Shown here in pieces: positions 1-64,000 of a stretch of DNA of 64,000 bases. Under the pieces are notes generated by a model. It was not told the DNA's origin, did no database searches, and worked only from the letters and a program-made list of their open reading frames with translations. How positions within the stretch are numbered: position 1 is the first letter of the stretch; every line of letters begins with the position of its first letter. Made by a program: the position numbers and the translations under genes. Origin of the DNA: Nocardia neocaledoniensis (GTDB taxonomy: Bacteria > Actinomycetota > Actinomycetes > Mycobacteriales > Mycobacteriaceae). The stretch covers positions 1 to 64,000 of the forward strand of contig NZ_JARWOJ010000077.1 in assembly GCF_029868625.1 (NCBI RefSeq), given 5' to 3'.

Positions 1-150
1 CTATCACTGGCGCGCCGTGGGCCGCTATAACCCCGCGGTTGCCGGTCCACACGGGGGGTGTGGCCCGGGGGTGGTAAAACCCCGCCGCGCCACCCCGCTC
101 CTGGGGGTGGTACGGGAGGGGCGTGTTGGGGGTGGCGCCACCGCCGAGGA
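1..150. other. Probable error-rich sequence at the window edge
   Basis: On the minus strand this stretch encodes the tsaD C-terminus. It keeps length and frame: ER..AAG, T-x-N and IAA.GA can be aligned with the family's ER..AAG, TDN and IAALGA. Intervening residues are replaced by Pro, Gly and Arg, and the DNA is full of G and C runs. The same texture recurs at 18,901-19,066. Genuine divergence cannot be excluded. Confidence 0.55.
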
Positions 151-967
151 CGATCGTGTCGACGCCCTCGTCGGTCGCCGCGCGCACGGCCTTCATGGTG
201 AGCACGTCGGCGACCGCCTCCTGGAAGGACGCGGCGATATCCGGAATGGGCAGCTGGTCGGGGCCGATGCCCTGCCGCTGCGCGGCCTCCACGTAGCGGG
301 CGACCGCGGTCTTGAGGCCGGAGAAGGAGAAGTCGTAGCGGGCGTCGCGCGGGCCGGTCATGCCGCGGGGGAACGCGATCGCGTTCGGGTCGCCGTCGGC
401 GGCGGCCGCGTCCAGGAACGGGCCACCGGGATAGCCGAGGCCGAGCAGCCGGGCGACCTTGTCGAACGCCTCGCCCGCGGCGTCGTCGACGGTGCTGCCG
501 AGCTCGGCGATCGGCTGCCCGAGGTCGGTGACCCGCAGCAGGTGGGTGTGCCCGCCGGAGACCAGCAGCGCCACCGCGGGCGGCAGCGGTCCGTGTTCGA
601 GCGTGTCCACCGCGACGTGTCCGCCGAGGTGGTTGAGCGCGTAGAACGGCACATCCCAAGCCGCCGCGTACGCCTTGGCCGCGGCGACGCCGACCAGCAA
701 CGCACCGGCGAGGCCGGGTCCGATGGTGACGGCGAGCGCGTCCGGCTTGCTGATCCCGGCCGCCGCCAGCGCCCGGCGCATGGCGGGCACGATCGCCTCG
801 AGATGCGCGCGCGAGGCGATCTCGGGGACCACGCCACCGAAGCGGGCGTGCTGGTCGACGCTGGAGGCCACCTCGTCGGCGAGGAGTTCGAGCGTGCCGT
901 CCTCGTGCCGCCGAACGATGCCGACTCCGGTTTCGTCGCACGAGCTTTCGATGCCCATGACGATCAC
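1..967 (-). CDS. tsaD: tRNA N6-adenosine threonylcarbamoyltransferase TsaD (3' end outside window)
   Basis: Catalytic Kae1/Qri7-family subunit that transfers threonylcarbamoyl to A37 of ANN-decoding tRNAs, working with TsaB and TsaE encoded just upstream. The N-terminus reads [17 protein letters not shown], with the family metal-binding HLGGH, and SGGHTHL and [10 protein letters not shown] blocks follow. I chose the GTG at 967 because it gives the usual distance to GIESSCDET and overlaps the rimI stop in GTGA. About 322 codons are present and the gene is open to the window edge. The last 50 codons (positions 2-150) diverge strongly from family consensus while staying in frame, which I attribute to poor sequence quality. 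Confidence 0.95.
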
Positions 968-1491
968 GACAGCACCTCGTCCTGCCTGTCGCGCGCGGCC
1001 CATTCGTCGGCCGCGGCGGTGAGTTCCGGGCGCCGCATGGTGTACGCGTCGGCGCCGCTGGGGTGGTAGTAGTTCTTGCGCAGCCCGATGATGTGGAAGC
1101 CGTGCTTGGCGTAGAGCGCGATGGCGGGCGCGTTGTCGGTGCGCACCTCCAGGAAGACCGGTCCGCCGCGTTCGGCCGCCGTGGCGAGCAGCGCCTCCAG
1201 CAGCAGCGTGCCGACACCGCCGCGATGGCACCGCGGGTCGACCCCGATGGTGTGCACCTCGGCCTCGGGGTGGGCGGCGTCACCGAGCAGCGCGATACCC
1301 GCGTAGCCGACCATCCGGCCGTCGGTGTCGCGGGCGGTGATGTAGCGGTTGTGCGCGCCGGCCAGCTCGGACCGGAACGACACCGCCTGCCACGGGTCGT
1401 CCTCGGGGAACAGCAGGTGTTCGAGTTCGACGCAGCGGTCGATGTCGAGCACCGTCATCGGGGCGATCCGGTATCCGGACACGGCGCTCAC
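964..1491 (-). CDS. rimI: Ribosomal-protein-alanine N-acetyltransferase RimI
   Basis: GNAT-family acetyltransferase, 175 residues, expected to acetylate the N-terminus of ribosomal protein S18 using acetyl-CoA. Visible GNAT features are the [20 protein letters not shown] acetyl-CoA pyrophosphate loop and the [20 protein letters not shown] segment typical of RimI. The GTG at 1491 overlaps the tsaB stop in GTGA, and the TGA at 964 overlaps the tsaD start in the same way, so tsaB, rimI and tsaD are probably translationally coupled. This order is conserved in mycobacteria (Rv3421c-Rv3419c). Confidence 0.93.
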
Positions 1492-2180
1492 GCTCCGGTC
1501 CGGTCGAGGGTGCGGAAGCTGTTCTCCACGGCGTCCGGCCTGCGCAGATACAGCGGGACCAGCGGCTCGGGCGCGGTACCGGCGAGCAGCGCGGTCGCCG
1601 CGACGGTCACCAGACCGGCCGGCGACGGCGTTTCGGCGGGCACGACCGGCAGGTCGAAGTAGTCCACGTGCGCAGCCGAACCGGCGATCGCCACGGCGTC
1701 CCCGAGCGGCACCTCGGCGGGCTTGCACACCTCCGGGCCCGCGACCCTGGCCCCGTGCAGGTAGCGGGCCCAGTAGACCTCGCGTCGGCGCGCGTCGGTG
1801 ACCACGAGCAGTTCGCCCGCGTCACGCTGTTCCCCGGCGGCCGCCGCGGCGATGGCGTCGAGACTGCAGACGCCGTGGACGGGCAGGCCGAGCGCGTCAC
1901 CGAAGGCGGCGGCGGTGGCCATGCCCACCCGGAGCCCGGTGAACGGGCCCGGCCCGATCCCGACGACCAGCGCGTCGAGTTCGTCGCGGCGCACCCCGGC
2001 TTCGGCGAGGCATTCCAGGATCTGCGGGGTGAGCACTTCGGCGTGGGCGCGGGCGTCGACCTTCACGCGGGCAGCGAGCGTCGCCACGGCGGGCCGGGTG
2101 TCCGCATCGGCGGCAGGTGACAGGTGCACCAATCCCGCTGTAACGGCGGGCGTCGCGGTGTCGACTGCTAGTACGAGCAT
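1488..2180 (-). CDS. tsaB: tRNA threonylcarbamoyladenosine biosynthesis protein TsaB
   Basis: Inactive TsaD-like partner (ASKHA fold, 230 residues) that scaffolds the TsaB-TsaD-TsaE complex in t6A synthesis. It starts MLVLAVDTATPAVTAGL and carries the diagnostic GIGPGPFTGLRVG loop. I chose the ATG at 2180 because it puts LAVDT at its normal N-terminal distance; the frame remains open further upstream but without family similarity. A 65-bp gap separates it from tsaE and its stop overlaps rimI by 4 bp. Confidence 0.94.
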   Translation of the reverse strand: MLVLAVDTATPAVTAGLVHLSPAADADTRPAVATLAARVKVDARAHAEVLTPQILECLAEAGVRRDELDALVVGIGPGPFTGLRVGMATAAAFGDALGLPVHGVCSLDAIAAAAAGEQRDAGELLVVTDARRREVYWARYLHGARVAGPEVCKPAEVPLGDAVAIAGSAAHVDYFDLPVVPAETPSPAGLVTVAATALLAGTAPEPLVPLYLRRPDAVENSFRTLDRTGA

Positions 2181-2245
2181 GATTGTCTCAACAATACCGG
2201 GTGGTATCCGCGCCCGGCGCGCCACTGTGCCACGGGCACGGCGGG

Positions 2246-2701
2246 TTATCCGATCCACTCCCAGATGGCCGTGCGCACATCGGATTCCGGCTCCCGGGCG
2301 AGTCGCACCCGCAGGTGCCGCTCCGCGAGGTGCTCCACGACACCCTTGCCCCATTCCACGACGACGACCGCGTGATGCAGGTCGGTGTCGAGGTCGAGGG
2401 CGTCGAGTTCGTCGAGGTCGCCGGCGAGCCGGTAGGCGTCGACGTGCACCAGCGGCACGCCGGGCGAGCCGTCGGGCCGCTGCCCGGCCTTATGCGCCCT
2501 GGCGATGATGAACGTCGGCGAGCTGACCCGCCCCTCGACGCCGAGACCGGCGGCGATCCCCCTGGTCAGCGCGGTCTTCCCGGCGCCCAGCGGGCCGTCG
2601 AGCACCACCAGGTCGCCCGCGCGCAGGTTCCGGGCCAGTTCGCGGCCGAAGGCCTCGGTGTCCTCGACCGTGGTCAGGACGCGTTGCTGCGGCTCAGCCA
2701 C
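2246..2701 (-). CDS. tsaE: tRNA threonylcarbamoyladenosine biosynthesis ATPase TsaE
   Basis: P-loop ATPase (151 residues) that drives turnover of the TsaBD complex. The Walker A is DGPLGAGKTALTRG, followed by SSPTFIIARAHK and HVDAYRL, all standard in TsaE. The GTG at 2701 gives the start [19 protein letters not shown] and overlaps the preceding hydrolase gene by 8 bp. Its position immediately upstream of tsaB completes a tsaE-tsaB-rimI-tsaD run on one strand. Confidence 0.94.
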   Translation of the reverse strand: MAEPQQRVLTTVEDTEAFGRELARNLRAGDLVVLDGPLGAGKTALTRGIAAGLGVEGRVSSPTFIIARAHKAGQRPDGSPGVPLVHVDAYRLAGDLDELDALDLDTDLHHAVVVVEWGKGVVEHLAERHLRVRLAREPESDVRTAIWEWIG

Positions 2702-3773
2702 CGACGACCTCCTCCGTGGCGCGCGGGTCACCGAAACCGGCGCGGGCGAGCAACCGGTCGACCGCGTCGACGGTGCGTTCCGGGTACTGCAGGTGCGGCA
2801 TGTGCGCGGCCTCCGACATCCGCACCAGTTCGCTGCCGGGCAGCGCGGCGGCCAGCGCACGCGAGTTCCGGAACGGGATCACCATGTCGTGGGTGCCGCC
2901 GAGGATCAGCACCGGCAGTTCGGCGAGCACCGCGAGCGCGGCCGACTCGTCGTGCAGCTCAATCGCTTTCAGGAACTTCTCGATGGTCGCGACGGGGGTG
3001 CGGTCGATCATCATGGTGGTGAACCGCGACAGCGTCGGGCTCACCGGACCGTGGAACGAGCTGACGTGCAGGAACGGCGCCACGACCTGCTTGCCCGCGC
3101 TGCGGCTCACCTGGACGACGGCGGGCGCGGTGCGCACGGCCAGCCGGAAGCCGTCGATCGCGGGGTTGCGCAGCAGCTGCGGGAGCCCGGCCGAGGTCAC
3201 CTCGGCCGCCGCCGTGCAGAACAGCCCGACGCCGACCACGCGGGCGGCGAACAGTTCCGGGAACTGCGCGGCGGCGGCCAGCACGGCCATCCCGCCGAGC
3301 GAGTGCCCGATCAGCACCACCGGCCCGCTCGGCGCGCATTCGCGCAGCACGGCGGCGACGTCGTGGCCGAGCTGCTGCACCGTGCAGCTGTCGGTGGTCG
3401 GGGCACCGGAGCGGCCGTGCCCACGCTGGTCGAAGCAGACCATCCGGAGGCGGTCGCCGTACCGTGCGGCGAGGTCGCGGCGCTGGAAGTGGAACGACTC
3501 CATGCTGTTGCAGAAACCGTGCACGAACACGATCGTCAGCTCGGCCGCGTCGGTGCCGTACGTGCGGGTGGCCAGCGACACACCGTCGTCGGCGAACACC
3601 ACACCCGGCTGGTCGTCGTCGATCAGCGCGAAGTTCTCGTCGCGGTACTCGTCACGTTCGGCGGGCCACAGCACGCGCGCGCCGATCCGGCGCAGCGTGT
3701 GGGTGACGGCCAGCGCGCCGAGCACGCCCGCGGTGGCCAGGCCGCCGCGCCGGAGCACCTTCGCGCGCCTCAT
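2694..3773 (-). CDS. Alpha/beta hydrolase with N-terminal hydrophobic segment
   Basis: A 359-residue alpha/beta-hydrolase-fold protein of unknown substrate. The oxyanion region is VFVHGF, the nucleophile elbow is GHSLGG, an acid residue lies in [11 protein letters not shown] and the histidine in [13 protein letters not shown], so the triad looks intact. The N-terminus ([27 protein letters not shown], in part) is a basic stretch followed by a hydrophobic helix, suggesting membrane association. Its ATG overlaps the alr stop in ATGA and its end overlaps tsaE by 8 bp, placing it in the alr-tsaE operon. Esterase or lipase activity is only a family-level guess. Confidence 0.88.
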
Positions 3774-4897
3774 CGGCCGGTCCCCACATAGCGGCGGACC
3801 GCGCGGCCCCGGGGCGAGCACACGATCTCGTAGTCGATGGTGTCGAGCAGCCGGGCCCAGTCGAGCGCGCGCGGGTGCCCGGCGCCGCCGCCGAACAGCA
3901 CCGCCTTGTCGCCCGGGCGCACGCCGCCGACGTTGTCGCCGAGGTCGACCATGAACTGGTCCATACACACCCGACCGACGTTACGGTGCCTGGTGCCGCC
4001 CAGCCACACCTCGAAACGTCCACTGAGCGAACGGAAGACGCCGTCGGCATATCCGGCGGGGACCAGCGCCACGGTGGTGTCGCGCGGCGCGATCCAGCGG
4101 TGCCCGTACGACACGCCCTGCCCGGCGGCCACCGACTTCACCAGGGTGACCTCGGCCTGCAGCGTCATCGCGGGCCGCAGCCCGAACTCGCCGAGCTCGG
4201 GGATCGGGGACAGTCCGTAGACGGCGATGCCGGGCCGCACCAGGTCGAAGTGCAGATCGGGCCGGGTCAGCGTGGCGGCGGAGTTGGCCAGGTGGACCTG
4301 CTCGGGCTCCAGGCCGTACTCCTTGGCCTGCGCGATCGTCTCCACGAAGCGCTCCCGTTGCCGGTCGAGCATGGGGTGTTCCGGCTCGTCGGCGTGCGCG
4401 AGATGGGAGAAGATCGCCCGGAAGCGCACGGCCTGCTCGTCGACCAGCGCGCGCAGGGCCCGCAGGACCTGCGGATACTCCTCGACCGCGACCCCGTTGC
4501 GGTTCAGGCCGGTGTCGACCTTGAGCGAGACGGTCGCGGTGCGGCCGCTCAGCCGGGCGCCCCGCTCGACCGCGCGCAGCTGTGTGAGCGAGGACACCCC
4601 GATCTCGATGTCGGCGGCGATCGCGGCGGCGTAGTCGGCGTCGACGGTGTTGAGCCAGCACAGGATCGGCGCGGTGATTCCGGCGGCGCGCAGGGCCAGC
4701 GCCTCGGCGACGGTGGTCACCCCGAGCTCGGCGGCCCCCGCCCCCAGCGCTGCCCGGGCCACCTCGACCGCACCGTGGTTGTAGCCGTCCGCCTTGACCA
4801 CCGCCATCACCCCGGCGCCCTGCGCGAACTCCCGCAGCACGCGCACGTTGTGGGCAATGGCATCCAGGTCGATGACGGTTTCCACTTGCGCGTTCAC
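3770..4897 (-). CDS. alr: Alanine racemase
   Basis: PLP-dependent racemase (375 residues) supplying D-alanine for peptidoglycan. The PLP lysine is in [11 protein letters not shown] near residue 35 and the opposing catalytic tyrosine in [19 protein letters not shown] and [13 protein letters not shown] are also family blocks. I chose the GTG at 4897 ([14 protein letters not shown]); the longer reading is not family-like. It is the first of a coupled run into the alpha/beta hydrolase and tsaE. Confidence 0.95.
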
Positions 4898-4994
4898 GGC
4901 ATAGATCCTGCCAGGACCCGCGCCCTTCGTGGCAGCTGGGTCGCCACGGCCCGACCGCTGCCGCGCGATCCTCGCCCGCCCACAGTGCGGCCGG

Positions 4995-6434
4995 TCACGC
5001 CTCGGCGAGTTCGCGCAGTACGCGGATGGCGGGCCTGATGTGGTCCAGCAAAGGCGACGCCGAGATCGGGGCGGCGGCGGGTTCACCGTCGTAGGCGGCG
5101 AGGTTCGCGGCGAGGGCGTGCACCCGGGCGGCCGCCGCTGCCGACCAGACCGGTGGGTGCCCCGCCGCCAGCAGGGCGCCCAGGATCCCGGACAGCACGT
5201 CCCCCGAGCCGGCGGTGGCGGCCCATGATCCGCGCGCGTCGTTGACCAGTGTCGGTTCGCCCGGCCCGGCGACGATCGTCGCGCGCCCCTTGAGCAGCAC
5301 AGCCACCTGCCACTCGGCGGCGAGCGCGCGGACGGCCGCCACCCGATCCGGTCCCGGGTCGGCGCCGGTGAGCCGCGCGAACTCCCCGGCGTGCGGGGTC
5401 AGCACCGTCGGGGCCGTGCGGCCACGGACCAGCGCCGGTTCGGCCGCGAGCAGCGTGAGCCCGTCCGCGTCGACCACCACCGGCAGCTCGGTGCCGAGTA
5501 CCTCAGCGAGCCGGTCGCGGGCCGCCGAGTCGGTCCCCGCGCCCGGCCCGAACACCCACGCCTGCACCCGCCCGGCGTCCGAAAAGGTCTGGCTGGCAAT
5601 CACTTCGGGCAGCTTCGCGAGCACCTCGGCGTCATCCCCGACGTACCGCACCAGGCCCGAAGTCGCGGCCACCGCCGCGCCGGTGCTCAGCACGCCCGCT
5701 CCGGGATACTTCGCGCTGCCCGCGCACAGTCCGACCACGCCCTGGGAGTACTTGTCGTCCGAGGCGCGCGGAACCGGCCACTCCGCGCCGATCGCCGCGG
5801 GCTCGAGCTGGGCCAGCTCCGGTTCCGGCAGCTGTAAACCGATCGGCACCAACACGATTCGCCCACACTGCGGCGTCGCCAGCGCGTGTACCGGCTTGTA
5901 GGCACCGAACGCCACCGTCACCTCGGCACACACCGCCGGCCCGTCCACCGCACCGGTATCCGGATCGACGCCGCTGGGCAGATCGGCCGCGATGATCGGA
6001 ACATCCAGTGCCGCAACATGCTCCGCGGCGTCGGGCCGAAGCGGGCCGCGACCGGAGATCCCCACGATCCCGTCGATCACCAGATCCACCGCGCCCAGCC
6101 GCTCGACAACCCGGCCACCGCACTTGCGCAGCGCCGCCAGCCCTTCCCGGTGCGCGCGTTCGGGATTCAGCAGCACCGCCGTCACCGCCACCCCGCGCCG
6201 CGCCAGCATCGACCCCGCCCACAGCGCGTCGCCGCCGTTGTCGCCGGAGCCGACCAGCAGGCCCACCGCTCGGCCGACCACACCACCGGTGGCGGAACGC
6301 AATTCGTCGGCGACCACCGTGGCCAGCCCGTACGCGGCCCGCCGCATGGGCAGTCCCGCGGGCACGCGGGTGAACAGTTCCGCCTCGGCCGCCCGTACCT
6401 CGTCGGCGGTGTAGTAGCCGCGCCGATCCGCCAT
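4995..6434 (-). CDS. nnr: Bifunctional NAD(P)H-hydrate epimerase / ADP-dependent dehydratase
   Basis: Repairs hydrated NAD(P)H. The 479-residue protein joins an N-terminal YjeF epimerase domain ([11 protein letters not shown] and [13 protein letters not shown]) to a C-terminal ribokinase-like dehydratase domain ([23 protein letters not shown] and [15 protein letters not shown]). The ATG at 6434 gives [17 protein letters not shown], the usual YjeF start, and an upstream in-frame ATG gives only non-conserved residues. It lies upstream of alr on the same strand with a 97-bp gap, as in mycobacteria. Confidence 0.94.
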
Positions 6435-6504
6435 CGTCGCCTCCCGGGTCACCGGCGCGGGCCACGACCGGCCCGCGATCGTTGGCAGACTACGCTCCAC
6501 AACC

Positions 6505-6930
6505 ATGTCGATGGTTCGTCACCGCGCCGCATCCGCCCGGGTTCTCACCGGATTCGTCGTGGCCGCCACCCTGTTCGCCGCCGGTTGCTCCGGCGACGCG
6601 GACGACGCCGCGTCCACCACCACCCGCAAGCCGCGCCCGGTCAGCACCACGACCACGCAGACCGAGCAGAAACCGACCAACCTCACGGTCGAGGTGTCGG
6701 GGATGAAGTACTCCCCCGCCGACGCCACCATCAAGGTCGGCCAGACGGTCACCTGGAAGTTCTCCGACAAGGCCCCGCACAACGTGCAGGGCATCGGCGA
6801 CAAGGCGATGGGCATCAACAGCCCCATCATCGACAAGGGCGAATGGTCCTACACCTTCACCCAGCCCGGCACCTACCGCTACCTGTGCAGCCTGCACCCC
6901 GACATGCGCGGCACCGTCACCGTCGAGTGA
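6505..6930 (+). CDS. Cupredoxin-domain lipoprotein (blue-copper type)
   Basis: A 141-residue exported lipoprotein with a small copper-binding domain. A hydrophobic signal ends in the lipobox LFAAGC; a Thr-rich linker follows, then a plastocyanin/azurin-like domain. Type 1 copper ligands are visible as His in KAPHNVQG and Cys, His and Met in YLCSLHPDM. It probably acts as an electron carrier or copper-binding protein outside the membrane. It is divergent from nnr (70-bp shared upstream region) and converges on glmS with one base between the two stop codons. Confidence 0.9.
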   Translation: MSMVRHRAASARVLTGFVVAATLFAAGCSGDADDAASTTTRKPRPVSTTTTQTEQKPTNLTVEVSGMKYSPADATIKVGQTVTWKFSDKAPHNVQGIGDKAMGINSPIIDKGEWSYTFTQPGTYRYLCSLHPDMRGTVTVE

Positions 6931-6931
6931 G

Positions 6932-8812
6932 CTACTCGACGGTGACCGACTTGGCCAGGTTGCGCGGCTTGTCGACGTCGTAGCCGCGGGCCTGCGCCAC
7001 CTCGGCGGCGAAGATCTGCAGCGGCACCGTCGACAGCAGCGGCTGGTAGAGGGTCGGCGCCGCGGGGATCTCGATGAGGTCGTCGGCGAACGGGCGCACC
7101 GTCTCGTCGCCCTCCTCGGCGATCACGATGGTCCGTGCCCCGCGCGCCTGGATCTCGCGGATATTGCTGAGCAGCTTCGAGTGCAGCACCGGCCTGCCCT
7201 TCGGCGACGGCATCACCACGATCACCGGCAGGCCCTCTTCGATCAGCGCGATCGGGCCGTGCTTGAGTTCACCGGCGGCGAAGCCCTCGGCGTGCATGTA
7301 GGCCAGTTCCTTGAGCTTGAGCGCGCCCTCGAGCGCCACCGGATAGCCGACGTGGCGGCCGAGGAACAGCACGGTCGGCACGTGAGCCAGCTCGCGCGCG
7401 ATGGCCCGCACCTGCGACCCGGTCTCGAGCACCCGCCCGATCAGCTTCGGCATGGCCTCGAGCTCGGCGAACTCGCGGGCGACCTCGTCCGGGTACTTCA
7501 CGCCGCGCGCCTGCGCCAACGCCAAGCCCACCAGGAAGTTCGCCGCCACCTGCGCGAGGAAGGCCTTGGTCGAGGCGACACCGATCTCCGGGCCGGTCCT
7601 GGTGTAGATCACCGCGTCGGACTCGCGCGGGATCTGCGCCCCGTTGGTGTTGCAGATCGCGAGCACGCGCGCCTTCTGCTCCTTGGCGTGGCGCACTGCT
7701 TCGAGCGTGTCGGCGGTCTCGCCGGACTGTGAGATGGCCACGACCAGCGTCGAGCGGTCCAGCACCGGGTCGCGGTAGCGGAACTCGCTGGCGAGCTCGA
7801 CCTCCACCGGCACTCTGGTCCAGTGCTCGATCGCGTACTTCGCGAGCAGGCCCGCGTGGTAGGAACTGCCGCAGGCCACCACGAAGACCTTGTCGAACTC
7901 GCGCAGTTCCTGATCGGCGAGGCGCTGCTCGTCGAGCACGATCCGGCCGCCGTTCTCGTCGACGACGAAATGCCCGATCAGCGTGTCGGCGACCGCGGAC
8001 GGCTGCTCCTCGATCTCCTTGAGCATGAAGTAGTCGTGGCCGCCCTTCTCGGCGGCGGCGAGGTCCCAGTCGATGGTGAACGGCCGGGTGACCACGCCCT
8101 CGGTGTTCCCGGCGAAATCGGTGACGGTGTACCCGTCGGCGGTGATCACCACGGCCTGGTTCTGCCCGAGCTCGACCGCCTCACGGGTGTGCTCGATGAA
8201 CGCGGTGACATCGGAGGCGATGAACATCTCGCCCTGCCCGACCCCGACGACCAGCGGCGTAGACTGCCGCGCCGCGACGATCGTGCCCGGATGATCGGCG
8301 TGGGTGAAGACCAGCGTGAACGCGCCCTCCAGCCGCTGCAGCACGGCCAGCGCGCTCGCCGTGAAGTCGCCCGCGGTGGGCCCTTCCGCGTAGGCGCGCG
8401 CGACCAGATGCACCGCGACCTCGGTGTCGGTGTCGCTGAGCAGCTCGACCCCGGCGTCCTCGAGCTCGCGGCGCAGCGGCGCGAAGTTCTCGATGATGCC
8501 GTTGTGGACGACGGCCAGCTTGCCGCTCGCGTCCCGGTGCGGGTGCGCGTTGCGGTCGGTCGGCGCGCCGTGCGTGGCCCACCTGGTGTGGCCCATGCCG
8601 CTGGTGCCCGCGAACCGGTCGGTGCCCGCCGCGTCCAGCTCCGCTTCCAGATTGGCGAGCTTGCCCGCCTTGCGCTCGATCGCGATCGACCCGTTCCCGT
8701 CGAGGATCGCGACCCCCGCCGAGTCGTATCCGCGATATTCCATGCGTCGCAACGCGTCGACGACAACGCCGAGCGCGTCCCGGTACCCGACGTAGCCCAC
8801 GATTCCGCACAT
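6932..8812 (-). CDS. glmS: Glutamine--fructose-6-phosphate aminotransferase GlmS
   Basis: Makes glucosamine-6-phosphate, the first step to UDP-GlcNAc. The 626-residue protein starts MCGIVGYVGYRDA, with Cys after Met as the N-terminal glutaminase nucleophile. Two SIS isomerase domains follow (CGSSYHAGL, ISQSGETADTLEA, GPEIGVASTKAF and FLGRHVGYPVALEGALKLKE), and the end DKPRNLAKSVTVE is canonical. The frame stays open far upstream but only this ATG matches the family. The same pathway continues at glmM (25,682-27,019). Confidence 0.97.
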   Translation of the reverse strand: MCGIVGYVGYRDALGVVVDALRRMEYRGYDSAGVAILDGNGSIAIERKAGKLANLEAELDAAGTDRFAGTSGMGHTRWATHGAPTDRNAHPHRDASGKLAVVHNGIIENFAPLRRELEDAGVELLSDTDTEVAVHLVARAYAEGPTAGDFTASALAVLQRLEGAFTLVFTHADHPGTIVAARQSTPLVVGVGQGEMFIASDVTAFIEHTREAVELGQNQAVVITADGYTVTDFAGNTEGVVTRPFTIDWDLAAAEKGGHDYFMLKEIEEQPSAVADTLIGHFVVDENGGRIVLDEQRLADQELREFDKVFVVACGSSYHAGLLAKYAIEHWTRVPVEVELASEFRYRDPVLDRSTLVVAISQSGETADTLEAVRHAKEQKARVLAICNTNGAQIPRESDAVIYTRTGPEIGVASTKAFLAQVAANFLVGLALAQARGVKYPDEVAREFAELEAMPKLIGRVLETGSQVRAIARELAHVPTVLFLGRHVGYPVALEGALKLKELAYMHAEGFAAGELKHGPIALIEEGLPVIVVMPSPKGRPVLHSKLLSNIREIQARGARTIVIAEEGDETVRPFADDLIEIPAAPTLYQPLLSTVPLQIFAAEVAQARGYDVDKPRNLAKSVTVE

Positions 8813-8860
8813 GGTGGTCCAGCCTAGCGATATGGGCTGGATCTCGCCGGGGCGGTGTAG

Positions 8861-9754
8861 GTGTCCGCGACGAACCGATCCGATACCCTTCTCTCCGTGT
8901 CGGTGTCGGTGAAGTCGCTCCTCAGCACCCTGTCCGTGCGCGGTCCCCACCGGGTGCTGCGCGGAAATCTGGGGATCGCTGGCCAGCCGGGCGTGGTGTA
9001 CACGCCCGAATCCGGGTCGAATCTGCCCGCCGTCGCGTTCGCGCACGGCTGGCTGACCAGCTCCGAGAACTACAAGAGCCTGCTCGAACACGTCGCGTCC
9101 TGGGGTTTCGTCGTCGCCGCGCCCGACACCGAACGCGGCCCGATCCCGTCGCACCTCGACCTCGCCAGTGATCTGCTCACCACGCTCGACATCGTCAGCA
9201 AGGTGCGCCTCGGCGACGGCACCATCAGCGTGCACCCCGACCGCCTCGCCCTCGCCGGGCACGGCATGGGCGCCGGCGCCGCCGTCATCGCGGCCGCTCA
9301 ACGCCGCGTCGCCGCGGTCACCGCGCTGTTCCCCGCCCCCACCTCCCCCGCCGCGGAGAACATCGCCGCCGACCTCGACACGCCCGGCCTGATCCTGGCG
9401 GGCGAGCTCGACCTCGACTCTTCCAACTCCAACGCCCGCGCCCTCGCCACCGCCTGGTCCGGCCCCTCGCTCCTGCGCACCGTCGACGGCGCCACCCACA
9501 CCGGCATCATCGAGGGCCGCCGCCTCTTCGCCGCCCTCGGCGCGGGCCGCTACGAACACAAGACGGAAAAGACCACCCGGGCCCTCCTCACCGGCTACCT
9601 CCTGCACACCCTCGCCGCCGACAAGACCTACGCCCCCTTCACCGACCCCGAAGCGGTCATCCCCCACACCACCCTGGTCGACCCGACGGCCCCGGTGGAA
9701 GAAGCGGCCCCGAAGCTCTCCCTCGGCACGGTCGCCAAGCTCATCCGGGGATAG
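8861..9754 (+). CDS. Alpha/beta-hydrolase-fold protein lacking the nucleophile serine
   Basis: Resembles dienelactone-hydrolase or PET-hydrolase-type alpha/beta hydrolases (297 residues from the GTG at 8861). VAFAHGWLTSSENY forms the oxyanion region, and LILAGELDLDS and GATHTGI supply the expected Asp and His. The nucleophile elbow reads LAGHGMGAG, so the usual GHSMG serine (residue 135 from this start) is glycine (codon GGC at about 9265). It may be a non-catalytic or altered enzyme. A GTG at 8897 is an equally plausible start. It is divergent from glmS with a 48-bp gap. Confidence 0.85.
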   Translation: MSATNRSDTLLSVSVSVKSLLSTLSVRGPHRVLRGNLGIAGQPGVVYTPESGSNLPAVAFAHGWLTSSENYKSLLEHVASWGFVVAAPDTERGPIPSHLDLASDLLTTLDIVSKVRLGDGTISVHPDRLALAGHGMGAGAAVIAAAQRRVAAVTALFPAPTSPAAENIAADLDTPGLILAGELDLDSSNSNARALATAWSGPSLLRTVDGATHTGIIEGRRLFAALGAGRYEHKTEKTTRALLTGYLLHTLAADKTYAPFTDPEAVIPHTTLVDPTAPVEEAAPKLSLGTVAKLIRG

Positions 9755-9819
9755 CTGGGCATTTCACCGCGGTCATGCGCGAGTAGGCCTAGTGTGGAAG
9801 GGCCACACCTCAGCGGGCA

Positions 9820-10698
9820 TCACGCAGGCTGCGGTTGATCCTGGTTCAGACCAGAGCCACCGGTGAGAATCGCACCGACCTTGCCGATCGGCTCCATGAG
9901 CGTCTTGATGTCGGTGAAGATCTTCTTCAGATCGCTCAGCATGTCCGCGTACGAAAGACTGTCCCGTGCGATACGCCGCAGGGCAGCAGGGATTACGTGC
10001 GCGGCGGCGGCACCGCTCGTCGCGATCAGCTCGATCGTCCAACCGATCGCTGCGCCGACAAGGTTGGCGAGCAGGTCGCGAACCAAGGTGCGTACCGCAT
10101 CGACAGCCTTGGACACCGATTCCATCGACTTGCCCATGGACGCAGCTATGCCGCTGGCGGCATCGATTTGATCGATAAGACTCGAAGCACTCACACGGTA
10201 CTGCTGGCCGGAGGCACCCTGCCAATCTTCGATATCCTGCTCTACGCTGGCCTTCCAATCAACGGCGACAGCCGACAATTCCGTCGATATTTTCGTCCAC
10301 GACTTCGCATACGCCTCGACGATATCCGGGTTACCGGCCAGCTCGTCCAGGCCTTTCCGCATGAACTCGACGTGGTCGAGGATCCATTTCGCGACCTGAC
10401 TGCCGATGAAGGCGAACGGATCCAACACCTTGTAGGCGACTTCCATGACGGTTCCAGCCAGTCCGAGCATGCCGAGCATCGCCGCATCGACTTGACCCGA
10501 TGCGAAGTTTCCGTAGACGTCCCATGCATCGCCCGCGACCGTGCCCTTCAGAACTCCGGGCGTACCGGTTTTCTGATCGCCGTTGAGCCCCACATTCGAG
10601 AGCAGCGGAAATCCCTCTTGATAGTATGCGCCGTTCGAGTCCACGCCACTGGCAAGCATTCCGTTTGTGGGCGCGGTCGGGTCGTCGAAACCAACCAC
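9820..10698 (-). CDS. Long WXG-type T7SS-associated protein (module 1)
   Basis: Function not recognised. The 292-residue, mostly helical protein has a central WXG turn, EDWQGASGQQY, with W at about residue 159, and a hydrophobic stretch near AAIGWTIELIATSGAAAAHVI. The same WQG turn occurs in the long proteins at 16,444 and 20,259. The GTG at 10698 lies 2 bp after the preceding stop and follows a GGGGG run. It is the last gene of a minus-strand trio (YbaB-like, EspC-like, long WXG protein), which argues for a secreted T7SS substrate. I see no recognisable toxin domain. Confidence 0.75.
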   Translation of the reverse strand: MVGFDDPTAPTNGMLASGVDSNGAYYQEGFPLLSNVGLNGDQKTGTPGVLKGTVAGDAWDVYGNFASGQVDAAMLGMLGLAGTVMEVAYKVLDPFAFIGSQVAKWILDHVEFMRKGLDELAGNPDIVEAYAKSWTKISTELSAVAVDWKASVEQDIEDWQGASGQQYRVSASSLIDQIDAASGIAASMGKSMESVSKAVDAVRTLVRDLLANLVGAAIGWTIELIATSGAAAAHVIPAALRRIARDSLSYADMLSDLKKIFTDIKTLMEPIGKVGAILTGGSGLNQDQPQPA

Positions 10699-10700
10699 TG

Positions 10701-11045
10701 CTATTTACCCCCGTTCGAGTTACCGATCTCGGCTTTGAGTCCGGCCAAGCTCGAACCGATTTTACCGTCGACGTCTTCGACAGTCGATGCCACAGTCTCG
10801 AGTTTGCCCGGCAGAACCGAAACCGACTCAGCCAATTTTCGAATTGCCGCGATCGCAGTCTCGTGATCGTCGTCATATATCCATTCGACAAAAGGTCGGG
10901 GTATCTCACCGAACCCGTCGTCGGCCGAGCCGAGATAGGTGGCCGCTTGCAGGGCCGCCGTCATCTTGGACATCAGATTCGTCATCTTGGTGGCATGAGC
11001 GCGAACTTCATCGGGATCGATCGAAAAATCAGCAGGACTTCCCAT
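10701..11045 (-). CDS. EspC-like (ESX secretion-target) protein (module 1)
   Basis: A 114-residue helical protein beginning MGSPADFSIDPDEVRAHATKM, the N-terminal pattern of the EspC/T7SS secretion-target family (PF10824-type): a short hydrophobic start, then D-P-D-E-V-R-A-H-A. It has no WXG motif, as usual for this family. The ATG sits one base after the stop of the YbaB-like gene and its stop is 2 bp before the long WXG gene, so the three are coupled. Similar small proteins occur at 16,102 and 21,925. Confidence 0.78.
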   Translation of the reverse strand: MGSPADFSIDPDEVRAHATKMTNLMSKMTAALQAATYLGSADDGFGEIPRPFVEWIYDDDHETAIAAIRKLAESVSVLPGKLETVASTVEDVDGKIGSSLAGLKAEIGNSNGGK

Positions 11046-11046
11046 T

Positions 11047-11631
11047 TCAGACCAGCCACGACTTCCTGTTGTAGTACTGCTCGTCCTCGTCGGGCTCGTC
11101 TGGTGCCACAACCTGATCACGATTGGGCTTGCGACTCCATGGCTGCGCGGAGCTCGACGGAACCGGCGGCACGTCGAAGGGTTCCGCAACCGGTGGCCGC
11201 GAAGCATAATTCGATACGAAATTGTTCGATGCGGCGACATCCTGTGTCACCGCGGTGTCGACCGGATCTGTATCCGGGAACCGCTGCTCGTATCGACTGA
11301 CCATGTCCACCGCGGGCGAATCGTCCCCCACCAGATCGCTGACAAGGTTCGTGACCCGCTGGCGAAGTTTCGCCTGAGCGATCCGCATGCACTCCATGAT
11401 GGCGGCAGATGTCATCGCGGGATCCTTGCCCCGAGTGGATTCGGCCAGTTCAATGGCAACGGGAACCCCATTGCTGTCGACAGTGATTTGGACGCTGCCG
11501 TCGTCGGATTTTGCCGTTACAGACAATTCGGTCATCGAACGCTGCAGATGGTCATATTTCTTTGCCGCGTCTTCGAGCTGCTCCGCGAATCGACGAGCAT
11601 GATCGATCGACTGATCAAGCCTGTTCTCCAC
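11047..11631 (-). CDS. YbaB/EbfC-like protein with C-terminal SWLV tail (module 1)
   Basis: The N-terminal 110 residues look like the YbaB/EbfC fold: a helix (MENRLDQSIDHARRFAEQLE), a strand pair around GSVQITVDSNGVPVAIEL, then a helix (MRIAQAKLRQRV). A disordered proline- and acid-rich tail follows, ending EQYYNRKSWLV. I chose the GTG at 11631 because GGGGAGG lies 9 nt upstream; an in-frame ATG at 11670 would add 13 residues. The tail motif recurs in the small proteins at 15,739 and 19,783, each next to an EspC-like gene. Confidence 0.78.
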   Translation of the reverse strand: MENRLDQSIDHARRFAEQLEDAAKKYDHLQRSMTELSVTAKSDDGSVQITVDSNGVPVAIELAESTRGKDPAMTSAAIMECMRIAQAKLRQRVTNLVSDLVGDDSPAVDMVSRYEQRFPDTDPVDTAVTQDVAASNNFVSNYASRPPVAEPFDVPPVPSSSAQPWSRKPNRDQVVAPDEPDEDEQYYNRKSWLV

Positions 11632-11819
11632 CAGAATATTCCTCCCCATACCCCGAATCTCGACACCCATGACAGCGAAGTCAAGTTAGCAGATACCCGA
11701 GTGGTGAGCCGCGGCCGGCGTTCGCGACATCCGCCGAATCAGACGAGCTTCAGAGCCACGGTGGCGTTGCGCCCGGTCAACGAGGACTGGCAGTGACGTG
11801 CCTATGCCAGAATGGCGCG

Positions 11820-12308
11820 ATGAACGTGGGCGAGAGCGAGGTCGAGCGCGGAGGTGCCGTCACCACCCGCGGCCGAGCCGCGAAATATCATGGCGCACCG
11901 GGGGATCCGAGGTACCCCTCACCTCGTGCAATGCGCGCTTCGATGGCCGGCTTGGTAGACGGCCTCCTGTGGTGGGCCACATTCTTCGGCTCTGTCCTAT
12001 CGCTGATCGCGCTCCTCGAAGGGCCTGGAAGCATCGTGGCAGCGGTTCTGGTCCTACCCGTCGCGACCGTCATCACCGTCAACTCGATACTCCTGCCGCG
12101 CTGGGTGCATGCGAGCATCGGCGACCTCATTTTCGGGCTGGTCAAGATCCGCCCCGGCGACGGAGGCCGGCCTTCGGTCAGCGATCTCGCGCGCAACATC
12201 TGGAACCCCAAGCCGAGTCGAGGCGACTCGGCCACCCCGCGGGTTGTACAGGTCCGCCGCTGCGACACGGTTCGATGGGCGACCACTTCGGAGAACTCGC
12301 CGAGGTGA
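11820..12308 (+). CDS. RDD-family membrane protein
   Basis: Short integral membrane protein (162 residues) with the RDD pattern: R-A-S-M-A-G-L-V-D before the first hydrophobic helix (GLLWWATFFGSVLSLIALL), a second helix (IVAAVLVLPVATVITVNSILL), then ASIGDLIFGLVKIRPGDGGRPS, the cytosolic loop typical of RDD proteins. RDD proteins are often linked to T7SS or ion transport in actinobacteria, but the function here is unknown. It is divergent from the YbaB-like gene. An ATG at 11793 is in frame but less likely. Confidence 0.75.
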   Translation: MNVGESEVERGGAVTTRGRAAKYHGAPGDPRYPSPRAMRASMAGLVDGLLWWATFFGSVLSLIALLEGPGSIVAAVLVLPVATVITVNSILLPRWVHASIGDLIFGLVKIRPGDGGRPSVSDLARNIWNPKPSRGDSATPRVVQVRRCDTVRWATTSENSPR

Positions 12309-12653
12309 CCGACAGGGCTCAGACAGCCCATGGAGCCATCCCAAGCCTGTGCGCTACGACACATTTGGTCGTTCCACGTCACTGACGCGGAACCAACAGT
12401 GGAGTCGGTGCGTCCAATCATCGTGTGGTCACCCGAAATTCCCTGTGGACGATGATGTCGAGACGTCTGCATGCGCGGGTGACGATGGCCCCGGCAACAG
12501 CGGAGACCCCTCCGCTGCGCATCCCTACGCCGATCGACCGCGCCGTGCATCGACCGTGAACGAGCAGCCTCGTTCCCACTACCACGGTCCGGTAATGTCA
12601 ACCCGCAATGGGCGGGGAGTCCCGCGGGATACCGGTGTCGGTGGGAGGAACCT
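12309..12653. other. Intergenic region, 345 bp
   Basis: No convincing coding sequence on either strand. The last 20 bases hold a good ribosome site (GGAGG at 12,644-12,648) for the following lipoprotein gene; GTG at 12654 is 5 nt and ATG at 12660 is 11 nt from it. The rest shows no hairpin or repeat that I could recognise. Confidence 0.6.
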
Positions 12654-13223
12654 GTGCAGATGAGTCGGGGATCGCAGGCGGTCGCTGGGCTGGCGCTGGC
12701 GGGGATGCTGCTGGTGGGGGGATGCGGGCAGGAGAAGCCAAGCGACGAGGCGACGCCGGCGCCGACGTCGAGCGACGTGCCGCTGCCCACCGGGTTCGAT
12801 GGATGCAACCTGCCGCAGTCGTTGATCGCCGCGGAGCAGTTGAAGAACATGGGCGAGGACAAGAACTGGAACTCCCCGGGGAGCTCGCGCAAATGGTCGG
12901 GCTGCACGTGGGTTCAGAGTGATGGCTTCACAGCAGGGGTCACGGTAACCACAATCACTCTCCAGAACATTCTCGACAGCCCAAGCAGCACGTGGACGAT
13001 CGGCGATCGGTTCGCTATCGGAGATCGGGCTGTGGTCACCTACAGCCAACCGGTAGACGACCCTGCGGAAAAATGCATGCTCAACGTCGAGATGAGCGGG
13101 GGAAGCATGGAGATCACGTTGCTCAACCAGCCGTCCGCCAGAAAGTCGAAGGGCCGTCACGCCTGCGACATCGCGAAGTCATTGGCAACACAGTTGGCGC
13201 CGACGATCCCGGCTGGAAGCTGA
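12654..13223 (+). CDS. DUF3558-type lipoprotein
   Basis: Exported lipoprotein (189 residues) with signal peptide MSRGSQAVAGLALAGMLLVG and lipobox LVGGC. The mature part has the DUF3558 layout: LPTGFDGCNLP near the start, KWSGCTW in the middle and a paired Cys (EKCMLNVE, RHACDIAKSLA) near the end, probably two disulphides. DUF3558 proteins are abundant in Nocardia and often sit beside T7SS substrates, as here, where five T7SS-type genes follow on the same strand. Confidence 0.88.
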   Translation: MQMSRGSQAVAGLALAGMLLVGGCGQEKPSDEATPAPTSSDVPLPTGFDGCNLPQSLIAAEQLKNMGEDKNWNSPGSSRKWSGCTWVQSDGFTAGVTVTTITLQNILDSPSSTWTIGDRFAIGDRAVVTYSQPVDDPAEKCMLNVEMSGGSMEITLLNQPSARKSKGRHACDIAKSLATQLAPTIPAGS

Positions 13224-13272
13224 CGGCGAGCCGGCACGGATAGTCAACTCAACAAGAAATAAGGAGGGGGTT

Positions 13273-13779
13273 GTGGCTGACGATACGCCATTGGCGAGTT
13301 TGATCGAGCAAGCCAGGAACGGCAACCTGAACGTCGGATTCAGTGACAACATCGCAGTCAATGCCGATGAGTTCGTCTACATCGAACGGGACTGCGAGGC
13401 TTTCAAAGACAAGATCCGAGTCCTGCAACGCACCGCCGAAGGCATTTCGAAGCGCGAGAATTGGGGACTCGGCGAAGACAAGGACCGCCTGGCCTCCGCC
13501 CAAACCCTGGTCGGCCGATTCCGCGGGAAGGCCAAGATCGTCGACCCCGCAAGAGATTCCGACAACAACGTCTACGACGTCCTCGAGCAGCACTACAAGA
13601 TCGTCGACGACATCCAGATCCTGCATCGCACGATCGCGCAGAAGTATCGCGAAACCGACGCCGCCTTCGCCGCGGAGTACGACCGGATGACGGCGAACCT
13701 GCCCGCCAGCCCGATCACCACGAACCCGCCCGGCAAGATCGAGCCCGGCACGACTTCCATCGCGGTGGGGCAGTCATGA
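13273..13779 (+). CDS. Hypothetical helical protein of the T7SS island
   Basis: Function not recognised. The 168-residue, mostly alpha-helical and charged protein has a long N-terminal helical region (residues about 1-115), then an extended tail rich in Pro, Thr and Gly. I used the GTG at 13273, preceded by AAGGAGG at 13,261-13,267. Its stop overlaps the next start in ATGA, so it is coupled to the WEG-motif protein and then EspG. It may be a small helical partner of that substrate, comparable to PE with PPE, but this is inference from position only. Confidence 0.78.
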   Translation: MADDTPLASLIEQARNGNLNVGFSDNIAVNADEFVYIERDCEAFKDKIRVLQRTAEGISKRENWGLGEDKDRLASAQTLVGRFRGKAKIVDPARDSDNNVYDVLEQHYKIVDDIQILHRTIAQKYRETDAAFAAEYDRMTANLPASPITTNPPGKIEPGTTSIAVGQS

Positions 13780-14954
13780 CGCACTCGACCGAGAAGCCGA
13801 AGATCACCGACGATATTCGCGAGCACGCCGACCAGTTCGAGCACTGGGACATCTACCGGTCGTTCAACCCGCTCGACCCCAATGCCGCGCAATCGGCCGC
13901 CCAGGAGTACTGGGCGTTGGCGAACGGCTGGAACAACGCCGTCGAGTACTTCGCCGCACGGATCAAGCATTCGAGCACCGCGGCCTGGGAAGGAACCGCC
14001 GCCGAAGCCTCCCGGACAGCGATCACGAACTACGCAGCGCGCGCACTGGAGCTCTCACCCGCGTTGTCCGCGTTGGCCTCCGAGGTGACTGTCGCGGCAA
14101 ATTCGATCGTCACCACCAAACAGTCGGTGGACGAACCCCAAAATGGCCGCGGCACATGGGATCTGACGGGAAAGATCGCGGACTGGGTCACCGACGGACC
14201 GCGCTCGCGAGACGAAATCGACCGGGCGAAGACGGAAGCCCGCGAGGCGATGCAAACCCACTACATCGACAAGTTCAAGGTGACCGACGGCAAGATCCCG
14301 GTGTTCCCGACGGCGGTGAGCCCTGTCGATCCCCTCTACTCCTTCGATCCGAGCAGCGACCCGGGCGGGACTCCGTCCGACGGCGGCGGGAATCCGACCA
14401 CACCAACGGCGACGAACCCGTCGGCCACCTCTCCGACCACTGATCAACCCGCGACGACCGAAGATCCGACCGCCACCGAGGGCGACTCCGAGGACGATTC
14501 GACCGACGACTCGAGCAGTGCAGATCCGGATACCGGCGATTCGACAGAACCGAGTTCGACGGATCCCGAATCGCCCGCGACAAATCCGGCCGCAACCAAC
14601 CCGGCGGCGGCCGGCGCTCCCGGATCGGGCTCGCCCGGCGGCGGGACAGGTGGAGGCGGCGCGGGATCCCCGGGCGCCGGAACGCCTTCCGCGCCCGCAC
14701 CGGGCAAAGGGATGCCGGGCACGCCCCTCGCGGCGGGCGGCACTGCCGCCGGTCTCGGTACCGCCGCCGCGAATGGTGGCCGCGGCATGGCGGGGATGGG
14801 CGGCATGGGCGCGCCTGGCGGGCGCGGTGGCGGCAAGGACGACGAATCGACCCACGAGATTCCCGAGTGGTTGAGAAACATGGAGAACACCGAGGAACTC
14901 CTGGGCGAAACCCCCAAGACGTTGCCCGGCGGCGTGATCGGCCTGGACCTGTGA
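13776..14954 (+). CDS. WXG-type T7SS substrate with long Pro/Gly/acidic tail (PPE/EspB-like)
   Basis: A 392-residue candidate substrate. The N-terminal 150 residues form a helical hairpin with a WEG turn (STAAWEGTAAEAS, W71), comparable to the helical domains of PPE and EspB proteins. A disordered region rich in Thr, Ser, Asp and Pro follows (about 190-285), then a Gly/Ala region (GRGMAGMGGMGAPGGRGGG), as found in EspB-like tails. The C-terminus reads HEIPEWLRNMENTEELLG. It overlaps its upstream neighbour by ATGA and espG by GTGA, so it is probably the EspG client. Confidence 0.82.
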   Translation: MTHSTEKPKITDDIREHADQFEHWDIYRSFNPLDPNAAQSAAQEYWALANGWNNAVEYFAARIKHSSTAAWEGTAAEASRTAITNYAARALELSPALSALASEVTVAANSIVTTKQSVDEPQNGRGTWDLTGKIADWVTDGPRSRDEIDRAKTEAREAMQTHYIDKFKVTDGKIPVFPTAVSPVDPLYSFDPSSDPGGTPSDGGGNPTTPTATNPSATSPTTDQPATTEDPTATEGDSEDDSTDDSSSADPDTGDSTEPSSTDPESPATNPAATNPAAAGAPGSGSPGGGTGGGGAGSPGAGTPSAPAPGKGMPGTPLAAGGTAAGLGTAAANGGRGMAGMGGMGAPGGRGGGKDDESTHEIPEWLRNMENTEELLGETPKTLPGGVIGLDL

Positions 14955-15742
14955 CGGAATGGACCTGGGAGCCGGACGATTTCGCCGCGCTCTGGTACAG
15001 CCTCGGCCGAGACCGCTTTCCCTTTCCGCTCGGCTACACCAGTCGACTGGTTTCGGTGGCCGAGGTCGATCGGCACCGTTCGATGATCCAGAGCCGGTAC
15101 GACACCGACGAACGCGAGCTGATCGAGCTCGCCTTCCACACCCTCACGGCCTCTCAACTGCGGATCGAAATCCTCGGCGAATCGAATGCCATCGGCAAGA
15201 GCGGGACGAAGGAATACCGCGTCATCGGCGCTCGAACGCCACATCATGCGGTGATGCTCACCCAGACAGCGACGCTCGAGGGCGTCGAGGAACGGATTCG
15301 CTGCCGGCTGCTACGGCCTGAACAGTTGCCCGGTCGGCTGTCGTGGATTGTTCCCGAATACGCCGCCGGACGTGGCGCCACCGAGACGTTCCATCTCGAT
15401 GAGCTGGAATCGAAAGGTCGCGAGTCGGACAGCTGGTCGGTCACTCCGCGGCAACGCTTCGACAAGTTCGTCCACCGGCCCCGTGAAGGTACTGCCTGGG
15501 CGCAGTTGCGGACAGGCCAGATCACCGACCGTCCTCAACCATGGTCCAGCGCACGCTGGTTCGACTTCCGCGATGACGGTCGCTACCTCATGCAACGCAA
15601 CCGTGAACACGTGCGGATGACCCCGGCCGGTTCCGAGGATCTGACCAAGCTGTTCACCAACTGGATCGATCGAGCCCTCACTCGGCTACGCGAACAAGAG
15701 GAGCAAGCTGTGCCGACCCCGTGGGGAGGAAGTGCGCGATGA
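14951..15742 (+). CDS. espG: ESX secretion-associated chaperone, EspG family
   Basis: A 263-residue protein recognisable as EspG-type: the start TEWTWEPDDFAALWYSLGRDRFPFPL, VDRHRSMIQSRYDTDERELIE, and a C-terminal beta-rich half with RYLMQRNREHVRMTPAGSEDL. EspG proteins bind PE/PPE-type heterodimers in the cytosol and deliver them to their ESX channel. The GTG at 14951 overlaps the WEG-substrate stop in GTGA; an in-frame upstream ATG is inside that gene. EspG is not part of the mycobacterial ESX-4 core, so its presence far from any other ESX channel is notable. Confidence 0.85.
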   Translation: MTEWTWEPDDFAALWYSLGRDRFPFPLGYTSRLVSVAEVDRHRSMIQSRYDTDERELIELAFHTLTASQLRIEILGESNAIGKSGTKEYRVIGARTPHHAVMLTQTATLEGVEERIRCRLLRPEQLPGRLSWIVPEYAAGRGATETFHLDELESKGRESDSWSVTPRQRFDKFVHRPREGTAWAQLRTGQITDRPQPWSSARWFDFRDDGRYLMQRNREHVRMTPAGSEDLTKLFTNWIDRALTRLREQEEQAVPTPWGGSAR

Positions 15743-16080
15743 ACTGGCTCGCCAGAATCGACAGCATCACCAACGAACACATCGACGCCACGCGGCAGGT
15801 CGAGGAGCGCGTGCAACAGGTCCAGCGGGAAGCCGAAGAGGCGACACAGCGGATCGGTGAGCGGGTGGCGGCAATGGGATTCGGGCAGGAGACACCGGAA
15901 GAACGCGCTGCTCGCGAGGCACGGGAAGAGCGGGACCGCTTGATGTACGAGTACCGCATGCGGGCGCAGCAAGCGGAGGCGCCGGGCCGCCACCGCGAGG
16001 TCTATGTGCAGCCCTCGGACTGGACCGACGTCGACGAGGCGCGAGCCGAAGGGTTCGGTCGCGATTCATGGCTGGTGTAA
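15739..16080 (+). CDS. Small coiled-coil protein with C-terminal SWLV tail (module 2)
   Basis: Function not recognised. This 113-residue protein has a long charged helix (about residues 5-90, heptad-like, very Glu/Arg rich) and a short tail ending EGFGRDSWLV. The tail matches the YbaB-like protein at 11,047 (RKSWLV) and the protein at 19,783 (RRSTWLD). It lacks the YbaB beta strands. Its ATG overlaps the espG stop (ATGA), so it is coupled to espG, and an EspC-like gene starts 21 bp downstream. Confidence 0.8.
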   Translation: MNWLARIDSITNEHIDATRQVEERVQQVQREAEEATQRIGERVAAMGFGQETPEERAAREAREERDRLMYEYRMRAQQAEAPGRHREVYVQPSDWTDVDEARAEGFGRDSWLV

Positions 16081-16101
16081 GCACGTTCGAAGGGGCCGCT
16101 G

Positions 16102-16440
16102 ATGAGTGACATGCTGAACATAGACACGAATACCGTTCGCGCACAGGGCGCGAAGCTGCAGAGCACCGCGCAAGAACTGACCGCGGTCGCGAACTCCTGG
16201 GTGAACATGTTCGACAAGAACGACCTGGGCACGGAGTACGCGGCCGAGGCGGCGGCGATCGTCACCGGGTTCGAACACACGGCAACCGCGGTGAAGAACT
16301 GGTCGGGCGCGTGCACCGCGTTCGGCGATGCCCTGACCAACAGCGCCAACAGCGTGCAGTACACCGATGATCAGTTCTCCAGCGCCATCGGCAAAGTATC
16401 GGTCGACGGCAATGGTGATCTGACAGTAGGGGGGAAGTAG
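16102..16440 (+). CDS. EspC-like (ESX secretion-target) protein (module 2)
   Basis: A 112-residue helical protein beginning MSDMLNIDTNTVRAQGAKLQS, the EspC/secretion-target N-terminal pattern (hydrophobic, D, then V-R-A-x-G/A). A central W-S-G-A-C lies in the second helix. It lies between the coiled-coil tail protein and the long AEAGPL protein, 3 bp before the latter, matching the module at 10-11.6 kb. It is probably co-secreted with, or presents, the long protein. Confidence 0.8.
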   Translation: MSDMLNIDTNTVRAQGAKLQSTAQELTAVANSWVNMFDKNDLGTEYAAEAAAIVTGFEHTATAVKNWSGACTAFGDALTNSANSVQYTDDQFSSAIGKVSVDGNGDLTVGGK

Positions 16441-16443
16441 GGC

Positions 16444-18402
16444 ATGGCAGACGACTCCAAGCTCGGACTCGGCGAGGGAAATGCCGGATCGTGGGTAACC
16501 ATCAACGGCACCGGCCGCGACGGGTCCGCCGTGTGGGCGGGGTACGGCGATCATGCCGCCGATGACGTCAAGGTCAACGAGGCGCTGGCCGCCGATACCG
16601 GTGCCTACAACCCGGGATACGATGCCGCCACAATTCTCATGTGCGGCGGAAACGGCCTGAGCCCCAACCAGGTTTATTCCACCCAGAGCAACTACGACAT
16701 TCTGTTCTGGTTCCACCTCGTGCAGGCGCGCTATGCGTTCTCCGGCGGCAAAGCAACCGGAATTTCGCTCGAATCGAAGGACGCGATCAGCAAGGCGTAC
16801 TTCAAACAGAGCAACATGAAGCTGAACAACCTCGTCGGTGCGGCTCAGCGCATTTCCGCCGCCATGCCGAAGATCGAGACCGCCCAGAACGATCAGGAGC
16901 AGGTGGTCCGTGTTCTCGACGGCGCCTGGCAGGGTGCGAGTGGCACGGCGGCGAAGACCAAGCTGAGCAACCTCAATACCTGGTCGGACGAGGCCTCCAC
17001 CGAAATCGGCCAACTGCCCGGCATTCTGAACGCCGCCGTCGACGGGATCAAGAGCTGCCTGCAGCGGAAGGCCAATGCATTCGGCGAACTGTTCAACATC
17101 ACCAAGATCAACGGTGTCGAGATGGCGAACGGGGACAGTGGTGGTCGAGGGATCAATCTCAACGGTGGGGATGACGATGCGGCCGGAAACGACGATGTCT
17201 CACTGATTCTCAGATACGCAGACCGGAGCGGAATCGGCGACAATGTGCGTGCTCGAATCCAGGTACTCGCAGACCAAGGGGTGTTCGGCCCGAACCGCGG
17301 CGGGTTGGCCAGATATGCCAACGCCTGGGATCAGGGGCCGAAATGGCAGAACGAAGACCGAAGCGAGCTTGGGTCTGCATACTTCGATGATCAGGCGGTA
17401 CAGCTTTGCATCCAGTGGCGTACCCATTTTCACGAGAGTGCCGAAGGCTTCTTCCGGGCTTATACCAACCTATGTACCGAGACGGACGCTGCAGTCAAGG
17501 GATACTTGAAAGTCATCACAGATGCCCTGAACAACGTCGAGCATCTGTCCACTCCCCCAGCCCCCGAATCACAGCCCGCCGATCAACCGGACACCGGCAC
17601 CCCGAAAACCAACCCCGCGGGCACCACCACCGACACCTCGAACGGCGGCGGCAGTCTCTCAACCGGTGACACGACCGACGACGGCAAGACTGCCGCGGCC
17701 GCAACGGTGAACCCGACCACCACGGACGACACCGACACAGACGATGACACCGACGACGACAACAACTCGTCCACCGACCTGAGCAGCCTGTTGTCCACGG
17801 TCTCGAGCGGGCTGTCGACGCTGAGTTCGGTGGTCAGCGAGCTGTCGAGTCTGACCTCGGGCTCCTCGACCTCGGCCGAGTCGATCGCCGAATCAATCGG
17901 CACCGGTCTCAGCTCGCTCGGGACATCGATCACCAGTGGCATCGAGCAGCTGAGCACCATGTTCAACAGCGGAGGAACCACCGAATTCACCATCGCGGGA
18001 ACCACACTGAGTGTGGGGACCGGCGAGAACGGCCAACTCGCGCTGACCACCACGGACTCCACCGGCACGACCCACCAATACGGCCTCACTCTCAACGAGC
18101 AGGGAATCCCGGTGGTCACCGACAACACCTCGACAGATTCAGCCGACGGCGGCGCGCCCGCTGCTCCTGCTGACCAAGGGCCTGCGGCTTCTGGCGACGG
18201 TGGCAATCCGGCGAACGCGACACCGAACCCCACCGGCGCACTCAACGCCAAAGGCCAGGAAAACGAACACAATCCGGGCACATACACCGGAGGACCGGCG
18301 TGGACACCCGAAGAAACGCCCGACACCCAGCAGTTGGCGACCCCGCCCGAGCAGCAGCCCGGCAACTCCGGCGCGCAGCTTGCGGAGGCCGGCCCGCTGT
18401 GA
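16444..18402 (+). CDS. Long WXG-type T7SS substrate with beta domain and LAEAGPL terminus (module 2)
   Basis: Function not recognised. In the 652 residues I see a non-repetitive N-terminal region; a helical part with the WXG turn [10 protein letters not shown] (W162); a Thr/Asp-rich linker (about 375-440); a Ser/Leu-rich helical stretch; a small beta domain (about 505-560) with [14 protein letters not shown] and YGLTLNEQG; and a disordered tail ending LAEAGPL. The beta domain and terminus recur in the protein at 20,259, on the opposite strand. A secreted structural or adhesive role is more likely than a toxin role because there is no compact C-terminal enzyme domain. Confidence 0.8.
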
Positions 18403-18414
18403 TCGTCGACATTC

Positions 18415-19750
18415 CTACCAGTTGGTGATGTCGGTGAACACCAGAATGCACAGGATCACCAACAGCGACACGTAGAACAGGATCAACAGCTGGCGCGGCT
18501 GCAATCGTCGCGCGCGTGGCATCGGGAGCGGAACCCGCAGCTGCGGTTCGTCGACTGGCCGCCGCTCCGTCATAGCCACCCACCCGGGCTTGCCCTTGAC
18601 GACCGGTGGCCGCACCGGGCCCGCGTCGACCAGACGCCTCCGAGGCGGGGCCGCGTCGGCCACTGCCGTCGCCGTCCGGGTGGGGAGGTCCTGACGGGTG
18701 GCCACCGGTCGCAGCGGAGCGGCGTCGAAGACCTGCCGGACGGCCGCTGCGAATTCGCCACACGAGTCGAATCTGTCCACCGGGCTTTTGGCCGTCGCCC
18801 GGGCGAGAATTGCATCCAGCGCCACCGGCAGATCGGGCCTCGCTCGCACGATCGACGGCGTCGGTGCGGACATGTGTGCCTGGATCACCGCCACCGGGTT
18901 GGGGGCCCCGCGCGGCGGCGCGCCGGGGGGAAGGGGGCAGAACCGGCGCCCGCCCCCCGGTTTTTGGGCTAGGGGGGGAAAGGCGCGCAGACGGAGCCCG
19001 CCCGCCAGATTTTGGGGTGGCGGGGGGGGGGGGGTCTTGGGGGGCGTGTATCACGGCCAGGGGGTTGGGCGCGGCTACGGGGTACGAGCCTGTCATCAGC
19101 GCGAAGAACGTGCACGCCAACGAGTATTGGTCGCATCGCGGATCAAGGGGCAGTGCGGCGAGTTGTTCCGGGGACGCGAAGGCCAGCGTGGCCGTGAACG
19201 AGCCGGTCTGGGTCAGGGGATTGTGGTCGACGTGGAGCCGCGCGATGCCGAAGTCGGCGAGCACGACGCGCTCGGGCCGCCCCGGCTCCGCGGCACCGAG
19301 CAGGATGTTCGCCGGTTTGATGTCCCGGTGCAATACCCCGTGGTTGTGCGCGAAGTCGAGTGCGTCCGCGACCTCGCAGAGGACGTGGACCGCTCGGGCA
19401 GGATCGAAGACACCGACCTCCGCGGCATCGGTGCCTCGCACATACTGCATCGCGATCCACGGGCGCTTACCTTCTATGCCGCGGTCGAATACCCCGACGA
19501 TGTTCGGATGGTCGAGCCGTGCCGCGAGGTCCGCCTCTCTGGCGAACCTCGCTCTGGCCTCCTCGTCACCGAACATCTGCTCGTCCAGAAGTTTCAGCGC
19601 CACCGACCGTGGCAGCCTGGGATGCCGAGCCAGATAGACGGTGCCCATACCGCCGCGCCCGAGCGTCCGCTCGATCTCGTACCCGGCGATGTACCCGTTG
19701 TCAGACACTCTGTTGTCCCCCACTGCATTCACCGGTTCTTCGGTGCCCAC
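18415..19750 (-). pseudogene. Membrane Ser/Thr protein kinase gene interrupted by a 166-bp insert
   Basis: The N-terminal kinase part has GRGGMGTVYLARH, the lysine in VALKLL, HRDIKPANI and DFGIARL, and it reads to LMTGSYPVAAPNPLAVIHA, where the frame enters a G-rich insert. The kinase resumes in another frame at NP/MAVIQAHMSAPTPSIVRARPDLP and ends with a transmembrane helix (FYVSLLVILCILVFTDI). Deleting exactly 166 bp (18,901-19,066) restores one frame of about 389 residues. The restored protein has almost no extracytoplasmic domain. A GTG at 19708 (VSDNGYIAGYEIERT) is an alternative start. It lies 32 bp after the STWLD protein gene, probably in one operon with module 3. The break is probably an artefact. 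Confidence 0.85.
18901..19066. other. 166-bp G/C-homopolymer insert with flanking imperfect duplication
   Basis: The bases before (18,882-18,900, ATCACCGCCACCGGGTT) and at the end (19,050-19,066, ATCACGGCCAGGGGGTT) are near copies. Between them lie runs such as G13 around 19,022-19,034 and many short G or C runs. The insert breaks the kinase gene; its removal restores the frame. It resembles two noisy contig ends joined without merging, although a real tandem duplication that degenerated is possible. Confidence 0.7.
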
Positions 19751-19782
19751 CAGACGTGCTCAGAGTGCACGATCGGATCGCC

Positions 19783-20208
19783 TCAGTCCAACCAAGTCGA
19801 CCGCCGGTAGTACTCGGACTCGGAATCGAAGTCGCCGTCCGACGGTGTCACCGTCGATCTCGCCTCGCGTGCCGCCCTGGCTCGGGCGACTGCCGCGCGG
19901 ATCTCCGCTTGCCGCTGCTCGTCCGGTGACATGGTCGGGTCGGGAACGAACGGAGCAGGAATCCGGACCGCGGTACGGACGATCTCCTGATCAGATCCAG
20001 AGTGAATCGATTGCGGCTCAACGGTTTCACTCGCGTCAGGCTCCGATTCCGGTTCGGTCGCCTCGCGCAGTCGCTCGGCCGCATCGATCGCGAACCGCTC
20101 CGCGCGCAGTGCGGTCTGCCGGTTGATCTCCTCGATGTCGTCCATCAGCATGGCCGAACGTCGACGGGCCTCCGCCGCGATCTGTTCGATCTCTGCCGCA
20201 TAGTCCAT
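19783..20208 (-). CDS. Small coiled-coil protein with C-terminal STWLD tail (module 3)
   Basis: Function not recognised. The 141 residues start with a long charged helix (MDYAAEIEQIAAEARRRSAML and onwards), then an acidic linker, a second Arg/Ala-rich helix (EIRAAVARARAAREAR) and a tail ending SEYYRRSTWLD. The tail corresponds to YYNRKSWLV at 11,047 and GFGRDSWLV at 16,080. It lies 50 bp after the long AEAGPL gene and 32 bp before the kinase gene, all on the minus strand. Confidence 0.8.
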   Translation of the reverse strand: MDYAAEIEQIAAEARRRSAMLMDDIEEINRQTALRAERFAIDAAERLREATEPESEPDASETVEPQSIHSGSDQEIVRTAVRIPAPFVPDPTMSPDEQRQAEIRAAVARARAAREARSTVTPSDGDFDSESEYYRRSTWLD

Positions 20209-20258
20209 GATCGGTCACCCTCCCGGCGTCACGTGTGATCCGCGAAGGCACGGCGGCG

Positions 20259-21932
20259 TCACAGCGGGCCCGCTTCGGCGAGAACCGCGCCGCTGCCACC
20301 GGAATCGCCCACGGGGTGGTTCTCGACACTGGGAGTGTGTTCGCCGTCGGACTCCTGGTTCGTCGAACGTGGCACAGCGGGGATGCCGCCCGGCACCGGG
20401 CCCGAAGGCTGGCCCCCCGCACCGTCATCGGTGGGCTCCGGAGCATCCGGGACTGCGCTGTCCGGCTGGTCGGCCGCGTCTTGCCCCGCCGGGTCCGGCT
20501 GGCCGGTCTCCTCAGCGCCGGGTTCGGATTGTGGTGTGCCCGAGGCCGGTTCACCCGCTGACTGGCCGTCTCCCTGATCGGTCGATGCGCCCTCGCTATC
20601 GGCAGTGCCGGAATCCTGTGTGAGTACAGGGTTCCCGTTCTCGTCCAACGTCAACGAGTATTCGGTCGTCGTGCCGTCGGCGGCCGTCGTGGTCAACGAC
20701 AGCCCGTTCTCCCCCGCCGTGATGCTGACCTTCGTATCGCCGAGCTGGAACGACGCCTCGTGCTCGCCCGAGAGGAGACTGCTCGCCTGCTCGCTCAACT
20801 GCTCGATGCCGTCGCTGACGGAGGTGCCCACCGATTCGATCGCCGAGGTGATCGAATCCCCGAGATCACCGGTCAACGCGCTCGACAGGGTGGTGCCGAG
20901 CTCGCTGATCGTCGAGGTGAGCGTGTCCAGGGCCTCGGTGGTGTCGGAGTCGTCGGTCGAAGTCGAATCGTCGGTGCTCGCATCGTCGGTGTTCTGCGTG
21001 ACAGTTTTCGTTCCCGAGGTGTCGCCGGTCTGTGTTCCGGCGGTAGTCGTCGGATTTCCGGCGGACTGTTGAGTGCTCCCACCGGTCTGATCGCCCTGCG
21101 ACTGGTTGTCGCCGCCCTGGGCTTGTTGCTGCTGCGGATCACCCTGCGGCTGCTTCTGCTCGCCCGGCGTCCCGGAAACGTCTTTCGCCCCGTCGTAGGA
21201 CTTCTCATCGACGGCGTCGAGTGCGGTGATGATGGCGTCGTACTTGCCCTCGATGGCGGTCCGCGCGATCGAGCAGGCCGTGGTGAAGGCCGTCAGCGTC
21301 TTGTCGTATCGAAACGCGAAGACGTCCTTCAGCCAGCGCTCGCACTCGGTCTTGATCAGTTCTGGCTGCTTCTTGGGGAAGATGGCCCCCGGCATCAATT
21401 TCTGCCAGACGTCCTTGTCGATCTCACCGGAGGCCTTGGCGTCGATCACCTGGTCGATGTCCGCCGGCGTGAGGGTGGCGACCTCGACCTTGCCGTCGAC
21501 CAGAGCCCCGTCGATGGCCTGCACCTTGTCCTTGACCGTCTGCAGGATCGCCGTGCTCGCGGCATTCAGCGCGTCGAGAACCTTCTGCACCGCCGTGGCA
21601 TCGGTTTCGGCGTGGGTGGCGAGGTTCGCCACGATGCGAATACCGCTGGTCGCCGCCTCGCCCTGCCACGCGACAGGGAGGACCTGGCTGATCTGCTTCT
21701 GCTTGTCCTTCTGAGTATTCGCGGTGGTCAGCGCGAGTTGCAGGCCGGCTGCCGCGGCGGACAAGGTCTGCAGGTTCAGTTGACGTTCCGCGTCGTAGGT
21801 GGTGTAGATCGCCTGCAACGACAGCGTCTGGGCAGTGGGAAACGCTCGCAGATATCGTGGCGTCAGGTCGGTGAAGAAGCCCAGACCGCGCGCGGCGCCG
21901 TCGTCGAGTACGCCGTCCACCGTCTCAGCCAT
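20259..21932 (-). CDS. Long WXG-type T7SS substrate with beta domain and LAEAGPL terminus (module 3)
   Basis: Paralogue of the 16,444 protein in inverted orientation (557 residues). The N-terminal helical region holds the WXG turn PVAWQGEAATS (W89). A Gln/Gly-rich linker follows (about 250-275), then a Thr/Ser/Asp region, and a beta domain (about 390-437) with VSITAGENGLSLTTT and YSLTLDENGNPVLT. The disordered tail ends VLAEAGPL. The N-terminal domain differs from the other copy while the beta domain and terminus are conserved. It overlaps the upstream EspC-like gene by 8 bp. Confidence 0.8.
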   Translation of the reverse strand: MAETVDGVLDDGAARGLGFFTDLTPRYLRAFPTAQTLSLQAIYTTYDAERQLNLQTLSAAAAGLQLALTTANTQKDKQKQISQVLPVAWQGEAATSGIRIVANLATHAETDATAVQKVLDALNAASTAILQTVKDKVQAIDGALVDGKVEVATLTPADIDQVIDAKASGEIDKDVWQKLMPGAIFPKKQPELIKTECERWLKDVFAFRYDKTLTAFTTACSIARTAIEGKYDAIITALDAVDEKSYDGAKDVSGTPGEQKQPQGDPQQQQAQGGDNQSQGDQTGGSTQQSAGNPTTTAGTQTGDTSGTKTVTQNTDDASTDDSTSTDDSDTTEALDTLTSTISELGTTLSSALTGDLGDSITSAIESVGTSVSDGIEQLSEQASSLLSGEHEASFQLGDTKVSITAGENGLSLTTTAADGTTTEYSLTLDENGNPVLTQDSGTADSEGASTDQGDGQSAGEPASGTPQSEPGAEETGQPDPAGQDAADQPDSAVPDAPEPTDDGAGGQPSGPVPGGIPAVPRSTNQESDGEHTPSVENHPVGDSGGSGAVLAEAGPL

Positions 21933-22260
21933 TGGCGTTCACCTGGGCGGCGAGCTTCTTCTGGTCCTGCGCGCCGGCGTTGTCGACGCCGACCAGTTCG
22001 ATGGTCGTCTTGCCGATCGCGTTCGCCGTCACATCGGTGGCTGTGGTCCACCGGTTCAGCCAGCCGCTGATCCGATCGAACCCGGTGGCGATCCGCTGGC
22101 CACGATCGGCGTAGGCCCGCCCTGCTTCGCTGCCCGCGCCCCACGCGTTCACGTTCACCGCCGCCTTGCGCAGCTCGCCGACCGTGCCCCGCAGATCGTT
22201 GACCGATTGGGTGATCGCGGCCTCGTTCACCACGACACCGTTCGAGACGGTTGTGCTCAT
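21925..22260 (-). CDS. EspC-like (ESX secretion-target) protein (module 3)
   Basis: A 111-residue helical protein (MSTTVSNGVVVNEAAITQSVND) with the size, predicted helices and position of the other two EspC-like proteins. A WGAG segment (VNAWGAGSEAGRAYADRG) resembles the WXG turn, so WXG100 membership is an alternative. It is the first gene of a probable minus-strand operon: EspC-like, long AEAGPL protein, STWLD protein, kinase. Confidence 0.75.
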   Translation of the reverse strand: MSTTVSNGVVVNEAAITQSVNDLRGTVGELRKAAVNVNAWGAGSEAGRAYADRGQRIATGFDRISGWLNRWTTATDVTANAIGKTTIELVGVDNAGAQDQKKLAAQVNANG

Positions 22261-22356
22261 CCCCCACCTCCACGTTTCCGGGCACGCCGCAGCAGCGCGC
22301 TACCTACTTCGACGCGGCGCGGCGCCCGACGGTTCCCACCTCCGCCGACCGAAAAA

Positions 22357-22665
22357 TCACTCCCCCAGGTTTCCCTGGTCCGTCCGCCTCCACTCCGAGG
22401 TACCGTCCGGGTTCCGGTGGTACTCCCAGGCCGCGTAGTCACCGTCGGATTCGACCACCGTCACGTGGTCGGCGATGCCGTCGTGGTCGTAGTCGGACCA
22501 GATGCTGGTGTCGTGGGGGGTGGCGTTGGTGATGGAGTCGACGACGCCGTCGCCGTCGAGGTCCTGGGACGGCTGGTGGAGTTCGACGGGGCCCAGGTTG
22601 CCCAGGGGGGTGTGGGCGTCGATGTCGGGTAGGCCGAGGCCGGGGATGTCGCCCGAGGTGACCAT
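22357..22665 (-). CDS. Small protein with two calcium-loop-like repeats (DUF6802-like)
   Basis: A 102-residue acidic protein. Two short repeats, DLDGDGVVDSITN and DYDHDGIADHVTV, have the D-x-D-x-D-G-x-x-D spacing of EF-hand or thrombospondin-type calcium loops. It begins VTSGDIPGLGLPDIDAHTPLGNLGP after Met and has no signal peptide. The ATG at 22665 follows GAGGAG. It is upstream of module 3 on the same strand with a 96-bp gap and may belong with it. Family assignment is from memory of similar Nocardia proteins. Confidence 0.7.
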   Translation of the reverse strand: MVTSGDIPGLGLPDIDAHTPLGNLGPVELHQPSQDLDGDGVVDSITNATPHDTSIWSDYDHDGIADHVTVVESDGDYAAWEYHRNPDGTSEWRRTDQGNLGE

Positions 22666-22759
22666 GGGACTCCTCCTCAAACGGGAAACTCGCGGATGAC
22701 GGCGCGGCGGGGGTGCCACCATCTTGTCATCCGCGAGCCGGGACGGGAGGGGTCGGGCC

Positions 22760-22951
22760 TTACTTCTTGGGCATCATCAGCCACAGGACCAGGTACAGCA
22801 GGAACTGCGGGCCGGGCAGGAGGCAGGAGACGACGAAGACCAGGCGGACGATGTTGGCGTTCCAGCCGAAGTACTCCGCGATCCCCCCGCAGACACCGGC
22901 GATCCATTTGTCGCTGGTCGAACGGGTGAAGCGGCGGGCGGGGGCAGTCAT
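22760..22951 (-). CDS. PspC-domain membrane protein
   Basis: Short PspC-domain protein (63 residues from the ATG at 22951). RSTSDKWIAGVCGGIAEYFGWNANIVRLVFVV (part) is the standard PspC motif and is followed by a hydrophobic segment (LPGPQFLLYLVLWLMMP). PspC proteins are envelope-stress associated membrane proteins. It is divergent from the ABC-F gene with a 147-bp shared upstream region. Confidence 0.9.
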   Translation of the reverse strand: MTAPARRFTRSTSDKWIAGVCGGIAEYFGWNANIVRLVFVVSCLLPGPQFLLYLVLWLMMPKK

Positions 22952-23098
22952 TGTGTGTTGCCTTCCTGTCGTGCAAGTGATGACTCCACTGTGCCGAGCG
23001 GGAGCCCCCGGTCGCATCGGTCGGCAGACCCATTCGCACCCTGATTTCCGCCGGGCCCGATCTCAGGGTCCTACCCCGAGGCGGGCAGACTCTAGGAG

Positions 23099-24739
23099 GT
23101 GAGCACGACATTGCAAGCCACCGGTCTCTCCGCCGGCCACGCCGAGCGGACCCTGTTCGCCGACCTCGATTTCACCCTCGCGCCCGGCGATGTGATCGGG
23201 TTGGTCGGGGTGAACGGGGCGGGCAAGTCGACGCTGCTGCGGATGCTCGCCGAGCGGGCGCCGGGCGCGGGCAGCATCACGGTGAGCCCACCGGACGCGA
23301 CGGTCGGCTATCTGGCGCAGGAGCCGGAACGGATCGAGGGCGAGACGGTGCTCGAATTCCTGGCTCGCCGAACCGGTGTCGCGCACGCGCAGCGGGTGAT
23401 GGACGACGCGGCGGAACGGCTCGGCGAGGGCGGTGACGACGACTACTCCCCTGCCCTCGAACACTGGCTCGCCCTCGGCGGCGCCGATCTGGATCAGCGG
23501 ACCGAGGAGGTCGCCGCCGATCTCGGGCTCACCGACGGTCTCGCCGGCGGACTGGCCACGCCGATGACGGGACTCTCCGGCGGGCAGGCGGCGCGAGCCG
23601 GCCTGGCCTCGGTGTTGTTGTCGCGCTTCGACATCCTGCTGCTCGACGAGCCGACCAACGACCTCGACCTCGACGGCCTCGACCGGCTGGAACGCTTCGT
23701 CACCGGAGTGCGCGTGCCGCTGATGGTGATCAGCCATGATCGAGAGTTTTTGGCGCGCACGGTGAATCGGGTGCTCGAACTGGATCTGGCGCAGCAGCAG
23801 GTCGGCCTCTACGACGGCGGATACGAGGCGTATCTGGCCGAGCGGGAGATCGCCCGCAGGCACGCGCGCGAGGCCTACGACGAATTCGCCGACACCAAGG
23901 CCGGTTTGGAGGCGCGCGCGCAGATGCAGCGCAACTGGCTCGAGCACGGCGTGCGCAACGCGCGGCGCAAGGGCAAGAACGACGCGGACAAGATGGGCCG
24001 CAAGACCCGCGCCGAGTCCACCGAGAAGCAGGCCGCCAAGGCCAGGCAGACGCAGCGGCGGATCGAACGGCTCGACGTGGTCGAGGAACCGCGCAAGGAG
24101 TGGGAGCTGCGGATGGAGATCGCGGCCGCCCCACGCAGCGGCGCGGTGGTGGCCACCGCCGTGCAGGCCGTCGCGCACCGCGGCGCGTTCACGCTCGGCC
24201 CGATCACGACCCAGATCGACTGGGCCGATCGCATCGTCCTCACCGGCGCCAACGGCTCGGGCAAATCCACCCTGCTCGGGCTGCTGCTCGGCAAGATCAG
24301 CCCCGATTCCGGTTCCGCCACCCTGGGTTCCGGCGTCGCGATCGGCGAGGTCGACCAGGCGCGTGGCCTCTTCCGTGGCGCCGACAGCCTCTCGCACACC
24401 TTCGGCGCGGCCATGCCGGACTGGCCCGACGCCGAGGTCCGCACGCTGCTGGCCAAGTTCGGGCTGCGCGGCCCGCACGTCACCCGCGCCTGCGACACGC
24501 TCTCCCCCGGCGAACGCACCCGCGCCGCGCTGGCCCTGCTACAGGCGCGCGGAGTGAACCTGCTCGTCCTGGACGAACCGACCAACCACCTCGACCTGCC
24601 CGCCATCGAACAGCTCGAACAGGCTGTCGAATCCTTCACCGGCACTTTGATTCTGGTGACACACGATCGCCGGATGCTGGATTCTGTCCGGGCGACCCGA
24701 CGTTGGCACATGGCCGACGGCACGCTCATCGAGAAATAG
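23099..24739 (+). CDS. ABC-F family ATPase (ribosome-associated or antibiotic-resistance type)
   Basis: Two ABC domains and no membrane segments (546 residues). Domain 1 has GVNGAGKSTLL and the signature LSGGQAARAGL; domain 2 has GANGSGKSTLL and LSPGERTRAAL; each has a Walker B followed by EPTN. The charged linker between them (about 240-330) is typical of ABC-F proteins that act at the ribosomal E-site. The annotated GTG at 23099 overlaps the AGGAGG at 23,094-23,099; the in-frame TTG at 23111 has a normal 11-nt spacing and may be the true start. Confidence 0.92.
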   Translation: MSTTLQATGLSAGHAERTLFADLDFTLAPGDVIGLVGVNGAGKSTLLRMLAERAPGAGSITVSPPDATVGYLAQEPERIEGETVLEFLARRTGVAHAQRVMDDAAERLGEGGDDDYSPALEHWLALGGADLDQRTEEVAADLGLTDGLAGGLATPMTGLSGGQAARAGLASVLLSRFDILLLDEPTNDLDLDGLDRLERFVTGVRVPLMVISHDREFLARTVNRVLELDLAQQQVGLYDGGYEAYLAEREIARRHAREAYDEFADTKAGLEARAQMQRNWLEHGVRNARRKGKNDADKMGRKTRAESTEKQAAKARQTQRRIERLDVVEEPRKEWELRMEIAAAPRSGAVVATAVQAVAHRGAFTLGPITTQIDWADRIVLTGANGSGKSTLLGLLLGKISPDSGSATLGSGVAIGEVDQARGLFRGADSLSHTFGAAMPDWPDAEVRTLLAKFGLRGPHVTRACDTLSPGERTRAALALLQARGVNLLVLDEPTNHLDLPAIEQLEQAVESFTGTLILVTHDRRMLDSVRATRRWHMADGTLIEK

Positions 24740-24747
24740 GACCCGGC

Positions 24748-25173
24748 ATGGACCTCGGCATCGACACCCGTATCACGCTGCTCGCCACCGGCCTGATCTT
24801 CCTGAGCGCGCTGCTGCTCGGGGCATGGAAGTACCACGGCATCCGGACCTCCGTCGAGGGCGCGGCGCACGTCTACGTCGACATCGCGCATCGCGCGGCG
24901 CTGATGTATTCCTTCGCCGGGATCCTGCTCGCGGTGTTCACCGAGCTCAGCGCGTGGCCGACGGCTGTCAACCTGAGCGCCGACCTGGTGATCCTCGGGT
25001 TCTTCGCGGGCGCGATCGCCAGTTACGCGATGCACGGCGCCAAGCGCGACACCACCAACCAGTTCGCCGGCGCGATTCCCGCCGGGCTGCGGCTGTCGAT
25101 GTACGGGCTGATCGCCGGGGAGATCGGCGGGTTCCTGGTGCTGTTCAGCGGCTTCGTCGCCGGCCAGTTCTGA
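24748..25173 (+). CDS. Four-helix integral membrane protein of unknown function
   Basis: Function not recognised. The 141 residues carry four hydrophobic segments: ITLLATGLIFLSALLLGAW, AALMYSFAGILLAVFTEL, VILGFFAGAIASYAMHGA and LIAGEIGGFLVLFSGFVAG. It starts 8 bp after the ABC-F stop, so it is probably cotranscribed. It converges on the next gene with directly abutting stop codons (TGATCA at 25,171-25,176). Confidence 0.8.
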   Translation: MDLGIDTRITLLATGLIFLSALLLGAWKYHGIRTSVEGAAHVYVDIAHRAALMYSFAGILLAVFTELSAWPTAVNLSADLVILGFFAGAIASYAMHGAKRDTTNQFAGAIPAGLRLSMYGLIAGEIGGFLVLFSGFVAGQF

Positions 25174-25548
25174 TCAGAACGACTGCACCACAGCCGTTTC
25201 CGCGGCGCCGAACAGGTCGATGTCGGAACCGAACTTGGCGCCGAGCAGACCCGCCAGACCGGTGGCGAGCAGAATCGCGACCACGGCGATGAGCGAGCGC
25301 GACCGCGGCACCCGCGGCATGGGCAGGGACAAGCCGCGCGTCGGTTCGGGGACCGGTTCGTAGTGCTCGACCGGCTGGCCGTAGCCCTCGTCCCGGATGG
25401 GGACGGTGTGGTGCGAATAGCCCTGCGGCACATCCCGGCACCCCGGCCTGCCACACGCGCCACCGCAGCGGTGATAGGGATCGGGGGTGCTGTAGTCGAG
25501 CGGGTACCGGTCCTGGTCGTGATAGTTGCGGGCAGGCAGCGACGCCAT
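25174..25548 (-). CDS. Single-pass membrane protein with Cys-containing cytosolic segment
   Basis: Function not recognised. The 124 residues have a Tyr/Pro-rich N-terminus containing CGGACGRPGC (three Cys in a short span, possible metal site), PMPRVPRSRS, one membrane helix (LIAVVAILLATGLAGLLGA) and a short external end. I chose the ATG at 25548; upstream codons in frame are not supported by composition. The PMPR segment before the helix resembles the PMPRARR in the kinase at 18.4 kb, which is probably only a stop-transfer similarity. Confidence 0.75.
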   Translation of the reverse strand: MASLPARNYHDQDRYPLDYSTPDPYHRCGGACGRPGCRDVPQGYSHHTVPIRDEGYGQPVEHYEPVPEPTRGLSLPMPRVPRSRSLIAVVAILLATGLAGLLGAKFGSDIDLFGAAETAVVQSF

Positions 25549-25681
25549 GGATCGGCCCCCTTCGAATCGTGCTGCGCGCCAAACTATCCGGTGCGCCGAG
25601 CAGCACACGCGCCACCGGCACACAGGTCCTACGGCGTAGCCCGATAGTAGAGCGGACCGGCGCGGCCCGCCAGACGTACAG

Positions 25682-27019
25682 CTAGACGGCCGCGACCCGC
25701 TTGGCCAGATCGTCGGCCAGTTGTCGCGCCTGCGCCGGATCGGTCGCCTCGACCATCACCCGCACCAGCTGCTCGGTTCCGCTGGGCCGCAACAGCACCC
25801 GACCGGATTCGCCGAGCACGCGCTCGGCCTCGGCGACCGCGTCACGCACCTCGGGGGCCGCGGCCACGGCGGCCTTGTCGCTGACGGGCACGTTCACCAG
25901 CACCTGCGGCACCGTGCTCATGACCGAGGCCAGCTCGCCCAGCGAGCGACCGGTCTGCGCCATCCTCGCCATCAGGCGCAGGCCGGTGAGCACGCCGTCA
26001 CCGGTGGTGCCGAAGCGCGGGAACACCACGTGACCGGACTGCTCGCCACCGAGGCTGTAGCCACCGCGGCGCAGCTCCTCGAGCACGTAGCGGTCGCCGA
26101 CGGCGGCGGTGAGCACGGTGATCCCCGCGGCGCGCATGGCGATGTGCAGGCCCAGGTTGCTCATCACGGTCGCGACCAGGGTGTCGTCGACGAGTTCGCC
26201 CGCCTCGCGCATGGCCAGCGCCAGCACGGCCATGATGGCGTCACCGTCGACGGTCTCGCCGGTGGCGTCCACCGCGAGGCAGCGGTCGGCATCGCCGTCG
26301 AGGGCGATGCCGAGATCGGCGCCGTGTTCGAGCACCGCGGCGCGCACCGCGTCGAGATGGGTGGAGCCGCAGCCGTCGTTGATGTTGAGGCCGTCGGGTT
26401 CGGCGTTGATCGCGATCACCGTCGCGCCCGCCTCCCGGTACACCTGGGGCGCCACCTCGGCGGCCGCGCCGTGCGCGCAGTCGACCACGACGGTCAGCCC
26501 GGAGAGGTGCTGGCCCGTCGATTCCAGCAGGTGCTCGACATAGCGTTCGTGGGTGCCCTCGACGGTGTAGTCACCGCGCACCCGGCCGATCCCGGCGCCG
26601 GTCGGGCGCACGGTGACGCCGTCGGCGATCAGGGCCTCGATCCGCTGTTCCACGGCGTCGTCGAGCTTGTGCCCGCCCGCCGCGAAGATCTTGATGCCGT
26701 TGTCGGGCATGGGGTTGTGCGAGGCGGAGATCATCACGCCGAAGCACGCGTCGTAGAGGCCGGTCAGGTACGCGACGGCGGGCGTCGGCAGCACACCGAC
26801 GGAGAGGACGTCGACACCCACCGAGGTCAGGCCCGCGGTCACCGCGGCCTCGAGCATCTCGCCGCTGGCCCGCGGATCACGGCCGACCACCGCGACCGCG
26901 CGCTTCTTGCCGCGCGAGAGCACCTGCGCCGCCGCCGCGGCGACGCGCATCGCCAGTTCCGGACTCAGCGTGTCGTTCGCGAGTCCACGAACACCGTCGG
27001 TGCCGAACAGCCGTCCCAT
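25682..27019 (-). CDS. glmM: Phosphoglucosamine mutase
   Basis: Converts glucosamine-6-phosphate to glucosamine-1-phosphate in UDP-GlcNAc synthesis (445 residues). It starts [16 protein letters not shown], has the active-site phosphoserine loop [15 protein letters not shown], the metal loop [16 protein letters not shown] and the C-terminal phosphate-binding [15 protein letters not shown]. As in mycobacteria it lies downstream of rpsI on the same strand, with a 164-bp gap that carries a strong hairpin and a CRISPR-like repeat. Confidence 0.97.
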
Positions 27020-27056
27020 AAAACCCTCTACTGGTAGTTGGTCCCCGAATACAGCA

Positions 27057-27095
27057 CGAGAGCAGGCAACCAGCCGTGCTGGAAGCCTGCTCTCG
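27057..27095 (-). terminator. 39-nt near-perfect hairpin after rpsI
   Basis: The arms CGAGAGCAGGC (27,057-27,067) and GCCTGCTCTCG (27,085-27,095) are perfect complements. Inside them CCAGC and GCTGG pair again around a CGT loop, leaving only opposed AA pairs. It lies 89 bp after the rpsI stop and 38 bp before glmM, so it could terminate or attenuate rplM-rpsI transcription. There is no U-tract, as is common in high-GC actinobacteria. Confidence 0.65.
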
Positions 27096-27114
27096 CACAC
27101 GTGCTCCGCCGACC

Positions 27115-27143
27115 GGGCTCATCCCCGCTCTCGCGGGGAGCAT
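27115..27143 (-). repeat. Single type I-E-like CRISPR repeat unit (orphan)
   Basis: Read on the minus strand the 29 bases begin ATGCTCCCCGCGAGAGCGG and end GGATGAGCCC. This is very close to the actinobacterial type I-E repeat (GTGCTCCCCGC...GCGGGGATGAGCC). The plus-strand translation [11 protein letters not shown] is the familiar spurious peptide of such repeats. Only one copy is present, with no second unit within 100 bp and no cas gene in the window. Its CCCCGC/GCGGGG stem could serve as part of the rpsI terminator. Confidence 0.6.
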
Positions 27144-27183
27144 ACCTAGCGAATGCGAAAGACGATGGTCGGCAGTGCGTAAA

Positions 27184-27698
<515 letters not shown>

Positions 27699-27702
<4 letters not shown>

Positions 27703-28142
27703 TGGGCCACCTGCTTGATCTCGAACGGAACCGGCTGCTGCGCGGCGTGGGGGTGGTTCGGGCCTGCGTAGACCTTCAGCTTGCCCGCGATCGCGTTGCC
27801 CAGCTTGTTCTTCGGGATCATGCCCTTGACGGCCTTCTCCACGAGACGATCGGGACGGGTCGCCAACACCTCGCCGACAGTGCGCGACTTGAGGCCGCCC
27901 GGGTGTCCGCTGTGGTGGTGGATCAGCTTGTCCTGCTTCTTGTTGCCGGAGATGGCAACCTTGTCCGCGTTGATGATGATGACGAAGTCGCCACCATCGA
28001 CGTGCGGTGCGTAGGTCGGCTTGCCCTTGCCGCGCAGCAGGCCAGCGGCCTGCACGGCGAGACGGCCGAGGACTACGTCAGTGGCATCGATGACGTACCA
28101 CTTGCGGGTGACGTCACCTGCCTTGGGGCTGTACGTAGGCAC
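27699..28142 (-). CDS. rplM: 50S ribosomal protein L13 (uL13)
   Basis: A 147-residue L13 with [51 protein letters not shown] and the end [16 protein letters not shown] chose the GTG at 28142 (PTYSPKAGD after Met) because it gives the mycobacterial length; a longer in-frame start at 28178 lacks conservation. The 180 bp upstream (28,143-28,322) has no gene and must contain the promoter and leader of the operon. Confidence 0.97.
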
Positions 28143-28322
28143 AGTCGTTCCCTGTCTGTCGTCGGTGTTGCCGGCCACGGGGTGCGGTTCGAAGCGTCCC
28201 GGCGGCCGGTGGAGACCCGGGACTTCGACGTGCTGTCTCCCTCACGAGAAGGGAAACGTTCCACACACCAGCGGACCACGATACCAGCCACGCATCACCG
28301 AGCCACAATCGGGCTCGGTCCC

Positions 28323-29651
28323 CTAGATCACCACCGGCGGTCCCGGATCGGTCGCCCGCGCGGGACCGGGGAGGCGGTAGCGCAGGGTATCGATGCCGGG
28401 GGTCGCGCAGGAGTCGTCGTCCACCAGCCCGCCGCCGCGCGCGCTCGCGATGCCCTCGGGCGGGACCGTCTTCGCGTACGGGGTGAACGCGCAGGCCACC
28501 GGCTCGGCCGCGACCGCGGGAGCGGTGGCGCCCGCGTGCCAGGCGGTCGCGGCCAGCGCGACGGCGCCGACCACGGCCGGTGCGCCGAAGAAGCCCTTCT
28601 TCACCTTGCCGAGCAGGTTGCCGCGCGACGCGTCGTCTTCGGGGTCGTCGAGCGCGTGCCGTCCACCGGACTGCGCGGGCGGACCGGCGACGATCCCGGC
28701 CGGGCTCGGCGGCTGCCCCGGTGCCGGCACCGCGGGCGGCGCGCCCCAGCCGACCTGCGCGGCATAGCCCTGACCCGGATGCTGCGAGTCCGGGTAGTCG
28801 TCCTCGTCGAGCCCCGGCTCGGTGACCAGCAGGTGCGCGGCGCCGAGCACCAGCGCGTGCATCGGATGATCGGCCACCTGCAGGCGCTGGCCGAGATGGT
28901 TCTGGAAGGCCAGGCGCAGCGCGTCGTTGAAGCAGACATTGCCCGCCAGCAGCACCGTCGAGGTGTCGGCACCGATCGAGCGGGCCGCGGCCATCGCCTC
29001 GATCACCACGTTGTCGGCCGAGCGGGCATCGCGCAGCGCCTCGGCGCTCACGGCGACCTCGACCGATTCGGTGGGCTGTTCGTCGTCGCCGTGCACCGCG
29101 ACCACCAGCAGGGTGCGGCCGTCGGAGTACACGCCGGTGGCGCCGATGCCGTGCCGGTGCCGCTCGCTCGGCGGGGAGACCAGCCCGAGCGCGCGCACAT
29201 AGCCCGAGAGCGCGACGCTCTCCGGCAGCGGCTCGACGACCACGTCGAGCTGCTCGACCAAGGCCGCGTAGATGTCGACCTTCTCGTCGGGCCAGCTGTC
29301 CGGGTACGGCAGCGCGACCAGCTGCGGCTTGCCGCGCAGGTACTTGCCGACCGCGGCCAGCGGGTTGTACAGCCGCGCCCGGAACACCAGCTCCGCGGGC
29401 CAGGTGGCCCCGGCGATCACGATCTGCGGGTGCCCGAGGATGTCGCGCACGTCGGCGATCGCCATGCCGAGATCCGGCCGCTGCCGGTCGACGCCCGCGG
29501 TGTGCAGCCGGCCCGCCGCGTCGGCGAGCAGATAGGCGGGTGGGGTGTAAGTGCCCTCCACCTGAACCGGGCGGATCGGGGTCTGTCCGCCGCCCGCGGC
29601 CACGGACACCACATCCCACCCCAGGTGCAGGGCGCCAACTCGAACGGTCAC
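28323..29651 (-). CDS. Hsp70/actin-like-fold membrane-anchored protein, T7SS-linked
   Basis: A 442-residue protein whose first 300 residues look like a degenerate Hsp70-type ATPase: a start RVGALHLGWDVVSVAAGGG, GIGATGVYSDGRTLLVVAVHG, and VLLAGNVCFNDALRLAFQNHLG followed by MHALVLGAAHLL, the usual end of that fold. The canonical DLGTT phosphate loop is absent. A Pro-rich linker leads to one hydrophobic segment near residue 355-372 and a short external domain with Cys pairs. The GTG start overlaps the 26-codon ORF (GTGA). It is the last gene of a minus-strand unit with the FHA-ABC exporter. Its fold resembles the Rv3446c-like protein at 46,112, but this is only an impression. Confidence 0.78.
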   Translation of the reverse strand: MTVRVGALHLGWDVVSVAAGGGQTPIRPVQVEGTYTPPAYLLADAAGRLHTAGVDRQRPDLGMAIADVRDILGHPQIVIAGATWPAELVFRARLYNPLAAVGKYLRGKPQLVALPYPDSWPDEKVDIYAALVEQLDVVVEPLPESVALSGYVRALGLVSPPSERHRHGIGATGVYSDGRTLLVVAVHGDDEQPTESVEVAVSAEALRDARSADNVVIEAMAAARSIGADTSTVLLAGNVCFNDALRLAFQNHLGQRLQVADHPMHALVLGAAHLLVTEPGLDEDDYPDSQHPGQGYAAQVGWGAPPAVPAPGQPPSPAGIVAGPPAQSGGRHALDDPEDDASRGNLLGKVKKGFFGAPAVVGAVALAATAWHAGATAPAVAAEPVACAFTPYAKTVPPEGIASARGGGLVDDDSCATPGIDTLRYRLPGPARATDPGPPVVI

Positions 29652-29728
29652 AGGCTCAAGTGTGCCCGGTCGGCGAGCGACGCGCGCAGCTTGCCCGCCG
29701 ATACGGCTCTGACCTGCCGATCGCTCAT
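29648..29728 (-). CDS. 26-codon ORF overlapping both neighbours
   Basis: It encodes MSDRQVRAVSAGKLRASLADR followed by AHLSL. Its ATG overlaps the stop of the FHA-ABC exporter gene in ATGA, and its stop overlaps the GTG of the Hsp70-like gene in GTGA. The double 4-bp overlap is what a translationally coupled gene shows, and it leaves no untranslated gap. The peptide is basic and probably helical, with no membrane segment. It could be a real small protein or only a coupling relay. Confidence 0.55.
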   Translation of the reverse strand: MSDRQVRAVSAGKLRASLADRAHLSL

Positions 29729-32259
29729 GATTGCGTCTTCTTCAGGCGTAGCCGGCTCCAGGTGATGACCGCCAGGATCGCGGTGATCACGGTGAGCAGC
29801 ACGATGTTGAGAATCCAGATTCCCGGCTCGTGCACCCACAGCGGGTCCTCCTGCGCGCCGATGACCAGCTCGCGCAGGTCGACCGTCGCCGCGCCCGCGG
29901 CGTAACCCCAGCGCGACGGGAACAGGTACGACACCTGCTCGAGGCCGACCCGGTCGGTCACCGGGATCAGACCGCCCGCCATCACCAGCTGCACCATGAT
30001 CATCACCACGAGCATCGGCATCACCTGCTCGTTGGACTTGGCCAGGCTCGACATCAACAGGCCGAACACCACGCAGCAGACCGCGGTCATCGCGATGTCG
30101 AGGTAGAGCTCGACGCCGCCGGGCGGGATCAGCGCGCCCTCCGGCGGCGCCTTCTTGCCGAGGAACGTGATGCCGACCAGCACCGCCGACTGCAGGAACG
30201 CGGTCACGCTGAACACGACGATCTTGGCCATCAGATACGCCGAGGGCAGCAGGCCGACGGCGCGTTCGCGGTAGAAGATCGACCGCTCGCCGACCAGGTC
30301 GCGCACGGTGAGCGTGGCGCCCATGAAGCAGGCGCCGAGGATGAGCACCACGAGCAGCTGCTGGGCCTCACCGCCGCTGGACCGCGCGAACGAACCGTCC
30401 GGCTGGGCGATCAGCGGTCCCTCGGTGAAGCCGTCGCTGCCGGGCACCACCAGTGACAGCGCGCCGAGGATGAACGGCAGCACCACCAGGAACGCGAGAT
30501 AGCCGCGGTCGGCGAAGATCAACCGCAGCTGCCTGCGCGCCAGCGTGCTGAACTGGCGCATCCCGCTGGACTGCGGCGGCGCGCCCGCGTTGCCGCGTTG
30601 TAGCGGCTGGGGTGGCGGTGGCGGCGGCACGTAGGCTTGCCGGGATCGGTAGGCGGCGAAGGCCTGGTCCGGGTTGGCCGCGACCTTGGCGAAGATCTCG
30701 GCCCAGTCCGAGGTGCCGAGGGCCGCGCCGACACCACCGGGATGACCGGCGAAGGCGGTCTTACCGCCGGGGGCGAGCAGCACCACCTGGTCGCACATGT
30801 CGAGGCAGGCGACCGAGTGCGTCACCACGATCACCACGCGGCCCGCGTCGGCCAGTTCACGCAGCATCTGCATGACCTGCCGGTCCAGCGCCGGGTCGAG
30901 GCCCGAGGTCGGCTCGTCCAGGATCAGCAGCGAGGGACCGGTGAGCAGCTCCATCGCGACGGACGCGCGCTTGCGCTGGCCACCGGAGAGCCGGTCGACG
31001 CGGGTGTCGGCGTGCTGGGTGAGCGAGAGCTCCTGCAGCACACCGTCGATCACCTGCTGACGGTCGGCCTTGGTGGTGTCGGGCGGCAGCCGCAGCTCGG
31101 CGGCGAAGCCCAGGGCCTGGCGGACGGTGAGCTGACGGTGCAGTACGTCGTCCTGCGGGACCATGCCGATACGGGAGCGCAGCGCCTCGTACTCGGCGTG
31201 CAGGTTGCGGCCCTCGAAGGTGACCACACCGCCCGAGGGCTGGGTGTTGCCCGCGATGAGCTTCGACAGCGTCGACTTGCCCGCGCCGGAGGGGCCGATC
31301 AGCGCGGTGAGGGTGCCGCGGCCCGCCTGCATGTTGACGTCGACGAGCAGCTGCTTGTTGCCCTCGACGGTGAACCCGACGCCGTGCACCGAGAGCCCGA
31401 GTTCGGCGACCGGCTTCTGCCGATGCGCCAGCGCCCCCTGCGCGACGACGAAGTCGATGTTGCCGATCGTGACGATGTCGCGCTCACGCAGCACCGTGCG
31501 CTGCTGCCGATGACCGTTGACGAAGGTGCCGTTGGCCGACCCCAGGTCCTCGATGACCAGGCCCTCGGACGAAGACACCAGGCGCGCGTGCTTGCGCGAG
31601 GCCAGCGGATCGTTCACCACGATCTGGTTGTCGGAGGTACGGCCGATGCTCAGGCCGCCGGGCGGAATACGGTCACCGCGGGCCACCGGCTCGGTGGAGG
31701 CCGACTTGCGCACCGGTGGCAGCATCGAGGAATCCGCGCGCCGGGTCATGTTGATGTTGTCCTGCGGCGCCATCGGCTGCGGTTGCGACGGCAGCTGCGA
31801 GGTCGGCACGTACTGCGGTTGCTGGGGCGGATTCGGCCGGGCCTGCTGCGGCGGGAAAGGCTGTTGCGGGCGTTGCGGCGGCGGCCGGTGCTGGGCGGGC
31901 GGCTGGGACGGCTGGGCGAGCATCGTGGCCGCGTGGCGCGAGTTGGGCGCCGCCGGGACCAGGTGCAAGAGCGGCCCGCTGATGGCGTCCCCCAGACGCA
32001 CCTGCGTGGGCCGGTCGATCGAGACAGGCTGGCTCAGCCTGCGCGCGTCGACGAACACGCCGTTGGTGCTGCCGTTGTCGGCGAGCACCCAGGCGCCGTT
32101 CTGGAAGCGCAGAGTGGCGTGCACGCGAGAGACCAGCGGACTGTCCACGAACAGGGTGACCTCGGGCGCCCGGCCCATGGTGATCTGCTGGCTCGCTTCG
32201 AAGACTCGTTCGGTTCCATCATGGCGCACGGTGATGGTCTGCGCCCCCGGTGAAGACAT
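29725..32259 (-). CDS. Double-FHA ABC exporter (Rv1747-like)
   Basis: An 844-residue fusion. FHA 1 spans about residues 25-95 (MGRAPEVTLFVDSPLVSRVHA and NGSTNGVFVD), then a Pro/Gln-rich linker, and FHA 2 about 195-265 (IGRTSDNQIVVNDPLASRKHA and GSANGTFVNG). The ABC ATPase follows (GPSGAGKS near 323, LSGGQRKR near 424, LILDEPTSGLDP), then an ABC-2 type membrane domain with about six helices (590-840). In mycobacteria Rv1747 exports lipo-oligosaccharide and its FHA domains bind phosphothreonines made by PknF. Two kinases and another FHA protein lie within 15 kb here. Confidence 0.93.
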   Translation of the reverse strand: MSSPGAQTITVRHDGTERVFEASQQITMGRAPEVTLFVDSPLVSRVHATLRFQNGAWVLADNGSTNGVFVDARRLSQPVSIDRPTQVRLGDAISGPLLHLVPAAPNSRHAATMLAQPSQPPAQHRPPPQRPQQPFPPQQARPNPPQQPQYVPTSQLPSQPQPMAPQDNINMTRRADSSMLPPVRKSASTEPVARGDRIPPGGLSIGRTSDNQIVVNDPLASRKHARLVSSSEGLVIEDLGSANGTFVNGHRQQRTVLRERDIVTIGNIDFVVAQGALAHRQKPVAELGLSVHGVGFTVEGNKQLLVDVNMQAGRGTLTALIGPSGAGKSTLSKLIAGNTQPSGGVVTFEGRNLHAEYEALRSRIGMVPQDDVLHRQLTVRQALGFAAELRLPPDTTKADRQQVIDGVLQELSLTQHADTRVDRLSGGQRKRASVAMELLTGPSLLILDEPTSGLDPALDRQVMQMLRELADAGRVVIVVTHSVACLDMCDQVVLLAPGGKTAFAGHPGGVGAALGTSDWAEIFAKVAANPDQAFAAYRSRQAYVPPPPPPQPLQRGNAGAPPQSSGMRQFSTLARRQLRLIFADRGYLAFLVVLPFILGALSLVVPGSDGFTEGPLIAQPDGSFARSSGGEAQQLLVVLILGACFMGATLTVRDLVGERSIFYRERAVGLLPSAYLMAKIVVFSVTAFLQSAVLVGITFLGKKAPPEGALIPPGGVELYLDIAMTAVCCVVFGLLMSSLAKSNEQVMPMLVVMIMVQLVMAGGLIPVTDRVGLEQVSYLFPSRWGYAAGAATVDLRELVIGAQEDPLWVHEPGIWILNIVLLTVITAILAVITWSRLRLKKTQS

Positions 32260-32366
32260 GGAGCGGATACTATGCCATCGCCCGGACATCGGCGGTGCCC
32301 CCGAGACGGCTGAAAGCCCGATCCGGCACTCGACCTGCCCATGTTTCCGGCCGATCAGGGGGACTG

Positions 32367-33812
32367 ATGTCGAAAGGCCAAGTGTTCGTTGCGATCACCG
32401 CTGCGCTGGTCACACTGCTGAGTGTGGGCTGCACGCGGGCGATCGACGGCCACGGCGTCTCGATCTACGACGATCCGTTCAAGGTGGCCGGGCTGCCGAC
32501 CACCGGCGGACCGAACGGACCACGCCCCGGCGTCCCCGATACCACGCTGACCGCGTCCAACGGCGACGGCGGCGAGGTCGACACCCTGGCACTCAACGCG
32601 ATCGACGACATCCAGGCCTACTGGCAGGGCGTGTTCGGCACCGAGTTCCGCGGCGAGACCTTCGAGCCGGTCGAGAAGCTGATCTCCTGGAACGCCCGCG
32701 CCCCGCGCGGTCAGGCCGTGGAGTTCTGCAAGGAGACGACCTACCACCTGGTCAACGCGGCCTACTGCCGCAGCGACAACTCGATCGGCTGGGACCGCGC
32801 GATGCTGCTGCCCACCATGACCGAGACCTTCGGAAAGATGTCGGTGGTGATGGTGCTGGCCCACGAGTACGGCCACGCGATCCAGACCATGGCCAAACTG
32901 GTCACCAAGAAGACGCCGGTGCTGGTCAAGGAACAGCAGGCCGACTGCTTCGCAGGCGCGTTCATGCGCCACGTCGCCGAGGGCAAGTCGAAGCACTTCA
33001 CGATCAACACCTCCGACGGCCTGAATTCGGTGCTGGCCGCGACCGTTTCGATCCGCGACTCCGACCCCGACGATCCCGAGAGCGTGCACGGCTCGGCGTT
33101 CGAGCGCGTCACCGCCGTGCAGATCGGCTTCACCGACGGCCCGCGCGGCTGCAAGGGCATCGATGACGAGGAGATCGACCAGCGTCGCGGCAACCTCCCG
33201 CAGAGCTTCTCCGGCGACCAGGGCCGCGGCGAATACCCGATCTCGAGGGACAATCTGGTCGAGCTGAGCAAGGCGCTGCAGGCCATCCTGCCGGTCGAGG
33301 ACAGCCCGACCTACGACTACTCCGGCGCCAGGATCGACTGCGCGGACGGCGCCGCCACCGAACCGGTCACCTACTGCCCGGCCAAGAACGTCATCGCCAC
33401 CGACGTGCCCGGCCTGGCCGAGCGCGGCGCGGTCGACAACGACGACGACGGACCGCTGCCGGTGAAGGTCAGCGGCGACTACAACGGCTACGTCGTGTTC
33501 ATCTCCCGCTACACCCTCGCGGTGCAGCGCGGTCACGGCCAGCAGCTGACCGGCGCGAAGACCGGCCTGCGCGCGGCCTGCCTGTCCGGTGTGGTCACCG
33601 GCAAGCTGGCCGAGCCCGGCCGACCGGTCAGCCAGGGCGACATCCAGCTCTCCGCCGGCGACCTCGACGAGGCCGTCTCCGGGCTGCTCACCGACGGCCT
33701 GGCTGCCAGCGACACCGAGGGCAACACGGTGCCCAGCGGATTCTCCCGGGTCGACGCGTTCCGCGCGGGGGTGCTCAACGGCGAGACCACCTGCCTGTCG
33801 CGCTACAGCTGA
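32367..33812 (+). CDS. Exported lipoprotein of the neutral zinc metallopeptidase family
   Basis: A 481-residue protein with signal peptide and lipobox LLSVGC. A domain about residues 70-350 resembles the YpfJ-type neutral zinc metallopeptidase family: MVLAHEYGHAIQ supplies the HExxH-type zinc site (HEYGH), and KEQQADCFAGAFM gives the downstream third ligand region. Paired Cys residues (FCKET, AYCRS, RIDCADG, TYCPA) suggest disulphides outside the membrane. It is divergent from the FHA-ABC exporter with a 107-bp shared upstream region, so joint control is possible. Its substrate is unknown. Confidence 0.88.
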   Translation: MSKGQVFVAITAALVTLLSVGCTRAIDGHGVSIYDDPFKVAGLPTTGGPNGPRPGVPDTTLTASNGDGGEVDTLALNAIDDIQAYWQGVFGTEFRGETFEPVEKLISWNARAPRGQAVEFCKETTYHLVNAAYCRSDNSIGWDRAMLLPTMTETFGKMSVVMVLAHEYGHAIQTMAKLVTKKTPVLVKEQQADCFAGAFMRHVAEGKSKHFTINTSDGLNSVLAATVSIRDSDPDDPESVHGSAFERVTAVQIGFTDGPRGCKGIDDEEIDQRRGNLPQSFSGDQGRGEYPISRDNLVELSKALQAILPVEDSPTYDYSGARIDCADGAATEPVTYCPAKNVIATDVPGLAERGAVDNDDDGPLPVKVSGDYNGYVVFISRYTLAVQRGHGQQLTGAKTGLRAACLSGVVTGKLAEPGRPVSQGDIQLSAGDLDEAVSGLLTDGLAASDTEGNTVPSGFSRVDAFRAGVLNGETTCLSRYS

Positions 33813-33928
33813 GTTTTTGGAGCGCTGGCGCGCTCGAGGTCGCGGCCCCTTGTGTCCCGTCGCTGACGCGGCGGACCCTCCTCGAGGTCGGGTCGTGCGG
33901 TGCCGGTGGGGCGAGGGGACTTGCGGGG

Positions 33929-35269
33929 TCAGCCGAACGGGGGTGGTGCGGCGGGCTCGTAGCGCAGGACCCGGTTGCCGATCATGATCTCGGTGCCGGG
34001 GATCAGCACCAGCGGCTGGTTCGGGGTGAGCCTGATCCAGTCGCGATAGCCGGGCAGCCGGCTGCGCGTGCCGTTGGTCGACCCGCGATCGAGCAGCTGC
34101 ACATCCCAATTCACCAGGTGCACTTCGGCATGCGCGCGGGACATGCCGCCCGAGGTGTCGTCCACCCGCAGCGGGATGAGGCCGCGCTGGGCGGCCTCGG
34201 AGTGCTCCGGGTCGCGGCCGATCACCGCGTCGGCGGCGAGCAGGTAGGTCATGCCGTCGTCGAGGACGAGCATTCCCAGCGGCGGCCGCACGACCTCGCT
34301 CAGCGCCTGGGTCTGGTCGACGGGCATGCCGCAGACCGTGCAGAACGCCGAGCGCGGATCGCTGGGATGCGCACGCGCGCACTTGAATCCCATCACCTTG
34401 ACCGTGAGCACCGTCGCCCGCGCGGTCGCCTCGAGGCGTCGCTGCAGGTCGGGATCGGGTTCTGGAGCCGGATTGGTGCCACCCGCGCGAGTCTCGGCGT
34501 TGTGCGGATCGGCCTGCGCGACCGCGTGCGGGTCGACCGAGGGATGGCCGGGGCCGGTGGCCCCACTGGCCGCGTCCAGCATCGAGGTCGCCGGTTGCAT
34601 CCCGGTGGCGGGCTGCTCGACGGGACGCGAATCCGCTTGCGGCGGACGCGGTTCCCGATCGATGCGCGCGGTGGGCGGCGGCGGCCTGCGGACCTCACCC
34701 GCCGGCTCGGCGGTGCGCACCCACGAGCGCGAGCCGTTGGACCAGATCACCGCCCCACCCGCCTGCGCGATGCCCTCGACCAGCCAGCCGACGCCGCGTT
34801 CAGGTGGCAGATCGGGGATGCGGCCCTTGGCGTCGTCGACGAACAGCGCCACCGCCCTGGCCGGTTCGGAAGCGACCCGGTCGACGGTGAAGGCGGCATC
34901 GCTGCCCCGGTAGTACTCGTTGGCGCCGTCACCGGCCAGCACGGCGGTGACCGCGCCGTGCAGGAAGATCGCCACGCCGCCGTTCTCGGCCGCCGAGAGC
35001 ACCCCGAAATCGATCGGGACGCCGGGCGAGATCTGCTCGGCGTACTTCATCAGCCAGCGTGTCGCCTCGCGGGCGACCACGGAGCCCGGCCCGCCGGGTT
35101 GATCCTCGGCGGCGGCGCGCACCAATTCGGCCAGCGATTCCAGGGCGACGGCCGCGGTGTCCTCGGCGGTCGGGCGACCGGGCCCCCGGTGCGCCACCAC
35201 GATCACGGCGCCCGCGACCCGCGCGACCGCATGACTTCCTGGCACGACTTCGACCTGCCGATCCTTCAC
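33929..35269 (-). CDS. FHA-domain protein with central zinc-ribbon-like segment
   Basis: A 446-residue cytosolic protein. The N-terminal 190 residues form an uncharacterised domain (VARVAGAVIVVAHRG and VAIFLHGAVTAVLAG) that resembles PP2C-like or other T7SS-region domains only loosely. A Pro-rich linker follows, then CARAHPSDPRSAFCTVCG, a possible zinc-binding element. A C-terminal FHA domain (IGRDPEHSEAA, GGMSRAHAEVHL and DRGSTNGT) ends the protein. The FHA domain should bind phosphothreonine, making it a candidate target of the neighbouring kinases. Confidence 0.85.
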   Translation of the reverse strand: MKDRQVEVVPGSHAVARVAGAVIVVAHRGPGRPTAEDTAAVALESLAELVRAAAEDQPGGPGSVVAREATRWLMKYAEQISPGVPIDFGVLSAAENGGVAIFLHGAVTAVLAGDGANEYYRGSDAAFTVDRVASEPARAVALFVDDAKGRIPDLPPERGVGWLVEGIAQAGGAVIWSNGSRSWVRTAEPAGEVRRPPPPTARIDREPRPPQADSRPVEQPATGMQPATSMLDAASGATGPGHPSVDPHAVAQADPHNAETRAGGTNPAPEPDPDLQRRLEATARATVLTVKVMGFKCARAHPSDPRSAFCTVCGMPVDQTQALSEVVRPPLGMLVLDDGMTYLLAADAVIGRDPEHSEAAQRGLIPLRVDDTSGGMSRAHAEVHLVNWDVQLLDRGSTNGTRSRLPGYRDWIRLTPNQPLVLIPGTEIMIGNRVLRYEPAAPPPFG

Positions 35270-35412
35270 AGGTATCGGCCTCCACCGGAACCGCGCAGCA
35301 GGGTCGTCGCCATGTACTCCAGACTATGGCAAACCCGCCCACATCGGTCCCCCTGGGCGGCTTTCGTCCGGTAACTTCACTGCTACAGCGCGAAGAACGC
35401 GAGGGGCCTGTG

Positions 35413-36618
35413 ATGAGCAATTCGACCAAGATCCGGATCGCGTCCGCGCTCTGTTGCGCCGCGCTGACCACTGTTCTCACCGGGTGTGCCGTGAGCGGCA
35501 CCCCGGTCGCCGGTGAACCCGATGTGCGCGGCCTGGAAACCGGCACCTACGCCACCGACCGGCACAGCTACGACGACACCGCCGGCGACGAGGGCGCGCT
35601 GGTCGAGGGGATGCGGATGTCGGGCGCGGTCGTGCCCGCCGTGCGGATCGACCCGTCGCTGTCGCACGGTCGCGGTGGCACCGTCATCCCCGATGTGGAG
35701 CGGGCACTCGATTTCGTCGCCAATGTGTCCAAACCCGTTCTGGAGAACCGGAAGTTCGTCACCGGCTACGCCGCGCTCGGCTCCGACAAGCCCGATCCGG
35801 TCGGCCAGACCCGCCCCTCCGACGACACGACGGCGGTCACCACCGCCCTGCTCCGCTTCCCCGACGCCACCGCGGCCACCCTCGCCGCGCGTGAACTCGA
35901 GGACGTCGACCTCGCGGTCTCGCCGGAGAACCGCAAGCTCGCCTCCACCAAATACCCTGAGGCGTATGTGCATTGGCGTCCGAACGTGCCGACGATCGGC
36001 GCCTTCCTCGCGCACAAGGAATTCGTGATCTCGCTGTTCATCCAGCGCCCACGCGCCGACTCCGCCGACCTCACCGCCTGGGTCGACAAGACCCTCGCCG
36101 CCGAACTCACCCAGCTCGCGACCTTCACCGCCACGCCCCTCGGGGAACTCGAGGAACTTCCCGTCGACGGCGAACGCATGCTGGCCCGAGCCGTCGTCGA
36201 GGATCGCGCCGGCCTCGACCCGGATCAGCACTCCTTCGCGGTCTACAGCCCCACGCACCTGGTGAACAACGCCGACGATCAGGCCGCGCGCCAGCGGCTC
36301 ATCGAGGCCGCCGGTGCCGAGCACATCGCCCTGGTCGACGGCGGATCGGTCACCCGGGTGCGCGACCTGGCCGGCGCGCAGACCCTGATGACCGGCCTCA
36401 TCGACAGTTCCGGCCACTACGACGCCCTGCCAGCGCCCACCGACATCCCCGGCGCCAAATGTCTGCAGCTCAACGACGACGGCGACTCCGAGGAGGAGTA
36501 CAAGTACCGCTGCTACGTCCCCTACAAGCGCTACCTCGGCATCGTCAGCTCCGACCAGGAGCCCGACGTCCGCCAGAAGATCTCCGCCCAGTACGCCCTG
36601 CTGGCGAACAGTCTGTGA
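35413..36618 (+). CDS. Exported lipoprotein, type B of a local family (copy B1; DUF7373-like)
   Basis: A 401-residue lipoprotein with lipobox VLTGC. It belongs to a family with four further members here (36,694, 37,890, 40,939 and 42,171). Shared landmarks are RTL/GLETG-Y near the N-terminus, an HWRP motif (YVHWRPNVPTIG), and a C-terminal pair of Cys (AKCLQ and YRCYVPYKRY) before QKISAQYALLANS. Type B copies carry HWRP followed by a hydrophobic strand. Function unknown; such proteins are very numerous in Nocardia. The ATG at 35413 is preceded by GAGGGG. Confidence 0.85.
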   Translation: MSNSTKIRIASALCCAALTTVLTGCAVSGTPVAGEPDVRGLETGTYATDRHSYDDTAGDEGALVEGMRMSGAVVPAVRIDPSLSHGRGGTVIPDVERALDFVANVSKPVLENRKFVTGYAALGSDKPDPVGQTRPSDDTTAVTTALLRFPDATAATLAARELEDVDLAVSPENRKLASTKYPEAYVHWRPNVPTIGAFLAHKEFVISLFIQRPRADSADLTAWVDKTLAAELTQLATFTATPLGELEELPVDGERMLARAVVEDRAGLDPDQHSFAVYSPTHLVNNADDQAARQRLIEAAGAEHIALVDGGSVTRVRDLAGAQTLMTGLIDSSGHYDALPAPTDIPGAKCLQLNDDGDSEEEYKYRCYVPYKRYLGIVSSDQEPDVRQKISAQYALLANSL

Positions 36619-36693
36619 CCCGTCGAGCCCGCCCGTGTGTCGGCGTGGTGTCGTAGGATTCCGCCGACCATCGATTCGGGGAGGGTGATCGTC

Positions 36694-37893
36694 GTGCGGA
36701 CCCGGGGAATACCGAGAAGGGTGTGCGTCGCGCTGGCGGCCACACTCCTCACCGTGGCCGCGTGCGGCACCGGCGACGAGTCAGCCGAGGCCACCGACCC
36801 GCCGGTCGATCTGGCCTCGCTCGATGTCGGCGGCTACGCCACCCAGCCGCGCGAGGTCGGCGTGGTCGCCAATCTCGATCAGGGCCGGTTCATCGAGGCC
36901 GAGCGGCTCGGCGATTTCGTGCCGACCCCGGCCGATATCGACCCGCGCTTCGTGCACACCAATCCCTCGATCGCGACGGTGTTCCTCGACGCGGAGGCCT
37001 CGCTCGGCAAGATCATGGCCGTCGACCGGTTCGCCGAGACCGCGCCGGATTTCATCGGCGGCTTCGTGAGCTCCGCCGAGACCGAGCGCCAGAACAAGGG
37101 CATCGACATGGTGAACGCGGTCATGATCTTCCCCGACGCGCAGAAGGCCGCCGCGGCGGCCGTCGCCCTCGAGCGCGCCGATTTCGAGTACGCGCCGAAC
37201 AACCAGCCGATCGAGATCCCCGGCTACCCCGCGGCGAAGGCGCATTGGCAGCCCGATCAGCAGTCGATCGGTTCCTGGTTCGCCACCGGCCATCTCGTCA
37301 TCTACACCTGGCTCTACGACTACCTCAAGATCTGGCTGGAGAAGGTGGACAAGCAGGCGCTGCTCGACCTGACGCGCAAGAGCCTCGACACCATCGTCCC
37401 CTCGGTACAGAAGTTCGTCCCCACCCCGAGCGACAAGCTGACCTCGCTGCAACGCGACCGCGACGGCATGCTCGGGCGCACCGCGCCGCGACCACGCGAG
37501 GACTCCTGGATCAATCCGCCGGGCGTCTACGCCGGGCGGACCGCGCGCCACTTCACCTCCGACCCGGTCGCCATGGCGAAGATCATCGACAGCGCCGGCG
37601 TGGATCTGTACGCCAGCGACGGTTCCGACGTCTACCGGGCTCGCGACATCGCGGGCGCTCAGGCGGTTCGCGACGAGATCGGCGGCCTGACCAAGAAGTT
37701 CACCCGCTCCGAGGCGCCGAAGAATCTGCCCTTCGCCCAGTGCAAGGAGTACATCGGCAGGGAGCGGATGGCGGTGCGGTTCTACTGCGCGGTGTCCTAC
37801 GACCGCTACGCCGCCTATGTCTGGTCGAACCAGCTCCTCGACGCCCAGCAGCGGATCTCCGCCCAGTACGCGTTGCTGGTGAACGCCGCATGA
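36694..37893 (+). CDS. Exported lipoprotein, type A (copy A1)
   Basis: A 399-residue lipoprotein with lipobox TVAAC. I chose the GTG at 36694 because GGGGAGGG lies 8 nt upstream. It has the family frame (LDVGGYATQPR, then QCKEYIG, RFYCAVSYDRY and QRISAQYALLV) but an HWQP variant and a DRDGMLGRT segment shared with copy A2 at 40,939. It is followed by type B copy B2 with an ATGA overlap, and the pair is followed by a kinase; the same A-B-kinase order repeats downstream. Confidence 0.84.
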   Translation: MRTRGIPRRVCVALAATLLTVAACGTGDESAEATDPPVDLASLDVGGYATQPREVGVVANLDQGRFIEAERLGDFVPTPADIDPRFVHTNPSIATVFLDAEASLGKIMAVDRFAETAPDFIGGFVSSAETERQNKGIDMVNAVMIFPDAQKAAAAAVALERADFEYAPNNQPIEIPGYPAAKAHWQPDQQSIGSWFATGHLVIYTWLYDYLKIWLEKVDKQALLDLTRKSLDTIVPSVQKFVPTPSDKLTSLQRDRDGMLGRTAPRPREDSWINPPGVYAGRTARHFTSDPVAMAKIIDSAGVDLYASDGSDVYRARDIAGAQAVRDEIGGLTKKFTRSEAPKNLPFAQCKEYIGRERMAVRFYCAVSYDRYAAYVWSNQLLDAQQRISAQYALLVNAA

Positions 37894-39122
37894 GGCGCCG
37901 CGGCACCGCACTGCTCGCGGCCTCGTTGATCACCGTGCTCACCGGCTGCGGTTCGGTGTCCGGCACCGCGACGCCGGCCGAGGTCGATATCCGCACCCTC
38001 GACGTCGGCCCGTATCCGACCGAACCGTACGACGCGCACGACGATCCGAAACTGCCCGACTTCTACGAGATGTACAAGGTCGCCGGGATGCGGATCGCCG
38101 ACTACGTCGTCAACTCCCACGACATCGATCCGCAGATGATCTACGGCAAACGCGCGTCCACCGTGTCCGCCGGGCTGCTCCCGCAGGCCCTCGGCAACGA
38201 CAGCGCGCTCGAACCCGTCGCGAAGAAGCACAAGCTGCTCTACGGGTTCGAATCCAGCGGAGCCTCCGCCGACGCCACGATCAACAGCCCCAGCACGTGG
38301 CCGAGCAAGAAGGACACCACCAAGTTCACCGCGACCACGATGGTCCTGCAGTTCCCCGACGCCGCGGCCGCGACCGCGGCGGCCAAGGAATTCCACGACG
38401 TCGATCTCGCCGCCCAGGAGGGTCGCAACCAGCCCGTCTCGCTGCCGAAACATCCTGCGGCACTGTCGCATTGGCGTCCCGACGCACCCTTCCTGCGTAC
38501 GGTCATGCCGCACGGTCCGTACGTCATCGCCTTCCTGCTCTCGGTCCCGACACCGGATCTGGCGGGCCTCACCACCATGGCCGAGACGGCGTACACCAAG
38601 CAGATCGAGTCACTCGCCAGGACGACGCCCCTGACCGACGAAGAGGTCATGTCGCTGCCCTGGGATCCGGACCGACTGGTCGCACGCACCCTCAATCCCG
38701 AGGAACTGTCGAACCCGGACGGTTCGGGAACCCTGCTCGTCACCGGCAAGCACGGTGTCCTGCACTACTCCGGCGACGCGCTCCCGAGCGATCGGCAATA
38801 CGTCGACCAGCAGCTCACCGCCATGAAGGCCGAGCAGGTCGCGCTCTCGTGGGGTTCGATCGGCATCCGCACGCCGGACCCCGGCACCGCCAAGCGCGCG
38901 GTCGCCGACAAGCTGTTCCCCTGGCGGACCAAGGCCGAGGCCGCCGCGCCGCCCAACGTGCCCGACGCGGTCTGCGTGGAGAACCAGTCGCTGGCCACGA
39001 AAACCCGCTTCAGCTGCATGGTGGCCTACAACCAGTACGTCGGGATCGTCGGCGGCCACCAGCTTCTCGACGCCCACCAGCGCGCGGCCGCGCAGTACGC
39101 CCTCTTCGCCAACACCCGTTGA
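37890..39122 (+). CDS. Exported lipoprotein, type B (copy B2)
   Basis: A 410-residue lipoprotein with lipobox VLTGC and the type B landmarks: RTLDVGPYPTEPYD, LSHWRPDAPFLRTV, a C-terminal Cys pair (AVCVENQ and FSCMVAYNQY) and QRAAAQYALFANT. The ATG overlaps the A1 stop (ATGA). The end lies 84 bp before the kinase gene. It is most similar in landmarks to copies B1 and B3. Confidence 0.85.
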   Translation: MRRRGTALLAASLITVLTGCGSVSGTATPAEVDIRTLDVGPYPTEPYDAHDDPKLPDFYEMYKVAGMRIADYVVNSHDIDPQMIYGKRASTVSAGLLPQALGNDSALEPVAKKHKLLYGFESSGASADATINSPSTWPSKKDTTKFTATTMVLQFPDAAAATAAAKEFHDVDLAAQEGRNQPVSLPKHPAALSHWRPDAPFLRTVMPHGPYVIAFLLSVPTPDLAGLTTMAETAYTKQIESLARTTPLTDEEVMSLPWDPDRLVARTLNPEELSNPDGSGTLLVTGKHGVLHYSGDALPSDRQYVDQQLTAMKAEQVALSWGSIGIRTPDPGTAKRAVADKLFPWRTKAEAAAPPNVPDAVCVENQSLATKTRFSCMVAYNQYVGIVGGHQLLDAHQRAAAQYALFANTR

Positions 39123-39206
39123 GCCGATGACTGCGCACTGTCGCGGCGGCCAGTATGCTCCGCCCGAGAAGCTGAAGCACGGTAACGACTCAGGAGATCG
39201 TAGGAC

Positions 39207-40739
39207 ATGGCGATGAGCCCAGGGACCATCGTCGGCGGGTACCGCATCATCCGCAAGCTGGGCGCCGGCGGCATGGGTTCGGTCTATCTCGCCAGCCACC
39301 CGAGCCTGCCGAGGACCGACGCGCTCAAGATCCTCAGCGGCGAACTCAGCCGCGATCCCGAGTTCCGCGCCCGCTTCGAACGGGAGGCCAATCTCGCGGC
39401 CGGCCTCGACCACCCGAACATCGTCTCGGTCTACAACCGCGGCGAGGAGAACGGTCAGCTCTGGATCGCCATGCAGTTCGTCGAGGGCACCGATGCCGCC
39501 GCCGAACTCGCCCGCGACCCGCAGGCGATGACCCCACTGCGCGCGTTGCGCATCGTCACCGAGGTCGGCAAGGGCCTGGACTTCGCGCACCACCGCGGCC
39601 TGCTGCACCGCGATGTGAAGCCGGCGAACTTCCTGCTGTCGAACACCTACGGCGACGAGGAACGGGTGCTGCTCACCGACTTCGGCGTCGCCAAGTCGAC
39701 CGACGACGCCTCCGAACTCACCCAGACCGGCAGCTTCCTCGCGACCATCGCCTACGCCCCGCCCGAGCAGCTCTCCGGCGGCCAGCTCGACCACCGCGCC
39801 GACATCTACAGCCTGGCCTGCTCGTTCTACAAGCTGCTCACCGGCCAGAACCCTTATCCCGCAACGCAACCAGCCATGGTCATGATGGGCCACCTGCACG
39901 AGCCGCCGCCCCGCCCGACCAGCGTGCGCCCCGGCCTGCCGCCCGCCCTCGACCAGGTCTTCGCCCGCGCGATGGCGAAGAATCCGCACGAGCGCTTCCT
40001 GTCCTGCCGCGAATTCACCGACGCCGCGACGGCCGCTCTCGTTCCCGGATCGAATCCCACGGGCCACCACACGTCACCGACCTACCCGATCCAGGCGCCG
40101 ACCCAGTGGGCGTCCCAGGCACCCACCGTGTCCGAGCGGACCCTCCCGCCCGCCCCGAAGTCGTCGAAGAAGAAGCTCGCGCTCAGCGTCGGCGCCATGG
40201 TCGCGGCCATCGCGGTCGCGGTGGGCGTCGGCGTCTGGGCGGCCAGTGGGGACAGCGGACCCGGCGTCGCCGGCTCGACGACTCCGCCCTCACAGAGCGC
40301 ACTGAGCCCCATCGAACAGGCCCGCCAGGACAACCCCGCCTTCACCGGCAAGACCATCCTGATGGTCGACGTCGACGCCGAGAACAAGGTCGCCACCTAC
40401 CTCGGCGGCACCCTGCAGACCCAATTCCTCCAGGATCTCGGCTTCGTATACAACTTCAACTACACCAAGTCCGGCGACGAGCCCTCCCCCCGTCCGGTGG
40501 CCAGCACCACCGCCCGCCTCGACGTCCCCGACGACAGCTACATCCTCGTCGTCCGCAGCGACGAAAAGGCAGGCGGCGGCGGCCTCCTCGGCCTCCCGTA
40601 CCAGATCACCGGCTCCCGAGCCACCGTCATCCCCGTCGACGACCCCATCACCGTCACCTCCATCCGCACCTGGACCACCAACTCCGAACAAACCCTCCTC
40701 TCCCGCATGCTCCCGATCCTCAAGAGCCGGGTGAAGTAG
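39207..40739 (+). CDS. Membrane Ser/Thr protein kinase with unassigned extracytoplasmic domain (K1)
   Basis: A 510-residue PknB-type kinase. The kinase domain (1-270) has GAGGMGSVYLA, lysine 41 in DALKIL, HRDVKPANF (134-142) and DFGVAKS (158-164), all intact. A Pro-rich juxtamembrane linker follows, then one membrane helix (about 330-350) and an external domain of about 150 residues. That domain contains NPAFTGKTILMVDV, LQTQFLQDLGF, SDEKAGGGGLLGLP and TVTSIRTWTTNSEQ. It is not a PASTA or NHL sensor and I do not recognise it. Copy K2 at 43,484 shares both halves. Likely targets are the nearby FHA proteins. Confidence 0.93.
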   Translation: MAMSPGTIVGGYRIIRKLGAGGMGSVYLASHPSLPRTDALKILSGELSRDPEFRARFEREANLAAGLDHPNIVSVYNRGEENGQLWIAMQFVEGTDAAAELARDPQAMTPLRALRIVTEVGKGLDFAHHRGLLHRDVKPANFLLSNTYGDEERVLLTDFGVAKSTDDASELTQTGSFLATIAYAPPEQLSGGQLDHRADIYSLACSFYKLLTGQNPYPATQPAMVMMGHLHEPPPRPTSVRPGLPPALDQVFARAMAKNPHERFLSCREFTDAATAALVPGSNPTGHHTSPTYPIQAPTQWASQAPTVSERTLPPAPKSSKKKLALSVGAMVAAIAVAVGVGVWAASGDSGPGVAGSTTPPSQSALSPIEQARQDNPAFTGKTILMVDVDAENKVATYLGGTLQTQFLQDLGFVYNFNYTKSGDEPSPRPVASTTARLDVPDDSYILVVRSDEKAGGGGLLGLPYQITGSRATVIPVDDPITVTSIRTWTTNSEQTLLSRMLPILKSRVK

Positions 40740-40803
40740 GTGAGGTAGGACACACTCCGAACGGTTCCCGGCCGCGAAAAGAATTCTCACGCGGGCACCG
40801 TGG

Positions 40804-40821
40804 GCTCACGGCACAGTGAGC
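40804..40821. promoter_or_regulatory. 18-bp inverted repeat upstream of the second lipoprotein-kinase unit
   Basis: GCTCAC at 40,804-40,809 and GTGAGC at 40,816-40,821 are perfect complements separated by six bases, the layout of a dimeric-regulator operator. A second inverted repeat (GCGACCGC 40,892-40,899 and GCGGTCGC 40,910-40,917) lies closer to the start codon at 40,939. Both fall in the 199-bp gap that must hold the promoter of copy 2. There is no direct evidence of binding. Confidence 0.4.
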
Positions 40822-40938
40822 AGACGGATCGGTGTGAGTGCTATCTTCTCTCCAGCGCTCGGGTATGTAGCTGTGGAGGCTCCGGGCCGCTGCGACCGCT
40901 GAGCACGACGCGGTCGCCTCACCACGGAGGGGAATCAC

Positions 40939-42171
40939 ATGAGGAGAACGAGTTCGGCGCTGCTCGCTGCCGGTCTCGCTGTGGCGATGGTGGCGACCGC
41001 TGGATGCGGGTCCGACAGTGGGGAGTCGTCGGCCGAGCAGACAATCGACCTGAGCAAACTCGACGTGGGCAATCTCCCCGTCGAGCCGAAGGTCTATGGA
41101 AAACCGACCAACATGGATATGGCGGGCATGGTCGAGGCCATGCGCATCGGTAATGCGATGCCGCTGCCCATGGAGATCGAGCCCGAGGCGAAATACTCCG
41201 CGTCGGCCATGGGCAGCGCCGTCCGCATTTTCGTCGACTTCGAGTCCGCCGCGATCAAGTCGCGAATGAGCGCCGACGCAGCGAAATTGAATGAACGAGC
41301 GCCGGGATTCATCACAGGATTCGTCACGACGGCGCGTTCCAACGCGGAACCGGCCCTCGCCTATGAACTCGACAACATCGCGATGCTGTTCAACACTGAA
41401 CAGGATGCCGCGAAGGCCGCCGAAGCCTTCGCCGCCGAAGAGGCGGCCACCGATCCGGACGCGTACTTCCCGCAGGTCGGAACGGGTGTCGGCCACCTCA
41501 ATGACGTCCGTGCGCAGATGAGCCCGAAGTGGCCGGGCATGATCAAGTCCTGGAAGCCCGTCGGCCGGTTCGTGATCTTCACCTACGTGTACGACAGCGT
41601 CATGGGCACCTTGAAGACCGCGGACGAACAGAAGCTGATAGCACGGGCGCAGAAGAGCATCAACAAGATCGCGCCGGCGCTGCAGAAATTCACCCCGACG
41701 CCGGTCGACAAAATGATGGACCTCGACGTCGATCCCGACGGCATGCTCGGCCGTGCGATGCACACGATCTCTCTCGACTCGAACCAACGCGGAATTCCCG
41801 GAGTTTACGATCGCAACGGCGGTCTCCAACTGACCGGTGATACCGAAGACATGTCGAAATTGTTCGAGGAGAGCGGGGTCGACCGTGTCTCCTGGCAGGG
41901 AAACTTCGTCTTCCGCGCCAAGGACCCCGCCGGCGCGGCGAAGATCGTGGACTACTTCGGCGATTCCTCGAAGTTCCTGCGTGACGCCCCGGCACCGGCG
42001 AACCTGCCCACCGCGAAATGCCTCGAATACATCGGCCCCGACAAGTTCGCGACGAAGTACTACTGCAGCGTCGCCTACGACCGCTATGCCACTCAGGTCG
42101 CCGCGACGCAGCTGATCGATGTGCATCAGCGGGTCGCGGCCCAGTACACGATTCTCGCGAAGGCCAAGTGA
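40939..42171 (+). CDS. Exported lipoprotein, type A (copy A2)
   Basis: A 410-residue lipoprotein with lipobox ATAGC. Landmarks shared with A1 are SKLDVGNLPVEP, PDGMLGRAM, IPGVYDRN (compare PPGVYAGR), CLEYIGPDKF, YYCSVAYDRYA and HQRVAAQYTIL. It is richer in Met than A1 and has drifted considerably, so the duplication is not recent. GGAGGGG precedes the ATG. Function unknown. Confidence 0.84.
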   Translation: MRRTSSALLAAGLAVAMVATAGCGSDSGESSAEQTIDLSKLDVGNLPVEPKVYGKPTNMDMAGMVEAMRIGNAMPLPMEIEPEAKYSASAMGSAVRIFVDFESAAIKSRMSADAAKLNERAPGFITGFVTTARSNAEPALAYELDNIAMLFNTEQDAAKAAEAFAAEEAATDPDAYFPQVGTGVGHLNDVRAQMSPKWPGMIKSWKPVGRFVIFTYVYDSVMGTLKTADEQKLIARAQKSINKIAPALQKFTPTPVDKMMDLDVDPDGMLGRAMHTISLDSNQRGIPGVYDRNGGLQLTGDTEDMSKLFEESGVDRVSWQGNFVFRAKDPAGAAKIVDYFGDSSKFLRDAPAPANLPTAKCLEYIGPDKFATKYYCSVAYDRYATQVAATQLIDVHQRVAAQYTILAKAK

Positions 42172-43421
42172 TGCGGAACAAATTTCAAGGATCGTCGATG
42201 CCTTCGACACGAACCCGTGTGGTGAGCTGCTTGGCCATCGCGGTGACCGCTGCGCTGACCGCCTCCGGATGCGGCACCACGAACGGCACCGCGGCACCCG
42301 GCGAACTGGATGTTCGCACTCTGGATGTGGGCTCGTACGCGGCGGCCACCGCGCCGTTGGATATGCGGTACGACTACCACAACGATCTATCCGGCGCGAT
42401 GAATCTCGCCATTATGCGCCTGTCCGACCACGTCGTCACAGGCGTCGATATCGACCCACTGATCAAATTCGGTACCGGGTCCATCGCCATCACGGACGCC
42501 GAGAAGGCCACCGATGTGCTGGCGAACGTCAACAAGCCTGTGCTGGAACGAAATCGGATGCAGTTCGGTTTCGCCAGCAGCTCGACCGACAAACAGGACG
42601 ACAAGTCGACGAAGGCGGTGCCCGGCTCCACCTTCACCACCGTCACGGTGATGCAGTTCCCCGACGACGAGACGGCGAAGCGCGCCGCCACCGAGATCGA
42701 GGAAACCGACTTCGCCGTCGCCGCCGACAAGAACGAGCGCGTACCGCTGTCCAAGTATCCTGCGGCGCATACGCATTGGCGTCCCGGTGTCGCTACGATC
42801 GGGTCCACACTGGCGTACGGCCGCTATGTCATCAACCTCTATCTCGGTACGCCGGAGGCGAATCTCAGCGCGTTGACCGCTCTGACGGAGAAGGTCTACG
42901 CGGCACAGCTGCCGCTGTTGGACCAGATCCCCGCGCTGAGTCCGACCGAGATGCTGTTCCTGCCGGACGATCCGGACCAGATGCTGCGCCGCACACTCAA
43001 TCCCGACGGCTTCGGGTCACCGAGCATCGGACAGCAGGCAGCGCTGAATGTCCGGGGCTTCCTCCACAAGGTGGGCCCGCAGAGCCATTGGAAGACCGTG
43101 CTGACCGACGCGGGCGTCGACCGGTTCTCCCTGTCCATCGCGATGTCCAGTGCGACCATGCTGTTCCGCGCCCGCGACGAAGACTCGGCAGGCAAGCTCA
43201 TCACACAGATTCTCGCGCGCGTCTACCCGGCTCCCGCGGCTCCGCCGGCGGCGGTACCGGACGCACTGTGCGGTGAAGATCCCGACGACGACTACAAGAC
43301 CAAGCGTTTCCGGTGCGCGGTGACCTATCGCCAGTACGTGGCGACTGTCGAAAGCGACCAGCTGGCCGACGCGCATCAGCGCGCCGCGGCACAGTACGCG
43401 CTGCTCGCGAACAGCCAGTAG
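42171..43421 (+). CDS. Exported lipoprotein, type B (copy B3)
   Basis: A 416-residue lipoprotein with lipobox TASGC. Type B landmarks are RTLDVGSYAAA, THWRPGVATIGS, LCGEDPDDDYKTKRFRCAVTY (Cys pair) and HQRAAAQYALLANS. The ATG at 42171 shares one base with the A2 stop (TGATG); an ATG at 42198 (MPSTRTRVVSCLA) would give a more typical signal peptide. It ends 62 bp before kinase K2. Confidence 0.84.
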   Translation: MRNKFQGSSMPSTRTRVVSCLAIAVTAALTASGCGTTNGTAAPGELDVRTLDVGSYAAATAPLDMRYDYHNDLSGAMNLAIMRLSDHVVTGVDIDPLIKFGTGSIAITDAEKATDVLANVNKPVLERNRMQFGFASSSTDKQDDKSTKAVPGSTFTTVTVMQFPDDETAKRAATEIEETDFAVAADKNERVPLSKYPAAHTHWRPGVATIGSTLAYGRYVINLYLGTPEANLSALTALTEKVYAAQLPLLDQIPALSPTEMLFLPDDPDQMLRRTLNPDGFGSPSIGQQAALNVRGFLHKVGPQSHWKTVLTDAGVDRFSLSIAMSSATMLFRARDEDSAGKLITQILARVYPAPAAPPAAVPDALCGEDPDDDYKTKRFRCAVTYRQYVATVESDQLADAHQRAAAQYALLANSQ

Positions 43422-43483
43422 TACGACTCGGACCACCGCGTCAACGTGAACATCCCTTCGAAGCGCGACAGGAGACGATCAGG

Positions 43484-45079
43484 GTGGCGATAACCCCTGG
43501 GACTGTCATCGGCGGTTACCGCATCGAGCGAATCCTGGGTGCCGGCGGCATGGGATCGGTCTATCTGGCCAAACATCCCAGCCTGCCGCGCATGGACGCG
43601 CTCAAGATCCTCAGTCCGGAGCTCTCCCGCGACGCGGAGTTCCGTGCCAGGTTCGAGCGCGAAGCCAATCTCGCCGCGGGCCTGGATCATCCGAACATCG
43701 TCTCGGTGTACAACCGCGGCGAGGAGCACGGCCAGCTCTGGATCGCGATGCAGTACATCGAGGGTACGGACGCGTCGGCGGAGATGACGCGGGACCCCCA
43801 TTCGATGAATCCCCTTCGGGCCCTGCGGATTGTCACCGAGGTCGGTAAGGGCCTTGACTACGCTCACCGAAAGGGCTTGCTGCATCGGGACGTGAAGCCC
43901 GCCAACTTTCTGCTTTCCTCCGCTGTCGCCGGTGAAGACGAGCGGGTCCTGCTGACGGACTTCGGTGTCGCCAAATCCAATGACGACGCGTCCGAACTCA
44001 CCCAGACCGGAAGCTTCCTGGCGACGATCGCTTACGCGCCACCGGAGCAATTGGCAGGCGGCTCCCTGGACCACCGCGCCGACATCTACAGCCTGGCCTG
44101 CTCGTTCTTCAAACTGCTGACCGGCCGGAATCCCTACCCGGCCACCCAGCCCGCGATGGTCATGATGGGGCACCTGCACGAGCCCCCACCGGCCGCCACG
44201 TCGGTCAATCCTGGTCTGCCACCGGCCATCGACGGGGTCTTCGCCCGGGCATTGGCGAAGAATCCTGCGGAGCGGTTCGCATCCTGCCGGGAATTCACCG
44301 ACGCTGCAGCCGGTGTCCTGATGCCCGGCCACAACCCGGTGGCGACGAATACTTCGCCCACCTACCCGGTTCAGGTCTTCGATCAGGGGCCGCACAACCG
44401 GTTCAGTCCGATCTCCACCACGGGACCACGCACGGCGGTGACTCCGTTGCCGATGGACCCGGCGACGGGGCCCGGGGCCCGGCCCGCCGCCAAGAGCCGA
44501 TCACGTCTGCTCATCACGGGTGCGGCCGTGGCCGTCGTCGCGGTGGCGGCCGCCGTCGGGATCTTCGCTATGTCCGGCGGCGATGAGCCGGCGGGCGGAA
44601 CGGCCGGTTCCACCGTCGCCCAGAAGCCCATCGACCGCGCCCGCACCGCGAACCCAGGGTTCGCCGGGAAGTCCGTCGCCATGGTCGATATCACCGACGG
44701 CACCAGCCTGGACCCGAACATCTCGGTGTATCTGTCGCCGACCCTGCAAACGACCTTCCTGAGCGATCTGGGTCTGGCGTACAACCCGATGTTCACCAAG
44801 GCCGCGGACGAACCGTCACCGCGCGCGGTGTCGAAGGACGATCGATACACGATCTTCTCGAAGTTCAAGAGCAACAACTACATCATCGCCGTCCGAACCG
44901 ACGAAAAGGCCGGCGGCGGAGGACATCTCGGCATGCCTGGTTCGATCGCCTCCTCCGAGGCGACAGTCATCGTCGTCGACGATCCGGCGACGGTGACAGC
45001 GATCAGGAACTGGACCGACAAGTCCGAACAGCAATTGGTCGACCACTTGGTCCCACTGCTCAGCAAGCAGATCAAATAG
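43484..45079 (+). CDS. Membrane Ser/Thr protein kinase with unassigned extracytoplasmic domain (K2)
   Basis: A 531-residue close paralogue of K1. The kinase domain is nearly the same (GAGGMGSVYLAKH, DALKILSPELSRD, HRDVKPANF and DFGVAKSNDD). The linker differs, then a membrane helix (LLITGAAVAVVAVAAAVGIF) and the same external domain follow (NPGFAGKSVAMVDI, LQTTFLSDLGL, TDEKAGGGGHLGMP and TVTAIRNWTDKSEQ). I chose the GTG at 43484 (MAITPGTVIGGYRIERILG); a longer reading lacks similarity to K1. It converges on esxT with a shared 20-bp-stem terminator. Confidence 0.93.
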   Translation: MAITPGTVIGGYRIERILGAGGMGSVYLAKHPSLPRMDALKILSPELSRDAEFRARFEREANLAAGLDHPNIVSVYNRGEEHGQLWIAMQYIEGTDASAEMTRDPHSMNPLRALRIVTEVGKGLDYAHRKGLLHRDVKPANFLLSSAVAGEDERVLLTDFGVAKSNDDASELTQTGSFLATIAYAPPEQLAGGSLDHRADIYSLACSFFKLLTGRNPYPATQPAMVMMGHLHEPPPAATSVNPGLPPAIDGVFARALAKNPAERFASCREFTDAAAGVLMPGHNPVATNTSPTYPVQVFDQGPHNRFSPISTTGPRTAVTPLPMDPATGPGARPAAKSRSRLLITGAAVAVVAVAAAVGIFAMSGGDEPAGGTAGSTVAQKPIDRARTANPGFAGKSVAMVDITDGTSLDPNISVYLSPTLQTTFLSDLGLAYNPMFTKAADEPSPRAVSKDDRYTIFSKFKSNNYIIAVRTDEKAGGGGHLGMPGSIASSEATVIVVDDPATVTAIRNWTDKSEQQLVDHLVPLLSKQIK

Positions 45080-45089
45080 CCTCCGCTGA

Positions 45090-45134
45090 AAAGAAATTCG
45101 GCCTCAGGTGACTAACCTGAGGCCGAATTTCTTT
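45090..45134. terminator. Bidirectional terminator between kinase K2 and esxT
   Basis: The left arm at 45,090-45,109 (AAAGAAATTCGGCCTCAGGT) is a perfect 20-bp complement of the right arm at 45,115-45,134, with the 5-nt loop GACTA. The outer pairs are A/T-rich, so each strand ends in a TTTCTTT-type tract. It lies 11 bp after the K2 stop and 13 bp before the esxT stop on the other strand. It is a textbook convergent terminator, unusual here for such a long perfect stem. Confidence 0.9.
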
Positions 45135-45146
45135 GTGAGCGAGCTG

Positions 45147-45434
45147 TCAGACGAATTTGCCGGCCAGCCACTTGTCGGTGTCGTGCAGTTCGGAGTTACC
45201 GGTCTGAACCAGCTTCGCCGCCTCCTGCAGAGTGGTGTTCAGCTGAGTGGACTGGGTGTTCCACTCGGCCTGCATCTGGGTGAAGGACTCGTGGGCGCTA
45301 CCACCCCACCGGTTGGCCACTTCGGCAACCTTGTTGTGGAAAGCCTGGAGCTTGTCAGCCAGCATGTTGGCCGTGTTGATCATGTCCTGAGCACCGAGAT
45401 CGACGGAGTCCCGGTTAGACGCAATTTCCACCAT
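45147..45434 (-). CDS. esxT: WXG100 protein EsxT-like
   Basis: A 95-residue WXG100 protein with the turn NRWGGSAHES between two helices, expected to pair with EsxU as the ESX-4 heterodimeric substrate. The C-terminal end (HDTDKWLAGKFV) lacks a clear YxxxD/E signal, which is instead present in EsxU. The position between the terminator and esxU matches Rv3444c in the mycobacterial ESX-4 locus. Confidence 0.93.
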   Translation of the reverse strand: MVEIASNRDSVDLGAQDMINTANMLADKLQAFHNKVAEVANRWGGSAHESFTQMQAEWNTQSTQLNTTLQEAAKLVQTGNSELHDTDKWLAGKFV

Positions 45435-45478
45435 GACAGTGAATCTCCTCTAGTGAAGGTTTGTAATGAGCCGAATGG

Positions 45479-45796
45479 TCAGATGGCGGGCAGGTCGAGC
45501 TCAGCCATCTTGGCGTCGACCTGGCCCTTGAAGAGCGCGTCCTGCTCGGAGTAGCTGTTCGTCGCCTCCATCAGCTTCTGCGAGGTCTCGAGGAGCTTGT
45601 CGTTCAGCTTCTCGGCGCGCGCGGCGTAGGAGTCCATCAGCTGGTCGAAAGCGACCTGCGCGCCGCCCTTCCAGGTCTCGGTGGTCTGCATCTTGCCGGC
45701 CCAGATCTTCTTCACGAGACCCTCGATCTCGTTGTAGGAAGACTCCGCTTCCTTGGCAAAGGTCTGGAGATCGGCAACATCTGCGTGGAGAGTCAT
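45479..45796 (-). CDS. esxU: WXG100 protein EsxU-like
   Basis: A 105-residue WXG100 protein with the turn ETWKGGAQVAF and the C-terminal signal YSEQD, fitting the YxxxD/E T7SS export motif. It lies 44 bp before esxT on the same strand, corresponding to Rv3445c. Together they should form the secreted heterodimer recognised by EccC. Confidence 0.93.
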   Translation of the reverse strand: MTLHADVADLQTFAKEAESSYNEIEGLVKKIWAGKMQTTETWKGGAQVAFDQLMDSYAARAEKLNDKLLETSQKLMEATNSYSEQDALFKGQVDAKMAELDLPAI

Positions 45797-46111
45797 CGTT
45801 GTCCTTTCGGGTTGTCAGCGCCTCTGCGGAGAGGGTTCACTGAGCTCTTCATTTGGTTAGACGCGGCACTGGGGCGTTTGGTTCCACTCATCTGGCCGTC
45901 GATTCGAAGTTTTTTGCCGGAGCTGAGCCACAACACCGCGGAGCGCACAGACGGGTGCCCACTGACGGGTGGTGCTGAAGTCGATCCCCCAAACCATCAA
46001 TCCCCCAACATTGATGTGAAACCATGCCTCGGCGACGATACCCGGTCCCGGTCGAGTGGGCAATTGGTCCGATCGAGCCCGGCGTCACGTGATGCCGACC
46101 GAGGTCGACCG
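45797..46111. promoter_or_regulatory. 315-bp intergenic region upstream of esxU-esxT
   Basis: No open frame is supported. It must hold the promoter for esxU-esxT, since the upstream gene ends at 46,112. I see a direct repeat ATCCCCCAA at 45,984-45,992 and 46,000-46,008 (16-bp period), which reads TTGGGGGAT toward esxU. No known binding-site assignment is made. Confidence 0.5.
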
Positions 46112-47548
46112 TCACGGGTTGACCCTGATCGCGCTCACGGCCTGCTCACAAGCGGTCGAAACCTCGTCCCACCGGCCTGCCATGTACTGGCAACCGACGC
46201 TGACCTGGACGCCGCGTTCGACGAGGACGTGCCAGCGGACTTCTGATCCGTCCAGGGGTCGCTCCTCGTAGGCGATTCCAGGCCGGCCCGCGAAGACGAC
46301 GTCGCGGCGGATCTCCGAGACGGTCCCCTGCGGTTTGCTCTTGGTCTGGGTGGTGAGGTCGGCGGCGATGTCGTCGTACCCGGCGTCCGTCGCGACCGTC
46401 TGCTGGGCGATCGTAATCCGTTGGCGGGCACCGCTATCCGGTGAGAGGTCGATGCGGGTCGCAGGGGACGTCACCGCCGCGCGCCGCCAGCCCGGTGGGA
46501 CCTGCAGGGTGATCCGCCCGATCGTCTCGGTGGCGGATCGCGGCGTGGTCGGCGGTGGTGCCGTCGTCGGGGCGACCGGGTCCGCGTGTATGGAGGTCGT
46601 CTCCGCGTTCGCAGACGGCGCCGGATCATCGCCACCGGCCCACAGGACGACGCCTGCTGTGACGGACGCGATCACGGCGACGGCGGCTACGGCCGCGAGA
46701 TACATCGGTCGTCGATCGACCGGGTGAGTCGCGGCGGCGCGCTCCCGCAACGGTTGCATCCACTCGGATCGCGCGGGCGGAATGCTAGGCGTGTACGGAG
46801 TCGGCTGCTGCGGGCGCCGGGCTACGTCGGTCCCGGTCAGGGGGCTGATCGCGATCGACGACCCGGCCACGGCTTCGGCGACCTCACCCACCACCGTCAT
46901 GATCTCGGGATCGGTGGTGCCGAACACCTGCACTACGTCCGCCGGACGGTCGGTGAGCAGGCGCCCCAGCAGATCGGTCAACGCCGCCCGGCCGTGTGCC
47001 GCGGTGAGTTCGACCACCGCGAGGTTGGGTTCGGCCTCGACGGCTTCGATATGCGTGCCGTTCGCGTCGTAGACGACCGTGGTCGCGGTGGTCGACAGCA
47101 GGCCGAACTCGAGGATCGCGGAGCGGCGGCTGCGCCGGGTCGCGGTATCGACCTCGGAGGCCCGCACCGCACACGGCTCGAACGTGACCTCACGGGCGAA
47201 TCTCTGTGCGACGGAGGCGAACATCTCCAGCGCACGAGTGCCCCAGGCCGTGGGGTGCACGCAGACGAGACGATCGCACGGAACCGCCACCCCGAGGGAA
47301 TCGAGGATCGCGGCGACCACCGCAGTGAGCGCCTCCAGCGAGGAAGGCACGCGCGGCGGCACGGCGACATGGTCGGACATCAGGTACTGGACAGCCGACA
47401 CGACCTGGGTAGGCGGCGTCAGCGGCTCACCGACGACCAGGTCGGAATTGTTGCTACCCAACACAATCGAGGGCGGCACATCCCAGTGGGTGGTCGCGCC
47501 GCGCGCCCAGATCTTCGCCTCGGTGACGACGAGCTCGACGGTGGTCAT
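46112..47548 (-). CDS. Type VII secretion-associated protein (Rv3446c-like)
   Basis: A 478-residue protein. The cytosolic N-terminal part (1-245) shows a degenerate nucleotide-binding-like layout (RLVCVHPTAWGTRALEMF and VVQVFGTTDPEI). A membrane helix lies near 285-305 (MYLAAVAAVAVIASVTAGVVL), followed by a Thr/Pro linker. The C-terminal external domain (ITLQVPPGWRRAAVT through VSVGCQYMAGRWDEVSTACEQAV) is the TIGR03931-type domain of T7SS-associated proteins. Its position between esxU and eccC matches Rv3446c. The start overlaps the eccC stop by 4 bp. Confidence 0.9.
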   Translation of the reverse strand: MTTVELVVTEAKIWARGATTHWDVPPSIVLGSNNSDLVVGEPLTPPTQVVSAVQYLMSDHVAVPPRVPSSLEALTAVVAAILDSLGVAVPCDRLVCVHPTAWGTRALEMFASVAQRFAREVTFEPCAVRASEVDTATRRSRRSAILEFGLLSTTATTVVYDANGTHIEAVEAEPNLAVVELTAAHGRAALTDLLGRLLTDRPADVVQVFGTTDPEIMTVVGEVAEAVAGSSIAISPLTGTDVARRPQQPTPYTPSIPPARSEWMQPLRERAAATHPVDRRPMYLAAVAAVAVIASVTAGVVLWAGGDDPAPSANAETTSIHADPVAPTTAPPPTTPRSATETIGRITLQVPPGWRRAAVTSPATRIDLSPDSGARQRITIAQQTVATDAGYDDIAADLTTQTKSKPQGTVSEIRRDVVFAGRPGIAYEERPLDGSEVRWHVLVERGVQVSVGCQYMAGRWDEVSTACEQAVSAIRVNP

Positions 47549-50500
47549 TCCGGCTGCGGCATCCAGGCGGTCTGCACGAGCCCCTCGCTGTTGCGAGTCA
47601 CGAACGTACCGCGACCGGTCGGCTTGGGGCCGGGACGCGTCGTGCCGAGTAGAACACCTTCGTCACGGCTGCAGCTGAGGATGAGGCCGGCCGACCCGAG
47701 ATCCTTCATCCGCGCCAACGTGGGCTCGTACATGGCTCGACCAGCGCCGCCGGAGCGGCGGGCGATGATCACGTGGAATCCGAGGTCACGCGCGTGCGGG
47801 AGATGTTCGACCAGCGCGCTGACCGGGTTGCCCTGCGAGGTGGCGACCAGGTCGTAGTCATCGATGATCACGTACAGCTCCGGCCCGCTCCACCACGAGC
47901 GCTCACGCAACTGCTGCGGCGTCACGTCCGGCCCGGGTGTTCGCTTGGCGACGTACTGGCCGAGTCCGGTCATGTAGTCCGAGAACTGCTTGGCCGTGGA
48001 ACCGTAGCCGGCCTGATAGCCGTCCGGGATCAGGCCCAGCATGGAGCGGCGGTAGTCACCGACGATGAAGCGCGCCTGGTCGGGGGTGTTGGACGCGGCG
48101 ATGCCGTCGATGAGCGAGCGGAGCAATGTGGTCTTACCCGACTCGGTGTCACCGATGATGATGAAGTGCGGGCTCTCCGCGAAGTCGATGTAGACCGGCG
48201 CGAGTTCGGATTCGTTGATACCGATGGGGATTCGCAAGCACTTGGTGGCGGGGTCGACCCGCGACGGCCAATTGCCCGCCAGGTACAGCAGCTGTTCACG
48301 CGGCAGCTGGTCGGGCAGCATACGCACCTGTGGAGCGGGCCGGCCCGGCGTCATCCGCGAGATGGACTCGACCGCGGCGGCCACCGCCTGGCCCAGGTTC
48401 GACGGGTCGGAGGAGCCGTCGATCCGCGGGAGGCCGGTCAGCATGTGCAGGCACTCCGCGGTCATGCCACGTCCCGGGCGGCCCTGCGGGACGAGCGAAG
48501 CGAACTTGCGGCCGAGATCGGAGTCCATCGGGTCGCCGAGTCGGAGCTCGATGCGCGTACCGATCTGATCCTTGAGCGCGGGCCTTGCCTCGGCCCAACG
48601 GTTCAGCGCGATCACGACATGGACGCCGTAGGACAAGCCCTGCACCGCGAGGTTCATCACGACCTGCTCGAGCGCGTCGAAATCCTGGCGGATGGAGCCG
48701 AAGCCGTCGATCACCAGGAAGACGTCACCGAACGGATCCTCGTGCGCGCCGGCGGCAGCGGGACTGGACGCCGGATCCATCGAGCGCAGCCGACGGAATT
48801 CCACCATCGACTCGATGCCCAACTGGCGGAACCGCGCCTCACGGGTCCGCACGATGGTGGTCATCTCCGCGACCGTGCGGCGGACCTGGTCCTCGTCGAG
48901 ACGGCTGGCCACCGAGCCGACGTGCGGCAGACCTTCCAGCGCGGCGAGCGTGCCGCCACCGAAGTCGAGGCAGTAGAACTGCACCTGCTCGGCGGTGTGG
49001 GTGAGCGACATCGCCATGATCAGCGTGCGCAGCGCGGTGGACTTACCGGACTGCGGACCACCGACCACGGCCACGTTGCCGCGCGCGCCCGACAGATCGA
49101 CGATGAACTGATCGCGACGCTGATCGTAGGGACGGTCGACGATACCCATCGGCGCCCGCAGCGTCGCGATCGCCGAGTATTCGCCGGTGAGGATCGAGCG
49201 CGGAACGAGCTGGTCGAGGGTGGGAGCCTCATCCAGCGGGGGCAGCCAGATCTCGTGCGCGGGCCTGCCGTGCCCGGCGATCCGGGACACCAGCATGTTC
49301 AGGTTCGAGACCTGTTCACCGTCGTCGCTGTGCGATTCCGGCTCATAACTCGACTCCACCGGTACCGGCACCCGATCCGACGTGCGGAACTCGACGTGCG
49401 TGGCGTGGAACGGGCGGGCGTTGACGTCGATTTCGCCGCCGACGATGCCGGCGCTGGTGACCTCGCGCTGGGGGCCGCCACCGACGTAGGGGCCGGAGAC
49501 GTAGGAGGCCTGGAAGCGCTGGATCTCGCCGGAGTCGGCCTTGAGGTAGCCGCCGCCGGGGGAATTCGGGAGGTTGTAGGCGTCGGGGACGCCGAGGACC
49601 TGGCGGGATTCGTTGGCGGAGAAGGTCTTCAGGCCGATGCGGTAGGACAGGTGCGATTCGAGGCCCTTGAGCTTGCCCTCTTCCAGGCGCTGGGAGGCGA
49701 GCAGGAGGTGGACGTGCAGCGAGCGGCCGAGGCGGCCGATCATCACGAACAGCTCGGCGAAATCGGGGTGCTGGGTGAGGAGTTCGGAGAACTCGTCGAG
49801 GACGACGAACAGCGCGGGCAGCGGGTCGAGGTCGGCGCCGGCGGCGCGGGCCTTCTCGTATTCGGAGACGTTGGCGAAGTTGCCCGCCTGGCGCAGGACT
49901 TCCTGGCGGCGGTTCATCTCGCCCGCCAGCGCGTCCTTCATACGGTCGACGAGGTCGGCTTCCTCTTCCAGGTTGGTGATGACGGCGGCGACGTGCGGGA
50001 CGCCGTCGAGGCCGAGGAAGGTGGCACCACCCTTGAAGTCGACCAGGACCAGGTTCAGCTGGTCGGGCGAATGGGTGGCGAGCAGGCTGAGTACCAGGGT
50101 GCGCAGGAACTCGGACTTGCCGGAACCGGTGGCGCCGATGCACAGGCCGTGCGGGCCCATGCCGTTCTCGGCGGCCTCCTTGATGTCGAGTTCGACGGGG
50201 TTGCCGTCGGCGCCGACGCCGAAGGGCACGCGCAGACGCTCACGGCCGTAGCGGGGGCGCCAGGCGCTGGCGGGGTTGAAGTTGCCGATGTCGCCGAGCG
50301 ACATCAGCTGCGACCAGGTGGAGATGGCCTCGCTGTCGTCGGTTTCCACATCGCTGCTGCGCTGGGTCGCCGCGCGGAACGGCGCCAGGCGGCGGGCGGC
50401 CTGCTGGGCCTGCTCGGCGCTGACGCGGTCGATGGTGGCGAAGCGTTCCTGGTTGCCGGTGGCACCGCGGCCGAGGCATTCGCCGTCTTCGACGACCATC

Positions 50501-51582
50501 TTGATGCCGCGCGAAACAGCGAGGCGCGGAGCGTAATTGCAGAGGTCGATGATGGTGACGCCCTCGTAGCCGGACTCGCGGAGCTGGTCGTCCTCGGCTT
50601 CGAGCAGGCCACCGTCGACGACGATGACCACGTGCACCAGGTTCGGGTTGTTCGGCTGGTTACGCGAGTAGCGGACGCGGTTGCCCAGCAGCGGGTGCAG
50701 GCTGCTCAGCGCCTCGCGGATGGAGCCGTAGAACATGCGCTGGGTGCCGATGCCGTCGGAGACCTCGGGGTGCTGGGTGTGCGGCAGCCACTTGGTCCAT
50801 TCCCATTCGCGCGCGGTGTCGGGGCCGCACACCACGGCGATCAGAACCTGGTCGGGCGCCTGGAACATGCACAGCTGCAACAACATCGCGCGCGTCATGT
50901 CGCGGGCCTGGGCGCGGTCGCCGTCGAGGGCGATGGTGCCGAAACCCTTCACGGCGATGGCGGTGGGCAGGTCGGGCACGGTGGAGTGGGCGCGCACGAA
51001 GCGGCGCAGCGAGACCGCGGCGATGGGTTCGAGCTCTTCCACCGGGCCGGTCTCGGGGGCGACCAGCCGGGTGGCCAGGCGCTGACCGCCGAGGCCGATG
51101 CGGGCGTGGCAGAAGTCCTTGTCACCGGAGCGGCGCTCCCACATCCGGCTGGTGCCCGCCAGCATCCAGATCAGGCCGGGTTCGGGGTGGCTCCACTCGA
51201 CGGCGGCACGCTGCTGCTTGGCGGTCTCGTCGACGTCCTTGCGGACCTGGTCGAGGTAGCGCAGGTAGTCTTTGCGGTCCTCGTTGGCTTCGGCGGCCTT
51301 GGCCCCCTTGCCGCTGCCCTGGCCGAACATGGTGACCATCGACATGATCATCATGAGCGGGAACATCATCGACATCGGGTTGGACAGCATGCCGCTGCCC
51401 TGGGTGAACATCAGCGCCATCATGCCGACCATGCCGACCACCATGACGACGGGCATCAGCTTCATGAGCAGGTTGCCCGGCGTGATCCTGGGGATCTCGG
51501 GCGGCGGCTGCAGCGTGACCTCACCACCGGGCGTACGCGGCATCTCACGCCGGGCACGGCGCTGGAACCGGACTGTGCTCAT
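47545..51582 (-). CDS. eccC: ESX-4 motor ATPase EccC
   Basis: A fused FtsK/SpoIIIE-type ATPase of 1345 residues. Two N-terminal membrane helices (about 37-90) are followed by a Met-rich linker and three ATPase domains. Their P-loops are GATGSGKSEFL (about 485), VGGPQSGKSTAL (about 840) and IGDTESGKTTLL (about 1145). The first ATPase has VLVDFKGG and VVLDEFSEL, so it should be the active motor; the other two are expected to be regulatory and substrate-binding. It is one polypeptide rather than the split EccCa/EccCb of ESX-1. It is divergent from eccD with a 180-bp shared upstream region. Confidence 0.97.
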   Translation of the reverse strand: MSTVRFQRRARREMPRTPGGEVTLQPPPEIPRITPGNLLMKLMPVVMVVGMVGMMALMFTQGSGMLSNPMSMMFPLMMIMSMVTMFGQGSGKGAKAAEANEDRKDYLRYLDQVRKDVDETAKQQRAAVEWSHPEPGLIWMLAGTSRMWERRSGDKDFCHARIGLGGQRLATRLVAPETGPVEELEPIAAVSLRRFVRAHSTVPDLPTAIAVKGFGTIALDGDRAQARDMTRAMLLQLCMFQAPDQVLIAVVCGPDTAREWEWTKWLPHTQHPEVSDGIGTQRMFYGSIREALSSLHPLLGNRVRYSRNQPNNPNLVHVVIVVDGGLLEAEDDQLRESGYEGVTIIDLCNYAPRLAVSRGIKMVVEDGECLGRGATGNQERFATIDRVSAEQAQQAARRLAPFRAATQRSSDVETDDSEAISTWSQLMSLGDIGNFNPASAWRPRYGRERLRVPFGVGADGNPVELDIKEAAENGMGPHGLCIGATGSGKSEFLRTLVLSLLATHSPDQLNLVLVDFKGGATFLGLDGVPHVAAVITNLEEEADLVDRMKDALAGEMNRRQEVLRQAGNFANVSEYEKARAAGADLDPLPALFVVLDEFSELLTQHPDFAELFVMIGRLGRSLHVHLLLASQRLEEGKLKGLESHLSYRIGLKTFSANESRQVLGVPDAYNLPNSPGGGYLKADSGEIQRFQASYVSGPYVGGGPQREVTSAGIVGGEIDVNARPFHATHVEFRTSDRVPVPVESSYEPESHSDDGEQVSNLNMLVSRIAGHGRPAHEIWLPPLDEAPTLDQLVPRSILTGEYSAIATLRAPMGIVDRPYDQRRDQFIVDLSGARGNVAVVGGPQSGKSTALRTLIMAMSLTHTAEQVQFYCLDFGGGTLAALEGLPHVGSVASRLDEDQVRRTVAEMTTIVRTREARFRQLGIESMVEFRRLRSMDPASSPAAAGAHEDPFGDVFLVIDGFGSIRQDFDALEQVVMNLAVQGLSYGVHVVIALNRWAEARPALKDQIGTRIELRLGDPMDSDLGRKFASLVPQGRPGRGMTAECLHMLTGLPRIDGSSDPSNLGQAVAAAVESISRMTPGRPAPQVRMLPDQLPREQLLYLAGNWPSRVDPATKCLRIPIGINESELAPVYIDFAESPHFIIIGDTESGKTTLLRSLIDGIAASNTPDQARFIVGDYRRSMLGLIPDGYQAGYGSTAKQFSDYMTGLGQYVAKRTPGPDVTPQQLRERSWWSGPELYVIIDDYDLVATSQGNPVSALVEHLPHARDLGFHVIIARRSGGAGRAMYEPTLARMKDLGSAGLILSCSRDEGVLLGTTRPGPKPTGRGTFVTRNSEGLVQTAWMPQPE

Positions 51583-51762
51583 GGTCGAGACTCCCCCTGC
51601 TTGACTATTCGCTGTCCTCGCGACCGGCTCAGTGTAGAGGTCGCGGCCGACATGTCGTATGGTTCGTCAGGCATTCTGCTGTCCGAACGGTGAGTTCCGC
51701 AAACTGTCGATCGCCCGAGGGGTCGAGCGGAAACACGAGGTAGAGACGGAGTTGGGGGAGTT

Positions 51763-53229
51763 TTGACGCACGCGCGACTCGATCATCTGGAAGAGGATTC
51801 CGCGCGCGGCATCGTTCGCGCACCGGACCTTGCCCGGGTGACGATTCTGGCCAAGCACACGCAGGTCGACATGGCGATTCCGGTGGATGTTCCGGTCGCC
51901 CTCGTCATCCCGAGCGTCGTCGACATGGTCGCTCAGCACAGCCGGTCCAATGACTTCGACAACGACGGCGAACGCTACGAGCCCGCCGAATGGGTGCTCG
52001 CCCGGATCGGTCATCCCCCCTTCTCGAACTCGCTCAGCCTCGGCGAACACGGCGTGCGTGACGGCGAACTGCTCATGCTGGAGAGCGCCTCGCACACGGC
52101 GCCGACGCCGCTGTTCGACGACATCATGTACAACGTCGCGATCGCCGACGCCGAGCACTACCGCAGCTGGACGCCGAAGACGGCGCGCGTGACCGGTTCG
52201 GTGCTCGCCGCGATCACGATGCTGGTCGGCTGTTTCGGTCTGCTCGCCGCGCCGGACGCGCTGCCGTTCTGGGTGACGGGCTCGCTCGCGCTGCTGGTCG
52301 CGATCCTGTGCGTGGTCGCAGGCACCGTGCTCAGCCGAATGTACGGCGACACCGCGGCGGCGCTGGTCCTCGGTGGCTGCGCGCTGCCGACCGCCTTCGC
52401 CGCTGGGATGTTGCTCGTCCCCGACCATTACAGCTGGGCGCACCTGCTCCTCGGCGCCACCCTCTTCGGCGCCACCGCGGTTCTCGCGTGGCGAGTGACC
52501 GGCGTCGGGCTCGCGCTGTTCATCGGCGCCGCGACGGCCTCGGTGTTCACCATCCCGGCCGCGCTGGTCGGGCTGCTCACCGACCAGCCGCTCAAGGCCA
52601 TCGGCGCCGGTGTCGCCGCCTTCGGCCTGGCCGGGCTCTCGCTCTCGCCGCGGGTGTCGATGCTGCTGGCCAAGCTGCCGCTGCCGCCGGTCCCCTCCCC
52701 CGGCACCCCGATCGACCCGACCGAGGACGATCCGGACGACCACCGCGCCCTGCCGACGCTGGACGCGCTGCGGGCCAGGTCGGAGCGGGCACGCAACTAC
52801 CTCGCCGGCCTGGTCACCGCGACCACGCTGGTCACCGTCGTCGGCGCGCTGCTCGCGGTCGACGCGGGCGCCGACGACCCGTACTGGCCCGGCATCGCCC
52901 TGGCGCTGGTCTGCGCCGTGGTGCTGATGTTCCGCAGCCGCACCTACGCGGGCGCCGAGCAGGCCATCGTGCTGATCGCCGGTGGCGCGTCGATCGTGCT
53001 GCTCATGCTGATCGGCATCTCCCTCGAAATGCGCCAGCCGCTGGTGGTTTTCGGCGCCGCGCTGGCGATCCTGATCGCCGCGCTGGTGCTCGGCCTGATC
53101 GTGCCGAACCAGACGGCCACCCCGCCGATGCGCCGAGCCGTCGAACTGCTCGAATACGCGTTCGTCGCCGCGGTGCTGCCGCTGGTGTTCTGGGTCGCCG
53201 AGCTCTACTCCCTCGTTCGCGGGCTGTGA
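51763..53229 (+). CDS. eccD: ESX-4 channel membrane protein EccD
   Basis: A 488-residue protein with an N-terminal ubiquitin-like cytosolic domain (about 20-110, RVTILAKHTQVDMAIP and LGEHGVRDGELLML) and then eleven predicted membrane helices, the layout of the central EccD subunit. It starts at a TTG (51763) preceded by GTTGGGGGAG; no ATG or GTG upstream gives the domain start. The stop overlaps mycP in GTGA. It corresponds to Rv3448. Confidence 0.95.
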   Translation: MTHARLDHLEEDSARGIVRAPDLARVTILAKHTQVDMAIPVDVPVALVIPSVVDMVAQHSRSNDFDNDGERYEPAEWVLARIGHPPFSNSLSLGEHGVRDGELLMLESASHTAPTPLFDDIMYNVAIADAEHYRSWTPKTARVTGSVLAAITMLVGCFGLLAAPDALPFWVTGSLALLVAILCVVAGTVLSRMYGDTAAALVLGGCALPTAFAAGMLLVPDHYSWAHLLLGATLFGATAVLAWRVTGVGLALFIGAATASVFTIPAALVGLLTDQPLKAIGAGVAAFGLAGLSLSPRVSMLLAKLPLPPVPSPGTPIDPTEDDPDDHRALPTLDALRARSERARNYLAGLVTATTLVTVVGALLAVDAGADDPYWPGIALALVCAVVLMFRSRTYAGAEQAIVLIAGGASIVLLMLIGISLEMRQPLVVFGAALAILIAALVLGLIVPNQTATPPMRRAVELLEYAFVAAVLPLVFWVAELYSLVRGL

Positions 53230-54626
53230 ACGCGAGCCTGCGCGTCGCGGCGGCGGCCGTGGCGCTCGGTGTCGGTGTGTCGTTCGGGTTGGGCGCCGCG
53301 CCCGCCTCGGCCGACCGGCCACCCGCCGCCGATCCGGCGAACCTGCCCGCCGGTGACCCGGCCGCACCGCCGGAGAAGACCGAGGTCGGCTCGAACGCGG
53401 TGTGCACCACGGTGGCCACCGGTGGCGACGGACCCGCCATCCCGGAGGCGCAGCGGTCGCTCGGGCTGGAGCGCGCGTGGGAATTCTCCCGTGGCGCCGG
53501 GCAATTGGTCGCCGTCATCGATACCGGCGTGACCAGGAACGATCGGCTGCCGGACATGATCGCAGGCGGTGACTTCGTCGCGAACTCGGGTGACGGCGCC
53601 GACGACTGCGACGCGCACGGCACCTTCGTCGCCGGACTGATCGCCGCGACCAAGGTCGACGGGCAGGGCTTCTCCGGGGTCGCGCCCGAGGCACAGATCC
53701 TGACCATCCGTCAGACCAGCAAGATGTATCAGAAGGAAGGCGCCAACCGGAACAAGGCGCCCGAGGATCTGCCCGACGGGTACGGCAACCTGGCGACGAT
53801 GGCTTCGGCGATCCGGCGGGCCGCCGACATGGGCGCCTCGGTCATCAATGTCTCCGAGGTCTGGTGTGGCACCAACAAGGGTGTCAACGACAGCGCGGTC
53901 GGCGCGGCACTGCAGTACGCCGTCGAGGTGAAGAACGCGGTTCCCGTTGTCGCGGCGGGTAATTCGGATACCTGCAAGACCGCCAACACGGTGATCGATC
54001 CGCTGGACCCGAATGCCGATCCGTGGTCGAAGACCGAGATGAACGTGAGCCCGGCTCGCTGGGACGACTACGTGCTCGCGGTCGGCTCGATCGACGCGAA
54101 CGGCGCGCCGTCGAAGTTCACCGTCGCCGGGCCGTGGCTCAGTGTCGCCGCGCCGGGCGAGAACATGGTGTCGCTCAACCCGCGTGGCGCGGGGACCGCG
54201 ACCGGGACGGTCAACCAGCAGGGGCAGACCAGCCCGATCAGCGGAACCAGTTTCGCGACGCCGCTGGTCTCCGGGGTGGTCGCGTTGGTGCGGGCCAGAT
54301 TCCCGGAGCTCAGCGCCAAGGAAGTGATGAAGCGGGTGCAAGCGACGGCGCACGCGCCCGCCGAGGGGTGGAACCAGTACATCGGGTACGGCAGCGTCGA
54401 TCCGATGGCGGCGCTCACCGCCGAGGTGACGGGCTCGCTGCCGCCGAAGCGGCCGTCGCCCGCGGCGCAGGTGCAGCTGGCAGTGCCGGCCCCGGCACCG
54501 GCACCGGACAACACCGCCAGGAACGTGTCGCTGATCGGCGCGGGCGTGGTCGGGCTGCTGTTCGTCCTCGGGATGCTTGCCTCGTTCCCGATCCGACGGC
54601 GGATGGGTGTGCGGGAAGACGTCTGA
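53226..54626 (+). CDS. mycP: ESX-4 mycosin protease MycP
   Basis: Membrane-anchored subtilisin-like protease (466 residues) that stabilises the ESX channel. A signal peptide (VAAAAVALGVGVSFGLGAAPASA) precedes the protease. The triad is visible: Asp99 in AVIDTGV, His131 in DAHGTFVAGL and Ser342 in SGTSFATPLVSG. A Pro/Ala linker then leads to a C-terminal membrane helix (VSLIGAGVVGLLFVLGMLASF). The GTG at 53226 overlaps eccD (GTGA). It corresponds to Rv3449. Confidence 0.96.
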   Translation: MNASLRVAAAAVALGVGVSFGLGAAPASADRPPAADPANLPAGDPAAPPEKTEVGSNAVCTTVATGGDGPAIPEAQRSLGLERAWEFSRGAGQLVAVIDTGVTRNDRLPDMIAGGDFVANSGDGADDCDAHGTFVAGLIAATKVDGQGFSGVAPEAQILTIRQTSKMYQKEGANRNKAPEDLPDGYGNLATMASAIRRAADMGASVINVSEVWCGTNKGVNDSAVGAALQYAVEVKNAVPVVAAGNSDTCKTANTVIDPLDPNADPWSKTEMNVSPARWDDYVLAVGSIDANGAPSKFTVAGPWLSVAAPGENMVSLNPRGAGTATGTVNQQGQTSPISGTSFATPLVSGVVALVRARFPELSAKEVMKRVQATAHAPAEGWNQYIGYGSVDPMAALTAEVTGSLPPKRPSPAAQVQLAVPAPAPAPDNTARNVSLIGAGVVGLLFVLGMLASFPIRRRMGVREDV

Positions 54627-54710
54627 CCCGGTGATCGACGGTGCCGCGCGGGTCCACGCGGTACCGTCGTCCTGCGCACCGCAGCGCATCCCGTCGACAC
54701 AGGTAGCAGC

Positions 54711-55463
54711 ATGGACTCGAGCGAAACACCCCTGACGCGCAGGCAGCGCTGGGAACGCGCGACCAATCTGCCGCTGATGGCACTGGCCGTGCTGTTCCTC
54801 GTCCTCTATGCCTGGCGGGTGCTCGACACCGATGTCTCACCGCGTCTCGACGCGGCGCTGGTGTGGGCCGACGTCGTGATCTGGGCGATCTTCGCCATTG
54901 ATTTCGCCGTGCGGCTGCGCCTGTCCACCGATCGGCTGCGGTTCGTACGCAAGCACCCGCTCGACCTGCTGGTGGTGCTGGTGCCGCCGTTCCGGCCGCT
55001 GCGTCTCGTCCGCGCGGCCCTGCTGCTGCTCGACTCGCTCAACCGCGCGACGAAGCCGCGCACCCGCCTGGTGAGCTTCGTGGCGACGAGCTCACTGCTG
55101 ATCCTGCTGCTGTCCAGCCTGGCCTTCTTCGACGCCGAGTACGGCGCGCCCGACGGCAAGATCAAGACCTTCGGCGATGCCCTGTGGTGGTCGGCGGTGT
55201 CGGTGACGACCGTCGGCTACGGCGACGTCTACCCCGTGACCACCGAGGGACGGTTGGTCTCCCTGGTCCTGATGACCCTGGGCATCGGCCTGATCTCCTT
55301 CGCCATCGGCACCATGACCAGCTGGGTCGTCGAGCAGCTCAAGACCGTCGACGAGGCCGCCGATCGCGCCGACCGCACCCTCACCGAGCTGGTCGAGGAG
55401 GTGCGCTCGCTGCGCGCCGAGGTCGCCGAGCTGCGGGCTCGCACCGAGGAACCGCCCGGCTAG
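54711..55463 (+). CDS. Voltage-gated-type potassium channel
   Basis: A 250-residue six-helix-type ion channel with the selectivity filter TTVGYGDVYP between the last two helices. Arg-rich segments (FRPLRLVRAALLLLD) resemble an S4 sensor. The C-terminus (EQLKTVDEAADRADRTLTELVEEVRSLRAEVAELR, in part) is a tetramerisation coiled coil. It lies between mycP and eccB, where mycobacterial ESX-4 has no gene. Its stop overlaps the convergent eccB stop (CTAG at 55,460-55,463). Confidence 0.92.
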   Translation: MDSSETPLTRRQRWERATNLPLMALAVLFLVLYAWRVLDTDVSPRLDAALVWADVVIWAIFAIDFAVRLRLSTDRLRFVRKHPLDLLVVLVPPFRPLRLVRAALLLLDSLNRATKPRTRLVSFVATSSLLILLLSSLAFFDAEYGAPDGKIKTFGDALWWSAVSVTTVGYGDVYPVTTEGRLVSLVLMTLGIGLISFAIGTMTSWVVEQLKTVDEAADRADRTLTELVEEVRSLRAEVAELRARTEEPPG

Positions 55464-56953
55464 TTGGCGGCCGGATTGACCGTCGCGACAGGCTGTTTCG
55501 CGGGCGACGGGTCGGGGGCGATGCCGTCGTGGGCGACCATCGCGTCCTCGCGGCCGAGGCTCGGGCCACCGGCGAGCAGGCCGACGATCGGCCACGGCGC
55601 CGGTTCGGCTTTCACGTTCTCCAGGCCGAGCGCCTTGACCGCGTCGGCGTTCTTGATGCCGAAGCGCACGCCGGTGTCGGCGATGTAGAACAGGCTGTCC
55701 TTGCGACGGCTGTCGACCTCGATGCCGGTGGTCTGGACGTAGGCACCGGTGGCGGGTGGGATGTAGACGGTGTCGGCGTTCGGGCCCGCCGCGTCGGCCT
55801 GGGCCAGGTTCACCAGCTTGGCCTTGTCCGGGATCGGCAGGTCGATGCCGACGAGCACGTCCAGCTCCGCGCGGGCGGTGGCGTCGGTGTTGTCCATGGC
55901 GCCGGCGATCGGCTTCCAGGTGATGCAGCTGACCGACTTGTCCTTCGCCGAGATCAGCGCGGGCCGGTCGGCCGGGTAGTCCTGCACCTTCAGCGGATTC
56001 CGCACGGTCGGCGCGTAGGTGCGGTCCGTCGACTGGATCGTGGTGCCGTTCATGACCGTCGGATAGAAGTTGCGGATGATCTGCGCGGTCAGCGCGGAGA
56101 CCGGCTGCAGCCCGTCCTGGAGCACCACGTAGTTCTGGTTGGGCTCGTTGAAGACCTGGACGACGTCACCGATCCGATGCCCGCTGACGTTGTAGGTCGG
56201 CGTGCCGCCGGGGTTGTCGATCCGGGGCGTCTCGATCGGGAGTACCTCGGGGATGGCGTTCAGCAAGCCCTCGCTGATGGGGCGCGGCGTCACGCCGCCG
56301 ATGCCGAGGGCCTGGATGACCGGTGCGTCGTCCAGCTTCACCCTGGCGCGCTTGTTCTCGTAGACGAGGTAGGTCGAATCCTTGCCCTTGACGAGCAGGG
56401 CCTTGCCGTTCTCCATCGCCGACGCCTTCGCGCCGAGGTCAGGATCGCCGGCCAGGACGGAGGTGGTCAGGTTCGCGGTGCCGTCGGACTTGAGCTGATC
56501 GCACACCGACCACGGGCGGCCCTTGCCGTCCTTGTCGTACATGATCGAGGAGGGGGCGCCGGGGATGCCGATCAGCTGGCCGCGCGGCTTCTTGCCGAGT
56601 TCGGATTCCTTGACGATGACCGCCTTGGCCGCTTCGCCGGCGGCCAGCCGGGCCGAGGCGAGGTTGAGGGCCGGGTGGACGACGTTTTCGATGACGACGT
56701 AGACGCCGCCGGATTCCTTGCCGATCAGGATCTTGTTGTCACCGATCTTGTCCTGCGGGCGCAGCAGCGCGAGGATGCCGCAACCGGCGAGGACGACCAG
56801 GCCGAGAACCAAACCGACCGCGTAGGCACGGGTCTGGGCGCGCATCGGATCGTGCAGCATACGGACGTCGCGACGCACCAGGGCGTGCTCCATCCGCCGC
56901 ACCAGGAAGCGGTAGCCGCTGACCTGCCAGCGCGTGGTGGGTTTTGAAGGCAT
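55460..56953 (-). CDS. eccB: ESX-4 membrane protein EccB
   Basis: A 497-residue EccB: MPSKPTTRWQVSGYRFLVRRMEHALVRRD is the conserved cytosolic N-terminus, followed by one membrane helix (about 72-93) and a large periplasmic repeat domain with SVSCITW and SVCDQ cysteines. I chose the ATG at 56953 because it gives the standard start; the longer reading is not conserved. It is divergent from eccE with a mirrored 16-bp leader. It corresponds to Rv3450c. Confidence 0.96.
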   Translation of the reverse strand: MPSKPTTRWQVSGYRFLVRRMEHALVRRDVRMLHDPMRAQTRAYAVGLVLGLVVLAGCGILALLRPQDKIGDNKILIGKESGGVYVVIENVVHPALNLASARLAAGEAAKAVIVKESELGKKPRGQLIGIPGAPSSIMYDKDGKGRPWSVCDQLKSDGTANLTTSVLAGDPDLGAKASAMENGKALLVKGKDSTYLVYENKRARVKLDDAPVIQALGIGGVTPRPISEGLLNAIPEVLPIETPRIDNPGGTPTYNVSGHRIGDVVQVFNEPNQNYVVLQDGLQPVSALTAQIIRNFYPTVMNGTTIQSTDRTYAPTVRNPLKVQDYPADRPALISAKDKSVSCITWKPIAGAMDNTDATARAELDVLVGIDLPIPDKAKLVNLAQADAAGPNADTVYIPPATGAYVQTTGIEVDSRRKDSLFYIADTGVRFGIKNADAVKALGLENVKAEPAPWPIVGLLAGGPSLGREDAMVAHDGIAPDPSPAKQPVATVNPAAN

Positions 56954-57036
56954 GGTTCCTCCCCCGAACAGTGCTCTCGTCCGCGCAACACAGTACAGTT
57001 CCCCGCAGCACTTGTTCACATTCGGGGGAGGAACCA
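56953..57036. promoter_or_regulatory. Divergent eccB-eccE control region with mirrored 16-bp leaders
   Basis: TTCGGGGGAGGAACCA ends directly at the eccE ATG (57,021-57,036), and its exact inverse lies at the eccB ATG (56,953-56,968). The 52 bp between them must hold two back-to-back promoters. The arms include the ribosome sites (GGGGGAGG), so equal translation of the two subunits, or a shared operator, could explain the symmetry. Confidence 0.75.
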
Positions 57037-58680
57037 ATGGCCGAGTTCACCGGTGCCGGTCCGCGTCCGCTGTTCGGTCGTGTCACGTTGCCGCAGCTGC
57101 TCATCGCGCAGGTGCTCGGAATGCTCGCGGGCGTCATCGTGCTGGTGGTAGGCCTCGGGGCCTTGCCCGCGCTCGGCGTCGCCCTCGTGGTGGCCGTGAT
57201 TCCGTTGATCCCGATCGGCAAGCGCACCGTCCTCGACTGGCTCGGCACGATCCGCCGCTACTCGGGCAAGCGCGACTACACCCTCGGCGACACCGTCGAC
57301 TTCCGTGACACCGACGGGCGTTCACTCGGCCTCTACTGGGACGGCAGCCGCGTAGTGACCGTCGTCGAGGTGCTGCCGCCCAGGGGCGGGCTGACCAGGA
57401 TCGCCCGCAACGCCGTGCACGCCTCCCACCTGCTCCCCCTGCCCGAACTCGCCGCCTGCCTCAACCAGCACGACATCCTGCTCAGCGGCATCGACATCAT
57501 CAGCCACGGCCACCGCAGCCGCTCGGGCACGCCCGCGGGCGCGATCTACGAGTCGCTGCTCGGGCCGCTGCCCGCCACCGCGCATCGCACGGTCTGGCTG
57601 GCGATCAGCTTCGACGCGGTGCGGTGCCCCGACGCCACCGAGCGCCGCGGCGGCGGCACCGAGGGCGCCTCGCGCGCGGTCACCATCGCCACCCAGCGCA
57701 TCATGCGCACGCTCGAGGACGCCGACTGCAGCGCGCGCATCCTCACCGCGCCCGAGATCCGCAAGGCCGTGCAGCAGATCACCGCCGGACTCGATCCGCG
57801 CACGCTGACCCAGCGGTGGAAGTTCGCCGAGATCGGCAACTCGGTCAATATCGGCAGCGCGGTCGATCCCAAGCAGCTCGGTTCGGATCTGCTCGCGCAG
57901 CTGTGGGTCGCGCCCTCGCGCGGCACCACGGTCGCGGTGCGGCTGCGGCCCGGCAGCGACGCCGAGTCGGTGAGCGTCGGGGCCGCCTGGCGGTTGACCG
58001 CCCGCGAGCTGCCGGAGAAGAGCAGCACCAAGGGCATGGTGTCGATGAACGGCCGTCATCGTGACGCGCTGCTCGCGCACCTGCCGATCGCGGTGCCGGG
58101 TCTGGACGACACCGTCCCCACCACCGAGTACCCGATCGATGTCATCGGAGCGCTGCACCTGCCCTCGGCGGGTTGCGGTCAGCTGCTCGGCTCCGACGAC
58201 GAGGGCAACGGTGTCGCGGCCCGCATCATCGGCGCGGGCATCTCCTCGGTCTATGTGGCGGGCGAACTGTATCTGGCCCAGCAGTTGGTGTTCCGCGCGC
58301 TGGCGGTCGGTGAGCGAGTGCTCGTGCGGACCGACCGGGCGCATGCCTGGGAGCAGTTGGTGAATACCGTCGGCAATCCGGAGCGGCTCAGCATCGCGGT
58401 CGAAACGCACCAGTCCGACGCGGGTTTCACCGCGACGATCGTCGACGGTGTGCTCGCCCCTGCGCCGCACGCCGGTGTCACTACGATTTACCTGACCGGT
58501 GATCCGAACGGCTGGCCCGCCTCCCGTCCCGACCTGGAGATATTCCAGCCGGGTGCGATCGGGAACCGGGTCGTGCTGCGCACCGGCACCACCAGGGTCA
58601 ATCTGACGCTGGTGTCGATCCCGCGCGAGGCGACCTACATCGGCCAGCCGCGCGGTCAGCGTTCGATGGCCAACGCCTGA
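57037..58680 (+). CDS. eccE: ESX-4 membrane protein EccE
   Basis: A 547-residue EccE-type protein. Two membrane helices (LLIAQVLGMLAGVIVLVVGL and ALGVALVVAVIPLIPI) are followed by RTVLDWLGTIRRYSGKRDY and a large cytosolic domain with LYWDGSRVVTVVEVLPP near its start. EccE completes the B-C-D-E core; M. tuberculosis ESX-4 lacks it, whereas M. abscessus and Nocardia-type ESX-4 loci have it. It marks the right end of the ESX-4 cluster. Confidence 0.9.
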   Translation: MAEFTGAGPRPLFGRVTLPQLLIAQVLGMLAGVIVLVVGLGALPALGVALVVAVIPLIPIGKRTVLDWLGTIRRYSGKRDYTLGDTVDFRDTDGRSLGLYWDGSRVVTVVEVLPPRGGLTRIARNAVHASHLLPLPELAACLNQHDILLSGIDIISHGHRSRSGTPAGAIYESLLGPLPATAHRTVWLAISFDAVRCPDATERRGGGTEGASRAVTIATQRIMRTLEDADCSARILTAPEIRKAVQQITAGLDPRTLTQRWKFAEIGNSVNIGSAVDPKQLGSDLLAQLWVAPSRGTTVAVRLRPGSDAESVSVGAAWRLTARELPEKSSTKGMVSMNGRHRDALLAHLPIAVPGLDDTVPTTEYPIDVIGALHLPSAGCGQLLGSDDEGNGVAARIIGAGISSVYVAGELYLAQQLVFRALAVGERVLVRTDRAHAWEQLVNTVGNPERLSIAVETHQSDAGFTATIVDGVLAPAPHAGVTTIYLTGDPNGWPASRPDLEIFQPGAIGNRVVLRTGTTRVNLTLVSIPREATYIGQPRGQRSMANA

Positions 58681-58755
58681 CCTGGCAGTGGCCGGCGACG
58701 GCTCGCGTCACCACGGAAGCCGCCCGGTCGGGCGCGAAGAGTACCGCCTGGCCGG

Positions 58756-59316
58756 TCAGCCCGGGTAGGGGTCGGCGGCACGGGCGGCGCGCAGAGTCCT
58801 TCCCCACCAGGCCAATTGGCCGAGCATCCGGCCGCAGGCATCAACGGCGGCCTTGTCGTCGGTCGCACCGGCTGCGTCGAAGCGGCGCTTGGCCTGGGCG
58901 AAGCTCACCGACTCGCGCACCGAGACCATGTGCAGTTCGGCGACCACCTGGCGCAGCTGCTCGACCGCGCGCAATCCACCCGACAGGCCGCCATAGGAGA
59001 CGAAGCCGATCGGTTTGGCCCGCCATTCGTGTTTGGCGCTGTCGAGCGCGGTCTTCAGCGACGCCGGATAGCCGTGGTTGTACTCCGAGGTCACCACGGC
59101 GAACGCGTCGGCCGAGGCCAACCGGGCCCGGAACGCCTCGACCTCCGGCGTCTCGACGAGCTCGACCGGCAGCGTGAGCTCGCGCAGGTCGAGCACGCCG
59201 GCCTCGAATTCCGGCCGCGCCGCGACCATTCCGCGAAACCAGTCGGCCACCACCGGCGCGAACCGCTCGGGCCGGGTGCTGGCGACGATGATCTCCAACC
59301 GCAGCGGTGTGTCCAT
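58756..59316 (-). CDS. NADPH-dependent FMN reductase
   Basis: Flavodoxin-like oxidoreductase of 186 residues. The FMN phosphate loop is IVASTRPERFAPVVADWF, the second binding block is TSEYNHGYPASLKTALD, and the third is SYGGLSGGLRAVEQLR. It probably reduces FMN, quinones or azo compounds with NAD(P)H. It shares a 105-bp upstream region with the divergent gene at 59,422; there is no obvious pathway link to its neighbours. Confidence 0.92.
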   Translation of the reverse strand: MDTPLRLEIIVASTRPERFAPVVADWFRGMVAARPEFEAGVLDLRELTLPVELVETPEVEAFRARLASADAFAVVTSEYNHGYPASLKTALDSAKHEWRAKPIGFVSYGGLSGGLRAVEQLRQVVAELHMVSVRESVSFAQAKRRFDAAGATDDKAAVDACGRMLGQLAWWGRTLRAARAADPYPG

Positions 59317-59421
59317 GCCCCGAGCCTATCGACCACGACCCCGCCCCGGCCGCGCGCGGGCGATCGGGCACGATGGACGAGATTTCCGCAGGTGGGACCG
59401 ACGACGAAAGGGGCAGCACGG

Positions 59422-60408
59422 GTGATCATCGGACGGTGGCAGCTGGTGGAGACGCTGGGCGCACCGGGCACGTGGTCGATGCTGACCGCCGGGACGACGC
59501 CGCGCGAGTGGGCGTCGTATCACCGGGCCGTCCCCGCCGCGCTGCAACCGATGATCGAAGCCGCGCACACCACGGGTCAACCGGTCGAGCGGATGCTGCC
59601 GAAGTCCCGTAACCCGTGGTCGGAGCACCGGTTTCGGGCCGTGCCCGTGCTGTGGCCGGGCGCGCGGCCCCATGGGGTGAAGGTCTGGGTCGGCGAGGAG
59701 GCGCCCCCGGCGGACCTCGCTGTCGGCTCGTTCGTGGTCGACGCGCGGGCCAGGATCGTGCGCAGCCGGCCGGCCGGGCTCGGGCCGCATTTCGGTTCGG
59801 CGCCGGTGGAATACACGGGGGCCGAACCCTTCCAGCGGATCGAGCGATTCGATCGCGCGCTCGAGATCGTCGCCATCCTGAACCGGTCGGAGCCGGAGAG
59901 CCGATGGTCGGGCGTGCCCACGGTGCACTCGGCGATCGGCCCGCGATCACTGCTGGTGGCCGCGCGCAACGGGGTGGCGGACCGGCGGTTCACGTGGCGC
60001 GGCCTCGCCGTCGACGTCACCGACAGCGTTGCCCCGCAAGCCAAGTCGTTCGAGGCGGCCACGCTGGACCTGCTGCGCGACAGTCAGCCGGGGCTGTACC
60101 TGTGCATCCTGGACACCGCGCAGGCCAGGCAGGTCAGGTGGGTCACCGAGCCGGTGCCCGGCCTGCGCTGGCGCGGGATCGACGATCGGCTGATCCCGCA
60201 TCCCGAGGACCGGGCCAGGATCGCCGCGGCGCGCGCGGAGATCCTGGCCGGGGCCGCCCGCGCCGAACTGGCCGGGGTCCGGCTGGCGACCGAGACCGAC
60301 GGCTGGCTGGTCACCGACGTCGAGTTGACGCCGCTGCCCGCGGGCGCGGAGGGTGGCGCGGCGCCGCTGTTCGTGCTGGCCCAGCTGCGGGTCACGCCAC
60401 CGGGGTGA
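59422..60408 (+). CDS. GAF/PAS-like domain protein (DUF5593-type)
   Basis: A 328-residue cytosolic protein without membrane segments. It starts VIIGRWQLVETLGAPGTWSML and contains two alpha/beta segments: one around KVWVGEEAPPADLAVGSFVVD, and a PAS-like C-terminal part with LDLLRDSQPGLYLCILDTAQARQVRWVTEPVPGLRWRGIDDR (shown in part). Similar proteins occur in mycobacteria with a GAF/PAS annotation and no known ligand. I chose the GTG at 59422 (AAAGGGG 9 nt upstream). It converges on mtnP with abutting stops (TGATCA). Confidence 0.7.
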   Translation: MIIGRWQLVETLGAPGTWSMLTAGTTPREWASYHRAVPAALQPMIEAAHTTGQPVERMLPKSRNPWSEHRFRAVPVLWPGARPHGVKVWVGEEAPPADLAVGSFVVDARARIVRSRPAGLGPHFGSAPVEYTGAEPFQRIERFDRALEIVAILNRSEPESRWSGVPTVHSAIGPRSLLVAARNGVADRRFTWRGLAVDVTDSVAPQAKSFEAATLDLLRDSQPGLYLCILDTAQARQVRWVTEPVPGLRWRGIDDRLIPHPEDRARIAAARAEILAGAARAELAGVRLATETDGWLVTDVELTPLPAGAEGGAAPLFVLAQLRVTPPG

Positions 60409-61218
60409 TCAGGGCAGTTCGAACGGCAGCGAGACTCCGGCGTGCACCCGGCAGCGCTCGCAGGTGTCCGCGCCGTCGACCGCGGCGACCGCGCGCCGCA
60501 TGAGCTCCTTGAACGGGCCGAGGTTCTTCTTGAACTCGGCGAACACGTCCACCGCGTGCACACCGTCGCCCTCTTCCAGACCCGCGTCCAGATCGGTGAC
60601 GAGAGCGACTGCGGCGTAGCACATTTCGAGCTCCCGAGCGAGCACGGCCTCGGGATGCCCGGTCATGTTGACCAGGTCCCAGCCCTGCCCGGCGAACCAG
60701 CGGCTCTCGGCCCTGGTGGAGAAGCGCGGGCCCTGCACGACGACCATCGTGCCGGAATCCTCGACGCGCAATTCCCCGCCGGCCGACTTCACGGCGGCCG
60801 TGCGCAGCTCGTCGCAGTACGGATCGGCGAAGGACACGTGGATGCCGCCGCCGTCGAAGTAGGTCTGCGGTCGGCCCGAGGTCCGGTCGACCAGCTGATC
60901 GGGCACCGCGACCGTGCCGGGCCCCCAGTCGGCGCGCAGGCTGCCGACGGCGCACGGCGCGAACACCCGGCGCACGCCGAGCGAGCGCAGCGCCCACATG
61001 TTGGCCCGGTAGGGCAGGGTATGCGGGGCGAACTCGTGCTGCTTGCCGTGACGCGGCAGGAACGCGACGGCGCGCCCCTCGACCGCACCGACAGCGATGG
61101 GTGCGCTCGGCGCGCCGTACGGCGTGTCGACCTCGACGTGGGTGGCGTCGTCGTCGAAGAAGTCATAGAAACCACTGCCGCCGATGACGGCGAGTGCGGG
61201 CCGGGGAAGCGAACTCAT
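60409..61218 (-). CDS. mtnP: S-methyl-5'-thioadenosine phosphorylase
   Basis: A 269-residue member of the PNP/MTAP family: it splits 5'-methylthioadenosine to adenine and 5-methylthioribose-1-phosphate in methionine salvage. Motifs are VIGGSGFYDFF (phosphate loop), FLPRHGKQHEFAPH, VVVQGPRFSTRAES and NMTGHPEAVLARELEMCYA. The end CERCRVHAGVSLP carries a Cys pair found in bacterial members. I chose the ATG at 61218. Only MTA versus inosine specificity is uncertain. Confidence 0.92.
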   Translation of the reverse strand: MSSLPRPALAVIGGSGFYDFFDDDATHVEVDTPYGAPSAPIAVGAVEGRAVAFLPRHGKQHEFAPHTLPYRANMWALRSLGVRRVFAPCAVGSLRADWGPGTVAVPDQLVDRTSGRPQTYFDGGGIHVSFADPYCDELRTAAVKSAGGELRVEDSGTMVVVQGPRFSTRAESRWFAGQGWDLVNMTGHPEAVLARELEMCYAAVALVTDLDAGLEEGDGVHAVDVFAEFKKNLGPFKELMRRAVAAVDGADTCERCRVHAGVSLPFELP

Positions 61219-61303
61219 AGGATTGATTGTTCCGTCCGGCCAGGTCTCCCGCATCACCGGGACCCGCCCGGCGGCCGCCCATCTGACAATTCCGGCCGGA
61301 AAC

Positions 61304-61322
61304 TGTACCCTAGGGGGGTATA
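61304..61322 (+). promoter_or_regulatory. CsoR-type operator
   Basis: TGTACCCTAGGGGGGTATA (61,304-61,322) is a pseudo-palindrome matching the CsoR pattern TACCCCCCTAGGGGGGTA, with one arm shortened by three C. It lies 44 bp before the csoR start, overlapping the probable promoter region, so autorepression relieved by Cu(I) is expected. mtnP starts 86 bp away on the other strand and could be affected. Confidence 0.75.
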
Positions 61323-61365
61323 AGCTCGCTCGACGGCGAGCATCCGGCCCGGCTAGGAGACTTCG

Positions 61366-61707
61366 GTGACAGCACCCACCCCCGACACCGCACCAGGCGA
61401 CGAGCACGCGGGCCACGACCACGCCGGCCACGGCTACATCACCGCCAAGGACGACTACCTCAAGCGCCTGCGCCGCATCGAGGGCCAGGCCCGCGGCCTG
61501 CAGCGGATGGTCGAAGAAGAGAAGTACTGCATCGACATCCTCACCCAGGTCTCCGCGATGACCAAGGCGCTACAGGCCGTGGCGATGGGTCTGCTCGAGG
61601 ACCACATCTCGCACTGCGTCGTCGACGCGGCCGTGGCGGGCGGGCCGGAGGCCGAGGCCAAGATCAAAGAGGCGACCGACGCGATCGCTCGGCTGGTTCG
61701 CTCCTGA
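61366..61707 (+). CDS. csoR: Copper-sensing repressor CsoR
   Basis: A 113-residue helical DNA-binding repressor. The Cu(I) ligands are visible as Cys in EEKYCIDIL and His and Cys in LEDHISHCVVD. The DNA-binding arginines lie in LKRLRRIEGQARGLQRM. The N-terminus has a His-rich extension (HAGHDHAGHG) beyond the usual CsoR, which may bind extra metal. I used the GTG at 61366 (GGAGA 8 nt upstream). No copper ATPase or chaperone lies beside it in this window, and its 3' end overlaps the nitrilase 3' end by 44 bp on the other strand. Confidence 0.92.
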   Translation: MTAPTPDTAPGDEHAGHDHAGHGYITAKDDYLKRLRRIEGQARGLQRMVEEEKYCIDILTQVSAMTKALQAVAMGLLEDHISHCVVDAAVAGGPEAEAKIKEATDAIARLVRS

Positions 61708-62566
61708 GCTCGGCGCCCTGATCGCCGGGGACGGGCTCGGGTGCGAGCTCGACCTCGGCGAACAGCAGCCCAGGACTGCCCGCCGGGAGCGGCTCGACCA
61801 GGTCGAGCCCGTCGGGCCCGAGGACGCGCGCGACCCCGCCACCACCGCTGAGCAGCCGGTATTCCGGGGACCGCGCGTCGACCACTTCCCAGCCGGTCAT
61901 CGGAACCAGGGCCGTCGGCGCGACGACGGCTACCCGGCTCGCTCGGGCGTAGTCCGCGCTGACGGTGTTGTTCACCGCCGTCACCCCGGCACCGTCGTCC
62001 TCGTGATAGACCGTGAACCCCGACCACGCCGCGATGTGAACCTGTTCCCACCACAGGTCCACCCGCCGCCGTGGGCACAGATGATCGGCGCCCGCCAGCA
62101 TGCCGATCCGCCCCAGCTCGGTGTCGTACACCACCGGCGGTTCGGTCCCGGCCGTGAACAGCTCCCGCTCCAGCGCCGTGGGCCGCACCTTGCGCGCGAA
62201 CTCCATCCGGCCCGCGGGACTCACCAGCACCTGGGTCATGAACAGGTCGCTGCCCGCGCGTTCGGCGAACCCGAGCGCGACCCACATCCCGGTCCGCCTG
62301 GCCGCGTGCGCGATCGCGCGCAGCTCGGCCCCTTCCCTGGTCATCGCGTTCGCGAGATAGCGGCCACGGAACTCCGAGCCCCAGTCGACCGAGTTCAGCC
62401 ACAACCACCAGGGATAGCCGGGCAGGAAGGTCTCCGGGAACGCCACCAGCTGAGCGCCGCCATCGGCCGCGTCCTCGATGAGGCCGATCGTCTGCTCGAT
62501 GCCGACCGCGAGCTGTAACCAGGCGGGTTCGGCCTGCACGGCCGCCACCCGAATCCGATCCGCCAT
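61664..62566 (-). CDS. Nitrilase-superfamily protein lacking the catalytic cysteine
   Basis: A 300-residue nitrilase-type protein. The Glu of the triad is in FPETFLPGYPWW (E45) and Lys in FARKVRPT (K126). At the cysteine position GRIGMLAGADHLCP aligns with G-A-L-A-C-W-E-H-Y-N-P of nitrilases, so Cys is Gly159; another Cys lies five residues later (C164). It may be inactive or use C164. It is the last of a minus-strand trio (second nitrilase, AraC regulator, this gene) and overlaps csoR by 44 bp. Confidence 0.85.
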   Translation of the reverse strand: MADRIRVAAVQAEPAWLQLAVGIEQTIGLIEDAADGGAQLVAFPETFLPGYPWWLWLNSVDWGSEFRGRYLANAMTREGAELRAIAHAARRTGMWVALGFAERAGSDLFMTQVLVSPAGRMEFARKVRPTALERELFTAGTEPPVVYDTELGRIGMLAGADHLCPRRRVDLWWEQVHIAAWSGFTVYHEDDGAGVTAVNNTVSADYARASRVAVVAPTALVPMTGWEVVDARSPEYRLLSGGGGVARVLGPDGLDLVEPLPAGSPGLLFAEVELAPEPVPGDQGAELRSEPAERSRRSPL

Positions 62567-62672
62567 GGTGACCGCTCCTCGTACTCAACCGCTCGCTGAG
62601 AACCAGTGTCGCCCAGCGGAACCCGTCCGGGTCAGTCCGTCGGTGCCAGATCGCTGACAATCCGTGCCAGGC

Positions 62673-63638
62673 TCAGCCGGCGTGGTTGTGCCGGAATTCG
62701 CCGGGCGTCATGCCGGTCTCCCGCTGGAAGACTCGGTAGAACTGCCGTTCCGAGGCGAAGCCCGAACCGAAGGCCACCGCGGCGGGCGGCAGCGCGCGGT
62801 GCCGGATCAGCAGCGCCTTCGCGTGCCGCACCCGCAGCTTGCGCAGGGTGACACCGAGGCTGTCGCCGGAGCCGTCGAAGACGCGGAAGAGCGTACGGCG
62901 GGAGATGTGGCAGGCGCGGGCGACCTCGTCGGCGGTCAGCTCGGGATTCGTGCAGTGTTCCCGCAGGTAGATGAGCACCTGTTCGCGGTTGAGCGAATCG
63001 CGAGAGGTTTCGATCGGACGCATGCCCGCGGTGAGCATCACCGCCGAGCCGACCAGATCCAGCGCGTTGACCGCCAGCACGTCGGCCTGGTCCGGCGCCT
63101 CCTGCCGAACCCTGGCGAGACCGCGGAAGAAGCCCGCGACGACACCCGCGGCGCTGTCGGCGGGGACCGTCACCGCCGTGGGCAGGTCCACCTGGGCCAG
63201 TCCGGGTTGTTCGCGAAGCAGCCGGAGCGGAACCTGCACGACGACCTGCTCGAACGCCGAGCTGTTCGTCCAGTGGTACGGCTTGGACGTGTCGTAGAAG
63301 ACCATGTCGCCCTGGCCGACGACGGCCGAGCGCCCGTCCTGGTGCAGGCACGCCCGCCCTCTGGTGTGGATGCTCGCCAGCAGGTACTCGTCATCGGAAC
63401 GAGACAGGTGCGTCTTGGAGCGGCGGAACTCCTGGTTGCTGCCCGCGACGGTCGTCAGACTGAAGTCCGCCGGGCCGGCCAGCGAACCAGACGTGACGCG
63501 ACCGTAGAACGGCTGGTCGGGCTGGGTATCGACCGCCAGCGGCACGTACGTCTCCGACATCAGCGCTTCCCACTGTTCACGCGCTTCGCTCAGCGAGGTC
63601 GACGACGAGAATTCGAGGATTGTCGGCTCGATGGCCAT
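62673..63638 (-). CDS. AraC/XylS-family transcriptional activator (NitR-like)
   Basis: A 321-residue regulator. The N-terminal effector domain includes HTRGRACLHQDGRSAVVGQGDMVFYDTSKPYHW (shown in part). The C-terminal double HTH domain has VLIYLREHCTNPELTADEVARACHISRRTLFRVF (in part) and AVAFGSGFASERQFYRVFQRETGMTPGEFR (in part), a standard AraC tail. It lies between two nitrilase genes on the same strand, so it probably activates them, as NitR does for nitrilase in Rhodococcus. Confidence 0.92.
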   Translation of the reverse strand: MAIEPTILEFSSSTSLSEAREQWEALMSETYVPLAVDTQPDQPFYGRVTSGSLAGPADFSLTTVAGSNQEFRRSKTHLSRSDDEYLLASIHTRGRACLHQDGRSAVVGQGDMVFYDTSKPYHWTNSSAFEQVVVQVPLRLLREQPGLAQVDLPTAVTVPADSAAGVVAGFFRGLARVRQEAPDQADVLAVNALDLVGSAVMLTAGMRPIETSRDSLNREQVLIYLREHCTNPELTADEVARACHISRRTLFRVFDGSGDSLGVTLRKLRVRHAKALLIRHRALPPAAVAFGSGFASERQFYRVFQRETGMTPGEFRHNHAG

Positions 63639-63780
63639 GGACAGCCAACCTCCGCGTGCGATGAGATCGGGCGTAGCCGTCGCTACGGCACCGGCTCAGA
63701 ATAGCGTCGCGAACCGGTCGGCTCAATCCGGAAATCCGCCCGTAACCAGCGAATTCCTCTCTACGAAAACCTCTTTCGCG

Positions 63781-64000
63781 TCAGGCGCGGGCGGGCTCGC
63801 GCCGGGCGATCCGGCCGCTCGGCGTCCGGCATTCGGACCCGCGCTGCGCGGAAGCCGTCCGCAGCCCACGGCTGACATCGATGTCGGCGAACAGCAGGCC
63901 CTCGGCGCCTTCGTCCAGTGGCGGGGTGAGCTCGAGCCCGCCGGGGCCGAAGATCCGGGAGACTCCGCCGCCGCCGCGCAACAGCCGACGGTCCGGTAGC
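63781..64000 (-). CDS. Nitrilase-superfamily protein, C-terminal part (5' end outside window)
   Basis: About 73 codons are visible and open to the window edge. LPDRRLLRGGGGVSRIFGPGGL aligns with the end of the nitrilase at 61,664 (EYRLLSGGGGVARVLGPDG), followed by GAEGLLFADIDVSRG, where the other has SPGLLFAEVELAPEP. It is therefore a paralogue in tandem with the AraC regulator between them. The catalytic region lies outside the window. Confidence 0.85.
   Translation of the reverse strand, partial: LPDRRLLRGGGGVSRIFGPGGLELTPPLDEGAEGLLFADIDVSRGLRTASAQRGSECRTPSGRIARREPARA

What the first reader, a model, noticed from the sequence alone, without database searches (positions are those of the whole stretch)
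35413..45079. Tandem duplication of a lipoprotein-lipoprotein-kinase unit beside ESX-4
The order is B1, then A1-B2-K1 (36,694-40,739), then A2-B3-K2 (40,939-45,079). Each unit is about 4.1 kb and keeps ATGA or TGATG overlaps between A and B. The kinase domains are very similar, whereas the lipoproteins have drifted. Constant order of two exported lipoproteins with a transmembrane kinase suggests that the lipoproteins feed signals to the kinase's external domain.
Basis: partly seen in the sequence, partly recalled or inferred. Interest (0 to 1): 0.75.

Follow-up and report, generated by a model that had tools for sequence, protein, structure and literature searches.

The report
Sensor lipoprotein-kinase cassettes beside ESX-4
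Next to a protein-export machine, Nocardia bacteria keep swappable sets of surface lipoproteins paired with a membrane protein kinase, and some relatives have the two parts fused into one protein, which suggests that the lipoproteins are the outer part of a sensor.

Summary
The gene order is as reported, but its reading changes. All five lipoproteins belong to one family, DUF7373; A and B are old subclasses of it. The two units are old paralogues, not a recent local duplication: K2 groups with kinases of other species, not with K1. In nine Nocardia genomes 57 of 59 DUF7373 genes lie in a same-strand array with a Ser/Thr kinase. At ESX-4 two alternative cassettes exist, A-B-K(I) and P/Q/R-K(II); kinase type fits lipoprotein type in 37 of 37, and two unseen kinases were predicted correctly. 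Mycobacteria have single-chain kinase-TM-DUF7373 fusions, so DUF7373 can itself be a kinase ectodomain. Its modelled N-terminal half best matches the sensor of M. tuberculosis PknH. The K1 ectodomain is one lobe of a siderophore-type binding protein; related mycobacterial kinases keep both lobes, and some of their units directly follow eccD of a type VII locus. Best reading: the lipoproteins are the external sensing part of a receptor kinase tied to type VII loci. Binding, ligand and output are untested; a correlated-divergence test was inconclusive. New variant of a known kind.

The parts
35413..36618 (+). B1, DUF7373 lipoprotein of the alpha subclass (beside the FHA gene)
   Evidence: Pfam PF24088 and PF24092; lipobox LTGC in the printed N-terminus; tree
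36694..37893 (+). A1, DUF7373 lipoprotein, subclass A
   Evidence: tree; structure model
37890..39122 (+). B2, DUF7373 lipoprotein, subclass B, ATGA overlap with A1
39207..40739 (+). K1, transmembrane Ser/Thr kinase, type I
   Evidence: Pkinase, TM by hydropathy, tree
40296..40736 (+). K1 ectodomain: one lobe of a class III binding-protein fold
   Evidence: model and fold matches, profile match to mycobacterial kinases
40939..42171 (+). A2, DUF7373 lipoprotein, subclass A
42168..43421 (+). B3, DUF7373 lipoprotein, subclass B (start 42168 GTG or 42171 ATG)
43484..45079 (+). K2, transmembrane Ser/Thr kinase, type I, of an older separate lineage than K1
44603..45076 (+). K2 ectodomain, same single-lobe family
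   Evidence: alignment with the K1 ectodomain
29725..32289 (-). FHA-ABC transporter, Rv1747-like (name recalled)
   Evidence: NCBIfam ABC and FhaB-type FHA matches
32364..33812 (+). Zn-peptidase-like protein of the locus
   Evidence: PF04228; homologues beside mycobacterial L-K units
33929..35269 (-). protein with an FHA-like domain
   Evidence: PF00498 just below its cut-off, E 0.0012
45147..45796 (-). two WXG100 genes (esxT, esxU by position, names recalled)
   Evidence: PF06013
47545..58680 (.). ESX-4 core: eccC (-), eccD (+), mycosin (+), eccB (-), eccE (+)

Best explanation
This is a receptor-kinase signalling module whose outer part is split off into lipoproteins. Each A-B pair of DUF7373 lipoproteins, held on the outer face of the membrane, works with the ectodomain of its own kinase; a signal bound or carried by the lipoproteins changes the kinase's pairing or activity, and the kinase phosphorylates partners inside, most likely the FHA proteins of the same locus (FHA protein, FHA-ABC transporter) and perhaps the ESX-4 machine. 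Shown: gene linkage, fit of lipoprotein type and kinase type, natural kinase-DUF7373 fusions, PknH-sensor-like fold of the model, single-lobe binding-protein ectodomain, neighbourhood of type VII loci. Inferred: physical contact, nature of the signal, targets, any control of secretion.
For: Linkage 9 of 10 (own genome) and 48 of 49 (eight Nocardia genomes of 1-2 contigs). A kinase after B is type I in 24 of 24, after P, Q or R type II in 13 of 13; the other 3 of 40 are type I; two unseen kinases predicted as type II and found so. A is followed by B in 32 of 34; in the other two the data end or the next copy is broken. Five single-ORF fusions in four mycobacterial genomes, DUF7373 parts 47-69% identical. 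DUF7373 N-half: top PDB match the PknH ectodomain, Z 12.7, rmsd 3.0, 155 aligned. L-L-K sets on named plasmids of M. marinum, M. branderi and M. intracellulare (two). FHA and Zn-peptidase genes recur beside L-K-ESX loci in both genera.
Against: No direct interaction evidence. DUF7373 also occurs without kinases outside Nocardia. The lipoprotein-ectodomain correlation over 15 units (0.64 and 0.51) vanishes among first units only (0.05 and 0.11, n 11), so it may reflect only the old split of the units. The fusions are not beside type VII genes. One own-genome copy (L034) and one in G248 (L077) stand without a kinase. TiME, a non-kinase protein, matches the fold as well as PknH (Z 12.2).
Confidence: 0.68

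Rival explanations
1. The DUF7373 lipoproteins are lipid or envelope-precursor carriers (like TiME), and the neighbouring kinase regulates them or their pathway rather than sensing through them.
For: TiME matches the model as well as PknH does (Z 12.2 against 12.7, a tie). Lipoproteins without kinases exist in other genera.
Against: The kinase-TM-DUF7373 fusions put the domain where a kinase sensor sits. Lipoprotein type follows kinase type. No transporter of the MmpL kind was looked for or seen in the annotated neighbours.
Confidence: 0.15
2. The lipoproteins are accessory or protective factors of the type VII locus (chaperones, immunity-like proteins) that multiply with it, and the kinases are neighbours by chance of operon building.
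For: Copy number at ESX-4 varies from 1 to 8; arrays lie beside ESX-4 in all eight Nocardia genomes of 1-2 contigs.
Against: Four own-genome copies sit in kinase arrays on other contigs (C119, C335 twice, C187); at ESX-4 the lipoprotein type follows the kinase type; fusions are far from type VII genes.
Confidence: 0.1
3. A recent local tandem duplication of one A-B-K unit, of little functional meaning.
For: Repeat spacing of about 4.28 kb and 85% identical kinase domains.
Against: K2 groups with kinases of L066 and L101, which have no K1; A1-A2 and B2-B3 are only 38% identical. High kinase-domain identity may come from constraint or gene conversion.
Confidence: 0.04

Closest known systems
GlnH-GlnX-PknG of mycobacteria (PMC6069109; abstract and passages seen)
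   Same: A lipoprotein outside the membrane is linked to a Ser/Thr kinase; genes in one operon.
   Different: There the lipoprotein is a complete amino-acid binding protein, the membrane protein is separate and the kinase lacks a TM; here the lipoproteins are DUF7373, several per kinase, and the kinase itself spans the membrane.
PknH of M. tuberculosis (sensor structure 4esq as fold match; no paper on it read)
   Same: Sensor fold like the N-terminal half of DUF7373; receptor Ser/Thr kinase.
   Different: In PknH the sensor is part of the kinase chain; DUF7373 has a further C-terminal domain, no PF14032 match, and is mostly a free lipoprotein.
Kinases with a binding-protein domain in one chain, MSMEG_1200/StpK7 (passages of PMC6069109 and PMC13355554 seen)
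   Same: Kinase plus binding-protein ectodomain; Peripla_BP_2 in mycobacterial L-K kinases.
   Different: The Nocardia ESX-4 kinases have only the C-terminal lobe, with 150-178 residues after the TM in 40 of 40, and come with lipoproteins.
PknF-Rv1747 (PMC3908365, start of abstract in the listing) and PknQ-MupFHA (PMC4238996, passages seen)
   Same: A kinase gene near an FHA protein or FHA-ABC transporter that it acts on.
   Different: No lipoprotein is named in PMC4238996 (0 occurrences of the word); the other paper was not read.

Membership tests
DUF7373 (PF24088 + PF24092) | N- and C-terminal domain matches over the curated cut-off | tested here: met
   all five lipoproteins
Hanks-type receptor Ser/Thr kinase | kinase domain with catalytic motifs, one TM, outer domain | tested here: met
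   Pkinase matches, HRDVKPAN and DFG in the printed sequences, TM by hydropathy; activity not tested
PASTA kinase PknB/Stk1 | score over the NF033483 cut-off, PASTA repeats outside | tested here: not met
   285 and 281 bits against 450, aligned to the first 354-356 of 563 positions only
Class III substrate-binding protein (Peripla_BP_2) | two lobes | tested here: not met
   the K1 ectodomain aligns to residues 188-338 of PiaA and to columns 196-338 of 338 of the mycobacterial ectodomains
Class III substrate-binding protein (Peripla_BP_2) | common descent of the C-terminal lobe | tested here: met
   Z 13.2; hhalign E 1.8e-28 to ectodomains in which Pfam finds Peripla_BP_2; Pfam itself finds none in K1 or K2
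PknH-like extracellular domain (PF14032) | Pfam match of the lipoproteins | tested here: not met
   no PF14032 match at E 0.01 for any of the five
PknH-like sensor fold | fold similarity over most of the domain | tested here: met
   4esq Z 12.7, 155 of 194 residues aligned
GlnH-GlnX-PknG type system | complete binding-protein lipoprotein, separate membrane protein, kinase without TM | tested here: not met
   the kinase has a TM, the lipoproteins are DUF7373
Lipoprotein-sensing receptor kinase | physical contact of lipoprotein and ectodomain | not testable with these tools
   no complex prediction on offer; correlation test inconclusive
ESX-4 locus | EccB, EccC, EccD, mycosin and WXG100 genes on the rplM/rpsI side | tested here: met
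   that this set and place define ESX-4 is recalled

The most novel reading that the evidence does not exclude
A receptor kinase that kept only half of a ligand-binding ectodomain and took on interchangeable PknH-like lipoproteins as co-receptors, carried as swappable cassettes that report envelope conditions to type VII secretion loci (ESX-4 in Nocardia, chromosomal ESX loci and conjugative plasmids in Mycobacterium).
Probability: 0.33. Interest if true: 0.85.

Novelty: new variant of a known kind. Interest (0 to 1): 0.72.

Why it matters
What activates bacterial protein kinases is called an outstanding question in the abstract of PMC6069109. A lipoprotein family that goes with kinase type, occurs fused to a kinase in relatives and resembles a known kinase sensor gives named protein pairs to test. 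It is also a lead on how type VII loci could be linked to outside signals, in two genera and on plasmids. The library search for DUF7373 found no paper; the searches for Nocardia kinase-lipoprotein pairs, ESX-4 in Nocardia, pRAW with kinase, and type VII with FHA, kinase and lipoprotein listed 1, 7, 2 and 2 papers, none of whose titles or abstract starts describe this. Most subscription papers are not in that library.

Tried and rejected
Recent tandem duplication: rejected by the kinase tree. Two unrelated lipoprotein kinds: rejected by Pfam. Ectodomain-lipoprotein co-evolution: positive over 15 of 23 units (8 units of seven loci dropped as near-identical) and over all 23, but gone among first units only (n 11), where the kinase domain followed A instead (0.50); kept as inconclusive. 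PASTA kinase: not met. A link of the fusions to type VII loci: the nearest EccD on the same contig is about 50 kb away in one of five, farther or on other contigs in the rest. An alignment-based scan of named genomes failed; one protein was used instead and gave 8 loci. Rows dropped: L094 (same contig as L037) from the trees, copies with under 250 aligned residues (for example in L041 and L097), the overlap of L072 with L071, and the window kinase 18242-19750 from the ESX-4 counts.

Full report
What is there. ESX-4 follows: two WXG100 genes, eccC, eccD, a mycosin, eccB, eccE. The other side has rplM, rpsI and a PGM_PMM gene, glmM by place; in M. tuberculosis these are direct neighbours of ESX-4, so this stretch looks like an insert (recalled). 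All five lipoproteins match DUF7373, N- and C-terminal halves; their printed N-termini carry lipoboxes. A simple motif test found one in 163 of 189 DUF7373 frames of the window, L037-L044 and L065-L104 (ESX-4 and other places, doubles not removed). The kinases have a kinase domain, one TM and a short ectodomain that matches no Pfam family over its cut-off.

Own genome and relatives. This genome has 10 DUF7373 genes, 9 of them in same-strand arrays with a Ser/Thr kinase. The family is in 59 of 59 genomes searched in the genus, 2 to 16 copies, in 65 of 148 of genus g2, in 23 of 200 of the order, 22 over the cut-off, and in 7 of 396 of the phylum, 6 over the cut-off. Genus g2 is Mycobacterium: contig C2 of G358 has the length and match position of a named M. 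branderi plasmid. In eight Nocardia genomes of one or two contigs, taken with all their copies, 48 of 49 DUF7373 genes lie in kinase arrays, and all eight have such an array beside ESX-4 genes. In the mycobacterial sample, which was not random, 27 of 41 do, fusions included; in g5 0 of 3 fetched and in g8 0 of 5 fetched. Of six plasmid stretches opened, four (M. marinum, M. branderi, two M. intracellulare) have L-L-K and two (Rhodococcus, Prescottella equi) have a copy without an annotated kinase within 6 kb.

Cassettes. A tree of 176 lipoproteins (FastTree) gives subclasses alpha (B1), A and B, and three others, P, Q and R. A tree of 49 kinases gives two ESX-4 groups, type I (27 rows, support 81/92) and type II (13 rows, 100/99). 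Along the loci A is followed by B in 32 of 34, a kinase after B is type I in 24 of 24, and a kinase after P, Q or R is type II in 13 of 13; the other three of 40 are type I and follow alpha or another kinase. Two arrays that ran off the fetched DNA (L090, L092) held only type-II lipoproteins beside alpha; I noted that a type-II kinase should follow, fetched the next stretch, and the best matches of both kinases were type II. Three further arrays named in that note (L040, L042, L043) were not followed. Cassette type changes at least 3 times over 28 loci on the alpha tree, by exchange or by differing losses. Relatives differ: L037 has A-B-K twice like the window, L038 and L039 have A-B-K and then Q-R-P-K(II), L066 and L101 have A-B-A-B with a K2-like kinase only.

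Fusions. Five single reading frames in four mycobacterial genomes join kinase, TM and DUF7373. The DUF7373 parts are 47-69% identical, the kinase parts 66-88%, so the fusion is kept over much divergence; it may go back to one event. One of the five (L108) has only part of the kinase in that frame.

Structure. The A1 model (pLDDT 89) matches first the extracellular domain of M. tuberculosis PknH (Foldseek E 1.5e-4; Z 12.7, rmsd 3.0, 155 aligned), then TiME (Z 12.2, a tie); the C-terminal half was barely tested. The K1 ectodomain model (pLDDT 92.8) matches one lobe of siderophore-binding proteins (PiaA, Z 13.2, rmsd 2.7, 137 aligned). Of seven mycobacterial kinases beside DUF7373 that were scanned, six carry Peripla_BP_2 (L058; L128, L129, L117, L118, L113) and one (L054) a PknH_C domain. 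A profile of window-type ectodomains aligns with the C-terminal 143 columns of the mycobacterial type (probability 99.8, E 1.8e-28). So the Nocardia kinases have one lobe, with 150-178 residues outside in 40 of 40. That the other lobe was lost, rather than never gained, is inference.

Type VII neighbourhood in Mycobacterium. In L055 and L058, from chromosome-sized contigs, the lipoprotein frame starts 30 and 16 nt after eccD, which Pfam confirms; L058 and L117 also have an FHA gene and a Zn-peptidase gene beside the unit, as in the window. Of 13 genomes with an L-K array and a usable contig, 8 have EccD within 20 kb: G178, G116, G166 and G291 (picked because EccD had been seen), G382, G364, G263 and G340; 5 do not: G187, G043, G358, G265 and G367. 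Three more (G123, G318, G266) had contigs of 8-46 kb without EccD. Of 13 solitary mycobacterial loci, 7 lie 22-29 kb from an EccD (G130, G034, G154, G116, G166, G178, G312), 5 do not (G304, G284, G265, G367 on C16, G199 on the short contig C69) and one genome (G259) was not searched, so distance alone is weak evidence. On pRAW the unit is about 21 kb from eccB.

How it most likely works. DUF7373 lipoproteins act as the external part of a receptor kinase, with FHA proteins of the locus as likely partners inside. Precedents: a binding-protein lipoprotein linked to PknG (PMC6069109, abstract and passages), PknF with Rv1747 (PMC3908365, start of abstract), PknQ with MupFHA (PMC4238996, passages). 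Contact, signal and output are untested here.

Limits. 

Noticed in passing
window 28323-29651 (-): A 442-residue reading frame with no Pfam or NCBIfam match whose homologues sit between rplM and the FHA-ABC gene in many Nocardia ESX-4 loci.
   Followed up: partly
window 54711-55463 (+): An ion-channel-like gene (PF07885) lies inside the ESX-4 cluster, between the mycosin frame and eccB.
   Followed up: no
L092, L096, L099, L100: An Rv3446c-like type VII gene sits right after the alpha lipoprotein instead of (or besides) its usual place next to eccC.
   Followed up: no
L077 and L078 (G248), L104 (G228), L084 (G021): The locus is split: in G248 alpha stays with the FHA-ABC, peptidase and FHA genes, while the other lipoproteins and the kinase stay with ESX-4; L104 shows the first half, L084 the second. 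It looks like two sub-modules joined at one place.
   Followed up: partly
L033 (own contig C187), L067: K-L-K-K arrays; in L033 the kinases are of another subfamily with weak DUF3558-like outer parts, below the cut-off (L067 not scanned), a second kinase kind tied to DUF7373.
   Followed up: partly
L059-L062 (genus g8, another family): One DUF7373 gene lies near rplM/rpsI/glmM with no kinase found; in the frames of L059, L061 and L062 I recognised no ESX gene by eye. This may be an older place of the family.
   Followed up: partly
L047 1533-3666 (-): A solitary mycobacterial DUF7373 gene lies near fhaA/fhaB-like frames (recognised from memory).
   Followed up: no
L117 9173-10357 (-), L118 5352-6086 (+): Separate PknH_C proteins (PF14032) lie beside mycobacterial L-K units, so free PknH-type sensors gather there too.
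   Followed up: no
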